Assembly (NCBI GenBank): GCA_937868765.1
Contig: CALMNL010000004.1
Span: 694,749-758,748, forward strand
Source: an uncultured Desulfatitalea sp.
Lineage (GTDB): Bacteria; Desulfobacterota; Desulfobacteria; Desulfobacterales; Desulfosarcinaceae
Length of the DNA: 64,000 nt
Reading direction: 5' to 3'
Made by a program: the position numbers and the translations under genes. Below are positions 1-64,000 of the stretch, in pieces. Within the stretch, counting starts at the first letter, position 1, and every line of letters begins with the position of its first letter. The notes beneath the pieces are model-generated. The model was not told the DNA's origin. It worked only from the letters and a program-made list of their open reading frames with translations, and did no database searches.

Positions 1-141
1 ATCGAGGATGGCACCTTCGGCATCTGCGAAGCGTGCGGCGAGGAAATCGCCCTGTCACGCCTCAAGGCCAGGCCGGTGACATCCTACTGCATCCGATGCA
101 AGACCCAGATGGAGGCCTTCGAGAAGGTCGCCGACGTCTGA
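1..141 (+). CDS. DksA/TraR-family C4 zinc-finger protein, C-terminal part (5' end outside window)
   Basis: Reading frame 1 is open from the first base to a TGA at 139-141 and gives 46 residues. It carries the four-cysteine finger typical of DksA/TraR proteins: CEACG, then 17 residues later CIRCK. Family members bind RNA polymerase through its secondary channel and modulate initiation with ppGpp. The acidic coiled-coil tip that separates true DksA from finger-only homologues lies upstream of the window, so the exact class cannot be decided. A 179-base gap separates it from the HU gene on the same strand. Confidence 0.85.
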   Translation: MEDGTFGICEACGEEIALSRLKARPVTSYCIRCKTQMEAFEKVADV

Positions 142-320
142 TGACCATTCGCGGAGCACAGCGCTTGCAGCGACTCGCTTCGAGAAAAACTTTGTGTTCT
201 TCAAGATAACGAGCTAAAAGGAATCGCGTGAAAGCTTCCGAAAATGACGCGTAAGGCAAAACACTTGGCTCCAGCTGGCGAGCCGCCGACACACAAATGC
301 TTGAAAGGAGAGGGCAAAGA

Positions 321-590
321 ATGAACAAGAGCGAATTGATCAATGAGATGGCCAAAAATCTGAACAGCAAAAAAGAAGCCGAAGCCTGCCTGGACAGCCT
401 GCTGGGGGCCATCACCCAGGGATTGAAAAAGGGAGACAAGGTCACGCTGACCGGATTCGGCACCTTTAAAGTGGCCAAACGCAAAGCCCGCACCGGTCGC
501 AATCCACGCACCGGCGAGAAGATCAAGATCAAGGCGCGCAAAGTCCCCCAATTCACCGTCGGCAAAGCACTGAAGACCGCTGTTGAATAA
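321..590 (+). CDS. HU-family nucleoid DNA-binding protein
   Basis: 89 residues, the normal HU length. It begins MNKSELINEMA and has the family signature: the GFGTF turn followed by the basic beta arm with TGRNPRTGEKI and the closing FTVGKALK helix. HU/IHF proteins bind and bend DNA as dimers. The ATG at 321 is preferred over an in-frame ATG at 297 because it matches the family N-terminus and follows AAAGGAGAGG. It is followed by a strong intrinsic terminator, so it is probably monocistronic. Whether it acts as HU or as an IHF subunit cannot be told from one subunit. Confidence 0.93.
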   Translation: MNKSELINEMAKNLNSKKEAEACLDSLLGAITQGLKKGDKVTLTGFGTFKVAKRKARTGRNPRTGEKIKIKARKVPQFTVGKALKTAVE

Positions 591-622
591 TATCTGCCAA
601 CGGTTATCCCCCATGCCATAGC

Positions 623-655
623 AAGGGTGGCCTGAAACGGCCGCCCTTATCTTTT
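623..655 (+). terminator. Intrinsic terminator of the HU gene
   Basis: AAGGGTGGCC (623-632) pairs with GGCCGCCCTT (639-648), one G-T pair, around the loop TGAAAC, followed by ATCTTTT. It ends within the stop codon region of the convergent aminomutase gene. Confidence 0.75.
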
Positions 656-1768
656 AGGCGAATCGCCGCAGGGGTAGTCATAAACGGTCCCCAGCCAGTT
701 GCGTACCCGCCAGTGGGTGGGGTGTTTCGCGACAATGGCATCGGGGGTCAGCGCGACCTTACCGCCGCCGCCGGGCAGATCGATCATGTAGTGGGGAATG
801 GCCATGCCCGAAAGGCGACCGCGCAAGGCATCCATCAGCGCCAGGCCGCGGGCGAGCGGCACCTGAAAATGGGCCGTGCCTGGTACGCGGTCCAGTTGAT
901 GCAAGTAGTAGGGTTTGACCCGGATGGCCAGCAGGCCTTCGAAGAGCATTTTCAACACTTCGGCATCGTCATTCACGCCACCCAGCAACACGCTTTGACT
1001 CCCCAGGGCGATCCCCGCGTCGGCGAGCAATCCACAGGCCGCAGCGCTTTGCACGGTAATCTCCCCGGGGTGATTGCTGTGGAGATTGACATACAGGGGG
1101 TGAAATCGGGAAAGAAGCGCCGCCAGTTCCGGCGTCACGCGCTCCGGCAGGGCCATGGGCACCCGGGTGTGCAGACGCAGCAAGCGTACATGCGCCATGC
1201 GCCGCAGGTCCTGAAGTATCGCAAACAGCCGGCCATCGGGCAGCATCAGCGGATCACCGCCCGAAAGAATGACTTCGTTGATTTCGGCATGTCCGCGGAT
1301 GTACGCCAGGCCCGCCTCGATGGCCGCCGCTGAAACCTGCCGTCCACCGGCCACGCGGCGCTTGCGCATGCAAAAACGGCAATGCACGGCGCACTGATTG
1401 GAAACCAGGAACACCACGCGCTGGGGATAGCGGTGTAAAACCTGCGGTGCCGGCGACTGGCGCTCCTCGGCCAGGGGATCGTCGGCACCGGCGGCATCCA
1501 ATAGTTCGGCCGGGTGGGGAATCACCTGGCGGCCCAGGGGGTCATCGGCCGAACGGACCAATCCCAGAAAGTAAGGCGAGATCTTCATGGGAAAGCGGTC
1601 GACGACCCGGACCAGGGCGTCCTTGCCGGCCACCAGATTTTCCGGCAGATCCTGGGGCCGGTCGATACCGGCAGTCGGATCCTCCCCGCGGACAAAGGCA
1701 TCGGATGTCATGGTTGGTGCCGGCATAGTCGCAATCGAGATCCTTGGGAGCATGGGAATCGGCTTCAA
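647..1768 (-). CDS. KamA-family radical SAM aminomutase (lysine 2,3-aminomutase/EpmB-like)
   Basis: 373 residues. The radical SAM cluster motif CAVHCRFC (Cys126, Cys130, Cys133) binds [4Fe-4S]/SAM. The PLP lysine lies in LPGGGGKV near residue 335. The two aspartates that hold the lysine side-chain amine in Clostridium KamA seem conserved (HQLD before the RVPG loop and ID before LPGGGGK), which favours lysine as substrate. Products could be beta-lysine for an osmolyte or for EF-P modification; no ablB, epmA or efp lies nearby, so the role is open. It starts 8 bases after the YchF-like gene, so the two are likely co-transcribed. Confidence 0.85.
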   Translation of the reverse strand: MKPIPMLPRISIATMPAPTMTSDAFVRGEDPTAGIDRPQDLPENLVAGKDALVRVVDRFPMKISPYFLGLVRSADDPLGRQVIPHPAELLDAAGADDPLAEERQSPAPQVLHRYPQRVVFLVSNQCAVHCRFCMRKRRVAGGRQVSAAAIEAGLAYIRGHAEINEVILSGGDPLMLPDGRLFAILQDLRRMAHVRLLRLHTRVPMALPERVTPELAALLSRFHPLYVNLHSNHPGEITVQSAAACGLLADAGIALGSQSVLLGGVNDDAEVLKMLFEGLLAIRVKPYYLHQLDRVPGTAHFQVPLARGLALMDALRGRLSGMAIPHYMIDLPGGGGKVALTPDAIVAKHPTHWRVRNWLGTVYDYPCGDSPKR

Positions 1769-1776
1769 CGCCTTGG

Positions 1777-2814
1777 CTACACGTTAAATCGAAAATTGAT
1801 GATATCCCCGTCTTTCACTTCGTAGGTCTTGCCCTCCAAACGCACCTTGCCCAGCTTGCGCGCTTCGGCATAGCTGCCGGCGCTCATCAGATCCTCGTAG
1901 GCCAAAACTTCGGCCCGGATGAAGCCCTTCTTGATGTCCGAATGGATCACTTCGGCGGCGTCAACGGCCGCCGTGTGCTTGGCGATGGTCCACGCCCGGA
2001 CTTCGTCTTCACCCACAGTGAAAAAGGAGATCAACCCCAATAAGGCATAAGAGCCGTGGATGACGCGGGTCATGGCCAGATCGCGAATATCGAATTCGGC
2101 CATGAACTCCCGGGCCTCCTCGGCGCTCATCTGTCCCAGTTCCTGCTCCAGCTTGCCCCGGATGGCCAGGCATGGCTCGATCAGCCCCCAGCCGGTCACA
2201 TCGGGCAGCCGGTCGTCCTCGTCCGCGTTGTTGAAAAGCACCAAACAGGGCTTGCCCGACAGAAAAGCATAGCCTCGCAGGCACTTGGCCGTGGCGATTT
2301 CCGGGAATCGGCGCAGTGGCATCTCCTGGTTGAGATGCATGGCGCACTGCTCGATCAGCGCGGGCTCTTCGGGAAAATCGGGCTTCTTGCCCCGTTTCTG
2401 GTCCAGGGCCAGGCGCTCCAGGCGTTTTTCGACCACCACCAGATCGGAAAGGATCAGCTCCTGGTCCACGGCTTGGAAATCACTGCGGGGCGCGGGCGCG
2501 GCCCCGGCCAAATCCGTGAAATTGCGCACCACGTGCAAAACCGCATCACAGTCGCGCACCTGGGTCCAGATGCTCTGTTCCCGGGCCTTCTCCTTGACAT
2601 GCTCGGCCGGCGCCGGCAGCAGGTACTCCACCTGGGCATATATGGTCTTGCGCGGGTTGTACATGGCCGAGAGCCGGTCGATGCGCACATCCGGCACCCG
2701 CACCGTGCCGATGCGGCTCTCCTTGCGCTGGGCCGCCTCGGCCCCTGTTTGGGTCAAAGCCTCAAACAAAGTGGTTTTGCCGGCGCCGGGCCGGCCGATC
2801 AATCCAAGCCGCAT
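1777..2814 (-). CDS. YchF/Obg-like P-loop NTPase, diverged
   Basis: 345 residues, slightly shorter than E. coli YchF (363). The P-loop is GRPGAGKTT (residues 7-15) instead of the usual GLPNVGKST. The YchF-type NxxE nucleotide motif is present as NADE near residue 205, which in the family favours ATP over GTP. The C-terminus is a TGS-like domain ending VKDGDIINFRFNV. The DxxG (G3) segment normally read as DIAGL is replaced by YLLPAP, so hydrolysis may be altered. YchF proteins associate with ribosomes and stress responses. It is the first gene of a likely two-gene unit with the aminomutase. Confidence 0.85.
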   Translation of the reverse strand: MRLGLIGRPGAGKTTLFEALTQTGAEAAQRKESRIGTVRVPDVRIDRLSAMYNPRKTIYAQVEYLLPAPAEHVKEKAREQSIWTQVRDCDAVLHVVRNFTDLAGAAPAPRSDFQAVDQELILSDLVVVEKRLERLALDQKRGKKPDFPEEPALIEQCAMHLNQEMPLRRFPEIATAKCLRGYAFLSGKPCLVLFNNADEDDRLPDVTGWGLIEPCLAIRGKLEQELGQMSAEEAREFMAEFDIRDLAMTRVIHGSYALLGLISFFTVGEDEVRAWTIAKHTAAVDAAEVIHSDIKKGFIRAEVLAYEDLMSAGSYAEARKLGKVRLEGKTYEVKDGDIINFRFNV

Positions 2815-3006
2815 GGTATTTCTCCGATCATCTGACGGTGTTCGGGCGCAGGGCGCCGAAGGCTGTTACTACCCTTGTTCGGTCGCCAAGGCAACCCTTA
2901 ACCCCGATGCCACTTTCCCTTTGACATCAGGGCCTCTTTTCAGTAGGCCGTTATGCTGCGGCCGCTTGCGGAAAGCCATCAGCTCACAGCCATCCGGAGG
3001 TGAAAC

Positions 3007-4128
3007 GTGCACCGTCCGCCGAAACCTGCTACGCCCATGCCCAAGCCTAAACCCACAGCCCCTCTGATGGCCCATGTTCCCACCCGGAAAGAACGGCTGC
3101 TGGTCAGCCTCTACCAGCGCATTGCGCAGCTCGAAACGGAGAACGCGCAACTGCATCATCTCCGGCAGGCCCTGGCGGATCAGACCCAACGCCATCAGGC
3201 CCTGGCGGACGCCATCCCCCAGGTGGTCTACACCCTGGACGATAGAGGCTACGTCTTGACGGTCAATGCCGCGGTCGCCACCTGGGGGGACACTCCGGAA
3301 CAATGGATCGGCCGCCTCCTTTGGGCGCGGGTGGACGAAGGCGATCGCGAACGCGTGGCCCGTGTTTTCGCCCAACTAGCGGAGGCACGCCAGAATCGCA
3401 GCCACACCCAACAGTTCCGTCTCCACACGGGCAACGGCCAGGTCCGGTGGCTCGAAACGCAAACCTCCATCCGCTTTTCAGAAGAGGGTCGTTTCCGCTG
3501 GTGCCAGGGGGTATGCCGCGACCTCACGGCAATGATGCAGCCCGGCACGAATGAGAGCGACCCTCCGGAGGTCGCCACGGAACGAGCGAACCTGCGCCTC
3601 CGGGAGCTGGCACGAATTAACGCGCAGTTGCAGCACAAAATCGACGAGCGCTTCATCACCGAAAAGGCGCTCCGGGATCGCGAAGCCGAACTGGAGATGG
3701 AAAAGACCAATTTGCAAGAGGTCAACACGGCTTTGAAAGTTCTGCTCAAACGCAGGGAGGAAGACAAGCGCGCCTTGGAAGAACAGGTAATGTACAACGT
3801 GAAAAAACTGGTGCTGCCCTTCCTGAGCAAGGCGCAAAAAGAGAGTCCCGATGCAAGCCAGAGATCCTATCTGGAGATCGTGGAAGCCAATCTCAGGGAC
3901 ATTACCTGTGGTTTTTCACGGCGATTGTCCCTGGCGTATTACGGGCTTACCAATGCGGAGCTCAAAGTGGCCAACTTCATCCGCCAGGGCAAGAAGAACC
4001 GGGAAATCGCAAAACTGCTCAACCTGTCGGTGCGCACTGTAGAGGCCTACCGTCAGGCCATCCGCAACAAGCTGCGGCTGCAGAACAAGAAGGTGAACCT
4101 GCGCACCTTCCTCATGTCGATCAAATAG
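3007..4128 (+). CDS. PAS-domain LuxR-type transcriptional regulator
   Basis: 373 residues. After a Pro/Lys-rich N-terminus comes a short helix (about 28-60), a PAS domain (about 65-180, ending in a PAC-like strand), a coiled coil (about 195-275) and a C-terminal LuxR helix-turn-helix (about 305-370) with LTNAELKVANFIRQGK and LSVRTVEAYRQAIRNKL. It is probably a cytoplasmic single-component sensor; no membrane segment is visible. The GTG start at 3007 is chosen because CGGAGG lies six bases upstream. It is divergent from the YchF-like gene. The signal and target are unknown. Confidence 0.85.
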   Translation: MHRPPKPATPMPKPKPTAPLMAHVPTRKERLLVSLYQRIAQLETENAQLHHLRQALADQTQRHQALADAIPQVVYTLDDRGYVLTVNAAVATWGDTPEQWIGRLLWARVDEGDRERVARVFAQLAEARQNRSHTQQFRLHTGNGQVRWLETQTSIRFSEEGRFRWCQGVCRDLTAMMQPGTNESDPPEVATERANLRLRELARINAQLQHKIDERFITEKALRDREAELEMEKTNLQEVNTALKVLLKRREEDKRALEEQVMYNVKKLVLPFLSKAQKESPDASQRSYLEIVEANLRDITCGFSRRLSLAYYGLTNAELKVANFIRQGKKNREIAKLLNLSVRTVEAYRQAIRNKLRLQNKKVNLRTFLMSIK

Positions 4129-4131
4129 GCC

Positions 4132-4194
4132 CCGTCCCGAAACGGCTCTTTTCGCCGCTTTCGAGGTCGGACGAAAGATCCCCTTCCGGGACGG
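4132..4194. repeat. Inverted repeat between convergent genes
   Basis: CCGTCCCG (4132-4139) and CGGGACGG (4187-4194) are perfect 8-base inverted copies flanking a 47-base interior. They lie between the stop codons of two convergent genes and could form a weak bidirectional terminator, but there is no clear T-tract. Confidence 0.35.
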
Positions 4195-4211
4195 TCACCA
4201 GGAAACCCGTA

Positions 4212-4490
4212 TCAGGTGGTCACTTCCTGAAGCAGCCGGTTGAGATCCTTGAGCTGATCGTGCATCTCGATCAGCTTGGCCTCCATGAGCAGGGCCAGAA
4301 CGGCCATTCGGTTTTCCGAAGATCCGGCGCGATCCAGCATGCCTTCGATCTGACGCTGATATTCGCGATACTGGGGAAATTTTTCGAGAAAACGCTCTCT
4401 TTCAGCCAAGGCCTCGGCCAGCACCCGATCCGGGTTCCAGGTCGAGAGCGGTACGCGATCGTGTTTTTTGACTTCCAATAAATGTGCCAC
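4212..4490 (-). CDS. Hypothetical helical protein
   Basis: 92 residues starting with GTG at 4490, which follows GAAGGGG. It is predicted all-helical, charged and without cysteines, signal or membrane segment: ALAERERFLEKFPQYREYQRQI, then a Met/Leu-rich helix and a C-terminal amphipathic helix. I do not recognise a family; the length and pattern weakly recall small DUF3135-type proteins. It lies 42 bases downstream of the DHH phosphoesterase gene on the same strand and may share its transcript. Confidence 0.65.
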   Translation of the reverse strand: MAHLLEVKKHDRVPLSTWNPDRVLAEALAERERFLEKFPQYREYQRQIEGMLDRAGSSENRMAVLALLMEAKLIEMHDQLKDLNRLLQEVTT

Positions 4491-4532
4491 AGCCCCTTCT
4501 CCAATCCAAGCCTATTTAAACCCACATCCGTC

Positions 4533-5423
4533 TCAATCTAGGTACTCCTCATTGCGGATCAACACCCCGATAATTTTCTCAATCTGGGCTTCGGCCCGAT
4601 CATGGGTCAACCGGCAGGCGCCGGCCCCTTTATGACCGCCGCCGCCATAGTGGGCCAACAGTCGGCCCACGTTCACCCGGCACTGCGGGTTCAAGATGCT
4701 GTGTCCCAGCTTAACCGCCACATGGGGCCCTTCATAAAAAATTTTCACGTTCACCACCGCCTGGGGGAACAGCGAGTAGACCAGAAAGCGATTGCCGTCC
4801 GGTACAGGCGTCAACTTGCGGAAGTCGGTGATCGACACCTGGCCGCGCATGGACGTGTTCATTTTTAAGTAGTTTTCGTAAGCCTTGTTGGCGGCGACGG
4901 CATCCAGGCATCGCTGCCGGACCATGGCGGTGGCGAGCACCTGGTCCATGTCAGCCGTTTTTAACAGCTCCACCAGCAGATTACAATAGGCTTCGTCCGA
5001 TGCCCGACGGTTGAAAATGGTCATGGACAGCAGCACGTAGGGGTATTTTTCCGGGCGCAGGATCTCCTCGTGGGTCAGCTGCGCGCTGTCGATCTTATCC
5101 GCCTGGGCCACCAGTTCATCAAAGCGCGGCGCCAGCCGATCCTGGTAATACTCATATATCAGGCCGGCCGCCGAAGGCGCGATGCGGAAAAGGCCTTCAT
5201 GGGCGCGCTCGGGTACGTTGGACACATGGTGGTCGAACCACAGGGCCACGTCCCCCTCGCCCAGTGGCAGATTGGCCAGCACATCCCGGGAGGTCGGCTG
5301 CACATTGAAATTTTGAATATCCGAAGGTTGGGCCCAAAGAACCGGCACCTTGTCTCCCAGAACCTCCTTGAGCAGTACCGCGCACACCACACCATCAAAA
5401 TCGGGACGGGTTATGATTCGCAT
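4533..5423 (-). CDS. DHH-family phosphoesterase
   Basis: 296 residues. Metal-binding motifs are in family order: RPDFDG (Asp8, Asp10), the signature DHH (64-66), an Asp in QADKIDSA near residue 110, and the C-terminal DHHA1 substrate motif GGGGHKGAGA near 260. Relatives include exopolyphosphatases, nanoRNases and c-di-AMP/pApA hydrolases; this short form resembles stand-alone DHH proteins rather than RecJ. Start ATG at 5423 follows AGGTGGGAG. The substrate cannot be set from sequence alone. Confidence 0.85.
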   Translation of the reverse strand: MRIITRPDFDGVVCAVLLKEVLGDKVPVLWAQPSDIQNFNVQPTSRDVLANLPLGEGDVALWFDHHVSNVPERAHEGLFRIAPSAAGLIYEYYQDRLAPRFDELVAQADKIDSAQLTHEEILRPEKYPYVLLSMTIFNRRASDEAYCNLLVELLKTADMDQVLATAMVRQRCLDAVAANKAYENYLKMNTSMRGQVSITDFRKLTPVPDGNRFLVYSLFPQAVVNVKIFYEGPHVAVKLGHSILNPQCRVNVGRLLAHYGGGGHKGAGACRLTHDRAEAQIEKIIGVLIRNEEYLD

Positions 5424-5617
5424 AGGCTCCCACCTGGTTTCATGTCGGGTCCTGTGAAAATTGAGAGAACCTTTCCTGCCAAGAACCCCCGGCAGCGGAT
5501 GGCGACCTCAGGGTCATGGAAGAAGTTAGCAATGTTTTCTGATATTTGCAATACAAGCGGCGGATCGCCGGATCGCGGAATCAGCTGGACGCTGGTGCGG
5601 CAGAATGGACAGCGGAT

Positions 5618-5926
5618 TCAGAGCGGACGGCCGTCCGATCCGATCTTGGACAGGATGCGGCCAGCCCCATCCAGAAAGAAAAGCAAAAAGCCCTCCTGGC
5701 GGACATACCCCAACAGGTCCTCGTAGATGATGGCCTGGACCTCATATCGCTGGCCGGGGGTCTTGGCCATCAGCGCCACGCCTTGCAGGGCGCTCTCCTT
5801 GTCTTTGAAGACCGGGATAAAGTTCACTCGGTGCTCCGGGTCCTGCTGCCCCAGGATGGTTTCACTGGCGCCCGGATTCTGGACCGCCACATATACCCAA
5901 TCGGCTGGATCGACACTGTGACTCAT
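5618..5926 (-). CDS. Hypothetical protein
   Basis: 102 residues starting at ATG 5926, preferred over an upstream in-frame ATG at 5989 because AAAGGCGG lies just before it. It is a soluble alpha/beta protein with VNFIPVFKDKESAL and YEVQAIIYEDLLGYV. The alternating pattern recalls SseB-like domains but no signature motif is present, so no function is assigned. It sits alone between a minus-strand DHH gene and a divergent plus-strand acidic protein. Confidence 0.6.
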   Translation of the reverse strand: MSHSVDPADWVYVAVQNPGASETILGQQDPEHRVNFIPVFKDKESALQGVALMAKTPGQRYEVQAIIYEDLLGYVRQEGFLLFFLDGAGRILSKIGSDGRPL

Positions 5927-6123
5927 AGAACAGACCGCCTTTCTGCGTAATGGTTGTGGCTTTATAAAGAGCCCCCTCCGGTGTGTCAAGCTGCGACCCG
6001 ATTTTTTCGGCGCGGGGCAAAGCCAGCTTCTTTCCAGACCGGTTGGAAATAGCGCTTTACTTTTCCAAGCACTTCACTATATTTTGCGCGCATTGCGAAG
6101 CATTGCCGGTCAAGGAGCGGGAA

Positions 6124-6444
6124 ATGGATTCTACCTTCACGATACCCAACGAATATCATGAACCGTTTCAGCGTCTCGTGCCCCATATGGTGGCGGGACT
6201 GCGAAACGACCCTCAAAGCCTGGAGGCCATATTCCTCTATCTGAAGCTGGGCGGCGAAAAGCTGGCCCGCATCGCCATCGAGGCCTACAACCAGACCCAT
6301 CGTCTCAAAAATGCCCAGATGCAGAAACTGCGGCTCGAAGAGGCGTTGATGGCCGAACAGATGGATGAGTCCGATGAGGATGAAGGAGAAGAGGATGTCG
6401 AACCAAAGGAGGAAAGCGAAGACGACGACATCGAAGAATTTTAG
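6124..6444 (+). CDS. Hypothetical protein with acidic C-terminal tail
   Basis: 106 residues from the ATG at 6124, preceded by GGAGCGGGAA. The first 75 residues are a small helical domain (HMVAGLRNDPQSLEAIFLYL). The last 30 or so are almost entirely Asp and Glu, ending DDDIEEF. Such tails often mimic nucleic acid or modulate binding to basic partners, but nothing here specifies the partner. No homologous family is recognised. It is followed by the rhomboid gene on the same strand with an 86-base gap. Confidence 0.7.
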   Translation: MDSTFTIPNEYHEPFQRLVPHMVAGLRNDPQSLEAIFLYLKLGGEKLARIAIEAYNQTHRLKNAQMQKLRLEEALMAEQMDESDEDEGEEDVEPKEESEDDDIEEF

Positions 6445-6530
6445 ACGATTAGTGCCACCGCTCCCCGCCGGTGCTTTCTGGTCGTCGGCAAATCCCGGGA
6501 TTTGCCCCTGATGCCCGAAAAGGCAGCCTG

Positions 6531-7384
6531 ATGGCGCCCTTGTTTGCCCATCTCTCCGCGGAACAGGCCCGAACCTATGCCCTGGTGCTGGCATCGGCCG
6601 GCATCGATCACACCCTGGACCAGCATCACGGCCGTTGGGCCATTACGGTACCACCCGACGAACGGCGCCCGGCCCTCTCCGCCATCGCCGTCTACCGCCG
6701 TGAAAACCCCATCCCCATAGATCGAATCGCACCGCCCCCACCGCCGCTGCGCACCTTCTCCGCTATCTATGCCGCCCTGATCCTCATGGTAACCCACGCG
6801 GCCGTGGCATCCGATCCTTCGCGCCCCGCCCTGGTCGACGCTTATGGCGCGGACGCCCGGCGCATCGTCGGCGGCCAGATCTATCGCTGCATTACGGCCC
6901 TGCTGCTGCATGCCGATTGGGGGCACCTGGCGGCCAACATGGGCGGCACCCTGCTGTTCGGCACCTATACCGCTGCGCTCTACGGCTGGGGAGTGAGCTG
7001 GCTGCTGATCCTCTTCTCCGGCGCCCTCGGCAACCTGCTCACCGCTTTCTGGCATGGCGCCGATCACCATTCCATCGGCGCCTCCACTGCGGTCTTCGCG
7101 GCGGTCGGCCTGTGCGCCGCCCATGGGCTCTGGCGACGCAAAACCCAACCGCCGGGGGGCTGGCGCGCATGGGCGCCCCTGGCCGGCGGCCTGGCGCTGG
7201 TGGGCTGGTTGGGAACGGCGCCCCAATCGGATCTGTTGGCCCACCTGCTGGGCTTCGGCTGCGGCCTGGCCGTCGGCAGTGCTTATGTACGGTCGCTCAA
7301 AAGCACCTATGCATGGCCGGTCCAATCGGCCGCGCTGGGTGTCGTCGCCCTGGGCATCATCGGCAGCTGGTACTGGGGAATGGC

Positions 7385-7397
<13 letters not shown>
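6531..7397 (+). CDS. Rhomboid-family intramembrane serine protease
   Basis: 288 residues from ATG 6531, which follows AAAAGG at good spacing (an upstream in-frame GTG at 6471 lacks this). An N-terminal soluble domain of about 75 residues precedes six or so membrane segments. The catalytic motif is HSIGASTAVFA with Ser185, and the partner His238 lies in LLAHLLGFG. The segment HADWGHLAANMGG matches the loop 1 region of rhomboids. The family cleaves substrates within the lipid bilayer. Its last 13 bases overlap the convergent methionine aminopeptidase gene. Confidence 0.9.
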
Positions 7398-8329
<932 letters not shown>

Positions 8330-8364
8330 CGTACACCCATTCTTGCGGGGCTGTCAATCGGGTT

Positions 8365-8387
8365 GGCGGTCGCAAATTGCGACCGCC
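8365..8387. promoter_or_regulatory. Perfect 23-base palindrome, candidate operator
   Basis: GGCGGTCGCAA (8365-8375), one central A, then TTGCGACCGCC (8377-8387). It lies in the divergent region between map and the four-Cys repeat gene. A second small palindrome, CGCTAT-AA-ATAGCG, follows near 8411-8424 and includes a TATAAA that could be a -10 box. Confidence 0.5.
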
Positions 8388-8457
8388 AGATGTTTACACA
8401 TCCGGGATGGTTCGCTATAAATAGCGGCAATATCACCCCGAGGAGAAACCCCCATCC

Positions 8458-8826
8458 ATGAATCAGCAACGGGAAAGCGAAACGGAAGAAAAGGACCAGG
8501 CCTGGGAAGAGCGGATCCTGTGCAGCGACGAGAGTTGCATCGGCGTCGTCGGGCCCGACGGCCGCTGCAAGGAGTGCGGCCGGCCTTACGAAGGCCCGCT
8601 GCCGCTGCCGTCCCAGCCGGCGCCGGCGGCCCAACCCATCGATGCGGCCGACATGCCCGAAGAGACACAGGCCGAGGAAAAGCCTGCGGAAGAGACCGAA
8701 GGATCGGATGCGCAAATCGATGACGAAGCGTGGCAGGCCCGCAAACTGTGCCGGGACGAGAGCTGCATCGGCGTCATCGGGCCCGACGGCCGCTGCAAGG
8801 AGTGCGGCCGGCCTTATGATGAGTGA
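8458..8826 (+). CDS. Protein with two copies of a four-Cys zinc-ribbon-like motif
   Basis: 122 residues. Two near-identical modules read C-x4-C-x9-C-x2-C: Cys22, 27, 37, 40 and Cys98, 103, 113, 116, each within DESCIGV-GPDGRCKECGRPY. They are joined by a Pro/Ala then Glu-rich linker (about 46-85). The spacing predicts one metal per module, probably zinc. I do not recognise a named family. The two modules match in DNA as well (8521-8589 and 8749-8817), so the duplication is recent or kept alike by conversion. A perfect palindrome lies about 70 bases upstream. Confidence 0.8.
   Translation: MNQQRESETEEKDQAWEERILCSDESCIGVVGPDGRCKECGRPYEGPLPLPSQPAPAAQPIDAADMPEETQAEEKPAEETEGSDAQIDDEAWQARKLCRDESCIGVIGPDGRCKECGRPYDE
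8521..8817 (+). repeat. Internal 69-base direct repeat within the four-Cys gene
   Basis: Copy 1 is 8521-8589 and copy 2 is 8749-8817. They differ at only a handful of positions and encode the two cysteine modules. Confidence 0.85.
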
Positions 8827-8844
8827 AATATTATCAGGGCCGGC

Positions 8845-11169
8845 TCACGATGCGCATTGATCGACGTCCAGCACGTGGCGGATCTTGCGCGACAGCTCTT
8901 CCAGATTGAATGGCTTCTGAATGAATCCGTTGCAGCCCCGGTTCAGGATCTGGCTGGCCTCGCCGCTGAGGCTGTAGCCGCTGGCCAGCAGCACCTTGAC
9001 ACCGGGGTTGACCGTCTTGAGCCGATCGAAGGTGTCGCCGCCGCCCATCACCGGCATGATCATGTCCAGGATCACCAGATCGATCTTCTCTTTCTCCCGG
9101 CGGTAAATCTCCAGGGCCTCCTGCCCGCTGCGGGCCAGCAGGGGGTGATAGCCCAATTCCATCAGCATGGCCCGTCCGATGTCCAGGATCATCTGCTCAT
9201 CGTCCACCAGCAGGATATTCTCGGAACCCGCCACGGTCTGGGCATCTTCCTTTTCTTCGATGATCTCCACCGGCTTTTCCACGGCAGGCAGATAGATTCT
9301 GAACTTGGCGCCCTTGCCCTTTTCGCTGGAAACCGTGATCATGCCGTCATGGTTCTTGATGATGCCATAGGCCGAGGCCAGGCCGAGGCCCGTTCCCCGG
9401 GTGCGATCCTTAGTGGAGAAAAAAGGCTCGAAAATCTTGGTCTGGATCTCCTTATCCATGCCGATGCCGGTATCGGTTACGCTGGTGAGGACGTAGTTGC
9501 CGGGGGCGATATTGAGCGCCTGGCTGAAGGGGCCGTCCAGAGCGGCATTGGCGGTTTCAAGGACGATCTGCCCGCCCTGGGGCATGGCCTGGGAGGCATT
9601 GACCAGCAGGTTGAGCAGCACCTGTTCGATCTGACCCCGATCCACCTCCACGGTCCACAGTTCGGACGCCAGCCGGGTGTGGACGGTGATCTCCTTTTTG
9701 GTGCGGCCGAATAAAGCTGCCGTTTTCTCCACCAGCTGATTCAGGCTGGTGGTTTTGACTTCGTATTTGCCGCCCCGGGCGAACTCCAGCAGCTGTTTGG
9801 TCACGGAAGAGGCGTCTTTGACGTAGCTGATGACATTATCGATACGCTCCAGTGCGGGATGGCCCGAGGCCAGCCCCAGGCGGGCCAGGGTGGCGTTGCC
9901 CATGATGGCCATCAATAAGTTGTTGAAGTCATGAGCCACTCCGCCGGCCAGGGTGCCGATGGAATCAAGCCGCTGGACTTGCTGCAATTGCTGCTGCAGG
10001 CGTTCTTTTTCAGTGATGTCGCGCAACAGCCCCTGCAGGGCCGGTTTGTCATCGAAAGCCACCACCGCGCCGGATATCTCCGCCCGGAAGGTGGTGCCGT
10101 CCTTGCGCCGGACCCGGTAGATATTGGCCGCGGTGCTCACTTTGAGGCTTCGCCGCCAGCGGTCCACGGCCTCGCGCACCAGAGCGTGATCATCGGTGTC
10201 GATCACTTCCCAGAGGGTCAGGCCCAGCGCCTCCTCATTAGGGTATCCCAGCAGCTGGCAGATGCGCTGGTTTAGAAAGAGGAACTTGCCTGAGGGCAGG
10301 TCGATGATGAAGTGGCCGTCCTGGGTGTTCTCCACCAGCGAGCGGTAGCGTTGCTCGCTGTGCTGCAATGCCTGCTCGGCCTGTTTGCGGGCCGTGATGT
10401 CGAACATGTAGGAGATCAGGCCGATGACCTCCTTTTTGTCGTTGCGCAGCGGCCCCGTGGTAGATACGGCGTGTAAGGGACGACCATTTTTGTGCCGGTG
10501 GTGCAGTTCCAGGTAGTCGAAGGTCTGGCCCTCCATCACCCGCCGGAAGTACTCATCGAATATGGTTTGCTGGTCCGCGGGCACGGCCGGATAGGGTCTG
10601 CCCAACACCTCCTGTCGGGGCCAGCCGAACAACTTTTCGGCGGCCGGGTTCCAGAACATGACCCGCGCCTGCCGGTCCAGGCCCACGATGGCCGACTGGG
10701 CGCTTTGGTAGATGACCTCCAGGGCTTCATTGGCCTTGCGCAGGGCCTCGTCGGCCCGCAGACGCACACTGATGTCCCGGAACATGGCGATGGAGAGTTC
10801 CGACGAAAAGGCCCACAGGTTCACTTCCACGGGGATGTAACGCCCGTCCCGGCAGCGGTAGTGCCGCTCCAGGGTCATTCCCTTGTCCAAATGGATCAAG
10901 TCCGCAGACGACATCAGGGGCTGGGCATTGATGTCGTCGGGATGCACCAGGTCGCCGGCGTGCATGCGGGTGATTTCGGCATGGGTGTACCCCAGGATTC
11001 GCAGGGCCTGACGGTTGGCGTCCACGATGCGCAGGTGGTCGTCCACATGCAGCATGCCCATGCCTGCGTTCTGGAAGAACCGGTCGTAGGGCAATTGCCT
11101 ATGGCCGGCCAGCTCCGCCTCCAGTTGGGAGATCCGCTCGCACAACTCGTCGTATGTGAGCTTGGTCAA
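8845..11169 (-). CDS. Hybrid sensor histidine kinase with three PAS domains and a C-terminal receiver
   Basis: About 774 residues. Three PAS domains (about 30-140, 160-275, 285-400) precede a HisKA domain with GGVAHDFNNLL (the phospho-His), an HATPase domain (DTGIGM, GTGLGLAS) and a receiver (about 655-774) with VDDEQ, the acceptor Asp in LVILDMIMP, and KPF near the end. No membrane segment is seen, so it senses a cytoplasmic cue. TTG at 11169 is preferred because GAGGAAGG lies just upstream; an earlier TTG at 11202 is also in frame. It follows the NifA-like gene by 57 bases and is likely in the same operon. Confidence 0.9.
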   Translation of the reverse strand: MTKLTYDELCERISQLEAELAGHRQLPYDRFFQNAGMGMLHVDDHLRIVDANRQALRILGYTHAEITRMHAGDLVHPDDINAQPLMSSADLIHLDKGMTLERHYRCRDGRYIPVEVNLWAFSSELSIAMFRDISVRLRADEALRKANEALEVIYQSAQSAIVGLDRQARVMFWNPAAEKLFGWPRQEVLGRPYPAVPADQQTIFDEYFRRVMEGQTFDYLELHHRHKNGRPLHAVSTTGPLRNDKKEVIGLISYMFDITARKQAEQALQHSEQRYRSLVENTQDGHFIIDLPSGKFLFLNQRICQLLGYPNEEALGLTLWEVIDTDDHALVREAVDRWRRSLKVSTAANIYRVRRKDGTTFRAEISGAVVAFDDKPALQGLLRDITEKERLQQQLQQVQRLDSIGTLAGGVAHDFNNLLMAIMGNATLARLGLASGHPALERIDNVISYVKDASSVTKQLLEFARGGKYEVKTTSLNQLVEKTAALFGRTKKEITVHTRLASELWTVEVDRGQIEQVLLNLLVNASQAMPQGGQIVLETANAALDGPFSQALNIAPGNYVLTSVTDTGIGMDKEIQTKIFEPFFSTKDRTRGTGLGLASAYGIIKNHDGMITVSSEKGKGAKFRIYLPAVEKPVEIIEEKEDAQTVAGSENILLVDDEQMILDIGRAMLMELGYHPLLARSGQEALEIYRREKEKIDLVILDMIMPVMGGGDTFDRLKTVNPGVKVLLASGYSLSGEASQILNRGCNGFIQKPFNLEELSRKIRHVLDVDQCAS

Positions 11170-11226
11170 TGGCACCTTCCTCGCCGATCGCCCCGGAATC
11201 AATATAAAACATTCGGTCAGCGGGCG

Positions 11227-12753
<1,527 letters not shown>

Positions 12754-12834
12754 GCCGGGTCCAATTAAAAGGGGAACTGATTTGCGTCAACAAAATTGCT
12801 TACAAGCGATCGCATCATAACAAATTTGTAACTC

Positions 12835-14037
12835 ATGGCAAGCCAAACTATTTTACACGTGGACATGGACGCATTTTTCGCGTCGGTGGAGCAGCTGGAC
12901 AACCCGGAGCTGCGCGGCCGATGCGTGGCCGTGGGGGGTGGCCAGCGCGGCGTGGTGGCCGCCGCCAGCTACGAGGCCCGCAAGTTCGGCGTGCGTTCGG
13001 CCATGCCCATCTTCCAGGCGCGGCAAAAATGCCCCCAGCTGATCATCGTGCCACCGCGGCGGGAGCGCTACGTCGCGCTGTCCCGGCAGATCATGGCGAT
13101 TTTGAGCCGATTTTCGCCGCTGGTGGAGCCGATCTCCATCGATGAAGCCTACGTGGATCTTGCCGGCTGCGAGCGGCTGCACGGCCCGGCCCGGGCAACG
13201 GCGCTGGCCATCAAAAATCAGATCCGGGATCAAACCGGGCTGACCTGCTCGGTGGGCATCGCCCCCAACAAGTTCCTGGCCAAGATCGCCTCGGACTTGA
13301 ACAAGCCTGACGGCCTGACGATCATTGCCCCTGAGCAGATGATGACCTTCATCGAGAGCCTGCCGATCCAAAAGGTGCCGGGGGTCGGAACCCGCACCCA
13401 GCAACGCCTGACCGGTTTGGGCATTGCCACCCTGGGACAGGTGCGGGCCTTTTCCGAGGCGCAACTGGTGCGCCGGCTGGGGGCCTTCGGCCACCGGCTC
13501 TCGGCGCTGGCCCGGGGCCAGGACGATTCGCGGGTAGAGGTTGCGAGTGAAGCCAAATCCATGGGCAGCGAAATCACCCTGGATCACGACACCCGGGACC
13601 GGAACCTGCTCGCCGGCCACCTGCTGGCCCAGTCGGAGGCGGTGGCCAGGGAACTGCGGCGTCACCAGGTGCGCGCCCGGACGATCACCCTCAAGCTGCG
13701 TACGGCCGATTTCCAGCGCCACACCCGGGGCCAGACCCTCGAACAGCCGGTGGACTCGGCCGACGCCATCTATGCCACCGCCCTGGCCCTGCTGACCGCC
13801 TTCGATTTGAAACAACCGATCCGGCTCATCGGCGTGGCCGCCGGCAACCTGCAGGCCAGGCAGATACCATTGCAGCAGGAACTTTTTGCTTCCACGGAGA
13901 CCCGGCAGCGCCGGCAGTGGCAGAAGGTGGAACAGGCCCTGGATGCCATCGACGCCCGCTATGGCCGCCATAGCGTAGTGCGCGGCACGCTGGCCGATCC
14001 CTCCCCGAAACCCCCTAAACCAAAACAGAAGGATTGA
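12835..14037 (+). CDS. dinB: DNA polymerase IV (Y-family translesion polymerase)
   Basis: 400 residues. The catalytic metal motifs are VDMDAFFASVEQ at the N-terminus and SIDEAYVDL around residue 100. The helix-hairpin-helix region has VPGVGTRTQQRLTGLGI and the little-finger domain follows to about 350, with a Lys/Pro-rich tail. It copies past DNA lesions with low fidelity. ATG at 12835 matches the family N-terminus but lacks an evident ribosome site. A 10-base palindrome ACAAATTTGT (12820-12829) sits immediately before it and could be a repressor site; it is not the E. coli LexA box. Confidence 0.95.
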   Translation: MASQTILHVDMDAFFASVEQLDNPELRGRCVAVGGGQRGVVAAASYEARKFGVRSAMPIFQARQKCPQLIIVPPRRERYVALSRQIMAILSRFSPLVEPISIDEAYVDLAGCERLHGPARATALAIKNQIRDQTGLTCSVGIAPNKFLAKIASDLNKPDGLTIIAPEQMMTFIESLPIQKVPGVGTRTQQRLTGLGIATLGQVRAFSEAQLVRRLGAFGHRLSALARGQDDSRVEVASEAKSMGSEITLDHDTRDRNLLAGHLLAQSEAVARELRRHQVRARTITLKLRTADFQRHTRGQTLEQPVDSADAIYATALALLTAFDLKQPIRLIGVAAGNLQARQIPLQQELFASTETRQRRQWQKVEQALDAIDARYGRHSVVRGTLADPSPKPPKPKQKD

Positions 14038-14075
14038 TAACGTTCCATATTTGGAGACCGCCCCAAAAATGAAGG

Positions 14076-14969
14076 TCAAGCGCGACCGCCCTCCAAGGAG
14101 AAGAGGGAATAGATGCCGCTCCTGATGATGGTCATCAGGATCAGGCCGAAGAGGAGTGGAAACAAAATGCAGTCAAACAGGTAGGCGGCTATGAGCCGGA
14201 TGGCCAGAGCGGCGAGGCGTTCGGTTTCCTGCTTGAGGTAGGCCATCAACTCCTTGACCCCTTGTCCCATGTGGGCGATCCTGGCTTTGAGATCGAAGAT
14301 CGAAGCGTTTGCTTCGGACTCCTGGGGGAAAAATCTTTCCTGGATGCGCTCCGGGGTGAGCGTCTGGCCCACCGCCTTCAGCTCTTGGTGGGAACTATCC
14401 ACCAGCGGCGCGGTAATCCGCTGGGATAAAAGAGCCGCGCCGGCGATCGTCAACGGAAGCAGCAGGTAAAACATCGCACTCAGGCTGACGGCGAATCGGC
14501 CGGCCCGGGATAGAAGCCTGAGAAGCAAATCTCCCCTGGGGGCGAACCATCGGGCGGCAAAGAAGCCGGCCCACACGATCAATGCCGCAAACAATGCCCA
14601 GTGGTCCACGAGGGTCAGCCCCTGCAGGGCCATCTTCATCAGGGCGATGATGCTGGCGCCGGCCATGGCCGCCTTCCAGGCCGTATCCACATAGTCGTAG
14701 GCCGGCTGTACCGCATCCCCCAGTTCCACGCTGACCCCTACCCCCACGCTGGAGCCCTCCACCACGGCCAGGCCGCTCTTGATCCCCGACAGGAGCAAAA
14801 AACCGGCCAGGGCCCGATCGAAGGCGCGGTCCAGATACCCGTCGTTGACTCGGGCCAGACGGTCGAGGCCGCACCAGCCGAGCCCCCGGTCCATTACGCC
14901 GGTGGCGGCCAGGACAGCCAAGGTAGTTAGGACCGCGATCCGTGCGATTCGGCCGAACCAGTGGGGCAT
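14076..14969 (-). CDS. Hypothetical multi-pass membrane protein
   Basis: 297 residues from ATG 14969, chosen because AAGGAGG lies six bases upstream; longer in-frame starts exist. A signal-like N-terminal segment (IARIAVLTTLAVLAATGVM) is followed by about four further membrane segments, a periplasmic or cytosolic helical stretch of roughly 70 residues with charged heptads (LKARIAHMGQGVKELMAYL), and a final pair of hydrophobic helices. No known family is recognised. It is convergent with dinB. Confidence 0.75.
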   Translation of the reverse strand: MPHWFGRIARIAVLTTLAVLAATGVMDRGLGWCGLDRLARVNDGYLDRAFDRALAGFLLLSGIKSGLAVVEGSSVGVGVSVELGDAVQPAYDYVDTAWKAAMAGASIIALMKMALQGLTLVDHWALFAALIVWAGFFAARWFAPRGDLLLRLLSRAGRFAVSLSAMFYLLLPLTIAGAALLSQRITAPLVDSSHQELKAVGQTLTPERIQERFFPQESEANASIFDLKARIAHMGQGVKELMAYLKQETERLAALAIRLIAAYLFDCILFPLLFGLILMTIIRSGIYSLFSLEGGRA

Positions 14970-15097
14970 GGCGTTCCTCCTTCTATCCAGAAAGCATCCC
15001 TGGAGAACCTTGGGAAAAACAAGTAGCACCCCATCCGCACCAGCGCAAGCCGGACGAGACCCTGCGGCGGTGCCAGAGGGTGAACTTCAGATGGCTT

Positions 15098-15140
15098 TCA
15101 ACAAAACAGACCGGCCGGGGAAATGCCCCCGACCGGCCCG
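15098..15140 (-). terminator. Intrinsic terminator of the small winged-helix-like gene
   Basis: Read on the minus strand: CCGGTCGGGGG (15136-15126), loop CATTT, then CCCCGGCCGG (15120-15111), followed by TCTGTTTTGTTG. Confidence 0.7.
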
Positions 15141-15203
15141 TCATTGAAACAAGATGGAATTCGAAAAAGCACCGGATGCGATCTTTGCGAAAACCGCTGC
15201 CGC

Positions 15204-15455
15204 TCAGTGAATTAAATTGGCCCCCTTTTCGGTCAATTTCAGCCTGGGCACTTCTCCCTTCATTTCATACTTCAGAACCCCTTTGGCGGCCAACTGCTTG
15301 ATGGCCTTCTCGAAATCCCGTTTTTCGAATGCATTTAAGAAAGGCAGGTACTCTTCAGTCAGCCAGTTTTCAGGAATCGCGTCGTTCTCTTCGCCTTCCA
15401 TGGCCCGAAATTGATCCAGTATGTCTTTCTTGATGTCTTTTATGTCTCTGCTCAT
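15204..15455 (-). CDS. Small winged-helix-like hypothetical protein
   Basis: 83 residues. The pattern of three helices then a beta wing (AIKQLAAKGVLKYEMKGEVP, RLKLTEKGANLI) is typical of a minimal winged-helix fold, so nucleic acid binding is possible. The recognition-helix sequence matches no family I can name. ATG at 15455 follows GAGGATGGGCG. A clear terminator follows, and upstream is 248 bases of non-coding DNA, so it appears monocistronic. Confidence 0.7.
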   Translation of the reverse strand: MSRDIKDIKKDILDQFRAMEGEENDAIPENWLTEEYLPFLNAFEKRDFEKAIKQLAAKGVLKYEMKGEVPRLKLTEKGANLIH

Positions 15456-15703
15456 CGCCCATCCTCATTGCTCGGTTGAGACATGCCGCCCGCGGACGCT
15501 GCGGACTATCCATCGCCCTGGTTCCTAAGCTTATGCCACCGCCTCCAGACGACCGGGTCGGTGACACTCAAGCTCAAGTGGAGCAAAATAACGCATTATT
15601 AACATCTTACAAGTGTCAGGGTTGAAATTAACCAAATCACAACAAAAGCAGGATCCGGCTGAGGAGGTCGAACGCAGCGTGAGTCCAGGCAGAGAGTGAA
15701 TTG

Positions 15704-15907
15704 TCAGATTTTGTTCTGGTTCACCAGCCGGGCGAAGTGAGCGAACGAACGGTCGTAGGTCCGTTCGGCTTCGGCCGGGAAGCAGCAGGCCGGCAATTGG
15801 CGCTTGGGCAGATGGTAGGCCAGGCATTCGCAGCAGGCGCCTTTGCGGGCACACGATTCGTAGCTGCACGTGCAGCGTTGCAGATTCTTGTTCTGATTGC
15901 ACTCCAT
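15704..15907 (-). CDS. Cysteine-rich DUF6485-type protein
   Basis: 67 residues with seven cysteines: MECNQNKNLQRCTC, YESCARKGACCECLAYH and LPACCFP, ending with a helix YDRSFAHFARL. This arrangement matches the small DUF6485 family of anaerobes, whose function is not known; metal or Fe-S binding is likely from the cysteines. It follows the HD-GYP gene by 24 bases on the same strand, so the two are probably co-transcribed. Confidence 0.8.
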   Translation of the reverse strand: MECNQNKNLQRCTCSYESCARKGACCECLAYHLPKRQLPACCFPAEAERTYDRSFAHFARLVNQNKI

Positions 15908-15931
15908 GGTCGCGTCTCCTGTCTCGAGGTC

Positions 15932-17167
15932 TTACTCCTCTTCGGAATATCGTTTCTGGATCGAACGGAGCATTTCGTACCGGCTGAAAAAAATCTCCAC
16001 CAGTTCGGGGTCGAAATGGGAGCCGGCATTGCGCTCGATCTGGGCCCGTATATGCTTCTCGTCCCAGGCCTCCTTGTAACTGCGTTTGGTGCTCAGGGCG
16101 TCGAACACATCGGCCAGGGCCACAATCCGGCCGAAGAGGGGGATTTCCCGACCCTGTTTGCCCCGGGCGCAACCGTCCGCACCGATGAATCCCTCGATGG
16201 GCTTGCCGGTGCGAAAGTCGATATGGCCCGGGTAGCCCTGGCCGTCCCAGCGCTCGTGGTGGTTGAGCGCCACAACGCCGGCGGCTTCGTCGAAATCAGA
16301 TTGCTGCTGCAGGAACAACCGGGCGCCCTGAATGGTGTGCTGCTTCATCACCTCATATTCGTCGACGCTCAAACGGGCCGGCTTTTTGAGAATCAGGTCC
16401 GAGGTGGCCACCTTGCCCACATCGTGCAGCATGGCCGCCATGCGCAGCACGTCCCGGGTCTTGTCGATGGTCTTGGGGTCCACATGGTGCTTCATGGCCC
16501 ACTGTTCGTAGATCTCCACGGCAAAACCGGCCACGCGGTTGACATGCGACCCTGTTTCGCGCGGGTCGCGCATCTCGGCCATGCGGATCATCCGCAGGAT
16601 CAGGGCACGGGTCATCTGCGCCCGCTCCAGGGCCACGGCGGCCACCGAGGCGAAATGGTACATGACGCGCTCTTCCTGGCGGCGAAAGGCGATGATGCGT
16701 CCCTCGGCATCCTGGGCATTGATGATCTGCAGGATGCCCAGCATGGCCCGGTTGCTGTTTTTCAGAGGAAGGGTGAGCACCGACCGGGTCTTGTACCCGG
16801 ACGCCTCGTCGAACTGTTTGCTGAAACTGTAGGGCAGGGTCGCTTCCAGCCGATACACGTCATCGATGTTCAGCGGCTCGCCGGTGGAGGCCACATATCC
16901 GGCGATGCTCCTGGTGTCGACGGGGATCTTGAAGGTGGAGTAGATCAGCTTTTCGCCCTTGGGCAGTTTCTTCTGGAGGGTATCGTTCTGGGTGTAGCTG
17001 AAATTCAGCTCTTCGTGTTGGCGGATGTAAATGGAACCGGCATCGGCATTGGCGAACTGGCGGGCCCGGGTGAGAACCCGCTCCATGAGGATATCCAGGT
17101 CGTTGATCTGGCTCAGCTCAATACCCAGGCGGGTCAGACTGTCCAATTTTTCCTGCTCGGTCAGCAT
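15932..17167 (-). CDS. GAF and HD-GYP domain cyclic-di-GMP phosphodiesterase
   Basis: 411 residues. The GAF domain spans about 5-175 and the HD-GYP domain about 195-390. The metal motifs are HDVGK, then HHERWDGQGYPG. The HD-GYP family hydrolyses cyclic di-GMP to GMP, controlling motility and biofilm switching. The GYP motif is intact as GYP and the downstream DVFDAL region is present, so activity is expected. No membrane segment is visible. The cue read by the GAF domain is not known. Confidence 0.88.
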   Translation of the reverse strand: MLTEQEKLDSLTRLGIELSQINDLDILMERVLTRARQFANADAGSIYIRQHEELNFSYTQNDTLQKKLPKGEKLIYSTFKIPVDTRSIAGYVASTGEPLNIDDVYRLEATLPYSFSKQFDEASGYKTRSVLTLPLKNSNRAMLGILQIINAQDAEGRIIAFRRQEERVMYHFASVAAVALERAQMTRALILRMIRMAEMRDPRETGSHVNRVAGFAVEIYEQWAMKHHVDPKTIDKTRDVLRMAAMLHDVGKVATSDLILKKPARLSVDEYEVMKQHTIQGARLFLQQQSDFDEAAGVVALNHHERWDGQGYPGHIDFRTGKPIEGFIGADGCARGKQGREIPLFGRIVALADVFDALSTKRSYKEAWDEKHIRAQIERNAGSHFDPELVEIFFSRYEMLRSIQKRYSEEE

Positions 17168-17389
17168 CGTGCCATCTCTTTCCGAGGTCGCGCCGCAAGT
17201 TCAGAAAACCTTGGGCAAGATAATGCCGCCAAACGCAATGGTTGCTAACCATATCAATTTGTTGGGAATTCGTCAAGCACCGAGATGGCCCGAAACACCA
17301 TTGTTTCAAAATAAACGTCAATCGCCGCCAAAGGGTTGCCGGCAAAGGCGCCGCGGCGATGCAACGGTGGAAAAAGGCAGGCCCCCGTC

Positions 17390-19165
17390 TCAAGGGCGAT
17401 GCAGCGGCATGCGGATGGCAAAGGTGCTGCCCTTCCCCTGGATGCTTCGCACCGTGACCCGGCCGCCATGGGCCTGGACGATGTGCTTGACGATGGCCAG
17501 GCCCAGCCCGGTCCCGCCCAGGCGGCGGCTGCGGGATTTATCCACCCGGTAAAACCGTTCGAAGAGCCGGGGCAGATGGGCCGCGGCCACGCCGATGCCT
17601 TCGTCGGCCACCTCTATTTCAAGCTCCTCTTCGACCTCCTTGGCCGTGACCCTGATTCCGCTCTTTTCCGGGCTGTACTTGATGGCGTTGTCCAGCAAAT
17701 TGACCAGGGCCTGCTCCATGAGCTCGGCATCCAGGCGGGCGCGCAGGCCCGCGTCGCAGTGGATCTCGATACGGATGGCCTTGGCCTCGGCCTGGGATCG
17801 GCAAAGTTGGGCCGCGGTATGCAGCACCTTCTCCATGGCCGTCGGTTCCAAGCGAAGCTGACGGCCCTCATCCCCCTGCTCCAGGCGGGCCAGCTGCATC
17901 AGGTCATCCACGATGGCCGTCAGCCGTTGAACGTGTTTGTCGATGATGCCCAGAAAGTGCCGGGCCTCCTGGGGGTCGCTCACCGCCCCCTGAGCCAGGG
18001 TCTCAACAAATCCCTGGATGGCGGTGAGGGGGGTCTTGATCTCGTGGCTCACGTTGGCAGCGAAATCGGTGCGCATGGTCTCCAGGCGGCGCAGTTGGGT
18101 CACGTCATTGACCACCAGCAACCCGCCCATGCGGCGGCCGTCGGCGTCGAAAAGCGGGGTGCAGCGGGCATTGAGAATCTGCTCCGCCGGCCGGTAGAGT
18201 ACCACATCGGCCTGGGTGGCCACCCCCAGGTCCAGGGTGGTCCGGATCATCTCGTGCAGCTCGCGGTTGCGCACCACTTCCTGGATGCTGCGGCCCGGCA
18301 ACGACTTTTCGTCGACGCCCAACAGGCGCGCCGCAGCGCTGTTCAGATGCAGGATATGCTCGTCGGGGTCCAGGGCCACCACCCCTTCCACCATGCTGGA
18401 GAGCACCGCCTCGCTTTCGTTGCGCTGCCTCAGGATGGCCTGCATGCGCTGATCGAGCTCCTGGGCCATCTGGTTCATGGCCTGGGCCAGGCCGGCCAGT
18501 TCCACGGTGGCCGGTGCATCGAGCCGGTGGGAGAGCTCGCCCTGGGCAAAGCGGGCGGCGCCCCGGCGCATGGCCTCGATGGGCCGGGTGATGCGCCGGG
18601 AGATCCACAAGCTCACCAGGGCCGCCAGCAGCGCGATCGCCAGACCGCCGGCCGCCAGGCGCCACCTCAAGGTTGACAAGTGCTGCTCGATGGCGGTGAG
18701 CGGCAGGGCCAGGCGCACCACCGCCTGAACCGGCTCTCCAACAGGCAGGGCCAGATACATCATGCGGCGCTTGATCGTATCGCTGAACCGAAAAGCGCTG
18801 CCGATCCGACTTTGAAGGGCCTGCAGGACCTCGGGGCGATTGCGATGGTTTTCCATCTGGGCCGGGTCGGCCTCCGAATCGCCCATTACCGTGCCGTCGG
18901 GCAGAACGACGGTCAGGCGCATGGGGATCTCCAGCGCGATGCGCTTGCAGTAGCGATCCAGGGCCGCTCCGTTCAAGGGATTCAGGTGCGGCTGGATCTG
19001 GGGCACGATCAGATGCAGGCGATCGATGAGATCCTGTTGGCGTTGATCGATGTAAAACGTACTCGTGGCCCGGGAAGCGAACCATCCCGTGGCCCCCACG
19101 GCGATGAGCACCAGAATGAGAAATGAGGGGTACAGCTGCCAGATGAGGGGTCTGCGCTTGATCAT
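17390..19165 (-). CDS. phoR: PhoR-type membrane sensor histidine kinase
   Basis: 591 residues. TM1 is near 12-30 (ILVLIAVGATGWFA), an extracytoplasmic domain runs to about 165, TM2 is near 170-190, then HAMP (to about 245), PAS (about 255-350), HisKA with NVSHEIKTPLTAIQG, and HATPase with DEGIGV and GGTGLGLAIVKH. This architecture is that of PhoR/PnpS kinases that respond to phosphate limitation. Its start overlaps the stop of the response regulator gene by four bases, so the two are translationally coupled. No pst or phoU genes are in view, so the phosphate role rests on domain order and the Pho-box-like repeat upstream. Confidence 0.82.
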   Translation of the reverse strand: MIKRRPLIWQLYPSFLILVLIAVGATGWFASRATSTFYIDQRQQDLIDRLHLIVPQIQPHLNPLNGAALDRYCKRIALEIPMRLTVVLPDGTVMGDSEADPAQMENHRNRPEVLQALQSRIGSAFRFSDTIKRRMMYLALPVGEPVQAVVRLALPLTAIEQHLSTLRWRLAAGGLAIALLAALVSLWISRRITRPIEAMRRGAARFAQGELSHRLDAPATVELAGLAQAMNQMAQELDQRMQAILRQRNESEAVLSSMVEGVVALDPDEHILHLNSAAARLLGVDEKSLPGRSIQEVVRNRELHEMIRTTLDLGVATQADVVLYRPAEQILNARCTPLFDADGRRMGGLLVVNDVTQLRRLETMRTDFAANVSHEIKTPLTAIQGFVETLAQGAVSDPQEARHFLGIIDKHVQRLTAIVDDLMQLARLEQGDEGRQLRLEPTAMEKVLHTAAQLCRSQAEAKAIRIEIHCDAGLRARLDAELMEQALVNLLDNAIKYSPEKSGIRVTAKEVEEELEIEVADEGIGVAAAHLPRLFERFYRVDKSRSRRLGGTGLGLAIVKHIVQAHGGRVTVRSIQGKGSTFAIRMPLHRP

Positions 19166-19851
19166 GGCTTCTCTTTAAACCGGTAGCCGACGCCGCGGAC
19201 GGTTTCGATGAGGTGTCCCCAATCGCCCAGCTTTTTGCGCAGTCCTACGATCTGCACATCCACGCTGCGGTCGGTCACCGGATAGTCATCCCCACGCACG
19301 GCATCCACGATCTGGGTGCGGGTGAACACCCAGCCCGGCCGTCCGGCCAGGAAAGCGAGCACCTGAAATTCGGTAAAGGTCAGATCGATCCACTGGTCGT
19401 CGATGGTCAGGCTGCGCCGGCCGCGATCGATGGTCAGCCCGTGGATGCGGATGACATCGGTGTCGGCGGGCGGCGCGGCGCGGCGCCGGAACACGGCACG
19501 CACCCTTGCCAGCAGCACCCGGGGGCTGAAGGGTTTGGTCACGTAGTCGTCGGCGCCCAGCTCCAGCCCGGTGACGATATCCACCTCTTCGCCCTTGGCG
19601 CTGAGCATCACCACCGGAATCTCGCGCAGGTGCGCATCGGCTTTGAGCCGCCGGGTGAGCTCCAGACCGTCCATGCCCGGCAGCATCAGGTCGACTATCA
19701 TCAGGTCCACCGGGCTTTCCTTGACCTTGCGCCACGCCTCTTCACCGGTTTCGGCGCATACCACGCCGAACCCCTCCCGGCCCAGATGGAATCGAACCAA
19801 TTCGAGGATATCCTCCTCGTCGTCGATCACCAGAATGGTTTGCTTTTGCAT
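19162..19851 (-). CDS. phoB: PhoB-type response regulator (OmpR family)
   Basis: 229 residues. The receiver (1-120) has DDEED, the acceptor Asp in LMIVDLMLPGMDG, and KPFSPR. The winged-helix output domain (about 130-226) has LTFTEFQVLAFLAGRPGWVFTR and VDVQIVGLRKKLG, both diagnostic of PhoB/OmpR. The start at 19851 follows AAAGG. A direct repeat matching the Gram-positive Pho-box format lies about 70 bases upstream, consistent with autoregulation. Confidence 0.85.
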   Translation of the reverse strand: MQKQTILVIDDEEDILELVRFHLGREGFGVVCAETGEEAWRKVKESPVDLMIVDLMLPGMDGLELTRRLKADAHLREIPVVMLSAKGEEVDIVTGLELGADDYVTKPFSPRVLLARVRAVFRRRAAPPADTDVIRIHGLTIDRGRRSLTIDDQWIDLTFTEFQVLAFLAGRPGWVFTRTQIVDAVRGDDYPVTDRSVDVQIVGLRKKLGDWGHLIETVRGVGYRFKEKP

Positions 19852-19921
19852 CGTCAGGCCTTTCCGCCCCGGCCGTCGGTCGGCCCAGGCCCCTTGAACT
19901 GGGTTCTTTTAGGCCGGCAAT

Positions 19922-19938
19922 TGTTAGGGCTGTGTTAG
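19922..19938 (-). promoter_or_regulatory. Pho-box-like direct repeat upstream of phoB
   Basis: On the minus strand the site reads CTAACA-CAGCC-CTAACA, two identical hexamers with an 11-base period, ending about 70 bases before the phoB start. The format matches PhoP/PhoB boxes (TTAACA-N5-TTAACA in Bacillus; 11-base period in E. coli). Confidence 0.55.
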
Positions 19939-20012
19939 CAACTTGAATCCATTCTGCGATCAGGGTATGACCCCACTCTTTCAGGGGTTGAGAACCGCCC
20001 CTGGGGTTCATG

Positions 20013-20030
20013 AAATTCGTATGCGAATTT
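20013..20030. promoter_or_regulatory. Palindrome upstream of mntP
   Basis: AAATTCG (20013-20019), TATG, CGAATTT (20024-20030), 41 bases before the mntP start. A second palindrome CAGGGG...CCCCTG spans 19982-20003. Either could be an operator or part of a leader hairpin. Confidence 0.4.
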
Positions 20031-20070
20031 TCGGTTCAATGCCTGAAACAGGCCGCCAAGGAGAAGCCGG

Positions 20071-20643
20071 TTGCCCTTATTGAACATCACCGCCATCGCA
20101 GTGGCCCTGGCCATGGATGCCTTTGCCGTAGCCGTGGCCACCGGCATTCAGCTGGGCCGGATCGATTTTCGCCAGAACTTCCGTCTGGCCTGGCATTTCG
20201 GCCTGTTCCAGGCGCTCATGCCCATCATCGGCTGGGCCGCCGGCCGAACCATCCGGTCTCAAATCGAACACTTCGATCACTGGGTCGCCTTCGCCCTGTT
20301 GCTCTTCGTGTCCCAGGGCATGCTGCGCCAGGCCTTTGCCAAAGAAGGGGCCGAGGCCAGCGCCAAGGACCCCACCCGTGGCGCCACCATGGTGATGCTC
20401 TCCCTGGCCACCAGCATGGATGCGCTGGCGGTGGGACTGAGCATCTCCATCCTCAATGTCTCCATCTGGTTGCCGGCGGCGGTGATCGGCGTCGTGGCCG
20501 CCGGCTTCACCACCCTGGGCATGCATCTGGGCACACGGGTCTCCCGGGCCACCCGCCTCGGTCGCTATGCCGATCTGCTCGGCGGCCTGGTGCTGCTGGC
20601 CATCGGGCTGAACCTCCTGCGCGAGCATGGTGTTTTCGGATAG
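20071..20643 (+). CDS. mntP: MntP-type manganese efflux pump
   Basis: 190 residues in six membrane helices. The two inverted halves each carry the metal-site motif: AMDAFAVAVATG near residue 14 and SMDALAVGLSIS near 115, both with the conserved Asp. Family members export Mn2+ and protect against manganese toxicity. The TTG start at 20071 is supported by AAGGAGAAG eight bases upstream. I looked for a yybP-ykoY manganese riboswitch in the leader and did not find its conserved core. The upstream palindromes may instead be a repressor site. Confidence 0.9.
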   Translation: MPLLNITAIAVALAMDAFAVAVATGIQLGRIDFRQNFRLAWHFGLFQALMPIIGWAAGRTIRSQIEHFDHWVAFALLLFVSQGMLRQAFAKEGAEASAKDPTRGATMVMLSLATSMDALAVGLSISILNVSIWLPAAVIGVVAAGFTTLGMHLGTRVSRATRLGRYADLLGGLVLLAIGLNLLREHGVFG

Positions 20644-20672
20644 GCTTCGGCCATTCCTGGCCGCCCAGTAAA

Positions 20673-21368
20673 TTAAGTGCCGCTCGGGCCTGGCTGCCCG
20701 GCCACCACATCCATGAACGCCCTGAAAAGCACCACGTGCACGAACAGTTCGAGGGTGGCCAATCCAGTGGTCAGCATAAGCTGGAAAAGCAGGTTGGCCG
20801 CCAGCGCCGCGAATGCCTGCTCGAGCATGAGCCCCAGCATGAGGATGGGGATATTGGTCAAAAGCAGAAGCACCAGAACCAGGCTCAGGTGGCCCCGGGT
20901 GCCAAGCAGGCTCCGTTGAAGCGCCTCCCGGGGTGATACGCCGAACAGGACCAGGTAAAATTCAGCAAAAGCCAGCCGCCCCCAGAGCCAGAGACCGGGT
21001 ACGACCAGCAGGCCGAACCCCACCAGGATCATGAACGACACCACGATTTTGAGGCTCAGAAAAGCGCCCCACTGGGGGATGGCCGCCGTAATCAGGGCGC
21101 TGCTGGTCGGCCGTTCCTGGCGTGCGCGACTGGCCATCAGGCGGATCAGGGCGCCCATATAAATCGGATAGATGACCGCTCCCAGGACCATGGCGGCCAT
21201 AAACGCCATGGGGCTGGAGGGGTAGGCTTCGGTGAGCACCACCTGGAACAGGGCGATACCGAATAGAAAAGGAAGGCAGATCGCCATGATTTGACCGAAA
21301 TTGCCGATGAAGAAAGCAAAGGCGTCGGTGAGGATCAGTTGGGTTCGGGTAGCCAGGTTGCTCGGCAT
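20673..21368 (-). CDS. Hypothetical membrane protein, YciC-like
   Basis: 231 residues with about six hydrophobic segments and little soluble sequence. The layout, with VVPGLWLWGRLAFAEFYLVLFGVSPREALQRS between helices, resembles the UPF0259/YciC group of inner-membrane proteins, whose role is not known. The match is by pattern only. Convergent with mntP and divergent from the gntR-trpBA unit. Confidence 0.65.
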   Translation of the reverse strand: MPSNLATRTQLILTDAFAFFIGNFGQIMAICLPFLFGIALFQVVLTEAYPSSPMAFMAAMVLGAVIYPIYMGALIRLMASRARQERPTSSALITAAIPQWGAFLSLKIVVSFMILVGFGLLVVPGLWLWGRLAFAEFYLVLFGVSPREALQRSLLGTRGHLSLVLVLLLLTNIPILMLGLMLEQAFAALAANLLFQLMLTTGLATLELFVHVVLFRAFMDVVAGQPGPSGT

Positions 21369-21459
21369 AGCGCATTTTCCCTTTTGGCGAGGTTCGAAAT
21401 TTAGCGTTTATCATGACTCGCCGGCGGCTGCCACTTCAAATGAGTCAAATTTATTTGTA

Positions 21460-21492
21460 TTGACAACTTTACCAATTTTGGCCATAGTGGCC
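21460..21492 (+). promoter_or_regulatory. Sigma-70-type promoter with overlapping palindromes, gntR-trpB operon
   Basis: TTGACA (21460-21465), a 17-base spacer, CATAGT (21483-21488). GGCCA-TAG-TGGCC (21480-21492) covers the -10 box and CAAAT-TT-ATTTG (21446-21457) lies just upstream of the -35, both plausible GntR operator halves. Confidence 0.55.
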
Positions 21493-21514
21493 TCACTTTT
21501 AACGGAGCCACCCC

Positions 21515-22246
21515 ATGCTCAACCCCAATGCGCCCATTCCCCTCTACCGACAGCTGGCCGATCTGATCAGCGCCCGGATCCGCTCGGGCGAATATGCGCC
21601 GGGCAGCCGCATCCCCTCGGAGCACCAGCTGGCGGCCGCCCACGGCCTCGGCCGCCCCACCATTCGCCAGGCCTTGGATATGTTGATCCGCAAGGGACTT
21701 CTCACCCGTCGCCGGGGCTCGGGCACCTATGTATTGGAACCCCAGCAGGAGGTGGATCTTTTTTCCCTGGACGGCACCAGCGCCTCGTTCCGAAAAAAGG
21801 GCCTGGCCGTGGAGACCCGCCTCTTGACGCCCATCCATCTGCTGCGCGTATCGGGCGCGGCCGAAAACCCCTTCGACGGCCAGCAGGCCTACTTCTTTTC
21901 CCGTCTGACCCGGCTAGCCGGTACGCCGGTGCTCCTGGAAGGGCTGTATCTGCATGCCCAGCTGTTCGACGGCATCCAGCATCTGGATCTGGAGGGCCGG
22001 TCGCTCTCGGCCATTGCCGAGGAGAAATACTACCTTCGTCCCTCGGGGGGTAAACAGAGCTTTCGCATCGCAATCGCCGACGCGGACAAGGCGACGCTGC
22101 TGGCGGTGTCACCCGGCAGCCCACTTTTGGCGGTCCAGCGCTGGCTCACCTTCTCCCAGACCCCCTGCGGCGTCTTTTCCGAGCTGTGGTGCCGTACCGA
22201 TCAATTCGTCTTCACCCAAACCATCGGAGGAACCGGATATGCATAA
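21515..22246 (+). CDS. GntR-family regulator with UTRA effector domain
   Basis: 243 residues. The N-terminal winged helix (about 1-75) has YRQLADLISARIRSGEYAPG and GRPTIRQALDMLIRKGLLTRR, the GntR signature. The UTRA ligand domain covers about 90-240. Such proteins (HutC/FarR type) usually repress a catabolic or biosynthetic operon until a small ligand binds. Its last eight bases overlap the start of trpB, so translation is coupled and the pair is one operon. GntR control of tryptophan synthase genes is unusual. The ligand is unknown. Confidence 0.88.
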   Translation: MLNPNAPIPLYRQLADLISARIRSGEYAPGSRIPSEHQLAAAHGLGRPTIRQALDMLIRKGLLTRRRGSGTYVLEPQQEVDLFSLDGTSASFRKKGLAVETRLLTPIHLLRVSGAAENPFDGQQAYFFSRLTRLAGTPVLLEGLYLHAQLFDGIQHLDLEGRSLSAIAEEKYYLRPSGGKQSFRIAIADADKATLLAVSPGSPLLAVQRWLTFSQTPCGVFSELWCRTDQFVFTQTIGGTGYA

Positions 22247-23465
22247 ACGCGGCTATTACGACCGCTTCGGCGGCGCTTATGTCCCCGAGATTCTGACCGC
22301 CACCTTCGACGAGCTGGAGGAGGCGTTCGAGGCGGCCAAGGCCGACCCCGCTTTCTGGCCGGCCTATGTGCAATTGATGGCCAACTACTCGGGCCGGCCC
22401 ACCCCTTTGACCTTCGCCGAACGGCTCACCCGTCACTTCGGCGGCGCCCGGATCTACATCAAGCGCGAAGACCTCAACCACACCGGCGCCCACAAGGCCA
22501 ACAATGTCATGGGCCAGGGCCTGCTGGTCCGGCGCATGGGCAAGACCCGCGTCATCGCCGAGACCGGCGCCGGGCAGCACGGGGTGGCCACGGCCACCAT
22601 GGCCGCCCGTTTCGGTTTCGGCTGCACCATCTACATGGGCGAGGTGGATGTGCAGCGCCAGCGGCCCAACGTCTTCTGGATGCAGCGCCTGGGCGCGACG
22701 GTGGTGCCGGTGCGCGACGGCACGCGCATCCTCAAGGACGCCATCAACGAAGCCTTCCGGGACTGGGTGGGCAACATGGATACCACCCACTACGTGCTGG
22801 GCACGGCCTGCGGGCCCCACCCTTTTCCCGAGATGGTCACCTACTTTCAATCGATCATCGGCAAGGAAGCCCGCAGCCAGATCCTGGAGCTGGAGGGGCG
22901 CCTGCCCGACCGGGTATACGCCTGCGTGGGGGGCGGTTCCAATGCCATGGGAGTCTTTTCCGGCTTTTTCGACGACCCGGTGGCCCTGGTGGGGGTGGAG
23001 GCCGGCGGCAAGGGGTTGGAAAGCGGCCGCCACGCCTCCCGGCTCAAGTCGAAGGAGGCCAGCGTGGGCGTGGCCCAGGGGTACAAAAGCTACTTTCTCC
23101 AGGACGGCGATGGCCAGATGCGCGAGACCCACAGCATCTCGGCCGGCCTGGACTACGTGGGGGTGTCGCCCATCCTGGCCCACCTCAGGGAGAACGGCCG
23201 GGTGCGCTTCGAGGCGGCCACCGACGACGAAGTGGTGGCGGCCGTATCGCTGAGCATGCGCCTGGAGGGCCTGATTCCGGCCCTGGAGTCGGCCCACGCC
23301 TTTGCCCAGGCTTTCAAGGAGGCCCCGCAGATGAAACCCGACCAGGTCATCGTCATCAACCAGTCGGGCCGGGGCGACAAGGATATCTTCACGGTGGCCG
23401 ACGCCTTCGACGATCCGGAATGGAAGCAATTCATCTGCGCCAAGGCGGAGCAGTACAGGAAATAG
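22239..23465 (+). CDS. trpB: Tryptophan synthase beta chain, diverged copy
   Basis: 408 residues, a full-length TrpB1-type chain. PLP lysine is Lys86 in TGAHKANN; ETGAGQHGVATA and the phosphate loop CVGGGSNAMGVF are present, and it ends with SGRGDKDI. It joins indole and serine to tryptophan. Departures from the usual sequence include HKANN for HKINN and RHAS for KHAA. The start at 22239 follows CGGAGG. It is coupled to the upstream GntR gene and separated from trpA by about 147 bases of repeat-like DNA. No other trp genes are near, suggesting an accessory synthase pair. Confidence 0.9.
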   Translation: MHKRGYYDRFGGAYVPEILTATFDELEEAFEAAKADPAFWPAYVQLMANYSGRPTPLTFAERLTRHFGGARIYIKREDLNHTGAHKANNVMGQGLLVRRMGKTRVIAETGAGQHGVATATMAARFGFGCTIYMGEVDVQRQRPNVFWMQRLGATVVPVRDGTRILKDAINEAFRDWVGNMDTTHYVLGTACGPHPFPEMVTYFQSIIGKEARSQILELEGRLPDRVYACVGGGSNAMGVFSGFFDDPVALVGVEAGGKGLESGRHASRLKSKEASVGVAQGYKSYFLQDGDGQMRETHSISAGLDYVGVSPILAHLRENGRVRFEAATDDEVVAAVSLSMRLEGLIPALESAHAFAQAFKEAPQMKPDQVIVINQSGRGDKDIFTVADAFDDPEWKQFICAKAEQYRK

Positions 23466-23559
23466 GGGTTTTAGGCTTCAGGTGTCGGGCTTCGGGTTGA
23501 GGATGAAAGCCTTTTGATAGAGAGAGGCATGGCTTTGCTCAATCGATAAAATACCACCA

Positions 23560-23590
23560 CCTAAAACTTAAAACCTAAAACCTAAAACTT
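23560..23590. repeat. Heptanucleotide tandem repeat CYTAAAA
   Basis: Four full units (CCTAAAA, CTTAAAA, CCTAAAA, CCTAAAA) and a partial CTT run head to tail between trpB and trpA. A GC-rich low-complexity stretch, GGCTTCAGGTGTCGGGCTTC, lies at about 23474-23493 at the other side of the same gap. Confidence 0.8.
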
Positions 23591-23612
23591 CTTCAGTATG
23601 TCGGAGATCACC

Positions 23613-24377
23613 ATGCTGCAAGACTATATCGCCGAGCGTTTGAAGACCAAGAAGATCCTGCTGATGACCCACATCGTCATCGGCTATCCTTCGCTGGAAG
23701 CCTCCTTCGAGATCGTGCGCACCATGGTCGCCGCCGGGGTGGACCTGATGGAGCTGCAGATCCCTTTTTCGGAACCCATTGCCGACGGGCCGGTGATCCT
23801 CAAGGCCAACCAGGCCTCCCTGGCCGCCGGCACCACCGTGACCGCCTGCCTGGATTTCGCCCGGCGCGCGGCCCGGGAGTGCCCGATCCCCTTTCTGCTG
23901 ATGACCTATTACAACATTCTGTTCAAATACGGGGTGCCCGCCTTTGCCCGGACCATGGCCGACGCGGGTCTGCACGGCGCCATCGTGCCCGACCTGCCGC
24001 CCGAGGAGGGCGCGGAGTACCTGCAGGCCATGCAGGCCCATGACCTCGCCCCGATCTTCATCTTCGCGCCCACTTCGCCGGATGCGCGCATGCGCCGGAT
24101 CGCCGGACACGCCCGGGGGTTTGTCTACTGCGTGGCCCGCAAGGGGGTCACCGGCCAGCAGACCGACTTCTCCCAGGAGTTGCGCCGCTACCTGGCCCGC
24201 TGCCGCCAGGCCACGAATCTGCCGCTGGCCCTGGGCTTCGGCGTCAAGGACAAGGCCGATATCGACTTTCTCACCGGCCAGGTGGAGATCGCCGTCATCG
24301 GGACGCAGACGATCCGGGTGGTGGAAGAAAAGGGCATCGCAGCGGTGGGAGATTTCATTGCGGGGTTGAGACCATGA
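23613..24377 (+). CDS. trpA: Tryptophan synthase alpha chain, diverged copy
   Basis: 254 residues in a TIM barrel. The catalytic Glu and Asp are in LMELQIPFSEPIADGP; the canonical motif is ELGxPFSDPxADGP, so Gly-to-Gln and Asp-to-Glu changes flank the site. The phosphate loop is near ALGFGVK and IGTQTI. It cleaves indole-3-glycerol phosphate to indole for TrpB. ATG 23613 is preferred over ATG 23598 because CGGAGATCACC precedes it. Its stop overlaps the truD start by four bases. Confidence 0.87.
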   Translation: MLQDYIAERLKTKKILLMTHIVIGYPSLEASFEIVRTMVAAGVDLMELQIPFSEPIADGPVILKANQASLAAGTTVTACLDFARRAARECPIPFLLMTYYNILFKYGVPAFARTMADAGLHGAIVPDLPPEEGAEYLQAMQAHDLAPIFIFAPTSPDARMRRIAGHARGFVYCVARKGVTGQQTDFSQELRRYLARCRQATNLPLALGFGVKDKADIDFLTGQVEIAVIGTQTIRVVEEKGIAAVGDFIAGLRP

Positions 24378-25450
24378 ATACCTCCGAAAACAAAGACCTT
24401 CGGGCGGAAACCTTGAAACACGCCATCGCCCGGCCTCCCTGCGTCTGCGCCGATCTGCCCGGCATCGGCGGCGCCATCAAGGCGGCGCCCGAGCACTTCG
24501 AGGTGGAAGAGATCCTGCCCTATGCGGCCTGCGGCGAGGGGGAGCATGTCTTCGTGACCCTGCGGCGCAGGCTGTGGAACACCGCCGACGTGGCCGCCGA
24601 ACTGGCGCGTTGTTTCGGACTCAAAACCATGGACGTCGGTTGGGGCGGCCGCAAGGACAAGCAGGCGGTGACCACCCAGACCTTCTCCCTGCTGCTGCCG
24701 GTGGGGATGTCTTTGGATGAAGTGACGGCACGTCTGCGCGACCTGCCCTTCGAACTCCTCGACCTCGGTCGCCACCGCAACAAGATCAAGACCGGCCACG
24801 TGGCCGCCAACCGCTTCCGCATCCTTTTGACCGAGGTGCCGGCCGCGGCCCTGGCGCCGGCCCGGGCCATCGCCGGGGTCCTGCGCCAACGGGGGCTGCC
24901 CAATTTTTACGGCGAGCAGCGCTTCGGATTCCAGATGGCCAACATCGACCGCGCCTTCCAACTGCTTTCGCGCCGGCGACCCGTGCGCGGCAAGCAGGAC
25001 GAACTGCTCGTATCGGCCCTGCAGAGCGGCCTTTTCAACCAGTGGCTGGCCGAACGCATGACCGGCGGCGAATACCACTGTCTGCGCCTGGGGGATGTGG
25101 CCCAGAAAACCGATACCGGCGGCCTTTTCGTCGTCCAGGATCTGGCCGAGGCCTCCGTACGCTTCGCCCAGGGCGCCATCACCTACACCGGTCCCATTTT
25201 CGGCTCCAAAATGATGGCGGCGGCCAATGTCGCCGGTGAACGCGAAGCCGCCCTTCTGGCGGCCTATGCCCTGACCGGCGACGACTTTAAACGGCTCAAG
25301 GCGCCCGGGTCGCGGCGGCGGGCCATCCTGACGCTGGATGACCTGCAGGTGCAGCCGGAGGAACAGGGGTTGCGTTTCAGCTTCACCCTGCCGCCGGGCG
25401 CTTACGCCACCACCGTCCTGCGTGAGTTCATGCGGCCGCCGCTGGCCTGA
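24374..25450 (+). CDS. truD: tRNA pseudouridine synthase TruD
   Basis: 358 residues. The catalytic motif GRKDKQAVTTQ near residue 92 contains the Asp nucleophile partner region, and NRFRILL and the inserted TRUD domain with NFYGEQRFG follow. It makes pseudouridine 13 in tRNA-Glu. It is the last gene of the gntR-trpB-trpA-truD unit, coupled to trpA by a four-base overlap. This pairing with trpA is probably a transcriptional convenience. Confidence 0.92.
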   Translation: MNTSENKDLRAETLKHAIARPPCVCADLPGIGGAIKAAPEHFEVEEILPYAACGEGEHVFVTLRRRLWNTADVAAELARCFGLKTMDVGWGGRKDKQAVTTQTFSLLLPVGMSLDEVTARLRDLPFELLDLGRHRNKIKTGHVAANRFRILLTEVPAAALAPARAIAGVLRQRGLPNFYGEQRFGFQMANIDRAFQLLSRRRPVRGKQDELLVSALQSGLFNQWLAERMTGGEYHCLRLGDVAQKTDTGGLFVVQDLAEASVRFAQGAITYTGPIFGSKMMAAANVAGEREAALLAAYALTGDDFKRLKAPGSRRRAILTLDDLQVQPEEQGLRFSFTLPPGAYATTVLREFMRPPLA

Positions 25451-25461
25451 GCGCCGGTGCC

Positions 25462-25499
25462 GCCGGACCCCCTTTTGGGCGCGCAAGGCACGGTCCGGC
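25462..25499 (+). terminator. Possible terminator after truD
   Basis: GCCGGACC (25462-25469) pairs perfectly with GGTCCGGC (25492-25499) around a 22-base loop; the T-rich TACTTTATTT comes only nine bases later, so it is a weak candidate. Confidence 0.35.
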
Positions 25500-25670
25500 T
25501 CTCCGGGTACTTTATTTCGATCCCGAAATGGGTTAAAGCAACGCGGATTTATGGCGATAAATGAACGGATGGCCCCTCGGGATGTGTCCGTGTATGACAC
25601 CTGGACGCGTGGTTTTCCCGGATGGGGCGTGTGTGCGATGCCCTGCTGAACGCAATCGGAGAAGGAAAGC

Positions 25671-26846
25671 ATGCGGAGCCTTTTGCACTGGCTCGTATTT
25701 CTAGCGGTTTTTCTCTGCCTCTACGGATCGCTGCACCTCTATGTCCTGATCAAGGTGCGGCGGTCGCTCTATCTCGAGGGGCTGAGCTATATCCTGCTCG
25801 TGGTGGTGCTGGCCTTTTTGATGTTCGCACCGATCCAGGCCCGGTTTCTGCAATCCCAGGGCCACTCGCTTTTCGGTCTGCTGCTGACCTGGATCGGCTA
25901 CGTGTGGATGGGCTATATTTTTTTGTTCGTCTGCATCGCCATTCCGGTGGACCTCTACCACCTGATCGCGGGCAGTCTCCAGCAACTGCTCGACGCGGAC
26001 CTGACCGATTACATGCTGATGCGGCGCCACAACCTGATGCTGGTGGCGGCCGCCGCGGGCGTGCTGACCGTTTACGGCGCCTTCGCCGCCCATTTCGTGG
26101 GCACGCGGCACGTCACCGTGCCCTGCGCCAAGCTGCCCGGAACCATGGAGCGACTGCGCATCGTCCAGATCAGCGATCTGCACCTGGGGCCCATGCTCTA
26201 CCCAAGCCGCCTGGACCCGATCATCACCGCGGTCGACCAAGCCAAACCCGACATCCTGGTGTGTACCGGCGACCTGATCGACGGCCCGCTCGAGGACGGC
26301 CCCGCGGTCTCCCAGCTGTTTGCCGCCCTGCACGCGCCCATGGGTAAATTCGCGGTCCTGGGCAACCACGAATTTTACCTGGGGCTGGACAAGGCCACCC
26401 CATTCATCGAAATGGCCGGTTTTCAGCTGCTGCGCGGCGCCGGCGCCCAGCCGGCCGAAGGGATTGCCATCGCCGGCATCGACGATCCGGCCGGCGGGGC
26501 CGCCGCAGGGCTTCCCGAATCCCAGCTGCGGGCTCAAATCCCCCCCGACCGGCTGGCCATCCTGCTCAAGCACCGGCCCTTGCCGCAAGCCGGTCAGAAC
26601 CGGTTCGACCTGCAGCTTTCGGGTCATCTGCACGACGGCCAGATCTTCCCCTTCGGCCTCGTCATCCGAATGCTCTACCCGTATATCAGGGGATTGTATG
26701 CCGTGGCACCCGGCGCCAATCTGTACGTCAGCCCGGGCACCGGCACCTGGGGCCCGCCATTGCGCGTCTTTGCCCCCGGCGAGGTCACGGTCATCGATTT
26801 GCAGCGGCCAAGGCTCTCTGCCCAACCGCCGGAGAAACCCCAATGA
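25671..26846 (+). CDS. Membrane-anchored calcineurin-like metallophosphoesterase
   Basis: 391 residues. Three to four membrane segments fill the first 150 residues, then a metallophosphoesterase domain with the two-metal motifs in order: QISDLHLGPML, CTGDLIDG, VLGNHEFY and SGHLHDGQ. The domain probably sits on one membrane face, like YkuE-type lipid phosphoesterases; the substrate is not evident. ATG at 25671 follows GAAGGAAAGC. It overlaps the IscU-like gene by four bases. Confidence 0.85.
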   Translation: MRSLLHWLVFLAVFLCLYGSLHLYVLIKVRRSLYLEGLSYILLVVVLAFLMFAPIQARFLQSQGHSLFGLLLTWIGYVWMGYIFLFVCIAIPVDLYHLIAGSLQQLLDADLTDYMLMRRHNLMLVAAAAGVLTVYGAFAAHFVGTRHVTVPCAKLPGTMERLRIVQISDLHLGPMLYPSRLDPIITAVDQAKPDILVCTGDLIDGPLEDGPAVSQLFAALHAPMGKFAVLGNHEFYLGLDKATPFIEMAGFQLLRGAGAQPAEGIAIAGIDDPAGGAAAGLPESQLRAQIPPDRLAILLKHRPLPQAGQNRFDLQLSGHLHDGQIFPFGLVIRMLYPYIRGLYAVAPGANLYVSPGTGTWGPPLRVFAPGEVTVIDLQRPRLSAQPPEKPQ

Positions 26847-27262
26847 GCACCCAGCCATCCGATCTGTGGCAGACCCATGCCATCCGTTTCCTGGAATGCG
26901 CTTTTCGCAGCGACCGCCATGAACGGCTGCAGCAGGCCGACGGCCGCGGCCAAAAGAGCCGCGACTGCGGGGACACGGTGGAGATCTTCGTCATGCTCAA
27001 AGGCGAGACGCTCCAGAACATCGCCTACACCCTGAACGGGTGCATCAACACCAACGCCTGCGTGAACGCCCTCATCGACCTGGCCGAGGGCCAACCCATG
27101 AGCCGGGCCCTGCAGATCACCCCCCGGCAGGTGGCCGACTACCTGCAGACCCTGCCGGACCATGAATTCCATTGCGCCGAACTGGCCGTGGAAACCTTCC
27201 GCCTGGCCCTGACCGACGCGCGCCGCGTGCGACAGGCGCCCTGGAAGAAAGCGTACCGCTGA
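26843..27262 (+). CDS. IscU/NifU-N-like iron-sulfur scaffold protein
   Basis: 139 residues. The three scaffold cysteines of IscU are conserved in position: Cys42 in DCGDTVEIF (IscU ACGD), Cys67 in LNGCINTNA (IscU YGCGSAI) and Cys111 preceded by His110 in FHCAELA (IscU KIHCS). Spacings of 25 and 44 residues match IscU (26 and 43). It lacks the HscA-binding LPPVK tail motif. A stand-alone scaffold next to a metallophosphoesterase, with no iscS nearby, is unusual. Fe-S assembly is inferred from the cysteines. Confidence 0.8.
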   Translation: MSTQPSDLWQTHAIRFLECAFRSDRHERLQQADGRGQKSRDCGDTVEIFVMLKGETLQNIAYTLNGCINTNACVNALIDLAEGQPMSRALQITPRQVADYLQTLPDHEFHCAELAVETFRLALTDARRVRQAPWKKAYR

Positions 27263-27289
27263 CCGCACCCAATTCTCTTTTTGATTTGA

Positions 27290-28627
27290 TCAGGATCGAG
27301 GGGATACGCAGCCCGCCCCTGCAGCGGAATCGGCCCTTTCCAGGTGCTTCACCAGCCGACGGCGATAGCGGCGCTGGCGCAGCAACCCGCGGATGGCCTT
27401 GAGCGGATCGACCAGCATGCTCACATTGCTCTCGGCGGCCGAATCCTTCCAAAAGATGGGAACCTCTTCGATCTTTCCGCCGAAAAGCTCGGTGAGCATC
27501 AGGATTTCCGTGTCGAAGGCGAAACCGATCTCGCGCAGGTGGGGCCGGATGCGGACCACGGTGTCGTAACGCAGGGCCTTGAAGCCGTTCTGGGTATCGG
27601 CGAAATCCAGCCCCAGCAGGGCATAGACCAGCAGGTTGTAGATCCAACTGCTGACCTTCTGCTGGATGCCGCGGTCCACCACTGTGGCGCCCTCGTGCCA
27701 GCGGCTGGAGAGGGCCAGGTCGGTGCCGCTGAGCAGCGGCGCGATGAGGCTGCCCGAGAGGCGCAGGTCCGACGAAAGGTCGGCATCGGTATAAAAAACC
27801 ACGTCCGAGGGCCGGGGCCCGAGGGTTTCCAGATGGCGCAAGGCCGTGATCACCGCCCCGCCCTTGCGCGAGACGGCCGCAATCTGCGGGGCCAGCTCGT
27901 CCAGGTACCACACCCGCATCTGGCCCGAAGCGAGCTTGCCCGGGTAAAGCTCCTGGATGCGCTCGTGCACCAGAACCCCGGAGTGGCGGTCGCGATCGCC
28001 GTCGTCGACGAAGATCAGCCGCCACTGGAACGCCGGGGTGTAGGCGCTCAGCTCCTCGAGCTGGTCGACCTTGACGCGCACGAAATCCTCGCCGTGGGGA
28101 TTGCCGATGGAGCGCGGGTAGAGCCGATTGTGCTCGTGGTAGATCGGCACGATATAGTAGACGGTGATCGGCGGCGCATCCCGCAAGCGCGCCAGGTCGA
28201 TGCGCGCGAAGTACAGATAGTGCGCCAGGTCCTGGGGCACGGGCTTGAAGACGAAAACCTGGGAGAAGAGAAAGTTGAGGCTGACATTGATGCCCACGGC
28301 CGTGATCTGGCATAGCAGGGGCGGGAAATGGGCCCACTCCACCAGGACCAGCGTCTGGACCAGGGTGGCCAGCAGCGTGACGGTGCGGGTCAGCAGATAG
28401 AGCCCCAACTGCTCGCCCACCCGGGGATCGATGCTGCCGAAGGTCCAGGTCCGGTTGATGTAAAAGGTGATCAGGTTGACGCACAGGAAGGCGACGATCT
28501 GGCAGAGCAGATAGTGCACCCCCAGGAAATAAAAGGCACTGAAGAAGATAAGGTGCAGCACCGTGTTGAGGATGCCCACCACCGAGAAGCGGCAGAAGCG
28601 GACCCACAGGATGCGTTTGCGCGACAT
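27290..28627 (-). CDS. GtrA-glycosyltransferase family 2 fusion protein
   Basis: 445 residues. Residues 1-130 form four membrane helices of the GtrA type (FCRFSVVGILNTVLHLIFF, FYINRTWTF), which help flip or position lipid-linked sugars. Residues about 155-430 form a GT2 domain with IVPIYHEHN, the metal motif VFYTDADLS, and DTQNGFKALR. The GT2 part resembles dolichol-phosphate or undecaprenyl-phosphate sugar synthases. The GtrA part is N-terminal, the reverse of the commoner GT2-GtrA order. It is the last gene of a three-gene minus operon, three bases after the next. Confidence 0.87.
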   Translation of the reverse strand: MSRKRILWVRFCRFSVVGILNTVLHLIFFSAFYFLGVHYLLCQIVAFLCVNLITFYINRTWTFGSIDPRVGEQLGLYLLTRTVTLLATLVQTLVLVEWAHFPPLLCQITAVGINVSLNFLFSQVFVFKPVPQDLAHYLYFARIDLARLRDAPPITVYYIVPIYHEHNRLYPRSIGNPHGEDFVRVKVDQLEELSAYTPAFQWRLIFVDDGDRDRHSGVLVHERIQELYPGKLASGQMRVWYLDELAPQIAAVSRKGGAVITALRHLETLGPRPSDVVFYTDADLSSDLRLSGSLIAPLLSGTDLALSSRWHEGATVVDRGIQQKVSSWIYNLLVYALLGLDFADTQNGFKALRYDTVVRIRPHLREIGFAFDTEILMLTELFGGKIEEVPIFWKDSAAESNVSMLVDPLKAIRGLLRQRRYRRRLVKHLERADSAAGAGCVSPRS

Positions 28628-28630
28628 GGG

Positions 28631-30340
28631 TCAGTGCCCCCCGACGGCATAGAGCTCATACCCCGGCACCAGCGACAAGTTGGTCAACTGCTCCCGCCAG
28701 ACGGGCGGCCCATCGCCGAAGCGCTGCCGTTCCATGGGCCCCCAGAAGATATGGGTGATCCCCAGCCGGTCGACGATCATCCGCCAGTCCGCACCCCCTT
28801 TGTAGAGCCGGCCGACCATCTGCTCGGACGCCTGATAATCGATGCCGTGGGACCACAAATGCCCGGCATAGCCCACGGCAATGGCATAGCCCCAGAAGGA
28901 AACGGGGTGGTTGAAGGTCGGCGTAACCGCCACCACCGCGTCCTTGGGCAGCTCCACAATGGCCCCCTTGGTATTCCACAACTCGCGCCACTCGTAAAGC
29001 CGGGTGGGCTGGGCCATGCCCCCGGAAACCGCGGCCAGGCTCACCGTGCCGGAGAAGAAGAGCACCAGGCACAGCACCGCCTTGCGCCAATGGGTCAGAT
29101 GAGGCGCGAGCGCTCTGGCCGCCAGGGCCACGCCGATCAGATAGAACCAGATCAGCACCTTGAGTTTGTCCCAATCCCAGGGCGCCAGCAGCACGCCGTT
29201 GAAAAGCAGAAAGGCGCCGCCGGCCATGAGCCATTCGGCCCGTTCGCGGCCGGCCCCCCTCCAGAGGCGATACGCGGCCGCGGCCAGCAGGAAGAGGGTC
29301 CAGGGCCCCAGCTCGATCCCGAAGAAATACACCAGGTTTCTCGGCTGGAACCAGTTCCATTGGAAGTGGAGCATGGCGCCCTTGCGGAACAGGTCGGTGA
29401 GGTAGAGCACGAAAACCGTTCCCAGGGGCACGGCCAGGGCCATGACCGGCGCCAGTCGCCGCAGGTTGGCCTTGGGCGCCGGGCCGGCCAGGGTGTAGAA
29501 GGCGATCAGCAGGCTGACGACGATGAAAGCATGCATGTGAAACAAGGGCAAGGCGCCCCAGGCCATCCCCACCAGGAAGGCCTGGCCCCGGGACCACGGC
29601 GGGCGAACGCCGTCCGGCACGTAGAAACGCTCCCGGATCTCACGCACCAGCCAGAACCCCAGCGGCAACGCCATGAGCAGGCCGCGCTGGGTGATGAACA
29701 GGGTGATGAAGAAGTTCTTCCAGGTGAGCGGTTCCTGATAGTCCTGTAGCACGCCGGTGGCCAGCAGTCGCCAGCCGGTCCAGCCGCCGTTGAGGAAGAA
29801 GGCGCCCACCACCAGAATGCCGCCGAAGCGATACAGGGCCAGTACCGTGGCGATCAACAGCAAAAAGCCCATCACGAAAAGATGGGACTGGGTGGGCACG
29901 CCCAACTGCTCCCAGAAGGCATTGTAGAGATCGACGCCGAAGGGATAGAACAGGCGCTCCAGGGAGTAGAAAGGGTTGCCGGGCGGGAAGAACGCGCCGT
30001 CGGTCAGATTGCGGATATAAGTGATGTGCAGAGGCAGGTCGCCGTAGTTGTTCCTGAGCAGGGTCTGCACGCCGTGGTCGACGCTGAAGTAAAGATAGGC
30101 GAAATGGCGCAGGCCCAGCAGCAGGATGACGGCCACCACCGTCTTGTCGATCCAGTCCCAGGCGGCCTTATCGGAAGTGTCCCTGTATGGCAGAAAAGCG
30201 CGGCAGAGGTACACCAGCCCTGCACCCGCCGCCAGGCTCGCGGCCGCGATCCAGCCGCTGAGACCTTGGAACACCAGGGCCAGCAGTGCACCGCACAGAG
30301 TGCTGAAGACAATATGCCAGACGATGACGTCGATGATCAC
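28631..30340 (-). CDS. Multi-pass membrane protein, GT-C-like glycosyltransferase candidate
   Basis: 569 residues with about twelve membrane segments and a C-terminal soluble domain from about 470. The first extracytoplasmic loop has acidic residues (FSVDHGVQTLL, NNYGDLPLHI) in the place where GT-C enzymes keep their catalytic Asp, and WFQPRNLVYFFGIELG recurs in such proteins. It probably moves a sugar from a lipid carrier to a cell-surface acceptor. The GTG start at 30340 overlaps the upstream stop by four bases. Family placement is by topology only. Confidence 0.7.
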   Translation of the reverse strand: MIIDVIVWHIVFSTLCGALLALVFQGLSGWIAAASLAAGAGLVYLCRAFLPYRDTSDKAAWDWIDKTVVAVILLLGLRHFAYLYFSVDHGVQTLLRNNYGDLPLHITYIRNLTDGAFFPPGNPFYSLERLFYPFGVDLYNAFWEQLGVPTQSHLFVMGFLLLIATVLALYRFGGILVVGAFFLNGGWTGWRLLATGVLQDYQEPLTWKNFFITLFITQRGLLMALPLGFWLVREIRERFYVPDGVRPPWSRGQAFLVGMAWGALPLFHMHAFIVVSLLIAFYTLAGPAPKANLRRLAPVMALAVPLGTVFVLYLTDLFRKGAMLHFQWNWFQPRNLVYFFGIELGPWTLFLLAAAAYRLWRGAGRERAEWLMAGGAFLLFNGVLLAPWDWDKLKVLIWFYLIGVALAARALAPHLTHWRKAVLCLVLFFSGTVSLAAVSGGMAQPTRLYEWRELWNTKGAIVELPKDAVVAVTPTFNHPVSFWGYAIAVGYAGHLWSHGIDYQASEQMVGRLYKGGADWRMIVDRLGITHIFWGPMERQRFGDGPPVWREQLTNLSLVPGYELYAVGGH

Positions 30341-32013
30341 GGTTTGGGCTCCTGACGTGCGGGCGGTGGGCGCACCAGGGTGCCGGCGCCCTGCCAGGTG
30401 TCGGCGAAGCGCGCCTCCCGGTAGTAATAGAGGATATCGGTGTAGGCGTCCCGCAGTTTACCATTCACCCGGTAGTAAGGCGCGTCCAGGCCGGCCTCCA
30501 CGGCGCGCTGATCCCGGATGTCCACGAGCAGCACGTCGCCCGCCAGCTTTGTGCCGGCCTTGTATGGGGCGAATTGCAGCCCGGGGTAGTCGCTCAAGGT
30601 CCAGGGCAGGGGCCAGGTCTGCTGGATGGCCACCACGATGCGCATGTTGTTGGCCTCGGGGTGACGGGCGCAGGCCCGCTCGATGTTCGCTTTAAGGCTG
30701 TTGAGGGACATGTCCGAGTGGGTGTAGACATACGGCTGGCTGGGATCGGCGGGATGGCGGAATTCCAGCCGGGCGGCCAGCCCCGCACTGGCCACGATGA
30801 GCAGTGCCGCCGTAAGATAGCCCAGCCCCTGGCCCCAGAGCGGCCACTGCCGACGGACGGTTTCCACGGCATAACCGAAGACAAAGCACAGCGGCCAGAT
30901 GAGGTTGAGAATTAGCCAGGGGGTCTTGTAGGGAATCAGGGAGTAGGCCAGCACCAGACCCACGGCCAGGGCGCACCAGAAGCGGCCCAGGCGCGATGTG
31001 CGCCACCCCAGCACGGCCGATGCGGCCAGGGCTGCCAGCGCCGGCCATTCGTACATCCGCATGAGTTTGAGCCAGTAAAAAAAGGGCTTTTCGTGACCGC
31101 TGCCGCCCATGCCGGTCTTGAGCCAAGGCGCCAGGGCCGCCACCATGTCCACCACGCCCCGGGGATTCATCAAAAAGCCGCTGTAGATCAAGAGGGTCGC
31201 CAGCAGGCCGGCGCCGATGGCCTTGAAAATAAAGTCCCGGGCGTCCGGCGGCGCAAACGCCGGTTTCACAACGTGTTTGCCCTTTTTACCCACCGGCATC
31301 GGCAGCTCCTCCCGGACCTCGCCTTCGGGCAGAAAGCGGCCCAACACCGACACCAGGAAAAGGGCGATGAACCAGGTGCCGAAGAAGATAAAAAAGGTCT
31401 CCTTGATCAAGACGGTGCCGAAGAATCCCGCTGTCATGCAGACCACGCCCGTGCGCCAGGAGACACGCCGGGCGTAGCTGAAGTAGCCGTAGCTGAACAG
31501 CAGCTGAAAGAAGATGAAGACCGTCTCGTGGATGGCATAGCGCCCGTAAAAGAGCGCGGCCGGGCTGAAAGCCAGGGCCAGGGCGGCCCACAGGGCGATG
31601 CGGCCGAAAAAACGCCGGTGGGCCAGGACCAGCAGGGTGTTGAGCGCGGCGAAAACCACCGTCACCAGCCGCAGGGAGATGATCCCCTTGCCGAAAAGGG
31701 TCTCGCTGAGCTGCAGCATGTAGAAGAACAGAGGGCCGTGGTAGTTGGAGGGATCATAGCGGAAAAACCCCTGGCGCCACATCTGAATGATATACCAGCC
31801 GTTGACCCCCTCGTCGTGGTGGGGCGGCCGCAAACCCAGGGCGTACAGCAACAGGAACAGCCAGGCCACCGCGGGCAACGCCAGAAACCAGTGCCAGGAG
31901 TCACTCTTTTTCATGTACCAAGCCATTTGAATCTCGGGACCGGGACCGGTGGTGCGCTGGATGGACGCGCGGCCCCGCATGCGGGTCAGGAACAAATGCA
32001 CGGTCCATAACAT
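30337..32013 (-). CDS. Agl23/TIGR03663-like membrane glycosyltransferase-associated protein
   Basis: 558 residues with about eleven membrane segments. The N-terminal HHDEGVNGWYI, the aromatic YDPSNYHGPLFFYML and the SPAALFYGRYAIHETVFIFF stretches match the TIGR03663 family of flippase-associated, ArnT-like proteins. HDEG supplies the acidic pair expected of GT-C enzymes. It is the first gene of the three-gene operon with the GT-C-like and GtrA-GT2 proteins. The start is uncertain; the family N-terminus fits ATG at 31926 better than ATG at 32013. Confidence 0.78.
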   Translation of the reverse strand: MLWTVHLFLTRMRGRASIQRTTGPGPEIQMAWYMKKSDSWHWFLALPAVAWLFLLLYALGLRPPHHDEGVNGWYIIQMWRQGFFRYDPSNYHGPLFFYMLQLSETLFGKGIISLRLVTVVFAALNTLLVLAHRRFFGRIALWAALALAFSPAALFYGRYAIHETVFIFFQLLFSYGYFSYARRVSWRTGVVCMTAGFFGTVLIKETFFIFFGTWFIALFLVSVLGRFLPEGEVREELPMPVGKKGKHVVKPAFAPPDARDFIFKAIGAGLLATLLIYSGFLMNPRGVVDMVAALAPWLKTGMGGSGHEKPFFYWLKLMRMYEWPALAALAASAVLGWRTSRLGRFWCALAVGLVLAYSLIPYKTPWLILNLIWPLCFVFGYAVETVRRQWPLWGQGLGYLTAALLIVASAGLAARLEFRHPADPSQPYVYTHSDMSLNSLKANIERACARHPEANNMRIVVAIQQTWPLPWTLSDYPGLQFAPYKAGTKLAGDVLLVDIRDQRAVEAGLDAPYYRVNGKLRDAYTDILYYYREARFADTWQGAGTLVRPPPARQEPKP

Positions 32014-32341
32014 GAAGCATGGCTGTAATTCAATGTCTGATTGTCAACCCCCGCCGCCCATCGTATCGTCGGCCAAGCGGCTGCGTGCAGGGATCGAACA
32101 ACCTCATGCCCAAAAATGGTTGGCAACCGGCAATGGAAGCCGAATCCCCGCAGATTTGTTCGCCATTGTCGAACTCAAACAATGAAATCCGCTTATTTTC
32201 GGATAACTTTGAATTTCATGGTGTCATGCCATGACATGGGCTATACAATTGCTTCCTCGGTGTTCGGACCCTACGCCGAACGGGTAAAAAGGCGGACGGC
32301 CCCCCTGGGTCAACAATGAAACAATAGGTTCTGCGGTTGGC
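32014..32341. other. Divergent intergenic region with a palindrome
   Basis: Between the Agl23-like and MFS genes. TGTCAT-GCC-ATGACA (32222-32236), 106 bases before the MFS start, is the only clear palindrome and could be an operator. No RNA gene or small coding frame is supported here. Confidence 0.45.
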
Positions 32342-33607
32342 ATGAAAAAGAAGCTCTTCTACGGTTGGTGGATCGTCGCGGCGACCAATATCATCTGCAT
32401 GTTCGGATACGGCACCTGGCTTTACAGTTTCGGGGTGTTCTTCAAACCCATGTCCGAGGAGTTCGGCTGGACCCGGGCCATGACCGCGGGGGCCTACGCC
32501 CTGCGCAGCGTGGAAGGCGGGGTGGCCTCGCCCATCGTGGGCTGGGCGGTGGACAAGTATGGCGCGCGGTTGCTGGTCGTCATCGGCGCGATCGTCTCCG
32601 GCGCAGCCTTTACCCTCATGCCCCTGATCAAATCACTGCTGGGCTTCTACCTGATCTATGGCATCATGCTCTCGGCCGGTATGAGCGCCATGCTCTATCT
32701 GCCGGCCTGGACCGTGATCGCCAAGTGGTTCCGCCGCCGCCTCTCGCTGGCCATGGCGATCTTGTCGGTGGGCGCCGGGCTCGGCGGCATCATCTGCGCC
32801 CCCCTGGCGGCCCACATGATCAACCGCTTCGGCTGGCGCAGCGCCTTCGTGGTCATGGGCATCTTCATCTGGGTGGTGGTGATCCCCCTCGCCTTCGTGA
32901 TCAAGGAGCGGCCCGAGGCGTTGGGACTGGCACCCGATGGCGACCCGCCCGCCCCCCCCCTGCCCCGGGCTGGGGCGGAACCGAACGCCGATTCCATCGC
33001 CGGATCCGCGCACGGCGGGGACGGCGACTACACCCTGAAAGAGGCGTTGCGCTCATCGGCCTTCTGGTTTCTGGCTCTGGCCTTTTTCTTCCAGGGCATG
33101 GCCCATTCCACCGTGACGGTGCATACGGTGCCGGCCCTGACCGACGCCGGCATCCCCGCCGAACGGGCGGCCATCAGCATCGGGTTGCTGACCCTGGTGA
33201 GCATCATCGGCCGGCTGGCCTTCGGCTACCTGGGCGATTTCTTCAGCAAACGCTACCTCTTCATGATCTCCTACTCGCTCATGGGGTCCGGCCTGCTGGT
33301 GCTGATGACCGCCAAAACCATGGGGATGGTGTGGCTCTTTCTCTTTCTGTTCGGCGTCGGTTTCGGCGGCAACATCCCGCTGATGCCGGCCATCCGGGCG
33401 GAATACTTCGGGCGCAAGGCGCTGGGCAAAATCCAGGGGTTCATGGACCCGGTGATGATGGCCGCGGGGGCCACGGGGCCGATCTGGACCGGCTATATTT
33501 TCGATTCCACCGGTTCCTACCGTTTGGCCTTCATGACCATCGGGCTGCTCACCTTCCTGGCCGCCGTGGCCATGTTCCTTTCCCGTCCCAGGCGCCGGGT
33601 GTCATGA
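32342..33607 (+). CDS. MFS transporter, monocarboxylate/oxalate-formate-like
   Basis: 421 residues and twelve predicted helices, with a short cytoplasmic loop of about 45 residues in the middle (EALGLAPDGD and a Pro-rich stretch). The opening YGWWIVAATNIICMFGYG, the loop GWAVDKYGARLL and the RRRLSLAMAI segment place it with the OFA/MCT branch, which carries monocarboxylates or dicarboxylates. The substrate is unknown. A palindrome (32222-32236) precedes it. Confidence 0.83.
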   Translation: MKKKLFYGWWIVAATNIICMFGYGTWLYSFGVFFKPMSEEFGWTRAMTAGAYALRSVEGGVASPIVGWAVDKYGARLLVVIGAIVSGAAFTLMPLIKSLLGFYLIYGIMLSAGMSAMLYLPAWTVIAKWFRRRLSLAMAILSVGAGLGGIICAPLAAHMINRFGWRSAFVVMGIFIWVVVIPLAFVIKERPEALGLAPDGDPPAPPLPRAGAEPNADSIAGSAHGGDGDYTLKEALRSSAFWFLALAFFFQGMAHSTVTVHTVPALTDAGIPAERAAISIGLLTLVSIIGRLAFGYLGDFFSKRYLFMISYSLMGSGLLVLMTAKTMGMVWLFLFLFGVGFGGNIPLMPAIRAEYFGRKALGKIQGFMDPVMMAAGATGPIWTGYIFDSTGSYRLAFMTIGLLTFLAAVAMFLSRPRRRVS

Positions 33608-33690
33608 CCCGCCGTTTTTTCGATCTTGCACGGTGGCCCGTCGCAGATTATTATTCTGGTATGTCGAACACATCACCAAAGGAGGTCCTT

Positions 33691-33909
33691 ATGAACGAGC
33701 AAGATCGTTCCATCAAAGACCGCCGCAGCGGCAAGGACAGACGCAAGTTTCCGACAATTAAACAATTTTTGATGAAAGCGCCGGAAAAGAGAGTTTCGGA
33801 TCAGCGCCGGGTGACACCGGAGCGGCGCACCGGGTGGGTGCGGTTGACCAAATGGTCGAGCATCGACCTGAGCAAGTACAAGATTTCCAAGTACCTGAAG
33901 CCCTACTGA
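33691..33909 (+). CDS. Small basic hypothetical protein
   Basis: 72 residues from ATG 33691, preceded by AAAGGAGG. It is strongly basic, with three RR repeats: DRRSGKDRRKF, DQRRVTPERRTG and a final KYKISKYLK. The spacing of Arg pairs (RRSGKDRR) is common in small proteins of this bacterial group and suggests RNA or DNA contact, but no family is named. A terminator follows, so it may end the MFS transcript or stand alone. Confidence 0.65.
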   Translation: MNEQDRSIKDRRSGKDRRKFPTIKQFLMKAPEKRVSDQRRVTPERRTGWVRLTKWSSIDLSKYKISKYLKPY

Positions 33910-33913
33910 GTCT

Positions 33914-33950
33914 GGGGGGACCCACGGTCCCCTCAGCCGATTATCCCTTT
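33914..33950 (+). terminator. Terminator of the small basic protein gene
   Basis: GGGGACC (33916-33922), loop CAC, GGTCCCC (33926-33932), followed at a distance by CCCTTTTT. It touches the stop codon of the convergent racemase gene. Confidence 0.6.
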
Positions 33951-35087
33951 TTCCGCCAATCCGCGGAGGTGATCCGCACTATATCCAAACTCCCTCAGCA
34001 CCGCCTGGGTATCCTGACCAAAGCCGGGCCGCGGCGTGCGCACCGACCCCGGGGTAGCGCTCAATTTCACCGCCACGCCCAGCTCCGTTTCGCTGCCGCC
34101 CCCGGGCCGGGGGACGGTCACCACCATTTCCCGCTGTTGGAAGTGGTCACCCGCCAGCGCCTCCTCCATGGTGTGGATGCCGCTGACGCACAGGTCCAGG
34201 CCGCCCAGTTCCGCTTCCCATTGAGCCAGCGATTTTTCCCGGAAAACAGCGGCAAAAGCCTCGATGATCTCTTGGCTCCGCACCGCGTCGAACTGCAGCT
34301 CGGCATATTGGGATAATCCCACCTGGCGGCAGAGGCCTTTCCAGAACCGGCTCTCCAGGGCGCCCACCGCCAGGAAGCGGCCGTCGGCGGTCTCATAGGT
34401 ATTGTAGCAGGCATAGCCGTGGGCCAGCATATTCCGGCCTCTGGGAGGATTGGTGCCCGTCTGCTCGTGGTGAAATTTGGCCACCGGCAGCAGGGCCAGC
34501 ATGCCGTCGGTCATGGCGATGTCGATGTACTGTCCCTGCCCCGTGCGCTGGCGGGCATAGAGGGCCAGCAGGATGCCGATGGCCCCGTTCATTCCGCCGC
34601 CGGCGATATCGGCGATCTGGATGCCGGGGATGACCGGCTTCCGGCCGGCTTCGCCGATCAAGTCCAGCACGCCGCTGCCGCCCAGGTAGTTGACATCGTG
34701 CCCGGCCCGGTTGCGCCAGGGCCCGCTCTGGCCGAAGCCGCTGATCGAGCAGTAGATGATGTCCGGCTTGACTTTGCGCACCGAGGCGTAGTCCACGCCC
34801 AGCCGGTCGACCACCCCCGGGCGGAAGCCCTCGATGACGACGTCGGCCTGCGCGGCCATCCGAAGAAAAATTTCCCTGCCCTCCGCACTCTTGAGATCCA
34901 GGCAGATGTGGGATTTGTTGCGCTGCACCGAGGGCAGGAAGAGGCCGTCCTTCAAATACTGCTTCCGGTCCTCGATGGCGATCACTCGGGCGCCGTGATC
35001 GGCCAGGATCATGGAGCAGTAGGGGCCGGGCAGCAGGCGGGAGAGATCCAGTACGGTGATACCGCTAAGCGCGCCTTGGTTCAACAC
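33933..35087 (-). CDS. Alpha-methylacyl-CoA racemase-type class III CoA enzyme
   Basis: 384 residues from GTG 35087, which follows GAGGAG. The racemase pair is present: AGHDVNYLGGSGVL (the AMACR His motif GHDINY) and IQIADIAGGGMNGAIG (catalytic Asp). The fold is CaiB/BaiF, whose members are either CoA transferases or racemases; the GHDxNY motif favours the racemase. It would invert the 2-methyl stereocentre of branched acyl-CoAs before dehydrogenation. It is the last gene of the TetR-led acyl-CoA operon and overlaps no neighbour. Confidence 0.85.
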   Translation of the reverse strand: MLNQGALSGITVLDLSRLLPGPYCSMILADHGARVIAIEDRKQYLKDGLFLPSVQRNKSHICLDLKSAEGREIFLRMAAQADVVIEGFRPGVVDRLGVDYASVRKVKPDIIYCSISGFGQSGPWRNRAGHDVNYLGGSGVLDLIGEAGRKPVIPGIQIADIAGGGMNGAIGILLALYARQRTGQGQYIDIAMTDGMLALLPVAKFHHEQTGTNPPRGRNMLAHGYACYNTYETADGRFLAVGALESRFWKGLCRQVGLSQYAELQFDAVRSQEIIEAFAAVFREKSLAQWEAELGGLDLCVSGIHTMEEALAGDHFQQREMVVTVPRPGGGSETELGVAVKLSATPGSVRTPRPGFGQDTQAVLREFGYSADHLRGLAEKGIIG

Positions 35088-35097
35088 GGTGTTCTCC

Positions 35098-36240
35098 TCA
35101 CAGCCCCATGAACTTCGCCGCAATTCCCTTCATGATCTCGTTGGTCCCGGCGAAGATCGACATCACCCGCGTGTCGCGGAAGGCCCGGGCCATGGGGCAG
35201 GCCTCCAGGGTGCCATAGGGCCCGATGAGATCCAGGGCCCGTTCGGCCAGCCGGTGGGTGACGTCCGTCGTCCAGAACTTGGCCATGGAGACCTCCACCA
35301 CGATATTCTTCTTCTCCGTGTGATCCGCGATCAACTTCTCCACGAAGGTGCGTCCAATTCTGGCCTCGGCCGCCATCTCCACCAGGGCGAACTGCACCGC
35401 CTGAGAACGCACCAGCGGTTTGCCCGAAACCACAGTCCGCTTGCAGAAATCGATGGTGTACTCCACGATGCGTTCGGCGGCCAGCGCCGCACCCATCGCG
35501 CAGGCCAGGCGCTCCTGCTGGAGTTTGTCCATGAGCAGGAAGAAGCCGCCGCCGTGGGCGCCCAGGCGGTTGGCTACCGGGATGCGGCAATCGGAGAAGA
35601 ACAGTTCGGCCGTGTCCTGGCTGTGCCAACCCATCTTCTCCAGCCGCCGCCCCTTCTTGAAGCCGGGCGTGCCGGCCTCCACCAGGTAGAGCGATACGGC
35701 CTGATGCTTGTCGGCCACCGCCGGGTCCTTGGCCGCCAGCACCACCAGGTCGCAGCTCACGCCGTTGGAGATGAAGGTCTTGGAACCGTTGATCACGACC
35801 GTGTCGCCGTTCTCCACGGCCGTGGTCTGCATACCGGCCAGATCGCTGCCGGCGCTCGGTTCGGTCATGGCCACGGCGGTGACGATGTCGCCCGACACGC
35901 AGCCGGGCAGATATTTGCGCTTCAACGCCTCCGAAGCGAAGGATTCGATGTACGGCACCACCACATCGCTGTGCAGGCTCGCTGCCAGACCGGTCTGCCA
36001 GGTGCGCGACATCTCTTCGGCCACGATGAAGCTGTAGAGAAAATCGCCTCCCAGCCCACCGTACTGTTTTTCCACTGACGGACAGAGAAAGCCGGCCTGC
36101 CCCATTTTGCGCCACATCTCCCGGGGCACCTGGTGCGCTTCCTCCCAGCGATCGGCCTGGGGCTTGACCTCGCGGTCGCAGAAATCGCGCAACCGCCTGC
36201 GGAAATCCAAGTGGGCATCGGTATAGTGTAAAATTTCCAT
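35098..36240 (-). CDS. Acyl-CoA dehydrogenase, IVD/LCAD-type active site
   Basis: 380 residues from ATG 36240, which follows GGAAGG. FAD and substrate motifs are AMTEPSAGSDLAGM and GSKTFISNG. At the usual catalytic Glu position (YEGT in MCAD) it has FAGTNEI, while a Glu is found in QQERLACAMG on helix G, the arrangement of isovaleryl- and long-chain acyl-CoA dehydrogenases. That placement is linked with branched or long substrates. Electrons would pass to an ETF. It overlaps no gene and is followed after ten bases by the racemase. Confidence 0.88.
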   Translation of the reverse strand: MEILHYTDAHLDFRRRLRDFCDREVKPQADRWEEAHQVPREMWRKMGQAGFLCPSVEKQYGGLGGDFLYSFIVAEEMSRTWQTGLAASLHSDVVVPYIESFASEALKRKYLPGCVSGDIVTAVAMTEPSAGSDLAGMQTTAVENGDTVVINGSKTFISNGVSCDLVVLAAKDPAVADKHQAVSLYLVEAGTPGFKKGRRLEKMGWHSQDTAELFFSDCRIPVANRLGAHGGGFFLLMDKLQQERLACAMGAALAAERIVEYTIDFCKRTVVSGKPLVRSQAVQFALVEMAAEARIGRTFVEKLIADHTEKKNIVVEVSMAKFWTTDVTHRLAERALDLIGPYGTLEACPMARAFRDTRVMSIFAGTNEIMKGIAAKFMGL

Positions 36241-36271
36241 GGAAGCACCTTCCGCCTTCTGTCTTTCGCCG

Positions 36272-37477
36272 CTACTTGTAGCTCCCGATGATCGCAATGC
36301 TGCAGATGTTCTGGAAGGGAAATCCTCCCAGATTGTGGGTCAACCCGTAACGCGGATGCGCCAACTGCCGGTCGGCGGCCCGTCCCTGCAGCTGCAGGTA
36401 GATCTCGTAGAGCATGCGCAGGCCCGAGGCGCCGATGGGGTGACCGAAGCATTTGAGGCCGCCGTCCACCTGGCAGGGCAGATCGCCGCCGCGGTCGAAG
36501 CGGCCGTCGAGCACATCGTGCCAGGCCCGGCCCCGCTCGGAGACGTGCAGGTCTTCCATGGTGACCAACTCGGTGATGGAGAAGCAGTCGTGGACTTCCA
36601 TCAGCCCCAGTTCTTTCCTGGGGTCTGAAATCCCCGCCTCCTTGTAGGCGGCTGCGCTGCAGCGGTCGGTGGTCATGAAGTGATCGCCGTCCCAGCTGTT
36701 GAAGCCGGCCTCCTCGCCGCTGCTCAGGGCGATCTGCAAGGCCTTGACCGTCACCAGATCCTTCTTGCCCAGTTGCTGGGCGATCTCGGGGGTGGTAACG
36801 ATGGCGCAGGCCGCGCCGTCGCTGACGCCGCAGCAGTCGAAAAGCCCCAGGGGATGGGCGATGATGGGCGCGGCGAGCACCTGCTCCAGGGAAACCGGCT
36901 TGCGCAGGTGGGCCTTGGGGTTGATGGCGCCGTTGGCGTGACTCTTCACTGACACGTGGCCCATGGCCCGCTTGAGTTCGGCCCCGCTCACCCGGTACTT
37001 GGCCTGGTAAGCGCTGGCCAGTTGGGCGAACGAGCCGGGGGCGGTGAGATTGGGCCACCACTGCCAGTTGAGGGTGCCGGCCCCCGAGCCGGGGTTGGGC
37101 AGACCGCCGTAGCCGGTGTCCTTGAGCTTTTCCACACCCATGGCCAGGCAGATGTCGTAAGCCCCGGAGGCGACACCGTAGCAGGCGCCGCGAAAGGCCT
37201 CGGTGCCGGTGGCGCAGTAGTTCTCCACCCGGGTCACCGGGATCATGGGCAGGCGCAGGGTGGTTGCCAGGGGCATGCCGGTTTTGCCCACGTTGACCTC
37301 TTCCATGCAGGTGCCCAGCCAGGCCGCCCCGATGCGGCTCTTTTCAATGCCGGCGTCGGCCAGGCACTCTTCGAAAGCTTCCACCATCAATTCTTCGGCA
37401 CCCGCGTCCCAGCGTTCGCCGAAGCGCGTGCAGCCCATGCCGAGGATGGCGACTTTATCTTTGATTCCGGTTGCCAT
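36272..37477 (-). CDS. SCPx-type 3-oxoacyl-CoA thiolase
   Basis: 401 residues. The nucleophile is in VENYCATGTEAF, the second site VHDCFSITELV and the His motif KCFGHPIGASGLRM are present, and it ends HNLGGFPFQNICSIAII. These are features of sterol-carrier-protein-X thiolases, which cleave branched 3-oxoacyl-CoAs. Partners of this class are often DUF35 proteins, and one is fused into the next gene upstream. ATG at 37477 follows GGGAGGTG. Confidence 0.88.
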   Translation of the reverse strand: MATGIKDKVAILGMGCTRFGERWDAGAEELMVEAFEECLADAGIEKSRIGAAWLGTCMEEVNVGKTGMPLATTLRLPMIPVTRVENYCATGTEAFRGACYGVASGAYDICLAMGVEKLKDTGYGGLPNPGSGAGTLNWQWWPNLTAPGSFAQLASAYQAKYRVSGAELKRAMGHVSVKSHANGAINPKAHLRKPVSLEQVLAAPIIAHPLGLFDCCGVSDGAACAIVTTPEIAQQLGKKDLVTVKALQIALSSGEEAGFNSWDGDHFMTTDRCSAAAYKEAGISDPRKELGLMEVHDCFSITELVTMEDLHVSERGRAWHDVLDGRFDRGGDLPCQVDGGLKCFGHPIGASGLRMLYEIYLQLQGRAADRQLAHPRYGLTHNLGGFPFQNICSIAIIGSYK

Positions 37478-37492
37478 GGTTCACCTCCCGCT

Positions 37493-40246
37493 TTACTTCA
37501 AAACGAATAACTTCTCGATGAGTTGCGACTTCATGATGTCCCCTTCGATCTTCAACTTGCCCGACGTGTACGCCTGCATGGCCGGCAGCTGACCGCCGAT
37601 CATGGCCCCGAAGTCGGCCGCGGCCATTTTCAAGGTGCAGGTGGGCTTGGCGTGGACGCCGTCGGCCAGTTCGCAGCGCTGGTCGCGGATGGTCAAGGAC
37701 CAGTCGCCGCCCCCCGGACCGGAGATGGCGAACTGGAAGACCACGTCCATCCCCTTGGCCGCGTCGGCCTTGAAGCTGCCGGCCAGGCGCTTGAACACGG
37801 CCGGCAGGTCGACACTCCCCGCCGCAGCCACCGCGGGCGCCGGCGCCGCAACCTGGGCCGGCGCCGGAGCCGCGGCCCTGGGGGTCATCAGGTCCAGGGT
37901 GGCGGCCCCCAGATCGTCCAGCTCCTTGGCGGCGCTGAGATCGTTGATCCGGGCCCAGTTCTCGGCGATATCTTCTACGCTGGGGATCGCCCCGTCCGCT
38001 TCGCCCAGTTTCGCCGAGGCGCCGGTGAGTACCGCGGCCCGGCTGAAGTGGCCCATGCCGGCGTTGTAGATGGCACCGGAGGTCTCGCAGGCATTGCAGC
38101 ACAGGTAGAGCGCCATGGGCACCACGTATTCCGGCTTGGCCCGTTCGAAGAGTTCGGGGGGCATGACATCTTCGGTGAGCCGCGAGGCGGCCAGGGGCGC
38201 CAGGGTGTTGACCTTGATGTTGTACTTCTTGCCCTCGAGCTTGAGGGCGTTCATCAGCCCCACCAGGGCCATCTTGGCGCTGGCGTAGTTGGCCTGGCCG
38301 AAATTGCCATAGAGGCCGGCGGCCGAGGTGGTCATCAGGATGCGGCCGTAGCCCTTTTCTTTCATGGCGGCGAAGGCCGGTCGGCTGACGTGGTAGGCGC
38401 CGTGCAGATGCACGGCCAGTACGGCCTGCCACTGCTCGGGCTCGGTCTTGAGGAAACTTTTGTCGCGCAGGATGCCGGCGTTGTTGATCAGGATGTCCAG
38501 GCGGCCGAAGTGCTTTATAGCGCAATCGACGATGGCCCGGCCGCCCTCGGCAGTGGCCACGTTGTCGTAGTTGGCCACCGCCTGGCCGCCGGCTGCCGTG
38601 ATCTCGGCCACCACCTGATCGGCGGCCGATGACGATCCTTGGCCGGCGCCGTCCCGGGCGCCGCCCAGGTCGTTGACCACCACGGCCGCTCCGCGGCGGG
38701 CCAGTTCCAGGGCGTAGGCCCGGCCCAGGCCGCCGCCGGCGCCGGTCACCACCGCCGCCTGTCCGTCGAAGCGGATGCGGGACATTACCTGGGCTGCATC
38801 GGGGGTGGGGGTCGCCTTCCAGAAGTAATTGACGAAACCGCGCTCTTTGTCTTCGCCGCGCTTGCGGAACACCATGTGCACGGGCAGGCCCACCTGTAGT
38901 TCGTCGAAGTCGCAGTCGGTGAAGTCGGCCATCAGCCGGCCGCCGTCGTCGAACTGCACCATGCCGTATTTATGGGGCGGATCCACTGAGACGGCCAGCA
39001 GATCACCGGTGAAGGTCTTGATCCGCGCCGGCCGGTCGGCGAACTCGTAATCTTCCTGGGTGTGATGGGCGCCGCACGCGGGGTTGACGCAGATGTCGGC
39101 CTTCGGGAACTGGGGCGTGCCGCACTTCGTGCAGCGCCCCCCGACCAGGCCCAGCAGCATCTGGCGCTTGCGCCACAGGGCGGTCATGGCGGTCTGGGTG
39201 GGGGCTTCGGCACGGATGCCCATCTCCGGCGCGATCAGGTCGCGGAACTTGAGCCACTGGGTATAGTTGCTGGTGCTCTTCTTGTAGGCCAGAGCGCCGC
39301 TGACGCCGCCCCGGGGGACCAGGCGCCGGATGGCCTCGGTGACCTCGAAGCACAGGGCGTTGCACCCCTGGCCGAAGCCGGCCACGATGATCCGCTCGCC
39401 GGGCTGGGCCGTTTCCAGGACATGGGCCAGCATCAGCAACGGATGGGCCGTGCCGGTCTCGCCGCACACCTCGAAGAGCGTGTCGGCCACCTTTTCGGGT
39501 GCGGCCCCCAGCTGGCGGGCGATCTTCTTGTGCTCGGCTGTGAAGATGCACGGGAAGACCAGGTGGTCGATCTCTTTCATGGTGAGGCCCAGCTTGGCCA
39601 GCAGGCCGCTGACTGCCTCGGGGATGATCTTGCTGTAACCTTCGTCCCGCGCCCAGCGCTCTTCCCACACGTAGTCGTAGGCCCTGCCGGCATGCCGGTA
39701 GTGATCCACAAAGTCATAGGAGACCGTGTAGGCGCCCTTAAACTCTGCGATCACGTCCTGATCGCCCACCATCATGGCCGCGGCGCCATCGCCGTACCAC
39801 ATCTCGTAGAAATAGGCCGTGCGCGTCTCGCGACGGTCGGCGGCGGCCACCAGGATGTTGCGACGCGCACCGCCCTGCACCGTTTCCAGGGCCGTGAGCA
39901 GCGCCGTGCTGCCGGCCTTCTGGGAGGCCGTGAAATCGGAGGCCAGAATACTGCTGGGCAAATTGAGGGCCGTGGCCACGATCCCGGCATTCTGGCGGTC
40001 GGCGAACGGCAGGGTGGTGGAGCCCAGGAAGAGTCCTTCCACCGCCCGTTTGTCCTGCCCGATCAAACACTCCCGGGCGGCGGCCACGGCCATGGTGACG
40101 GCGTCTTCGTCCCAGTAGCACATGGAGCGCTCGCCCTGGGCGACCATCATGATGGCCGGCGCGAACCACCCCATGGCCTGGACGATGGCCATGCGCTCGA
40201 GTCTCAGTTTCGGGATATAGGCACCGTAAGAAGTTATTCCGATCAT
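37493..40246 (-). CDS. Four-part fusion: HMG-CoA-synthase-like, DUF35, short-chain dehydrogenase, SCP2
   Basis: 917 residues. (1) About 1-330, thiolase-fold HMG-CoA-synthase/KAS III-like, but the nucleophile position reads SQKAGSTAL (Gln109 where Cys is expected), the His position VFP and the Asn position GETG, so it may be inactive or repurposed. (2) About 345-480, DUF35 rubredoxin-like zinc ribbon with CTKC then CVNPAC and an OB fold. (3) About 490-760, short-chain dehydrogenase with TGAGGGLGRAYALE and the Tyr-Lys of YASAK. (4) About 810-917, SCP2 sterol-carrier domain after a Pro/Ala linker. It would oxidise 3-hydroxyacyl-CoA and carry a bulky acyl chain. Confidence 0.85.
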   Translation of the reverse strand: MIGITSYGAYIPKLRLERMAIVQAMGWFAPAIMMVAQGERSMCYWDEDAVTMAVAAARECLIGQDKRAVEGLFLGSTTLPFADRQNAGIVATALNLPSSILASDFTASQKAGSTALLTALETVQGGARRNILVAAADRRETRTAYFYEMWYGDGAAAMMVGDQDVIAEFKGAYTVSYDFVDHYRHAGRAYDYVWEERWARDEGYSKIIPEAVSGLLAKLGLTMKEIDHLVFPCIFTAEHKKIARQLGAAPEKVADTLFEVCGETGTAHPLLMLAHVLETAQPGERIIVAGFGQGCNALCFEVTEAIRRLVPRGGVSGALAYKKSTSNYTQWLKFRDLIAPEMGIRAEAPTQTAMTALWRKRQMLLGLVGGRCTKCGTPQFPKADICVNPACGAHHTQEDYEFADRPARIKTFTGDLLAVSVDPPHKYGMVQFDDGGRLMADFTDCDFDELQVGLPVHMVFRKRGEDKERGFVNYFWKATPTPDAAQVMSRIRFDGQAAVVTGAGGGLGRAYALELARRGAAVVVNDLGGARDGAGQGSSSAADQVVAEITAAGGQAVANYDNVATAEGGRAIVDCAIKHFGRLDILINNAGILRDKSFLKTEPEQWQAVLAVHLHGAYHVSRPAFAAMKEKGYGRILMTTSAAGLYGNFGQANYASAKMALVGLMNALKLEGKKYNIKVNTLAPLAASRLTEDVMPPELFERAKPEYVVPMALYLCCNACETSGAIYNAGMGHFSRAAVLTGASAKLGEADGAIPSVEDIAENWARINDLSAAKELDDLGAATLDLMTPRAAAPAPAQVAAPAPAVAAAGSVDLPAVFKRLAGSFKADAAKGMDVVFQFAISGPGGGDWSLTIRDQRCELADGVHAKPTCTLKMAAADFGAMIGGQLPAMQAYTSGKLKIEGDIMKSQLIEKLFVLK

Positions 40247-40270
40247 ATGGCTACCTCATTGGATTTGGTT

Positions 40271-42025
40271 TTATTTTATTTCCTGCCACACATCCATCAG
40301 CTGTTCCGTGAGCTGACCGTACTCCTTGCCCTTGTCCAGGGCGGCGATGGCGGCGATGCCATCCCGGACCTCTTCCAGGGTGGGGATGCGGCCGCCGGCG
40401 GCCGGCACTTTGCCGCTCCCGGTGACCATGGCCGCCCGGTTGTAGAAGCCCATGCCGGCGTTGTAGACATTTCCGCTCACCGGGCACTGCTCGGAACAGA
40501 GGAACAGCGCCATGGGCACGGCGTACTCGGGTTTCATCTTGGCGAAGAGATCGGGCGGCAAAATGTCTTCGGTGAGGCGCGACGCGGCCAGGGGCGCGAT
40601 GGTATTGACCTTGATGCCGTATTTCTCACCTTCCAGCTTGAGCACGTTCATCAGCCCTACCAGGCCCATCTTGGCCGCGGCGTAGTTCGTCTGGCCATAG
40701 TTGCCGTAAAGCCCGGCGGCCGAGGTCGTCATCAGGATACGGCCGTACTTGTTCTCCCGCATGGCGGCGAAGGCCGGACGGCTGACGTGGTAAGCCCCGT
40801 TGAGGTGCACGTCGAGCACGGCACGCCAGTTCTCAGGCTCCATATTGCCGAAGCTCTTGTCACGCAGGATGCCGGCATTGTTGATCAGGATGTCCAGGCG
40901 GCCGAAATGCGCAAGGGCGCAGTCGACGATGGCCTGGCCGCCCTCGGGGGTGGCCACCGAATCGTAGTTGGCCACGGCCTGGCCACCGGCCGCCTTGATC
41001 TCGGCCACCACCTGGTCCGCCGGGCCGGCCGCGCCCTTGCCCGAGCCGTCCCGGGCGCCGCCCAGGTCATTGACCACCACCCTGGCCCCGCGCCGGGCCA
41101 GTTCCAGGGCATAGGCCCTTCCCAGGCCGCCGCCGGCGCCGGTGACGATGGCCACCCGCTCGTCGAAACGAATGGTGCGTTGGGGTGGATCGCCATACTC
41201 GAAGACGCCGTTGTCGATCACCACGGCGCCGGTTTCGGCATTCAGCACCCGCCACAGGGCGCGGCCTTCTTCCATCTTCCAGATCAGGGTCTTGATGGGC
41301 ACGCCGGGATAGAGCGGCTTGCTGAAGCGGCAGGCCATGCGCCGGGCTTTTTCGGGGGCGCCGGGAATCAGGTGGTCGCACAAGGCGCGGCAGGCATAAC
41401 CATGGGTGCACAGGCCGTGCATGATGGGCTTCTCGAACCCGGCCATCCTGGCGAAATCCGGGTCCACGTGCAGGGTGAAGAAATCCCCGGAGAGACGGTA
41501 AAGCAGCGGCTGGTGGGCGCTGGGGTGCGCCGCCACCTCGATATCCGGTGCCCGGTCGGGGAACACCACGTCGTTTTTGGGCGCGTTGGGACCGCCGAAA
41601 CCGCCGTCCAATCGGCCGAAGACCGTGCAGATGCTGGTGAAGAGCCGGCGCCCCTGGGCGTCCACGGTGTCGCTTTCGCCCACGATCAGGGCCCCCTTGC
41701 CGGCGCCTTTGTCGTAGATGCCGGTGATGCGGCCTTCGGTGGTGATGCTTCCCTCGACCGGCATGGGCCGGTGGAAGATCAGTTCCTGCTCGCCATGGAG
41801 CACCCCGGCCAGGTTGACGTTGGACTTTACCCCGATCATGGCCAGGATGTTGAAGATCGAGGCGATGGAGAAGCTGGGGATGACTTTCAGGTTCTTTTCG
41901 TAACAGTACTGCAAATCCGCCTCGCCGGCGCCCACCCCCAGGGCGTATAGCACCACATCTTTCCAGGTGTAGGTTTTGGAGAGGGGGCCGAGCTTTTCGC
42001 CCACGGCATCGACATTGAGGGCCAT
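40271..42025 (-). CDS. MaoC-type 2-enoyl-CoA hydratase fused to short-chain dehydrogenase (MFE-2-like, order reversed)
   Basis: 584 residues. Residues 1-280 are a double hotdog hydratase-2 domain, with the N-half DVVLYALGVGAGEADLQYCYE and the active hydratase motif DPDFARMAGFEKPIMHGLC (Asp and His). Residues about 288-584 are a short-chain dehydrogenase with TGAGGGLGRAYALE and Tyr-Lys in YAAAK. Eukaryotic MFE-2 has dehydrogenase, hydratase, then SCP2; here the hydratase comes first. The dehydrogenase is about four fifths identical by eye to that in the next gene. It follows the TetR gene by 40 bases; AAAGGAGG precedes the ATG. Confidence 0.88.
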   Translation of the reverse strand: MALNVDAVGEKLGPLSKTYTWKDVVLYALGVGAGEADLQYCYEKNLKVIPSFSIASIFNILAMIGVKSNVNLAGVLHGEQELIFHRPMPVEGSITTEGRITGIYDKGAGKGALIVGESDTVDAQGRRLFTSICTVFGRLDGGFGGPNAPKNDVVFPDRAPDIEVAAHPSAHQPLLYRLSGDFFTLHVDPDFARMAGFEKPIMHGLCTHGYACRALCDHLIPGAPEKARRMACRFSKPLYPGVPIKTLIWKMEEGRALWRVLNAETGAVVIDNGVFEYGDPPQRTIRFDERVAIVTGAGGGLGRAYALELARRGARVVVNDLGGARDGSGKGAAGPADQVVAEIKAAGGQAVANYDSVATPEGGQAIVDCALAHFGRLDILINNAGILRDKSFGNMEPENWRAVLDVHLNGAYHVSRPAFAAMRENKYGRILMTTSAAGLYGNYGQTNYAAAKMGLVGLMNVLKLEGEKYGIKVNTIAPLAASRLTEDILPPDLFAKMKPEYAVPMALFLCSEQCPVSGNVYNAGMGFYNRAAMVTGSGKVPAAGGRIPTLEEVRDGIAAIAALDKGKEYGQLTEQLMDVWQEIK

Positions 42026-42065
42026 AGTATCCTCCTTTTTTACCGTGCGTGCACGTGCTGGAACA

Positions 42066-42701
42066 CTACGCCTGCGGCGCCTTGCGGGTGAAGGCCGGCA
42101 GCAGGATGAATTTCAAGGTTTCCTTGACCACCGCCAGATAGGCCTGGCGATCCACATTGAGAATGGGCCGGAAGAGATCTTCGCCGGCCGCGAAATTGAC
42201 CACCGAATTCCACACCGCCAGCACCCGGGCGTTGGCCTGGGGCGGCACGTGGGCCTTGTCCGGGGCCAGCCCCATGGCCACGGCGATGTTGGCCAGGTGG
42301 CGGGTGAAGTGGGCATCCAGTTCCGTGGTGATGCGATTCTTGGCAAAGTGGCTGAAGAGCATCAGGTGGGCCGAGTCGCTGTTATTGAACAGGTGATCGC
42401 ACATCACGTCGATGGCCACCTCCAGGCGCACCTCCAGGGGCTTGCCGTGGACCAGGCCTTCGATCTCCACCAGTTTGGTGCGGATCTCGTCGCTCAGATC
42501 GGTGAGGACCGCTTCGTACAGATCCTGTTTCTCGCCCCAGTGGTAATGCAGGGTGGAAATATCGATGCCCACTTCCTGGGCGATCATACGCGTGGTGACG
42601 CCGTGGTAGCCGTAATCACCGAAGAGCTTGCGGGCCGCCGTAAGGATGCGGGCCTTCATGGAATCGGGCGCCTGGCGGGCCTTTTCGAGAGCGGTGGGCA
42701 T
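42066..42701 (-). CDS. TetR-family regulator of the acyl-CoA operon
   Basis: 211 residues from ATG 42701. The N-terminal helix-turn-helix has ILTAARKLFGDYGYHGVTTRMIAQEVGIDISTLHYHWGEKQDLYEAV, a clear TetR/AcrR pattern, and the C-terminal half is a helical ligand domain. It is the first gene of the unit, so it probably represses its own operon and senses an acyl-CoA. A palindrome and a TTGACA box lie upstream. An in-frame ATG at 42743 is a longer alternative start. Confidence 0.87.
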   Translation of the reverse strand: MPTALEKARQAPDSMKARILTAARKLFGDYGYHGVTTRMIAQEVGIDISTLHYHWGEKQDLYEAVLTDLSDEIRTKLVEIEGLVHGKPLEVRLEVAIDVMCDHLFNNSDSAHLMLFSHFAKNRITTELDAHFTRHLANIAVAMGLAPDKAHVPPQANARVLAVWNSVVNFAAGEDLFRPILNVDRQAYLAVVKETLKFILLPAFTRKAPQA

Positions 42702-42748
42702 GAGCGCTGGACCTTTCCGATGGGTTCGGGTGTTTCCCAGCATTTGAT

Positions 42749-42796
42749 TCCATCATTTGATGGACATCATCTACCTATATATTAAACGTCTGTCAA
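42749..42796 (-). promoter_or_regulatory. Promoter with candidate TetR operator
   Basis: Minus strand: TTGACA at 42796-42791, then 17 bases to a weak -10 (TAGATG, 42773-42768), then the palindrome TCCATCA-TT-TGATGGA at 42764-42749, which would overlap the transcription start. Confidence 0.6.
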
Positions 42797-43010
42797 GAAA
42801 TAAATATGGTTCATCCCAAATTCAGTGCCGTCATGTCACCCGCATCCGGTCGGGCCGGCTGGGCGGGCATGACCCGAAGGTGCTGTGCGCGCATGGGCTG
42901 CAACCCAATGCTATTCTGCGAGAATTACGGCACGGCCAACAGCGGTTCTCGGTAAACCGTCACAGTGGGTTCAGGTCATGGTTCGGGGCACCATTGGCCA
43001 TATCTTTTTA

Positions 43011-43100
43011 GTGCCGCTGCGGTGCAGCGGAGGATAAGCGGCCTGGACTGTCTGAGCGCAGCGAGTTTCCAGGCCGCCCGGAGCGCACCCTTAGCGGCAC
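43011..43100. repeat. 90-base nested inverted-repeat element
   Basis: Outer arms GTGCCGCT (43011-43018) and AGCGGCAC (43093-43100); inner arms GCGGCCTGGA (43038-43047) and TCCAGGCCGC (43068-43077), both perfect; a small GCTGC-GGT-GCAGC hairpin sits at 43016-43028. It lies in the 592-base gap between the TetR and phosphorylase genes. The rest of that gap shows the TetR promoter region and no coding frame I can support. Confidence 0.7.
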
Positions 43101-43293
43101 TTGAAAAGAGTGGCCGGTGACACGGACCATGACCTGAACGCACGGTGCGCGCATTGGCCTCGAATGAATGCAGCTCAGCCAGAATCCATGCACGGCCTAT
43201 TGACCATTTGCCATTCCATCGGCGAGGATGCTAAAGGGAAACGTCATCCCGGCGCCGATTCGACCGCCATCCGACGAGCAAGAGGAGACTCCC

Positions 43294-45825
43294 ATGGAGC
43301 AGCCAAGCCAAAAGGCGGCATCCCCATCGCCTTCCCCGGACATGTCAAGCGCAGCGTTCCAGTGGGACGCGGGCCTGTACGAAACCGACACCGTGGCCGG
43401 GCTCAAACGCGACATCATCCGGCATATCGTTTCCAGCCTCGGCCTGGACTACGCCCGACGCAGCGAATATAATTACTTTCACGGGCTCGCACTGGCCGTG
43501 CGCGACCGCATGATCGACCAGTGGATCAAGACCCAGCGCGCCTATTACGACCGGGCGAGCAAGCGGGTCTACTACCTCTCCATGGAATACCTGCCGGGCA
43601 AATCCCTCCTGAACAACCTGCATTGCCTGGGAATTTACGACGCGGCCCAACAGGCCCTGGCCGAATTCGGCCTCCGGCTCGAAGATGTGGCCGAAGTGGA
43701 GTGGGATGCGGGGTTGGGCAACGGCGGCCTCGGACGCCTGGCCTCCTGCTACCTGGACTCCATGGCCACCGGAGGCGTGCCGGGCTATGGCTACGGCCTG
43801 CGGTACGACTACGGCATCTTCCATCAGGTGATCGAGAACGGGGCCCAGGTAGAGCGCCCCGACAACTGGACCCAGCGGGGCAACCCCTGGGAATACGGTC
43901 GCGGCCCCTTTTTGTACGAGGTCCACTTCTTCGGCCGCTCCCACGCCTGGACCGATGACCAGGGCCGGCTGCGCTTCAGCTGGGTGGACACGGAAAAGGT
44001 GCTGGCCCTGGCCTGCGACATGCTCGTGCCGGGTTTCCGCAACGGCCACGCCATCAACATGCGGCTGTGGACCGCTCGGTCGGACACCGAATTCAATCTG
44101 GACTATTTCAACACCGGCGACTACATCGGCGCGGTGGAGGCCAAGATCCGCGACGAAGTGATCTCCAAGGTGCTCTATCCCAACGACAAGCGCCTGCGCG
44201 GCCGGCTGCTGCGTCTGGCGCAACAGTATTTCCTGGTGGCCGCTTCCCTGAAGGATGTGATGCGGCGGTACAAGAAGAAGCACACCACCTTCGACCAGCT
44301 GCCGGAGAAGGTGGCCATCCAGCTCAACGACACCCATCCCACCATCGCCATTCCGGAGCTGATGCGGATCCTGGTGGACGAAGAACTCCTCGACTGGGAA
44401 ACGGCCTGGCACCTGTGCGCCCGCATCTTTGCATACACCAACCACACCGTCCTGCCCGAAGCCCTGGAAACCTGGCCCTGCGCGCTCATGGAACGGATCC
44501 TGCCCCGGCATATGCAGATCATCTACGAGATCAACCATCGCTTCCTGGCGTGGCTGGACGCCCAAAGCGCCGGGCACCCCGACCCGGAGGGCCGCAAGCA
44601 GCGCCTCTCCATCATCCAGGAGTATCCGGAAAAGGCCGTGCGCATGGCGCACCTGGCCATCGTGGGCAGTTTTTCGGTCAACGGCGTGGCGGCCATGCAC
44701 ACCGACATCCTCCGCACGGTGGTCTTCCCGGAATTTCATGCGCTTTTTCCCGGGCGCTTCCGGAACATCACCAACGGCATCACCCCGCGGCGCTGGCTGA
44801 ACCAGTGCAATCCGGGCCTGGCCGCCCTGATCTCGGAGAAGCTTGCCGGCGACTGGATCTGCCACCTTGCGCGATTGCGCGAGCTGGCGACCCACGCCGC
44901 GGACGCCGATTTCCGGGAGCGCTGGCGGATGGTCAAGCAGGCCAACAAGCAGCGCCTGGCCGAGTACGTCCGGCGCAAGCTCGGCATCGAATGCCATCTT
45001 GCGGCCATGTTCGACGTTCATGTCAAGCGCATGCACGAATACAAGCGCCAGCTGCTCAACGTGCTGCACGTGATCACTCTCTACAATCGGATCAAGACCG
45101 ACCCGGCCGGCGACGGCACGCCCCGGGTGGTCTTTTTCGCCGGCAAGGCGGCGCCGGCCTATACCCTGGCCAAGCTGATCATCCGGCTGATCAACGGCGT
45201 GGCCGAAGTCGTGAACCACGACCCGGAGGCCCGGGGCCGGCTGCAGGTGATCTTCCTGCCCAACTACTGCGTCTCCCAGGCCGAGCGCATCATCCCCGCC
45301 ACGGAACTCTCGGAGCAGATCTCCACCGCGGGCTACGAGGCGTCGGGGACCGGCAACATGAAGTTCGCCCTCAACGGCGCGCTGACCATCGGCACCCTGG
45401 ACGGCGCCAACGTGGAGATGCTGGAAGAGATCGGGGCGGAGAACATCTTCATCTTCGGCCGCACCGCCGCGCAGATCGCCGCCCTGCGCCAGGAGGGCTA
45501 CAATCCCCGGCACTACTGCGAAAGCGATCCGGAATTGAAAAAGGCGCTGGAGATGATCGCCCGCAATGTTTTCTCGCCCGGCGCGCCCGGCCTATTCGCG
45601 CCGATCATCACGGCGCTGTTCGACGAAGGCGACAAATACTGCGTATTAGCCGACTACAGGGCCTATGTGGATTGCCAGGCGCGGGTCGCGCAGCTTTACC
45701 GGGACCCGGATGAATGGACCCGGCGCTCGATCCTGAACACGGCCCATATGGGCAAATTCTCCAGCGACCGCGCGGTGACGGAGTATGCCCAACGGATCTG
45801 GGGGGTGCGGCCCCTCACTTTTTGA
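43294..45825 (+). CDS. glgP: Glycogen/starch/alpha-glucan phosphorylase
   Basis: 843 residues, the full family length. The PLP lysine is Lys690 in SGTGNMKFALNGA, and GNGGLGRLASCYLDS, QLNDTHPTIAIPEL and FNGFHVKRMHEYKRQ-like signatures (here VHVKRMHEYKRQL) are intact. It releases glucose 1-phosphate from alpha-1,4-glucan. ATG 43294 is chosen because GAGGAGA precedes it. Storage-glycogen use fits the energy economy of an anaerobe. It is followed 38 bases later by the M48 peptidase gene. Confidence 0.95.
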   Translation: MEQPSQKAASPSPSPDMSSAAFQWDAGLYETDTVAGLKRDIIRHIVSSLGLDYARRSEYNYFHGLALAVRDRMIDQWIKTQRAYYDRASKRVYYLSMEYLPGKSLLNNLHCLGIYDAAQQALAEFGLRLEDVAEVEWDAGLGNGGLGRLASCYLDSMATGGVPGYGYGLRYDYGIFHQVIENGAQVERPDNWTQRGNPWEYGRGPFLYEVHFFGRSHAWTDDQGRLRFSWVDTEKVLALACDMLVPGFRNGHAINMRLWTARSDTEFNLDYFNTGDYIGAVEAKIRDEVISKVLYPNDKRLRGRLLRLAQQYFLVAASLKDVMRRYKKKHTTFDQLPEKVAIQLNDTHPTIAIPELMRILVDEELLDWETAWHLCARIFAYTNHTVLPEALETWPCALMERILPRHMQIIYEINHRFLAWLDAQSAGHPDPEGRKQRLSIIQEYPEKAVRMAHLAIVGSFSVNGVAAMHTDILRTVVFPEFHALFPGRFRNITNGITPRRWLNQCNPGLAALISEKLAGDWICHLARLRELATHAADADFRERWRMVKQANKQRLAEYVRRKLGIECHLAAMFDVHVKRMHEYKRQLLNVLHVITLYNRIKTDPAGDGTPRVVFFAGKAAPAYTLAKLIIRLINGVAEVVNHDPEARGRLQVIFLPNYCVSQAERIIPATELSEQISTAGYEASGTGNMKFALNGALTIGTLDGANVEMLEEIGAENIFIFGRTAAQIAALRQEGYNPRHYCESDPELKKALEMIARNVFSPGAPGLFAPIITALFDEGDKYCVLADYRAYVDCQARVAQLYRDPDEWTRRSILNTAHMGKFSSDRAVTEYAQRIWGVRPLTF

Positions 45826-45863
45826 AACCACGGGCCTGAAAACGCAGGTGATTGGAGGGACCA

Positions 45864-47195
45864 ATGGCTGTTTTGAGAAAAACGACGTACGGCGTGAGCC
45901 GGCGCGAGTTCCTGGCCATGACGGCCATGGCGGCCGCCGGCGTGGCGGTGGGGTGTGCCACCAACCCGGTGACGGGCAAATCCCAGCTCATGCTCATGGA
46001 CGAACAGGAAGAGATCGCCGTGGACCGGCAGAACTCTCCCCACCAGCTGTCGGCCGATTACGGCACCACCCGGGACCGGGCCCTGGAAAAGTATATCCAG
46101 GAGACCGGCCGGCGCCTGGCGGCCAACACCCACCGCCCCCAAATGCCGTACAATTTTCACTGCGTGAATGCCAACTACGTCAACGCCTACGCCTTTCCCG
46201 GGGGTACCATCGCCTGCACCCGGGGCATCCTGCTCGACCTGGACAACGAGGCCGCCCTGGCCGCCCTGATGGGGCATGAACTGGGTCATGTCAACGCCCG
46301 GCACACGGCCGCCATCATGTCGCGGGCCAAGCTGACCAGCATGGCGGTGGGCGGGTTGGCCATTGTGACCAGCGCGGCCGCCGGCTCCGGGGCCGGCAAC
46401 CTGGCCAGTCAGTTGGGGCAGCTGGGATCGGGCGTCCTGTTGGCCTCCTACAGCCGGGACAACGAACGCCAGGCCGATGACCTGGGCATGGCGTACATGA
46501 CTCGCGGCGGGTACTCCCCCCAGGGCATGGTGGCCCTCATGGAGATGCTCAACAACATGAACCAGCACAAGGCCGGTGCCACCGACCTGCTCTTCGCCAC
46601 CCACCCCATGTCTGCGGAGCGCTATAAGACCTCGGTCCAGCAGGCCACCACCAAATACAAGCAGTACAGCGACCGGCCGATCTACCGGGAGCGCTACATG
46701 GACAACACCGCCAACCTGAGAAAGATCAAGGGGGCCATCCAGCTGATGCAGCAGGGAGAAGAGGCCATGGGCAAGGAGCAGTACAGCGAGGCCCAGGGAA
46801 TGTTCCAGAAGGCCCTGGCCCAGGCGCCCGACGACTATGCCGGCCTGCTGCTCATGGCCAAATGCCAGTTCGTTCAGAAGAATTACACCGAGGCCGGCCG
46901 GTACGTCGATCAGGCCAAGAAGGTCTACCCAGACGAGGCCCAGGCCTATCAGATCAGCGGCATTACCCAACTGATCGACAAGCAGTATGAAGGCGCTTAT
47001 GCGGACTTCACCGATTACGAAAAACGCCTGCCCGGCAACCCCGGCACCCTATTCTTTCAGGGACTCTCCCTGGAAGGCATGGACAAAAAAGAGCCGGCGG
47101 CCAAGGCTTACAAAGCCTATATCCAGCAGGTTCAGGAAGGCAAGCAGGCCCAGTACGCCTACCAGCGCCTCAAGCAGTGGGGCTACATCAAATAG
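45864..47195 (+). CDS. M48-family metalloprotease, Tat lipoprotein with TPR repeats
   Basis: 443 residues. The N-terminus has the twin-arginine motif SRREFL (Arg13, Arg14), a hydrophobic stretch and a lipobox ending at Cys31 (AVGC), so it is exported and lipid-anchored. The zinc motif is HELGH (138-142) with the downstream Glu in the NERQADDLG helix. About 290-440 are TPR-like repeats (MFQKALAQAPDDYAG, YVDQAKKVYPDEAQAY). This is a BepA/YfgC-like periplasmic quality-control protease by layout. ATG at 45864 follows GGAGGG. Confidence 0.88.
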   Translation: MAVLRKTTYGVSRREFLAMTAMAAAGVAVGCATNPVTGKSQLMLMDEQEEIAVDRQNSPHQLSADYGTTRDRALEKYIQETGRRLAANTHRPQMPYNFHCVNANYVNAYAFPGGTIACTRGILLDLDNEAALAALMGHELGHVNARHTAAIMSRAKLTSMAVGGLAIVTSAAAGSGAGNLASQLGQLGSGVLLASYSRDNERQADDLGMAYMTRGGYSPQGMVALMEMLNNMNQHKAGATDLLFATHPMSAERYKTSVQQATTKYKQYSDRPIYRERYMDNTANLRKIKGAIQLMQQGEEAMGKEQYSEAQGMFQKALAQAPDDYAGLLLMAKCQFVQKNYTEAGRYVDQAKKVYPDEAQAYQISGITQLIDKQYEGAYADFTDYEKRLPGNPGTLFFQGLSLEGMDKKEPAAKAYKAYIQQVQEGKQAQYAYQRLKQWGYIK

Positions 47196-47211
47196 AAGCG
47201 ACGTCGACGGA

Positions 47212-48498
47212 TCACGGCTCCATGGCGACGTCGATCTTTTCCACTTTGGCCAGGTCCTTTTCGTAGAAGAACGCGGCGCCCAGGAAGAGCAGCGCGGCGA
47301 TCAGCGCGAAGACGGGCAGGATCGCCAGGGCCGTGGAGATGTCCGTGCGGTCGGAGACATAACCGACGAAAAGCGGCCCCATGGAACTGCCGAGCAGGTG
47401 CTGCACGATCACGCAAAAACTGTAGGAGGTCGCCCGCACCCCGGGGTGGACCACATCCTGGGTGATGGCCGCACCCGCCGGCACGAACGCGGCCGCCGCG
47501 ACGCCCACCACCAGCAGGGTCGCATACTGCGCGCCGCCTTTGAGGACGGCGAAGGTGAGCAGCAGCGCCCCGGCGGTGATCGCGGAAGTGAGCGCACATA
47601 TCAGCGGGCGGGCATTGCCGCGCTTTTTCTGCCACTTGTCGGCGAGAAAGCCCCCCAGGGGCGCTCCGATCATGGACAGCAGCATCACGGCGCTTCCCTT
47701 GGTGCCGGCCTGCGCCATGGGCAACCCCTCGACCCTGTGAAAAAAGGTGGGCAACCAGCTGAGCAAGGCCGTGGTGACGAAGACGTTTCCCGCGAAGGCC
47801 AGATAGGTCAGGATCAACGAGGGGGTGTGCCCAAACCCCTTGAGGATTTCGAAATAGCCTGCCCGGCGAACGTTTCCGCTTGCGTCGGTGCGTCGCAGAT
47901 CGACGGTCTTGTAATCTTTGATGAAGAAGAAGAGGACCGCAATGATAAGTCCCGGCAGGGCCACGATCCCGAAGGCGTGGCGCCAACCCCAGGTCTGGGC
48001 GATCCAGCCGCCCAGGGCGATGCCCAAGGCGCTGCCCAGGGGGATGGACGCGTTCCAGATGCCCATGACCGCGGCCCTTTTTTTCTCAGGATAAATGGCC
48101 GCAATCATAGCCGTGCCGCCGGGCGCGTAGCCGGCTTCGCCGATGCCGATGGCGGTCCGGGCCGCGAAGAGTTGCGGAAAGCTCTTGGTGAAGGCGCAGG
48201 CGGCCGTGGCCGCGCACCAGAGCACCGCCATGAGGCCGATGCTTTTTTTGCGGCTCCAGCGGTCCACCAGGACGGAGACGGGCAGCGTGAAGGTCAGAAT
48301 CGACCAGTAGACGGCCGACACCAACAGGCCGCACTGGGTATCGCTCAGACCCCACTCCTGTTGCAGGAAGGGAAAGAGCGAAACCACCACGAGCCGATCG
48401 ATGTAATCGAACATGTAGATGAGGAACAGCAACGCGAAGACATAATGGGCGTAGCGTTTGGAACCCAGGTACCCGGCAGAGCTTTCGGCAGGTGTCAT
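47212..48498 (-). CDS. MFS transporter, Spinster/sugar-phosphate-like
   Basis: 428 residues, twelve predicted helices. Motif A is VLVDRWSRKKSIGLMAV in the 2-3 loop, and GIGEAGYAPGGTAMIAAIYPEKKRA is typical of the Spinster branch. It is a proton- or solute-coupled exporter or importer; the substrate is unknown. It ends 16 bases from the convergent M48 gene. An 859-base gap lies upstream. Confidence 0.83.
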   Translation of the reverse strand: MTPAESSAGYLGSKRYAHYVFALLFLIYMFDYIDRLVVVSLFPFLQQEWGLSDTQCGLLVSAVYWSILTFTLPVSVLVDRWSRKKSIGLMAVLWCAATAACAFTKSFPQLFAARTAIGIGEAGYAPGGTAMIAAIYPEKKRAAVMGIWNASIPLGSALGIALGGWIAQTWGWRHAFGIVALPGLIIAVLFFFIKDYKTVDLRRTDASGNVRRAGYFEILKGFGHTPSLILTYLAFAGNVFVTTALLSWLPTFFHRVEGLPMAQAGTKGSAVMLLSMIGAPLGGFLADKWQKKRGNARPLICALTSAITAGALLLTFAVLKGGAQYATLLVVGVAAAAFVPAGAAITQDVVHPGVRATSYSFCVIVQHLLGSSMGPLFVGYVSDRTDISTALAILPVFALIAALLFLGAAFFYEKDLAKVEKIDVAMEP

Positions 48499-48795
48499 GG
48501 CGTGCCTCCAATGAAGGGTGGAGGCACTTTATCACTCCTTAAAGGTTTTATAAATAGCCGGCAGCCTTGTGGTTAACGATTCCGGGTTTTGGAGAATGCA
48601 CCCGGCGCCAGGGCTCACACCGTCGATGTCGGGCAGCGTCCGCAAGGCAAGCAGCCCCGTATGCCTGCCCGCGTCTCGAACAGCGGACTGCATCCGGAAG
48701 CGGCGTCCCATGGGCCGCTGGAAGGGGGGCGCAGAAACGGCCCGTGGAGGAGTTTGGGCCTGAGCGGGGGTTGTGATGCCTTTTTTAGGGAAAGA

Positions 48796-48822
48796 GGCAA
48801 GGTCCGGAGGGAGGACCTTGCC
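48796..48822. repeat. Hairpin
   Basis: GGCAAGGTCC (48796-48805), loop GGAGGGA, GGACCTTGCC (48813-48822). A perfect 10-base stem with no adjoining T-tract in either direction. Confidence 0.65.
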
Positions 48823-49000
48823 AGGAGGGAGAGGAAAAGAAGCTTTGGCTTTTGACAGCCTATGTATGGTCGCAAAATAGCACAGCAAGATGACCGTAAG
48901 CTGATCCCAAGATTATCAGTTTGTAATCTTTTGCCGTCTGGATCATCCGATATGCTTTGTCATGGTCTGCCGCCGTCGATTCTCCGGGGCCTCGGTGGAG

Positions 49001-49033
49001 AAATAAAAAGGGCATCGCCCCAGGGCGACGCCC
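49001..49033 (-). terminator. Minus-strand intrinsic terminator without an obvious gene
   Basis: On the minus strand GGGC-G-TCGCCC, loop TG, GGGCGA-T-GCCC (one mismatch), followed by TTTTTATTT. The nearest minus-strand protein gene upstream is several kilobases away at 51174. Confidence 0.65.
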
Positions 49034-49048
49034 ATCTTTGTGGAGGGG

Positions 49049-49077
49049 TGCCGGGCAGCGCCAGGCGCTACCCGGCA
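49049..49077. repeat. 29-base near-perfect palindrome
   Basis: TGCCGGG-C-AGCGCC, central A, GGCGCT-A-CCCGGCA (49049-49077). The arms are perfect except for one facing C-A pair. It lies 16 bases from the terminator at 49001-49033. Confidence 0.7.
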
Positions 49078-49357
49078 AGAGAGGAAGATGATGATGAAAA
49101 AGTTAGGCTTCGGAAAAAACGATAAGCACAATGCGCGCCATTTTAAAAATTTTTATTGATATTTTTTACTTGCTGTAAAAACAATATATTATAGCTTTAT
49201 CAGGCCCCAAGGGCGAAAGAAAAGAGCGGAGAAAGGACTTGCATTATGCAAAATGGAATCGCATAAAGAAAATTGCCTCGGCTGCGAAAGGCCGGCTTCC
49301 ACTTCTACCGGGGCCGCACTACGGCACCTGTCGGCCCTGCATCCGAAAGGAGGACGC

Positions 49358-50476
49358 ATGCACCCGCTTCTATTCTCCGCAATTTCCATCCAGGGACGGA
49401 TCCTCAAAAATCGGCTCACCATGGCGCCGCTCTACCTGGGATATGCCGGCGAAGGCGGCTCGGTCAGCGAAATGCTGCTGGCCCACTACCAGCTCATGGC
49501 CCGCAGCGGCGTAGCCCTGGTGATGGTAGAAAATGCGACGGTCTCCCATCCCGACGGCAGCGGATCCCATCGGACCTTGCGGGCCGACACCGATGACCAC
49601 CTGGACGGTTTGAAGCAATTGGCGCGGGCCATCCAGCAGGAGGGCGCCCTGGCCGGCTTGCAGATCAACCATGCAGGCCGGTTCGCCCATGCGACCGACC
49701 AACCCCTGGCCCCCTCGGCCGTGAAGACCTTCGACCGGATGCCCAGGGCCTTGGAAGAAGAAGAGATCGCGCGCATTGTCGATCGGTATGCCCAGGCGGC
49801 CCAAAGGGCCCAGGCCGCCGGCTTCGACGTGGTGGAACTGCACGGCGGCACCGGCTATCTGCTGGCGCAATTTCTCTCTCCGCGAACCAACCGGCGCACC
49901 GATGGATATGGAGGTGCCCTGGCCAACCGGGAGCGCTTCGCCCTGGAGGTGGTGTCGCGGGTCAAGACCGCCGTGGGCGACTATCCGGTGGGGTACCGCT
50001 TTCTCGCCGACGAATGGATGCCGGACGGATGGCACCTGGACGAGTCGCTGCCGTTCGCCCGGCGGCTCGCCGATGCCGGGATTGCCTACATCTCGGTCAT
50101 GGGCGGCACCTACGAGTCGTTCGGTCTTCCGGAAGTCGTGCGCAAATCTGCTCAACCCGGTTATATGCTCGACCTGGCCGCCGCGGTGCGGGCGGAAGTA
50201 AAGATACCGGTCATCGCCGCCGGCCGTCTGGGCAGCGCCGCGGTGGCCGAAAGCGCCATCGCGGAAGGCAAGGCCGACCTGATCGGCCTGGCCCGCGGAC
50301 TTTGGACCGATCCGCTCTGGCCCCAAAAGGTGCGCGAGGGGCGCGAGGCCGAGATCATCCACTGCACGCCCGATTGCGGCGATGCCTGCACCCGGATGGT
50401 GATGAAAGGACGGCCGGCCTATTGCGTTCAGTGGCCGGCGGAGAAGATCAAGGAATGGAAGGCGAAATTCGTATAA
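49358..50476 (+). CDS. Old-yellow-enzyme-type NADH:flavin oxidoreductase
   Basis: 372 residues from ATG 49358, which follows AAAGGAGG. FMN-barrel motifs include NRLTMAPLYLGYAG, QINHAGRFA, VELHGGTGYLLAQFLSP-RTNRRTD and LIGLARGLW. The C-terminus has HCTPDCGDAC, a Cys cluster where related enzymes bind [4Fe-4S], but the second, FAD domain of 2,4-dienoyl-CoA reductase is absent. It probably reduces an enone or enoyl compound with electrons from a partner. It is upstream of the YhhN gene by 19 bases, likely one unit. Confidence 0.87.
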   Translation: MHPLLFSAISIQGRILKNRLTMAPLYLGYAGEGGSVSEMLLAHYQLMARSGVALVMVENATVSHPDGSGSHRTLRADTDDHLDGLKQLARAIQQEGALAGLQINHAGRFAHATDQPLAPSAVKTFDRMPRALEEEEIARIVDRYAQAAQRAQAAGFDVVELHGGTGYLLAQFLSPRTNRRTDGYGGALANRERFALEVVSRVKTAVGDYPVGYRFLADEWMPDGWHLDESLPFARRLADAGIAYISVMGGTYESFGLPEVVRKSAQPGYMLDLAAAVRAEVKIPVIAAGRLGSAAVAESAIAEGKADLIGLARGLWTDPLWPQKVREGREAEIIHCTPDCGDACTRMVMKGRPAYCVQWPAEKIKEWKAKFV

Positions 50477-50495
50477 CTCCCAAGGAGGCTGCCAG

Positions 50496-51152
50496 ATGAC
50501 CCTGCTGACGTTGATATCCGCGATGGTGCTGTTGCTTCTGTTGCTGTGGGCTGAAAAGAAGGAGAGCATCCCCGGCAAGCTGGCCACCAAGCCGCTGCTT
50601 TCGGCCCTCTTCATATTTGTCGCCTGGCAAGCGGCCTGGCCGGTGCCGACGCTGGCCCGCTGGGTGATGACCGGCCTGATCCTCAGCTGGTTCGGCGACG
50701 TTTTTCTGATCTTCTACGCCCGCCCGCTCTTTCTGGCCGGCTTGCTGGCCTTTCTTTCCGGCCACGTCTGCTATGCCATCGGCTTTCTCGGCCATGGCAC
50801 CTTGCCGCCCGGGGCCGTGGTCGGGGTGGCCCCGGTGGCGGCCGTGAGCGTCCGCGTCTTCTTCTGGCTACGGCCCAAACTCGGCCCCATGGCCGGGCCG
50901 GTGATCGCCTACATTGCGGTGATCACCCTCATGGTGGCCGGCGCCATATCGGTCTTCGCCGCTCCATACCCTGCCCCGGGCCGCTGGCTGGTGCTGTGCG
51001 GGGCGCTCCTGTTCTATGCCTCCGACCTCCTGGTGGCCCGGGACCGCTTCGTGACCAAGGAATTCGCCAACCACCTGTATGGCCTGCCGATGTACTATAC
51101 GGCCCAGTTCTTCTTCGCCGTGGCCATCGGCTTGATGGGGTCGGCCAGCTGA
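50496..51152 (+). CDS. YhhN-family membrane protein (lysoplasmalogenase-like)
   Basis: 218 residues and about eight hydrophobic segments. The family motifs are in place: KPLLSALFIFVA, WFGDVFLIF and FYASDLLVARDRF. The family includes TMEM86B lysoplasmalogenase and cleaves vinyl-ether lysolipids. Plasmalogens occur in many anaerobes, so the role is plausible, but substrate identity is inferred. ATG follows AAGGAGG. Confidence 0.85.
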   Translation: MTLLTLISAMVLLLLLLWAEKKESIPGKLATKPLLSALFIFVAWQAAWPVPTLARWVMTGLILSWFGDVFLIFYARPLFLAGLLAFLSGHVCYAIGFLGHGTLPPGAVVGVAPVAAVSVRVFFWLRPKLGPMAGPVIAYIAVITLMVAGAISVFAAPYPAPGRWLVLCGALLFYASDLLVARDRFVTKEFANHLYGLPMYYTAQFFFAVAIGLMGSAS

Positions 51153-51173
51153 ATGCCGTCGGTCAGCAGGCTG

Positions 51174-51656
51174 TTAAAGAAACTTGGGCGGCAGGGCCGC
51201 GGCGCCGGTGAACCGGAAAGCGTCTTCGATGCTTTGCAGCCCCCGGGTGATCATCATCTTGGAGGTCCCGTGGGCCAGCCACCGGCCATCCTGGTCGGTG
51301 GCCGCCGCTTCGGCCAGGCACATGGTCTTGCCGATTTTAATGCTGCGGCCCTTGCAGGTGATGATCCCGCTGCTCAGCGGCGCCAGGTAGTCGATCTTCA
51401 GATCGATGGAGATCAGGCCGACCCCCGCGTCGATTTCGCAATAAGCGGCCCAATAGGCCGCAGTGTCGATCAGCGAAGCATAAGCGCCCCCGTGAATCCC
51501 GCCGAAGGGATTCAAATGTTCCCTGCCGACCGTGAGCGTGACGGTGGCGATGCCGACACCCAGTTCCTCGATGACCATGGCCAGGTGCTGGATGTAGGGG
51601 CCCGCGTTGATGGCCCGCATCACCGCCTGGACATGGGCTGGATTGAGATCAGCCAT
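51174..51656 (-). CDS. PaaI-family hotdog thioesterase
   Basis: 160 residues of a single hotdog fold. The catalytic loop is NPFGGIHGGAYASLIDTAAYWAAY, matching the PaaI pattern N-x-x-G-x-x-H-G-G with the general base Asp in LIDTA. It would hydrolyse aromatic or short acyl-CoA thioesters. ATG 51656 follows AAAGAGGTG. Convergent with the YhhN gene. Confidence 0.82.
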   Translation of the reverse strand: MADLNPAHVQAVMRAINAGPYIQHLAMVIEELGVGIATVTLTVGREHLNPFGGIHGGAYASLIDTAAYWAAYCEIDAGVGLISIDLKIDYLAPLSSGIITCKGRSIKIGKTMCLAEAAATDQDGRWLAHGTSKMMITRGLQSIEDAFRFTGAAALPPKFL

Positions 51657-51776
51657 AACACCTCTTTTATCGTGGTGGACGTCCCTTAACCCGTTGCCGT
51701 TACAAAGACTTCTAAAAGCTGTTAGTCCCTCGCCTGGCCATCGTCAAGGCGATAATTCATCTTTCGGGCGCGCGAA

Positions 51777-53861
51777 CTATTTTCTTCCAACCACGCTGGG
51801 GAACTTCTCCAGGTTGGTGTGCGGCAGAAAGAGCGCCGAGGTGAACTCGTCCATGTAATTCGGGTTGCTGGAAAAATCGATGTAGGTCATCCGATTGCAG
51901 ATCTGGCCCGCTTCGCGGCGGTGGGCCTCGGAGAGCAGGGCCATGTAGGCGCCCACGATGGAGCTGTTGCCCAGATAGACGAATTTGTCCCGGTCGATAT
52001 CCGGCAGCAGACCGATGCGGATCGCCTTTTCGATATTGATGTACTGCCCGAAGCCGCCGGTGATGATGAACTTCTCCACCATGGAGAAATCCAGGCCGCT
52101 CACCTTGAGCAGGGTGGTGAATCCGGCGTACACGGCCCCCTTGCTGTACATCAGGTTCTTGATGTCCGAAGCGGTGAAGACGATCTCCTCTTCCATGGGG
52201 GTCTGGTCGGCGAAGGCCAGCACGTAGGCCCATTCGTCGTTGACCTGCTTGACGTGCCGGCCGGCGCGGTCAGGGACGAATTTGCCCGAGCGGTCGATGA
52301 TGCCGGTCTGGAGCAGTTCGGACAGCAGGTCGATCATCCCCGAACCGCATATGCCCCGGGGCGCGGCGCCGCCCACCGAGACCCACTGGGGCGCCAGGGT
52401 CTGCCGGTCGATGGTCACCTGTTCGATGGCCCCCTCCTCGGCGCGCATGCCCCAGCGGATGCCGCCGCCTTCAAAAGCCGGTCCGGCGCTGCAGGCGGCG
52501 GTCATGAGCCACTCCTGGTTGCCCACCACGATTTCGCCGTTGGTGCCCACGTCGATGAAGAGGGTCAGCGGCTCGTGGCGGTGAAAGCCGGCGTAGAGCA
52601 GGCCGGCCACGATGTCGCCGCCCACATAACTGGCCGGCGCGGGCATGATGAAGACCGCCGCGAAGGGGCTGGCCTTGAGCCCGATTTCGCCGGCCTTGAG
52701 CAGGGGAAAATCGGAGATGGTGGGAATATAGGGCTCCCGGCGGATATAGCGCGGTTCGATCCTCAGCAGCAGGTGGGCCATGGTGGTGTTGCCCGATACC
52801 GCCACGTTCTTGATCTGGTCCGCATCGGCGCCGGCACTGTCCAGGGTCTGGCCGATGAGGCTGTTGATGGTGGCCAGGGCCATGCGGCTGAGCTTTTTGA
52901 CCCCGTCCTTTTCGGCGCAGACGATGCGGTTGATGACATCGTCGCCGCAGGCCGCCTGTCGGTTGTGGCCCGAAGCGGCGCCCAGGATGGTGCCGTCGGC
53001 CATGTCCACCAGGTAGACCACGATGGTGGTGGTGCCCACATCGATGGCCAGGCCGAGCGATCGGGCCCCGTTGTTGCCCGGGCGTACCGCCAGGATCTCG
53101 TTGGCGCAACTGTGCTGGATCACTGACACGGTCACATTCCAGTTGTCTTGGCGCACCACCTCGGCCAGCTGGCGGATCACACCCAGCCCCACATTGAGAC
53201 ACTCCACCCGGCAGCCCTGGGCCTTCATACCCAGGCGCAGGCGATCCAGATCGCTGACCGAATCTTCCAGGGTCGGCGGCGACAGGGTCAGATGGCGTTC
53301 GATCAGCATGGGCTCGATCTCCTGGACCAGGCCCTTGAGTCTGGCCGTGGCTGCCTCGCCCATGCCCGCCACCTTCATGCGCTGTTCGATGGCCTCCGGG
53401 GGAATCCGCACCACCGCATCCGAGGCCACCTTGCTCTGACAGGCCAGGAGGTACCCCTTGGCCTTCTCCGCGTCGCTGAGCAGCGGAGTGGCGATCTTCT
53501 CCAGCATACCCGATTCGACCACCAGTTTACACTTGCCGCAGGAACCTTTGCCGTTGCACGAGGCGTTGATGTAGACCTCGGCGGCATTGGCCGCCTGTAA
53601 CAGCGTGCTGCCCACCGGTACAGTCACGGCCTTGTTTTCGGGTTGAAACGTCACTCGACAGTCGGTGACCTGGGCCGCAGCCTGCGCTTCGGCCTCCCAG
53701 CCCTCTTTGCGCTTGGTCATGAACCAGATGGGGCAGGATGGGCGGTACTTGCAAAAGATCTCCGGGTCCCGGCAGGTCAGACACTCTTCGCACAGGTAAA
53801 GGTTATGCTTCATGCACAGGAAACGGCTGTCGATTTCGGGATGGCAAACGCATTGACCCAT
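51777..53861 (-). CDS. RACo-like [2Fe-2S]/ASKHA corrinoid-activating protein with N-terminal eight-Cys domain
   Basis: 694 residues. (1) 1-48, eight cysteines (4, 6, 16, 24, 27, 30, 37, 43). (2) About 65-155, plant-type [2Fe-2S] ferredoxin with Cys102, 108, 111 and 141. (3) About 185-690, DUF4445 with the ASKHA nucleotide motif LAIDVGTTTIVVYLVD and further phosphate loops. RACo proteins reactivate Co(II) corrinoids of methyltransferases with ATP. The eight-Cys extension is unusual and occurs again as a separate gene just upstream. The ATG follows CCGGAGG. A sigma-54-type promoter upstream of the FmdB gene may drive this cluster. Confidence 0.87.
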   Translation of the reverse strand: MGQCVCHPEIDSRFLCMKHNLYLCEECLTCRDPEIFCKYRPSCPIWFMTKRKEGWEAEAQAAAQVTDCRVTFQPENKAVTVPVGSTLLQAANAAEVYINASCNGKGSCGKCKLVVESGMLEKIATPLLSDAEKAKGYLLACQSKVASDAVVRIPPEAIEQRMKVAGMGEAATARLKGLVQEIEPMLIERHLTLSPPTLEDSVSDLDRLRLGMKAQGCRVECLNVGLGVIRQLAEVVRQDNWNVTVSVIQHSCANEILAVRPGNNGARSLGLAIDVGTTTIVVYLVDMADGTILGAASGHNRQAACGDDVINRIVCAEKDGVKKLSRMALATINSLIGQTLDSAGADADQIKNVAVSGNTTMAHLLLRIEPRYIRREPYIPTISDFPLLKAGEIGLKASPFAAVFIMPAPASYVGGDIVAGLLYAGFHRHEPLTLFIDVGTNGEIVVGNQEWLMTAACSAGPAFEGGGIRWGMRAEEGAIEQVTIDRQTLAPQWVSVGGAAPRGICGSGMIDLLSELLQTGIIDRSGKFVPDRAGRHVKQVNDEWAYVLAFADQTPMEEEIVFTASDIKNLMYSKGAVYAGFTTLLKVSGLDFSMVEKFIITGGFGQYINIEKAIRIGLLPDIDRDKFVYLGNSSIVGAYMALLSEAHRREAGQICNRMTYIDFSSNPNYMDEFTSALFLPHTNLEKFPSVVGRK

Positions 53862-54142
53862 AGTGCTGTCCTCCGGAAAACAATAAGCGCCGGTATCGAG
53901 GTTAAATCGGTTTCATTCCCGTCTCCGCGATGGGGCTGCGGCTCACTCTTCGGCCGCCGGGCGCTGTTTGTGCTTGGTCGTGTACCAGATGGTACAAGAC
54001 GGGCGATGCTTGCAGTAGATCTGCGGGTCCCGGCAGGTCAGACACTCTTCGCACAGGTAAAGATTGTGCTTCATGCACAGGAAACGGCTGTCGATTTCGG
54101 GATGACAAACGCATTGGCCCATGGTGTCGTGCTCCGCGGCAG
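53751..54142 (-). repeat. Duplicated eight-Cys coding segment
   Basis: Minus-strand sequence 53874-53751 (start of the RACo-like gene) and 54142-54019 (start of the 59-residue gene) are nearly identical across about 124 bases, including part of the leader. A recent duplication or gene conversion is the simplest reading. Confidence 0.85.
53943..54122 (-). CDS. Small eight-Cys protein, stand-alone copy of the RACo N-terminal domain
   Basis: 59 residues from ATG 54122. It matches residues 1-48 of the neighbouring RACo-like protein with all eight cysteines retained in place (MGQCVCHPEID, FLCMKHNLYLCEECLTC, CKHRPSC), differing at a few positions and ending with a charged tail RPAAEE. Metal or Fe-S binding is likely from the cysteine density. 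It could donate a cluster to, or compete with, the fused domain. No family is recognised by name. Confidence 0.8.
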   Translation of the reverse strand: MGQCVCHPEIDSRFLCMKHNLYLCEECLTCRDPQIYCKHRPSCTIWYTTKHKQRPAAEE

Positions 54143-54207
54143 TAGAATAAATCCAAGCTGATGAACCGAACAAAGGGGCGGCCGACCGCCGCCCTGGCTC
54201 AATTGGC

Positions 54208-54402
54208 TCAGGAAAAGCCGGAGGCGCCGGGGGAGCAGAAAGGGCTCTTTTCGCCGCCCAGGGCATTGGTGCAGCTCATCAGTTTGGCCACCTCGGCCGC
54301 ACCGCAACGGGGGCAGGCCGGTTCGTTCTGCTTGTCGCCGGTAAGCACCAGCTGCTCGAAGCAATGATGACACTTCCGGCATTGGTATTCGTAAATAGGC
54401 AT
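54208..54402 (-). CDS. FmdB-family zinc-ribbon protein
   Basis: 64 residues from ATG 54402, preceded by AAAGGAG. It opens MPIYEYQCRKCHHCFEQL, the FmdB regulator signature, with C-x2-C at both 8-11 and the ACPRCG motif at about 30. Such small ribbons are thought to be regulatory or to bind metal; function is not settled. It is upstream of the eight-Cys and RACo-like genes on the same strand and downstream of a sigma-54-type promoter. Confidence 0.82.
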   Translation of the reverse strand: MPIYEYQCRKCHHCFEQLVLTGDKQNEPACPRCGAAEVAKLMSCTNALGGEKSPFCSPGASGFS

Positions 54403-54492
54403 ATGCTCTCCTTTAAAACATCCGCTTTGAATCGTTCACTATCGTTCGGAACGCCCGACGGCATCCGCAGTTCTTATCGGCTCCCCACTATT

Positions 54493-54512
54493 TTTGCATG
54501 GGTTATGCCAAT
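54493..54512 (-). promoter_or_regulatory. Sigma-54-type promoter upstream of the FmdB gene
   Basis: Minus strand TTGGCAT-AACCC-ATGCAA: GG at 54509-54508 and GC at 54497-54496, ten bases apart as required, matching TTGGCAC-N4-TTGC at all but two positions. It lies about 90 bases before the FmdB start. Confidence 0.6.
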
Positions 54513-54546
54513 TCAGACATCTCCCGCCCATGCCCCCCACGCGACC

Positions 54547-54574
54547 GGGCCTGAAGGGTATTCCCTTCAGGCCC
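54547..54574. repeat. Perfect 12-base-stem hairpin downstream of the sigma-54 regulator gene
   Basis: GGGCCTGAAGGG (54547-54558), loop TATT, CCCTTCAGGCCC (54563-54574). It lacks a T-tract, so it may be a terminator of another kind or an RNA stabiliser between the regulator gene and the FmdB promoter. Confidence 0.7.
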
Positions 54575-54646
54575 TGCGCTGTGGAGTGAGATATGGAGGT
54601 ATTACTGCCAAGTTGACCGACAAAATATGCACGATGCGTGCCGGTT

Positions 54647-56029
54647 TCAATTCAGCACATCCTGGGGTCGGATGCCGAAGCGCTTCATCTGCTGCCAGAT
54701 GCTGGTGCGTGAGATGCCCAACATCCGGGCGGCCTCGGACTGGTTGCCCCTGGCGCGCCGCAGGGCGTGGTATAGCCGCTGCTTTTTGACCTCTTCGATG
54801 GGCTGATCGGCGCTCATGGCAGGGGCGCAATAGGGCCGTTCCCGGGTCAGCATATGGGCCGGCAGGTGGGCGGGCTGAATCATCGCCTCCTGGCAGGAGA
54901 CGAAGGCGAATTCAAAGGCGCTCCTGAGTTCGCGCACGTTGCCGGGCCAGGCATAGCGGGAGAGTGCCTCCAGAGCCGCGTTGGAGATGCCCTCGATGGG
55001 CTTGCCGCTTTTGAGCTTGATGCGATTGAAAAACGATCGCGCCAATAAGGGAATATCTTCCGCGCGGTCCCGCAGGGGCGGCACCTGAATGGGAATCACG
55101 TTGATGCGGTAAAAGAAATCCTCGCGGAAGGCCCCTTTCTCGATCAAACCCGGCAGGTCACGGTTGGTGGCCGAAACGATACGCACATCCACCGGGATGG
55201 GGCGCTGATCGCCCACCCGTTCCACCACCTTTTCCTCGAGCACCCGCAACAGCTTGACCTGCGTGGAAAGAGGCAAGTCTCCGATTTCATCCAGAAAGAT
55301 GCTGCCGCCGGCCGCGGCCTCGAAGCGCCCCTCGCGGTCGCGGTAGGCGCCGGTGAAGGCGCCCTTGACGTGGCCGAACAGCTCGCTTTCCAGCAGCGAT
55401 TCGTTCAGGGCCGCACAATTGACCTTGATGTAGGGCTTCTGCCCCCGCGGACCGGTCTCGTGGATGGCCTTGGCCACCAGTTCCTTGCCCGTGCCGCTTT
55501 CGCCGTAAATGATCACCGGCGCGTCGGCCTGGGCCGCGTTGGCGATCAGTTCGAACACCTTCTGCATGGATGCCGAGACGCCGATCAGGCCATGGAATCG
55601 GTCTTCGCCGTCCAGCTCCCGGCGGAACGTCTCGATCTGCGTCTCCTTTTCCACCAGGTCGGTAACGTCGGTGATGGTCTCCACGGCGCCGGTGACGTTG
55701 CCGGCCTGGTCCTTGAGCACCGAGGCGTTCTTGAGGATGTGCACCGGACGGCCATCCTTGCGGATCAGCAGGCATTTCTGTTTTTTCAGGTTCCCCTTCT
55801 GGAACATCACGCACCAGTGGCAACCTTCGGCCCGTCGGGCCATTTCGCAGCCGCTGCAATTGAGGATGGAACACGAGTGGCCCAACACCTCCTGCCGCTT
55901 GTAGCCGGTGATCTCCTCGAAGCCACGATTGACCGAGATGATCGTGCCCTCGGGGCTGACGATCATGACGCCATCCTGGATGGTATCGACCACCGCTTTC
56001 CAATAATCGTTCAAGCGGTTGGTTTGCAC
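54647..56029 (-). CDS. PAS-sigma-54-dependent activator with Cys-rich PAS loop
   Basis: 460 residues from GTG 56029 (GGGGTGAACA precedes it). The PAS domain (about 10-130) holds six cysteines: 53, 58, 61, 70, 73 and 86, spaced like a metal or redox cluster. The AAA+ domain has Walker A GESGTGKE (176-183), GAFTGA (223-228) and Walker [11 protein letters not shown] (241-250). The Fis-type helix-turn-helix is at about 430-455 ([18 protein letters not shown]). It probably senses redox, oxygen or sulfur species and activates two sigma-54 promoters that flank it. A palindrome 20-39 bases before its start may be its binding site. Confidence 0.88.
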
Positions 56030-56048
56030 TGTTCACCCCGTTCACATT

Positions 56049-56068
56049 ATTAACAACATATTGTTAAT
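56049..56068. promoter_or_regulatory. Perfect palindrome, candidate activator binding site
   Basis: ATTAACAA (56049-56056), CATA, TTGTTAAT (56061-56068). It lies between the regulator start (56029, minus) and the sigma-54 promoter (56182, plus), about 115 bases upstream of the latter, the normal distance for an enhancer site. A further GTTAAC half occurs near 56072-56077. Confidence 0.65.
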
Positions 56069-56181
56069 TAAGTTAACACACGCGCCATCGGCCTGCAAGC
56101 CGGTCGCAAGAACCCAAACGAAGATTCTCTTGCGCAGGGCAACGGTGGACAACATGAGCGTGAGCCATTCTCGAGAAACCA

Positions 56182-56197
56182 TGGCACTGCAATTGCA
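56182..56197 (+). promoter_or_regulatory. Consensus sigma-54 (-24/-12) promoter
   Basis: TGGCAC-TGCAA-TTGCA at 56182-56197 matches TGGCAC-N5-TTGCW exactly. The start of transcription would fall near 56208, about 40 bases before the TusA-like ATG. Confidence 0.8.
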
Positions 56198-56249
56198 TTT
56201 CTTCTGCTCCATGGAAGCAGGCGCCGCCGTGCCAAGAAGGGCCAGCTGC

Positions 56250-56510
56250 ATGAAAAATCTTACCGGGGATGCCATGGTCACCTTTGATCTGCGGATGGGC
56301 ATTGTTTCCTTCGCGCTGCTGGAGATCTGCAACCACTTTAAAGCGATGAAACCCGGCGAGGTCATCCGGATCATCTGCGTGGAGCCGGGCATCGAGCAGG
56401 ATCTGCGCTGCATTCTGCCCGAGGCCCAGTATGCGTCGCGGCGCCTGGCGGCCCCACAAGTACAACGCGGTACACGGGTGATCCACCTGCGCAAACCGCC
56501 GACAAGCTGA
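56250..56510 (+). CDS. TusA-like small protein lacking the catalytic Cys-Pro
   Basis: 86 residues from ATG 56250, preceded by AAGAAGGG. The SirA/TusA fold is suggested by LRMGIVSFALLEICNHF, MKPGEVIRIICVEPGIEQDLRCILPEA. In TusA the N-terminal motif is LRCPxPxM with the sulfur-carrying Cys; here Cys is Met16 and Pro is Gly17. Cysteines remain at 27, 43 and 54. It may bind rather than relay sulfur. It lies immediately downstream of the sigma-54 promoter and upstream of the DsrE-like gene on the same strand. Confidence 0.7.
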   Translation: MKNLTGDAMVTFDLRMGIVSFALLEICNHFKAMKPGEVIRIICVEPGIEQDLRCILPEAQYASRRLAAPQVQRGTRVIHLRKPPTS

Positions 56511-56684
56511 AAGATCGAGGCTGCTGAATATCCCGGCACCCCGTGGGACCGGTCCTGACCGTTTGCGTCGATCTTCTTGCCAAATGATCAATTGTGTGAT
56601 GAAAGGCCCGAAACGCCCACGGACTTGCAGACCCAAGCGCAAACGCCAGCCCACCGGACAATGATGACGAGAAGGGAGAAGCCA

Positions 56685-57044
56685 ATGACCGACAAAGTTC
56701 TGATTCTTTTATCCTGCGGCACCGACAACCCCAACCGCGCCACCCGTGCATTGTTCCTCGGCATGGCCGCCCACAAGGCCGGCAAACAGGTGACCGTATT
56801 CCTGCTGGACGAAGGGGTGTACCTGGCCCGGGACGGCATTATTGAAAATGTACGCGCCGCCACGGGCGATTCCGCCGACGACTCGCTGACCTATCTGCAG
56901 GCCCACGCAGTTCCGGTTCTGGTCTGCACACCCTGCGCCAAAGCCAGAAAGATCGAAGAAAAAGACCTGATCGATGGCGCCCGCATGGCCATGGCCTCGG
57001 AGATGATCACCCTGGCCTGCGAAAGTGCCGTCATCAGTCTGTAA
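56685..57044 (+). CDS. DsrE-like small protein
   Basis: 119 residues from ATG 56685, after GAAGGGAGAAG. It has the DsrE/F-like Rossmann pattern: VLILLSCGTDNPNRATRALFLG, VTVFLLDEGVY, and VPVLVCTPCAKARKI with Cys81 and Cys84 at the position of the persulfide-carrying Cys in sulfur-relay proteins. It could receive sulfur or respond to redox. It is the second gene after the sigma-54 promoter, 174 bases from the TusA-like gene, and probably co-transcribed. Confidence 0.8.
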   Translation: MTDKVLILLSCGTDNPNRATRALFLGMAAHKAGKQVTVFLLDEGVYLARDGIIENVRAATGDSADDSLTYLQAHAVPVLVCTPCAKARKIEEKDLIDGARMAMASEMITLACESAVISL

Positions 57045-57061
57045 GGGGCGCCGGCTGCGGA

Positions 57062-57862
57062 TCAGTGCATCACCGCGCCGCCGTCCACATGGATGGCCTG
57101 GCCGGTGATGCTGCGGGCCTGGGCGGAGGCCAGGAAGGCCACGAGGCCGGCGATCTCCTCGGGGGTCTGGGGCCGGCCCAGAGGCACCGTGGCGCGCACC
57201 CGATCCTGGAAAACCTGCTCGGTGCTCTTATCGGCCAGGCTGGCAAAGTTGGCCTGCAGCACGCGGGCGATGTTCTTCCATGCCGCCGTCCAGACATAGC
57301 CGGGGCAGACGGCGTTGACGGTGATGCCGTAGCGCCCCAGCTCCTTGGCCAGCGTCTGGGTCAGGCCGATGACCCCGAACTTGCCGGCGCAATACGGCCC
57401 CATGAGCGATTCGCCGAGCCGGCCGGATATGGAAGCGATGCTGATGATGCTGCCCTGCCGGCGCGGCATCATCTCGCGGGCCACGGCACTGGAACACAGA
57501 AAGACGCTGCGCAGATTGACGGCGATGGCCCGGTCCCAATCGGCCGTGGCGAGTTTCACCAGCAGTTCGGGATCGACACCGCCGCCCACGTTATTGACCA
57601 GGACATCGATCTGGCCGAAGGCCGCCACGCTCCGTCGGACCATCTCGGCCACGGCGGCCTCCTCGGTGGCATCCGTCTGGAGCGCCAATCCCCTGCCCCC
57701 CTGGGCGACGATCTCGGCCACGACCCGCTCGGCGTCTCCGGCGTTCAGATCGGCGGCCACCACCGTGGCCCCTTCCGCGGCCAGGCCCAGGGCGATGCCC
57801 CGGCCGATGCCGTTTCCCGCACCCGTCACCACGGCCACCTTGTCTTCCAGCTTCAAGTCCAT
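57062..57862 (-). CDS. Short-chain dehydrogenase/reductase
   Basis: 266 residues. Cofactor motif TGAGNGIGRG, NVGG after beta 4, catalytic Ser in ISIASISG, and Tyr-x3-Lys in YCAGKFG are in place, and IHVDGGAVMH ends the chain as in classical 250-residue SDRs. NAD(H) is favoured by the Asp at AADLNAGD. The substrate is unknown. It is convergent with the DsrE-like gene and 25 bases downstream of the hydroxyacid dehydrogenase gene. Confidence 0.85.
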   Translation of the reverse strand: MDLKLEDKVAVVTGAGNGIGRGIALGLAAEGATVVAADLNAGDAERVVAEIVAQGGRGLALQTDATEEAAVAEMVRRSVAAFGQIDVLVNNVGGGVDPELLVKLATADWDRAIAVNLRSVFLCSSAVAREMMPRRQGSIISIASISGRLGESLMGPYCAGKFGVIGLTQTLAKELGRYGITVNAVCPGYVWTAAWKNIARVLQANFASLADKSTEQVFQDRVRATVPLGRPQTPEEIAGLVAFLASAQARSITGQAIHVDGGAVMH

Positions 57863-57887
57863 CGGTTCTTTTCCTTTCTCCGCGGTT

Positions 57888-58838
57888 TTAATACCCTGCC
57901 GCCAAATTCACCCGGTGGATCATCTCCCCCCGGCCGCTGGTGTAGACGTTGAGGTTGTGTTCGATGATCTCCATGGCCCGGGCCATGTACTGGGGCGAGG
58001 CGCCGCAGACGTGAGGAGTGAGGACGACGTTCTCCAGGGTCCAGAGCGGGCTGTCGGCCGGCAGCGGTTCCACCGCATAGACATCGCTCAATAGCGCGCG
58101 GATCTTCTTTTGCCGAAGGGCATCGATGAGGTCGCCTTCGTGGACGGTGGCCCCGCGCCCCATGTTGATGAAGCAGGCCGATGGCTTCATGAGATCGAAG
58201 TACTTGTGGTCGATGATCTTCTCGGTGGTGGCCGTGGCCGGCAGCAGATTGATGACGTAGTCGCTGCGGCGAAATACTTCCGCCATCCCCTCGGGGCCCC
58301 ACACCTGCGCCACCCCCTCCACGGGCGCCGGCGAGCGCCGCACGCCCACCACCTGCATGCCCATGAAGGCGGCCCGGCGGGCGATCTCGGCGCCGATGGC
58401 CCCCAATCCCAGAATCCCCGCGGTGGCGCCGCAGATCTCCTGCTGGGGCACCCGGCGTTCCCATCTGGCCTGCATCTGGTTGCGGAACATGACGTGGAAG
58501 TTGCGCGCCAGGATGACCATGGCAGCGATGGCGTACTCGGCCATCTGGATGGTGCTGGTGCCGCGGCCGCAGGTGAGCAGGATGCCCCGGCGCCCGATCT
58601 CTGCCAGGGGCAGGAAGTCCACGCCGGCGCTGATGGCCTGGATCCACTTCAGGCCCGGTGCGGCGTCGAGCATTTTTTGACTGCACTGCATGAAGGTCAT
58701 CAGGACTTCGGCCCGGGGCAGATGCGCGAAGAGCGACGCCTTGTCCGGGCAGCGTTCGAAGGTGAGCTGGGGGAAGCTCTGGCGCAGGCGCGTCAGCATG
58801 GGATCGGGCAACTCGAAGTTGAGGACGACCAGGGACAT
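57888..58838 (-). CDS. D-2-hydroxyacid dehydrogenase family protein
   Basis: 316 residues from ATG 58838, preceded by AAGGAAA. The Rossmann motif is GLGAIGAEIA; catalytic Arg, Glu and His are in MGRGATVHEGDL, VYAVEPLP and LTPHVCGAS. The family reduces 2-oxoacids with NAD(P)H; this GyaR/DdhA-like branch often acts on glyoxylate or hydroxypyruvate. It is the first of two minus-strand dehydrogenase genes. Confidence 0.85.
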   Translation of the reverse strand: MSLVVLNFELPDPMLTRLRQSFPQLTFERCPDKASLFAHLPRAEVLMTFMQCSQKMLDAAPGLKWIQAISAGVDFLPLAEIGRRGILLTCGRGTSTIQMAEYAIAAMVILARNFHVMFRNQMQARWERRVPQQEICGATAGILGLGAIGAEIARRAAFMGMQVVGVRRSPAPVEGVAQVWGPEGMAEVFRRSDYVINLLPATATTEKIIDHKYFDLMKPSACFINMGRGATVHEGDLIDALRQKKIRALLSDVYAVEPLPADSPLWTLENVVLTPHVCGASPQYMARAMEIIEHNLNVYTSGRGEMIHRVNLAAGY

Positions 58839-58982
58839 GGCGTATTTCCTTTCCATGGTGATTTTAAGGTTGTGTCGCGCCGCCGACCGGTTCAGAATGA
58901 AATCCCGATACGCTCAATTCCCATCCGGCACGGGCAGTCGGGTTTCCCGGGAACGGATCGACCGAAAAAAGGAGCATCGCAA

Positions 58983-59249
58983 ATGCATACCATTAAATGT
59001 ACGGTCAAATCGGTCAAGGGTTTTTGTTCGGCCGGCTGTGAAGTCGGCGACACCTTCATCGTCCAGGAGGCTTTCCTGCTGGCGCCGGGCTCCCCAAAGC
59101 CTTTGTGCCTGCACGCCCTGACGGCCATGGCGCCCTATCTGACCGCATATGGCCGGCACACGGACGCGGAGGACTGGATCAACCAAAAGAAAGAGTTTCA
59201 GTGCCCGGACAGCAGCAACTCGGTGGTCTTCGCTGTCGAGCGGCTATGA
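58983..59249 (+). CDS. TIGR04076-family small protein
   Basis: 88 residues from ATG 58983, preceded by AAAGGAG. The opening IKCTVKSVKGFCSAGCEVGDTF and a C-terminal strand FQCPDSSNSVVFAVERL are characteristic of the TIGR04076 group, which has no known role. Cysteines at four places could bind metal. It precedes the radical SAM gene by 15 bases and the two are likely co-translated. Confidence 0.78.
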   Translation: MHTIKCTVKSVKGFCSAGCEVGDTFIVQEAFLLAPGSPKPLCLHALTAMAPYLTAYGRHTDAEDWINQKKEFQCPDSSNSVVFAVERL

Positions 59250-59264
59250 ACCCGGAGAAGTGAT

Positions 59265-60287
59265 GTGGCACCTTCTTCCCGCGGACCAGGTTTCTGGGAG
59301 ACCTTCAAGGAACTGCTCGGTGGCGCCCGGCGCCCCCTGGATTGCGTACAGGTGGAGATCACCACCCGCTGCACCGGCCGCTGTCGCTACTGTCCCCACA
59401 CCCTGCTGGCACCGCGCTGGCGCAGCGCCGACCTGGGGCTGGAGGCGTTCAGACGCTTGTGGCCTTTGACGCGCCAGGCAACGCGGGTGCACCTGCAAGG
59501 ATGGGGCGAACCGCTGCTGCATACCGACTTCTTCGAGATGGCGGCCCTGGCGCGCCAGGCGGGCTGCCAGGTCTCCACCACCACCTGCGGGTCGGAAATG
59601 ACCGAGGATCTGGCCGAACGCCTGGTGGCCAGCGGCATCGACCTCATCGCTTTCTCCCTGACCGGCACGGACGCGGCCAGCAACGCGGCCCGCACCGGCA
59701 TCCCTTTCGATGAAGTGTGCGCGGCCATCGAGCGGTTGCAGCGCATTCGCCGGGCCCGCCAGGGGGTGCACCTGGAACTGCACATCGCCTACCTCATGCT
59801 GGCCTCGTCCATGGAGGCGGTCTCCGGACTGCCGGCCCTGATGCGGCGCCTGGGGGTGCACGCCGGGGTGGTCAGCACCCTGGATTATGTCCCCGCGCCG
59901 CACCTGGCCGCCGAGGCCTTCGCCTGCCATGAGACTGAAAAACTGGCCCGGGCCAGGGACCTGCTCCAGGCGGCCGCACACGAAGCGCACCGATTGGGGC
60001 TCGCTTTGCACTACGCCCTGCCCGATCCTTCGGCACCGGGCCACCGCTGCCGGGAGAACCCCCAGCGCACTCTCTTCGTCGGCGTGGACGGTGGCCTGTC
60101 GCCCTGCACGCGCACCCAGGTGCCGCTTACCGGCGACAATCCCCAGCGCCTGGTCTTCGGCAACCTCCACCACGACGACCCGCTGGAGGTCTGGCAAGGC
60201 CCGGCCTGGCGCGAGTTCCGCCAGGCCTTGGCCGACGGCCGGCCCGATCCCTGCTGCCAGGCCTGCACCAAACGGTTCGAAACCTGA
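59265..60287 (+). CDS. Radical SAM protein with SPASM-like C-terminus
   Basis: 340 residues from GTG 59265 (GGAGAAGTGAT precedes it). The cluster motif is CTGRCRYC (Cys36, 40, 43), with LQGWGEPLLH as the GGE-type motif. The C-terminus holds further cysteines (HRCRENPQ, SPCTRTQ, CCQACTKRF) arranged like a SPASM auxiliary cluster domain. Such enzymes modify peptides or anaerobic-enzyme partners. A TIGR04076 gene precedes it; no obvious precursor peptide was found. Confidence 0.83.
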   Translation: MAPSSRGPGFWETFKELLGGARRPLDCVQVEITTRCTGRCRYCPHTLLAPRWRSADLGLEAFRRLWPLTRQATRVHLQGWGEPLLHTDFFEMAALARQAGCQVSTTTCGSEMTEDLAERLVASGIDLIAFSLTGTDAASNAARTGIPFDEVCAAIERLQRIRRARQGVHLELHIAYLMLASSMEAVSGLPALMRRLGVHAGVVSTLDYVPAPHLAAEAFACHETEKLARARDLLQAAAHEAHRLGLALHYALPDPSAPGHRCRENPQRTLFVGVDGGLSPCTRTQVPLTGDNPQRLVFGNLHHDDPLEVWQGPAWREFRQALADGRPDPCCQACTKRFET

Positions 60288-60294
60288 CCGGCCC

Positions 60295-61278
60295 TTACGC
60301 CACCTTCAGGCCGCAGAACTTGTCGCGGTACTCCCGGGGCGAGATGCCGGTGTGCTTCTTGAAGAGGCGGCGGAAGGTGCTGCTGTCTTCGTAGCCGATG
60401 CGGTAGGTGATCTCGTTGACGTTCTCCCGGCTGTTGGCCAGTTTCTCCTTGGCGGCCTCGATGCGCACGCTCTGCAGGTAGCCCAGGGGGGTTTCGCCGG
60501 TGGCCTTGCGGAAGCGGCGCTTGAAGTGGCGCGGGCTGATGCCCACGCGGGCGGCCAGCTCGTCGATGACCACATTGTCGCCGTAATTTGCTTCCAGCCA
60601 CTGCTGGGCCTGCAGGATCTTTTCGTCCCCGTGGCCCTTGCGCGGCTGGAAGATGGCGTAGGGCGCCTGGCTGTCGCGGTGGGGGTCCACCAGAAAGGCC
60701 TTGGCGCACACGGCGGCCAGATCCTCGGAGCCGAACCGCCGGATCAGGTGCAGCCCCAGGTTCATCACCGCCGAGGTGGCGCCGGCGCACAGGATGTCGC
60801 CGTCTTCGGTGAGGATGCGGTCCATTGCCAGGCGTACCTTGGGGTAGCGCCGCCGGAACTGACGGGCGAACTGCCAGTTGGTGGTGGCCGTCTTGCCGTC
60901 GAGCAGGCCGGCTTCGGCCAGCAGGAACGAACCGGTGCAGGCCGAGGCCAGCAGCGTGTGGCGCTGGTGCTGGGCCGTCAGCCAGTCTATGATGGGGGCG
61001 ATGCCGGGCGCGGCACGCTCGGGCAACGGCATGCTGGCCGGAACCACCACGGCATCGGTGTGCGCGACGGCGTCCAGGGCCGCATCGGGCTGCACCAGCA
61101 GGTTGCCCACCGCGCGCACCGGCCGGCCGTCCCAGGTGGCGACGCTGGTTTCGAACAAAGGCTGCGCGTCGCAGCCCAAGGCCCGGTGCCAGGCGTTGGC
61201 AATCCAGAAGCCGTCCACGAGATTGGCGATGGCCGATGAGAAGCACCCTTCCAGGGCCAGCAAGGTGATGTGCGCCAT
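60295..61278 (-). CDS. GlxA-type AraC-family transcriptional regulator
   Basis: 327 residues from ATG 61278, preceded by GGGAGGAACA. An N-terminal DJ-1/PfpI-like domain (about 1-185; ACTGSFLLAEAGLLDG holds the nucleophile-elbow Cys) is joined to an AraC helix-turn-helix pair (about 215-325) with LAARVGISPRHFKRRFRKATG and EITYRIGYEDSSTFRRLFKK. It is divergent from the molybdopterin oxidoreductase gene by 117 bases and probably controls it. The effector is unknown. Confidence 0.87.
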   Translation of the reverse strand: MAHITLLALEGCFSSAIANLVDGFWIANAWHRALGCDAQPLFETSVATWDGRPVRAVGNLLVQPDAALDAVAHTDAVVVPASMPLPERAAPGIAPIIDWLTAQHQRHTLLASACTGSFLLAEAGLLDGKTATTNWQFARQFRRRYPKVRLAMDRILTEDGDILCAGATSAVMNLGLHLIRRFGSEDLAAVCAKAFLVDPHRDSQAPYAIFQPRKGHGDEKILQAQQWLEANYGDNVVIDELAARVGISPRHFKRRFRKATGETPLGYLQSVRIEAAKEKLANSRENVNEITYRIGYEDSSTFRRLFKKHTGISPREYRDKFCGLKVA

Positions 61279-61395
61279 AATGTTCCTCCCGAGTCGTGGC
61301 GGATTTCGAACGCTTTTTGTCATTTCTGCCACTTTCCTTTTTCTGGCACATGGTGTTGGGTTTGGCAAGCATCAACCCGAAACGAGGAGGACCCC

Positions 61396-63636
61396 ATGAA
61401 CAGTTGGCATAAAACCGGATGCATCCTGTGCGCCCAGAACTGCGGCCTGGAGATCCAGGTGGAGGACGGCCGCATGGTCAAGGTGCGGCCGGACAAGGAG
61501 AACCCGCGCAGCCAGGGCTATGCCTGCCGCAAGGGGCTCAATGTGATCTTTCACCAATACCCGGCCGACCGCCTCACCGCGCCGCTCAAGCGCAAGGGCG
61601 ACGGCTTCGAACCCATCTCCTGGGACCAGGCCATCGACGAGATCGCCGACAAGCTGAAAGCGCTGGTGGGCCGCCACGGGCCGCGCTGCCTGGCCTACAT
61701 GGGCGCCAGCGGCCAGGGGGGCCACAGCGAAGCGGCCTTCGGCGTGTCGCTGCTGCGGGCCATGGGCTCGCAAAATCTCTATTCGTCGGCCGGACAGGAG
61801 TTCAGCGGCCTGTTCTGGGTGGCGGGCCGCATGTTCGGGCGCCAATACTACATGAACGGCCCGGACGAGCACCACGCCGAGATGCTGGTGGCCTGGGGCT
61901 GGAACGGCATGGAAAGCCATCAGATGCCCCGGGCGCCCATCGTGCTCCGGGAGTTCAGCAAAGACCCGAACCGCCTGCTGGTGGCGATCGACCCGCGCCG
62001 CAGCGAGACGGCGGCCATCGCCGACATCCACCTGGCGGTGCGGCCGGGCACCGACGCCCTGCTGATCAAGGCCATGATCGCCATCATCGTGGCCGAGGGG
62101 TGGGAAAAGCATGCATATATTAAGGAACACGTGGCGGGCTGGGAGACCATCCGGCCCTGGTTCGAGAAGTTCGATGTCCGCGCGGCCCTTTCGGTGTGCG
62201 CGTTGGAATACGACCAGGTTCACGACCTGTGCCGCCTGATGGCCACCCGGCGCTGGGCCTTCCACCCGGACCTGGGCATCTTCATGGGCCGGCGCACGAC
62301 CCTCAACTCCTACCTGATGAACGTGCTGGGCGCGGTGTGCGGCATCTTCGGGGTGCGCGGCGGCAATATCATCCCGGGCATGGTGATGCCCATGGGTTCC
62401 CACGCCGACGAGCGCAACCCCAAGACCTGGCGCACCGTGGCGACGAACCTGCCGCCGGCCGCGGCCGGTTCCTTTCCGCCCGGGGCCATGCCCGAGGAGA
62501 TCCTCTCCGACCACCCCGAGCGGTTGCGCGCCGTGCTGGTGAGCGTGTGCAACCCCCTGCGCGCCTATCCCGACACCACGGCCTTCGAAAAGGCCTTCGG
62601 CCGCCTGGACCTTCTGGTGGTCAACGACATCGTGATGAGCGAGACCGCGCGGCTGGCCCACTACGTGCTGCCCTGCCGCACCTTCTACGAGTCGTGGGAC
62701 ACCACCTTCTTTCCCCTCACCTTTCCCGAAGTGTTCATGCAGTTGCGCCGGCCCCTCGTGCCGCCGCCCCCCGACTGCCTGGAGGCCTCCCAGATCTTCA
62801 CCCGCCTGGCCGGCCGCCTGGGCCTGATCCCGCCCATTCCCGACGACCTGCGCACGGCCGCCGCCGGCGACCGCCTGGCCTTCGGCATGAAGCTGATGAC
62901 CTGGGCCGCCGCCGAACCCAAAGCCCTCAAGGCCATGCCCTTCGTGCTGGGCGAAACCCTGGGCCGGGCCTGGGACAGCGCGGCCAAGGCGGGATTGTGG
63001 GGCATGCTCATGACCGCCCCGGCCGCCTTCCACGAAAACGCGGCCCGGGCCGGCTTCGCGCCGGGTCCGGACCTGGGGGACCGGGTCTTCCAGGCCCTGC
63101 TGGACACGCCCCAGGGGCTGTGGGTGGGCAAGGTCGATCCGGCCGAGAACCTCAAACTGCTGCGCACCCCTTCGGGCAAAATCGAGGTGCTGATTCCCGA
63201 ACTGGCCGAAGAGGCCAAAGCCCTGGATGCCGAAAGCGAGGCCGAAGCCCTGCGCCTGCCCGCGGCCTATCCCCTGATCCTCAACGCCGGCCGCCACACC
63301 CGTTACAACGCCAACACGTTGATGCGCAACCCGGCCTGGAACAAGGGCAAGCGGGCCTGCACGGTGGCCGTGCACGCCGACGACGCCCAGGCCCTGGGCC
63401 TGACCGACGGCCAGCGGGTCAAAGTCACGACCGAGGCGGGCAGCGAGGTGGGCGAGCTGGAAGTGAGCGCGGAGGTGCGGCCCGGCACGGTGCTGATCCC
63501 CCACGGCTTCGGTCTGCGCTACGGCGACGAGGTCGTATACGGCGTCAACGTCAACCGCCTGACCAAAAACACCCACCGCGACCCCATCGGCACGCCGCTG
63601 CACCGCTTCGTGCCCTGCCGGGTGGAAGCGGCCTGA
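61396..63636 (+). CDS. Molybdopterin oxidoreductase, cytoplasmic type
   Basis: 746 residues from ATG 61396, preceded by GAGGAGG. The N-terminal [4Fe-4S] ligands are Cys9, 12, 16 and 44 (CILCAQNC, YACRKG). The molybdopterin domain covers most of the chain and the dinucleotide-binding domain the last 130 residues, with LNAGRHTRYNANTL and IPHGFGLRYG. No Tat signal is present, so it acts in the cytoplasm. The metal ligand residue could not be set with confidence. A gene for an accessory protein follows directly. Confidence 0.88.
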   Translation: MNSWHKTGCILCAQNCGLEIQVEDGRMVKVRPDKENPRSQGYACRKGLNVIFHQYPADRLTAPLKRKGDGFEPISWDQAIDEIADKLKALVGRHGPRCLAYMGASGQGGHSEAAFGVSLLRAMGSQNLYSSAGQEFSGLFWVAGRMFGRQYYMNGPDEHHAEMLVAWGWNGMESHQMPRAPIVLREFSKDPNRLLVAIDPRRSETAAIADIHLAVRPGTDALLIKAMIAIIVAEGWEKHAYIKEHVAGWETIRPWFEKFDVRAALSVCALEYDQVHDLCRLMATRRWAFHPDLGIFMGRRTTLNSYLMNVLGAVCGIFGVRGGNIIPGMVMPMGSHADERNPKTWRTVATNLPPAAAGSFPPGAMPEEILSDHPERLRAVLVSVCNPLRAYPDTTAFEKAFGRLDLLVVNDIVMSETARLAHYVLPCRTFYESWDTTFFPLTFPEVFMQLRRPLVPPPPDCLEASQIFTRLAGRLGLIPPIPDDLRTAAAGDRLAFGMKLMTWAAAEPKALKAMPFVLGETLGRAWDSAAKAGLWGMLMTAPAAFHENAARAGFAPGPDLGDRVFQALLDTPQGLWVGKVDPAENLKLLRTPSGKIEVLIPELAEEAKALDAESEAEALRLPAAYPLILNAGRHTRYNANTLMRNPAWNKGKRACTVAVHADDAQALGLTDGQRVKVTTEAGSEVGELEVSAEVRPGTVLIPHGFGLRYGDEVVYGVNVNRLTKNTHRDPIGTPLHRFVPCRVEAA

Positions 63637-63668
63637 AGCACAAAATCATGAAAGGAGTCGTATTCCCA

Positions 63669-64000
63669 TGAGCCATCCGGTCTATCGTCAACTACTGGAA
63701 GTGATGAAAAAGCGCGGCGGCGATTTCTCGGGCATGGACATCCCCGAGTTTTTCGCCATGGTGGAGGTGATGTTCACCCCCACCGAAGCCGAGGTGAACA
63801 ACGCCATGCCCAAGGGGCCCTTTACCGCCGAGCAGTTGGCCCAGAGCATGGGGCGGGAGACGGCCCAGGTCCAGGCCCTGCTTGAGACCATGGCCGACAA
63901 GGGGCTCTGCATGGCCCTGCGCATGGGCGGCGCCACCTACTATCAGAGCGCGCGCTTCATGCCCGGCATCCTGGAGTTCCAGTTCATGCCCGGCCGCAGC
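63669..64000 (+). CDS. Partial helical/winged-helix protein following the oxidoreductase (3' end outside window)
   Basis: At least 110 residues from ATG 63669, preceded by AAAGGAG. The visible part reads as a winged helix (FTAEQLAQSMGRETAQVQALLETMADKGLCMAL), then MGGATYYQSARFMPGILEFQFMPG. Genes of this start in related anaerobes often continue into ferredoxin-like cysteine motifs, but those lie beyond the window. It is 32 bases after the oxidoreductase stop and likely its redox partner or regulator. Confidence 0.65.

Follow-up and report, generated by a model that had tools for sequence, protein, structure and literature searches.

The six genes at positions 33933-42701 of the window (the whole 64,000-nucleotide stretch of DNA from an uncultured Desulfatitalea sp. 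that was analysed) probably encode one complete (3R)-type beta-oxidation round, most likely of 2-methyl-branched acyl-CoAs, with an HMGCS-like-DUF35 unit as scaffold of the thiolase. All genes lie on the minus strand and are separated by gaps of 40, 24, 15, 31 and 10 nt (computed with starts at 42025, 40246, 37477, 36240 and 35087), as a preliminary description of this DNA had proposed; the full beta-oxidation gene set named there was also found, with the catalytic residues of racemase, SDR and hydratase and the LCAD-type Glu kept. Domains in order: TetR_N; MFE-2 hydratase-2 N, MaoC and SDR; the fusion gene (ACP_syn_III_C/HMGCS-like, zf-ChsH2/OB_ChsH2 (DUF35), SDR and SCP2); thiolase; acyl-CoA dehydrogenase; CoA_transf_3 (Table 1).

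Table 1. Features of the operon in window coordinates (strand as read in the window).
Feature	Position	Strand	Basis
TetR-family regulator, first gene	42066..42701	-	Pfam TetR_N 3.1e-15
MaoC (hydratase-2)-SDR fusion, 584 aa	40271..42025	-	Pfam MFE-2_hydrat-2_N, MaoC_dehydratas, adh_short
Hydratase part of MaoC-SDR	about 41186-42025	-	
SDR part of MaoC-SDR	about 40427-41173	-	
Whole fusion protein, 917 aa	37493-40246	-	
HMGCS-like (thiolase-superfamily) domain, first part of fusion	39227..40246	-	catalytic Glu-Cys-His absent
DUF35 domain (Zn ribbon + OB fold) of fusion	38792..39214	-	Pfam zf-ChsH2, OB_ChsH2_C
Second MFE-2-type SDR domain, inside fusion	38027..38779	-	closest solved structures are MFE-2 SDR domains
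SCP2 domain, end of fusion	37496..37813	-	Pfam SCP2 3.6e-17
Thiolase, 401 aa, PRK06157 family	36272..37477	-	NCBIfam above cut-off
Acyl-CoA dehydrogenase, 380 aa, LCAD-type	35098..36240	-	2pg0 404 bits, mitochondrial LCAD 276 bits
AMACR-type 2-methylacyl-CoA racemase (predicted), 384 aa, GTG start	33933..35087	-	MCR 218 bits

Proposed round: the racemase would interconvert (2R)- and (2S)-methylacyl-CoA, the dehydrogenase would form the 2-enoyl-CoA, the MaoC hydratase would add water to give (3R)-hydroxyacyl-CoA, and the MFE-2-type SDRs would oxidize the latter with NAD+; the thiolase would then split 3-oxo-2-methylacyl-CoA into propionyl-CoA and the shortened acyl-CoA. The HMGCS-like pseudo-enzyme and DUF35 would be to the thiolase what PhlA and PhlB are to PhlC, a scaffold, and fusion of the HMGCS-like domain to SDR and SCP2 may couple the two last steps.

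Conservation: 80 fusion-gene loci were kept, 66 with enough downstream and 60 with enough upstream sequence. The thiolase gene directly followed the fusion gene in 63/66 and MaoC-SDR directly preceded it in 55/60, so the arrangement is not a matter of chance; two of the 66 (L042, L087) had no thiolase within reach. The same gene order, which the preliminary description had suggested looking for in Desulfobacterales genomes, was widespread there; it was present in 8/8 sampled genomes of the source genus (in three of them as a remainder cut by the contig end) and in genomes recorded as Desulfosarcina alkanivorans, Desulfatibacillum alkenivorans and Desulfatitalea alkaliphila. Neighbours at other loci: acyl-CoA ligases, a second dehydrogenase, Fe-alcohol dehydrogenase and aldehyde:ferredoxin oxidoreductase. 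The promoter scan of the locus gave no promoter-like site, the terminator scan gave matches at chance level, and the Rfam search of 30000-47000 gave 0 matches.

The TetR reading frame is open from 42743; 42701 (MPTALEK) is the likely start, since homologues also begin at the equivalent of this stretch. TetR lay near the operon in 28 of 37 well-flanked loci. The hydratase motif GD...LH of MaoC-SDR was found in 57/59 homologues and S-x12-Y-x3-K in 59/59, both also in the window; a C-terminal SCP2 domain, present in 51/59, is lacking from the window's protein. The second SDR, within the fusion protein, is about 72% identical to the first and carries S-x12-Y-x3-K in the window and in 77/79 homologues. 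Recent gene conversion between the window's two copies was ruled out by their DNA identity of 78% with a longest identical run of 29 nt. In the SDR tree (four eukaryotic MFE-2 sequences, long branches, root for drawing only) the two copies of L011, L048, L050 and L070 were sisters.

Racemase, dehydrogenase and chain type

The best solved matches of the last gene product were alpha-methylacyl-CoA racemases (MCR 218 bits, FAR 205 bits; others at most 169.8), and H126, D156 and E241 of MCR were kept in 30/30 aligned rows (the window plus 29 loci); by sequence it is therefore racemase-like rather than a CoA-transferase. Assignment as class III CoA-transferase was rejected on the same residues and on NCBIfam CoA-transferase matches far below cut-offs. 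In the dehydrogenase the helix-G catalytic Glu (Glu291 equivalent) was present in 38/38 proteins with no Glu at the MCAD site, which is the LCAD type; LCAD is described in part of the text of PMC11153573 as taking branched chains. Both enzymes had been named correctly in the preliminary description.

A set of 241 genomes from the class was divided by presence (71, at an identity of at least 60%) or absence (170) of the fused gene, with kinship uncorrected. AMACR was strongly associated with its presence, 56/71 vs 46/170 (E<=1e-100); the dehydrogenase gave 64/71 vs 26/170 (E<=1e-140). Where AMACR and operon were on one contig, the distance was at most 13 kb in 35/36 genomes (two-copy genomes entered once, with the copy on the operon's contig where one existed).

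It is possible, though rather unlikely, that the operon oxidizes straight or unsaturated acyl-CoAs as a (3R)-beta-oxidation set of general use, with the racemase serving only a side branch. AMACR (full length, >50% identity, a 25-residue fragment in L022 excluded) was near the operon in 21 of the 37 well-flanked loci and out of reach in 16, the dehydrogenase had no copy nearby in 15 of these 37, and both were near in 11/37. Searched genome-wide, the 16 genomes without nearby AMACR fell into 7 with a copy at E<=1e-100, 7 with only a weaker relative (to 1e-60) and 2 without any; in D. alkenivorans the sole relative was at 35%. The racemase is thus not obligatory, being missing nearby in 16/37 and without a strong copy genome-wide in 9 of those. 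FabK/nitronate-monooxygenase-like (9 loci) and BaiCD/dienoyl-reductase-like (7 loci) neighbours, all below NCBIfam cut-offs, and the diverse pathways adjoining the unfused module on plasmids point the same way; the strong enrichment of AMACR with the fused gene and the LCAD type of the dehydrogenase, however, speak for methyl-branched chains.

Fusion protein and thiolase

The nearest solved structures of the HMGCS-like domain were PhlA (133 bits) and archaeal HMGCS (118 bits). None of the three residues of the Glu-Cys-His triad was in place in any of 96 family domains (0/96; the Cys position was unreadable in one row and the Glu position gapped in two), and HMG-CoA synthesis was rejected on this loss. 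In L120 and L122 a Cys sits one position earlier than the HMGCS catalytic Cys. Despite the lost triad, mean column conservation of the domain was 79%; S76, T77, P80, D83, R84, P232, C233 and the WEERW stretch near the old pocket were invariant (40/40 aligned fusion proteins). The DUF35 four-cysteine pattern was present in the window and in 79/79 homologues, and SCP2 was found on 61 of 81 ORFs with the HMGCS-like domain, some of the remainder being cut by contig ends. A search of the open-licence literature gave no paper whose title names a fusion of the HMGCS-like/DUF35/SDR/SCP2 kind.

The thiolase scored 692 bits against NCBIfam PRK06157 (cut-off 403); the catalytic Cys, HDCF and GHPxGxxG were kept in the window and the motifs in 65/65 homologues (HD(C/A)F in 65/65). 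The steroid-aldolase motif YD(H/C)(F/Y) was absent from the window's thiolase and from all homologues (0/65), and retro-aldol cleavage was rejected accordingly. Matches: acetyl-CoA acetyltransferase 7yvy, 193 bits; archaeal acetoacetyl-CoA thiolase of the HMGCS/DUF35 complex 6esq, 176 bits; SCP2-thiolase type-1, 127.5 bits. With this order of scores and no SCP2 domain in Pfam, the label "SCPx-type" given earlier is loose, and the thiolase appears by its sequence to be of the DUF35-linked kind. The neighbouring HMGCS-like, DUF35 and thiolase genes, with the thiolase Cys kept, would fit a DUF35-dependent thiolase complex of the archaeal/Phl kind.

The thiolase gene also directly followed the HMGCS-like gene in 20/20 loci of unfused homologues and followed it in 9/9 opened plasmid loci (record annotation; five also by BLAST). 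On some of these proteobacterial plasmids the unfused homologues adjoin aromatic ring-hydroxylating dioxygenases; the thiolase module is therefore not specific to methyl branches. The unfused module was also found on plasmids of Sphingomonas and Variovorax. Sphingomonas and Variovorax are aerobes, and the module is therefore not an anaerobic invention, contrary to the anaerobic setting first suggested.

By analogy with the Phl system, the HMGCS-like domain seems to be a pseudo-enzyme turned scaffold for a channelling beta-oxidation complex. The text of PMC6392133, as far as available, states that the catalytic Cys and Glu are absent from PhlA, that proper folding of the PhlACB complex very likely depends on PhlA and PhlB, and that the PhlACB layout is very similar to that of the archaeal thiolase/HMGCS complex. 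A new catalytic role of the domain, e.g., via Cys233, in place of a scaffold role is unlikely: the invariant Cys233, also Cys in 15/20 unfused homologues, and the highly conserved old pocket would leave room for one, but the residue is gone in the other five (L120, L129, L130, L131, L132), all of which keep the thiolase neighbour, and PhlA, the nearest solved relative, is reported to have neither the catalytic Cys nor the Glu.

The scaffold reading may be carried further, tentatively, to a particle built on the pseudo-enzyme. In it, the thiolase would be bound by the HMGCS-like domain together with DUF35, and the SDR of the fusion protein would pair with its paralogue on MaoC-SDR, bringing hydratase, dehydrogenase and thiolase together in a single assembly through which branched acyl-CoAs would pass from step to step without being released. 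MFE-2 SDRs are dimers. If the particle exists, two-part thiolases of the unfused form would make up a widespread class that has been overlooked. The operon also suggests that proteins carrying the annotation "OB-fold" or "ACP synthase III C-terminal" serve regularly as non-catalytic partners of thiolases of the PRK06157 type; such a role, if true, would change the reading of many catabolic clusters.

Alkanes, sterols and direction

Breakdown of alkane-fumarate addition products or of sterol side chains, the substrates first proposed, is improbable. The operon does occur in the D. alkanivorans and D. alkenivorans genomes, a role of AMACR in alkylsuccinate epimerisation has been suggested (PMC6776118, part of the text), and BaiCD-like neighbours are present in 7 loci. 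The window's genome (rated 100% complete), however, holds two PFL-like enzymes. Their scores were 282 and 274 bits with hydroxyproline dehydratase or choline TMA-lyase, as against 190 and 222 bits with the alpha subunit of a benzylsuccinate synthase (8iof) and 166 and 143 bits with MasD (the second compared by its matched 650 aa only); AssA/MasD was not found in it, and the fumarate-added alkanes are unsupported there. The D. alkaliphila genome (completeness unstated) has the operon and gave no PFL-like match, and D. alkenivorans is without a close AMACR orthologue. A sterol substrate is weakly supported: 38/38 dehydrogenases have Leu at the equivalent of LCAD Pro132, the residue that lets bulky sterols fit, and the aldolase motif is missing throughout.

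Operation in reverse, building methyl-branched or long acyl chains for lipid synthesis, is very improbable: the reactions are reversible in principle and (3R) intermediates suit synthesis, but the acyl-CoA ligase, alcohol dehydrogenase and aldehyde oxidoreductase neighbours of other copies, together with AMACR, look catabolic.

Methyl-branched chains are common in sediment lipids, and to our knowledge their breakdown by sulfate reducers is poorly assigned to genes; read as a branched-chain beta-oxidation set, the operon is a concrete, conserved candidate for it, also in the isolates D. alkaliphila and D. alkanivorans.

Comparison with known systems

The Pseudomonas Friedel-Crafts acylase PhlACB (5m3k) is alike in its HMGCS-like subunit without Cys/Glu, its DUF35 subunit and its thiolase-like subunit (PMC6392133, part of the text), but consists of three separate proteins acylating phloroglucinol; here HMGCS-like, DUF35, SDR and SCP2 domains form one chain in an acyl-CoA breakdown setting. 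The archaeal acetoacetyl-CoA thiolase/HMGCS/DUF35 complex (6esq) shares three homologous parts and the thiolase Cys; its HMGCS, however, with Glu82 and Cys114 in place, produces HMG-CoA (same source, in part), whereas the triad is gone here. Steroid aldolases Ltp2-ChsH2 and Sal-Shy likewise bind a DUF35 domain to a thiolase fold (PMC12329534, part of the text), with the aldolase motif YDHF/YDCY in contrast to HD(C/A)F and the thiolase Cys here. The benzoylsuccinyl-CoA thiolase BbsAB is also DUF35-dependent, but BbsB scored 128 bits vs 193 for the nearest match of the thiolase. Like the present operon, the bbs operon holds a class III CoA-transferase-fold protein, a dehydrogenase and SDRs; here the class III protein is a racemase by its residues, and BbsA, as far as we know, has no HMGCS-like part.

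The likeness to the peroxisomal set (AMACR/MFE-2/SCPx, with mitochondrial LCAD), from which the preliminary description started, holds in part. Racemase, MFE-2-type SDR (49-57% identity with the SDR domains from rat and fly and with the first one from yeast), hydratase-2, SCP2 and LCAD-type dehydrogenase correspond, and SDR and hydratase-2 with intact catalytic residues lie in one chain. The domain order is permuted: eukaryotic MFE-2 is SDR-hydratase-SCP2, whereas the order is MaoC-SDR here and MaoC-SDR-SCP2 in 51/59 homologues. An oxidase there is replaced by a dehydrogenase here, the thiolase is of another branch, and two SDR copies and the HMGCS-like-DUF35 unit, of which we know no peroxisomal counterpart, are added.

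Operon and its recurrence

Operon of the window: domain searches confirmed the six-gene set on the minus strand noticed in the preliminary description. The gene order is TetR, MaoC-SDR, fusion gene, thiolase, acyl-CoA dehydrogenase, AMACR-type (2-methylacyl-CoA) racemase, with intergenic gaps of 40, 24, 15, 31 and 10 nt; the genome (5.36 Mb) is rated 100% complete. A close relative of the neighbouring MFS transporter adjoins the operon in three homologous loci of other genomes (L009, L139, L140) too; it could have a part in the pathway, or none.

Features in and near the operon (window positions)
Feature	Position	Strand	Length or remark
Six-gene operon	33933-42701	-	
MaoC-SDR protein		-	584 aa
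HMGCS-like + DUF35 + SDR + SCP2 fusion protein		-	917 aa
Cys233 of the fusion protein	39548-39550	-	
MFS transporter (lactate / oxalate-formate type)	32342-33607	+	convergent to operon end
Agl23-like protein	30337-32013	-	near operon; TIGR03663 'flippase activity-associated', above cut-off

Recurrence: GTDB contigs were scanned with the fusion protein, and the best 80 of 160 relatives were kept and read; among those from titled records, the fusion protein is most similar in a Desulfobacterales genome without further classification (87% identity), followed by Desulfatitalea loci with 75–82%. The gene order, which was to be sought in other genomes, recurs: thiolase directly after the fusion gene in 63 of the 66 kept loci with enough downstream sequence; misses: L088 (fusion frame split, the thiolase coming after its second half), L087 (fusion frame ending in SDR), L042 (no other gene of the set found there). 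MaoC-SDR stands directly before the fusion gene in 55 of 60 loci; exceptions: three loci with SDR without MaoC, L015 (MaoC-SDR ahead of a split fusion frame) and L042 (none). Loci with 7 kb of sequence to either side (37): dehydrogenase 22, full-length racemase 21, both 11, one or both 32; TetR 28.

An HMGCS-like-DUF35 match was obtained in 91 of 241 sampled genomes of the class, with at least 60% identity in 71 of those. All eight sampled genomes of the genus, the window's included, contain the operon or its cut remainder; in three congeners apparently without it (L138, L139, L140 in G132, G134, G135) the contigs end inside the operon, two within the fusion gene, whose end is retained, and one in the thiolase gene, so that presence/absence tables made from fragmented genomes under-count it. 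Four to six matches per genome were found in G196, G245 and G216; the unfused two-part thiolase may thus have multiplied in some genomes of the class.

Active sites: racemase, H126, D156 and E241 of the reference MCR kept in 30/30 rows; dehydrogenase, Glu on helix G in 38/38, the MCAD site being Ala and the LCAD Pro132 site Leu (the latter in 38/38); thiolase, Cys, HD(C/A)F and GHP motifs in 65/65, aldolase motif YD(H/C)(F/Y) in 0/65; hydratase motif in 57/59; SDR triad in 59/59 (MaoC-SDR) and 77/79 (fusion protein). The window's own proteins have all the motifs listed for these enzymes.

HMGCS-like domain (probable pseudo-enzyme) and thiolase module

The most interesting part, not stressed in the preliminary description, is a pseudo-HMGCS domain fused here to the enzyme that makes the substrate of the thiolase. 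The Glu-Cys-His triad of archaeal HMGCS (6esq complex) is replaced in 96/96 compared domains of the family (one row could not be read at Cys, two had a gap at Glu); the window has Thr, Gln and Pro instead. In the unfused L120 and L122, the position just before the archaeal Cys site is occupied by a Cys. The nearest solved relative is PhlA of the Pseudomonas acylase PhlACB, which likewise is described without Glu and Cys (PMC6392133); its authors concluded that assembly very likely requires PhlA and PhlB, acyl transfer being performed by PhlC. In almost all loci read, the pseudo-HMGCS domain and the thiolase occur together; despite the lost triad, the domain is nearly as conserved as the working domains (mean column conservation: HMGCS-like 79%, DUF35 81%, SDR 84%, SCP2 70%). 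Cys233, adjoining the lost His, is invariant in 40/40 aligned fusion proteins and kept in 15/20 unfused homologues; the domain could therefore possess a new role.

Unfused module: 20 loci were selected from the HMGCS-like-DUF35 matches of the 241 genomes; the proteins (about 490 aa; 30–52% identity in the HMGCS-like part) are directly followed by a thiolase (40–70% identical) in 20/20. L113–L115 have the SDR as a gene of its own immediately upstream, preceded by two dehydrogenases. Plasmids: of 51 records with a match, nine loci were opened, and the pair with thiolase was present in all nine by record annotation (in five also by BLAST). The Variovorax paradoxus plasmid (SDR, MaoC, HMGCS-like-DUF35, thiolase, dehydrogenase, CoA-transferase) carries the window's operon in unfused form; the racemase motif was absent from the gene after the dehydrogenase, and a gene that does have these motifs is found some 4 kb upstream of the SDR gene. 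The thiolase module is thus not confined to anaerobes and not bound to methyl branches; in Desulfobacterales it takes a fused form associated with the racemase.

Substrates

As a guess, the natural substrates would be sediment lipids of the branched membrane or isoprenoid kind. AMACR was found in 56 of 71 genomes with the fused gene vs 46 of 170 without (raw counts, kinship ignored, three congeners with contig-cut operon being counted among the 170), and, where both lay on the same contig (36 genomes), close to the operon in 35; a human relative of the LCAD-type dehydrogenase accepts branched chains, according to PMC11153573. The racemase, its co-occurrence and closeness and the LCAD type favour 2-methyl branches, and the earlier interpretation is supported in part. 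Absence of the racemase nearby in 16 of 37 well-flanked loci counts against such branches; genome-wide, these 16 have an AMACR copy at E ≤ 1e-100 (7), a weaker relative only (7) or none (2).

Neighbouring genes in other loci (acyl-CoA ligases 12, second dehydrogenase 12, iron alcohol dehydrogenase 13, lone SCP2 protein 10, aldehyde:ferredoxin oxidoreductase 10, FabK-like 9, BaiCD-like 7) point to lipid-like alcohols and acids, no single compound. In nine loci (L020, L021, L023, L027, L034, L035, L036, L077, L078) the operon is followed by iron alcohol dehydrogenase, lone SCP2 protein and aldehyde:ferredoxin oxidoreductase, an arrangement that would suit alcohols as a feed. The L022 genome (Desulfosarcina alkanivorans, G002/G138) has a second HMGCS-like-DUF35 gene, which is unfused, together with several AMACR-like genes and repeated dehydrogenases within about 100 kb (ca. 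4.14–4.24 Mb), possibly an island for branched-acid breakdown.

Alkane-fumarate addition, also proposed earlier, found no support in the window's genome, since both its PFL-like proteins are nearer other enzymes: 282 and 274 bits vs dehydratase or TMA-lyase; 190 and 222 vs benzylsuccinate synthase alpha subunit; 166 and 143 vs MasD. No PFL-like match was obtained in the Desulfatitalea alkaliphila genome, though the operon is present.

Domain architecture and the peroxisomal set

Among 81 ORFs with the HMGCS-like domain (some cut by contig ends), 61 are HMGCS-like-DUF35-SDR-SCP2, 18 are without SCP2 and two shorter; 51 of 59 MaoC-SDR ORFs end in SCP2, the window's belonging to the eight without it. 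The usual pair is thus MaoC-SDR-SCP2 + HMGCS-like-DUF35-SDR-SCP2, that is, a permuted MFE-2 (peroxisomal D-bifunctional protein) beside an SDR-SCP2 joined to a thiolase scaffold. The two SDRs of one locus are on average 78% identical (56 loci), those between loci 75%. The tree places most of them in two sets, but the two copies of a locus are sisters, with starred support (bootstrap not fully settled), in L011, L048, L050 and L070; this fits an old duplication followed by homogenisation or renewed duplication. Such a history would be expected if both copies must stay compatible, e.g., in a heterodimer.

The preliminary description had likened the operon to the eukaryotic peroxisomal set; it is not, however, the peroxisomal pathway transferred to a bacterium. 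The parts stand in another order, and the thiolase and the first oxidation step are different. The SDR domains are clearly MFE-2-like: they share 49–57% identity with those of rat and fly MFE-2 and with the first one of yeast, and these score above any other listed structure with the window's SDRs.
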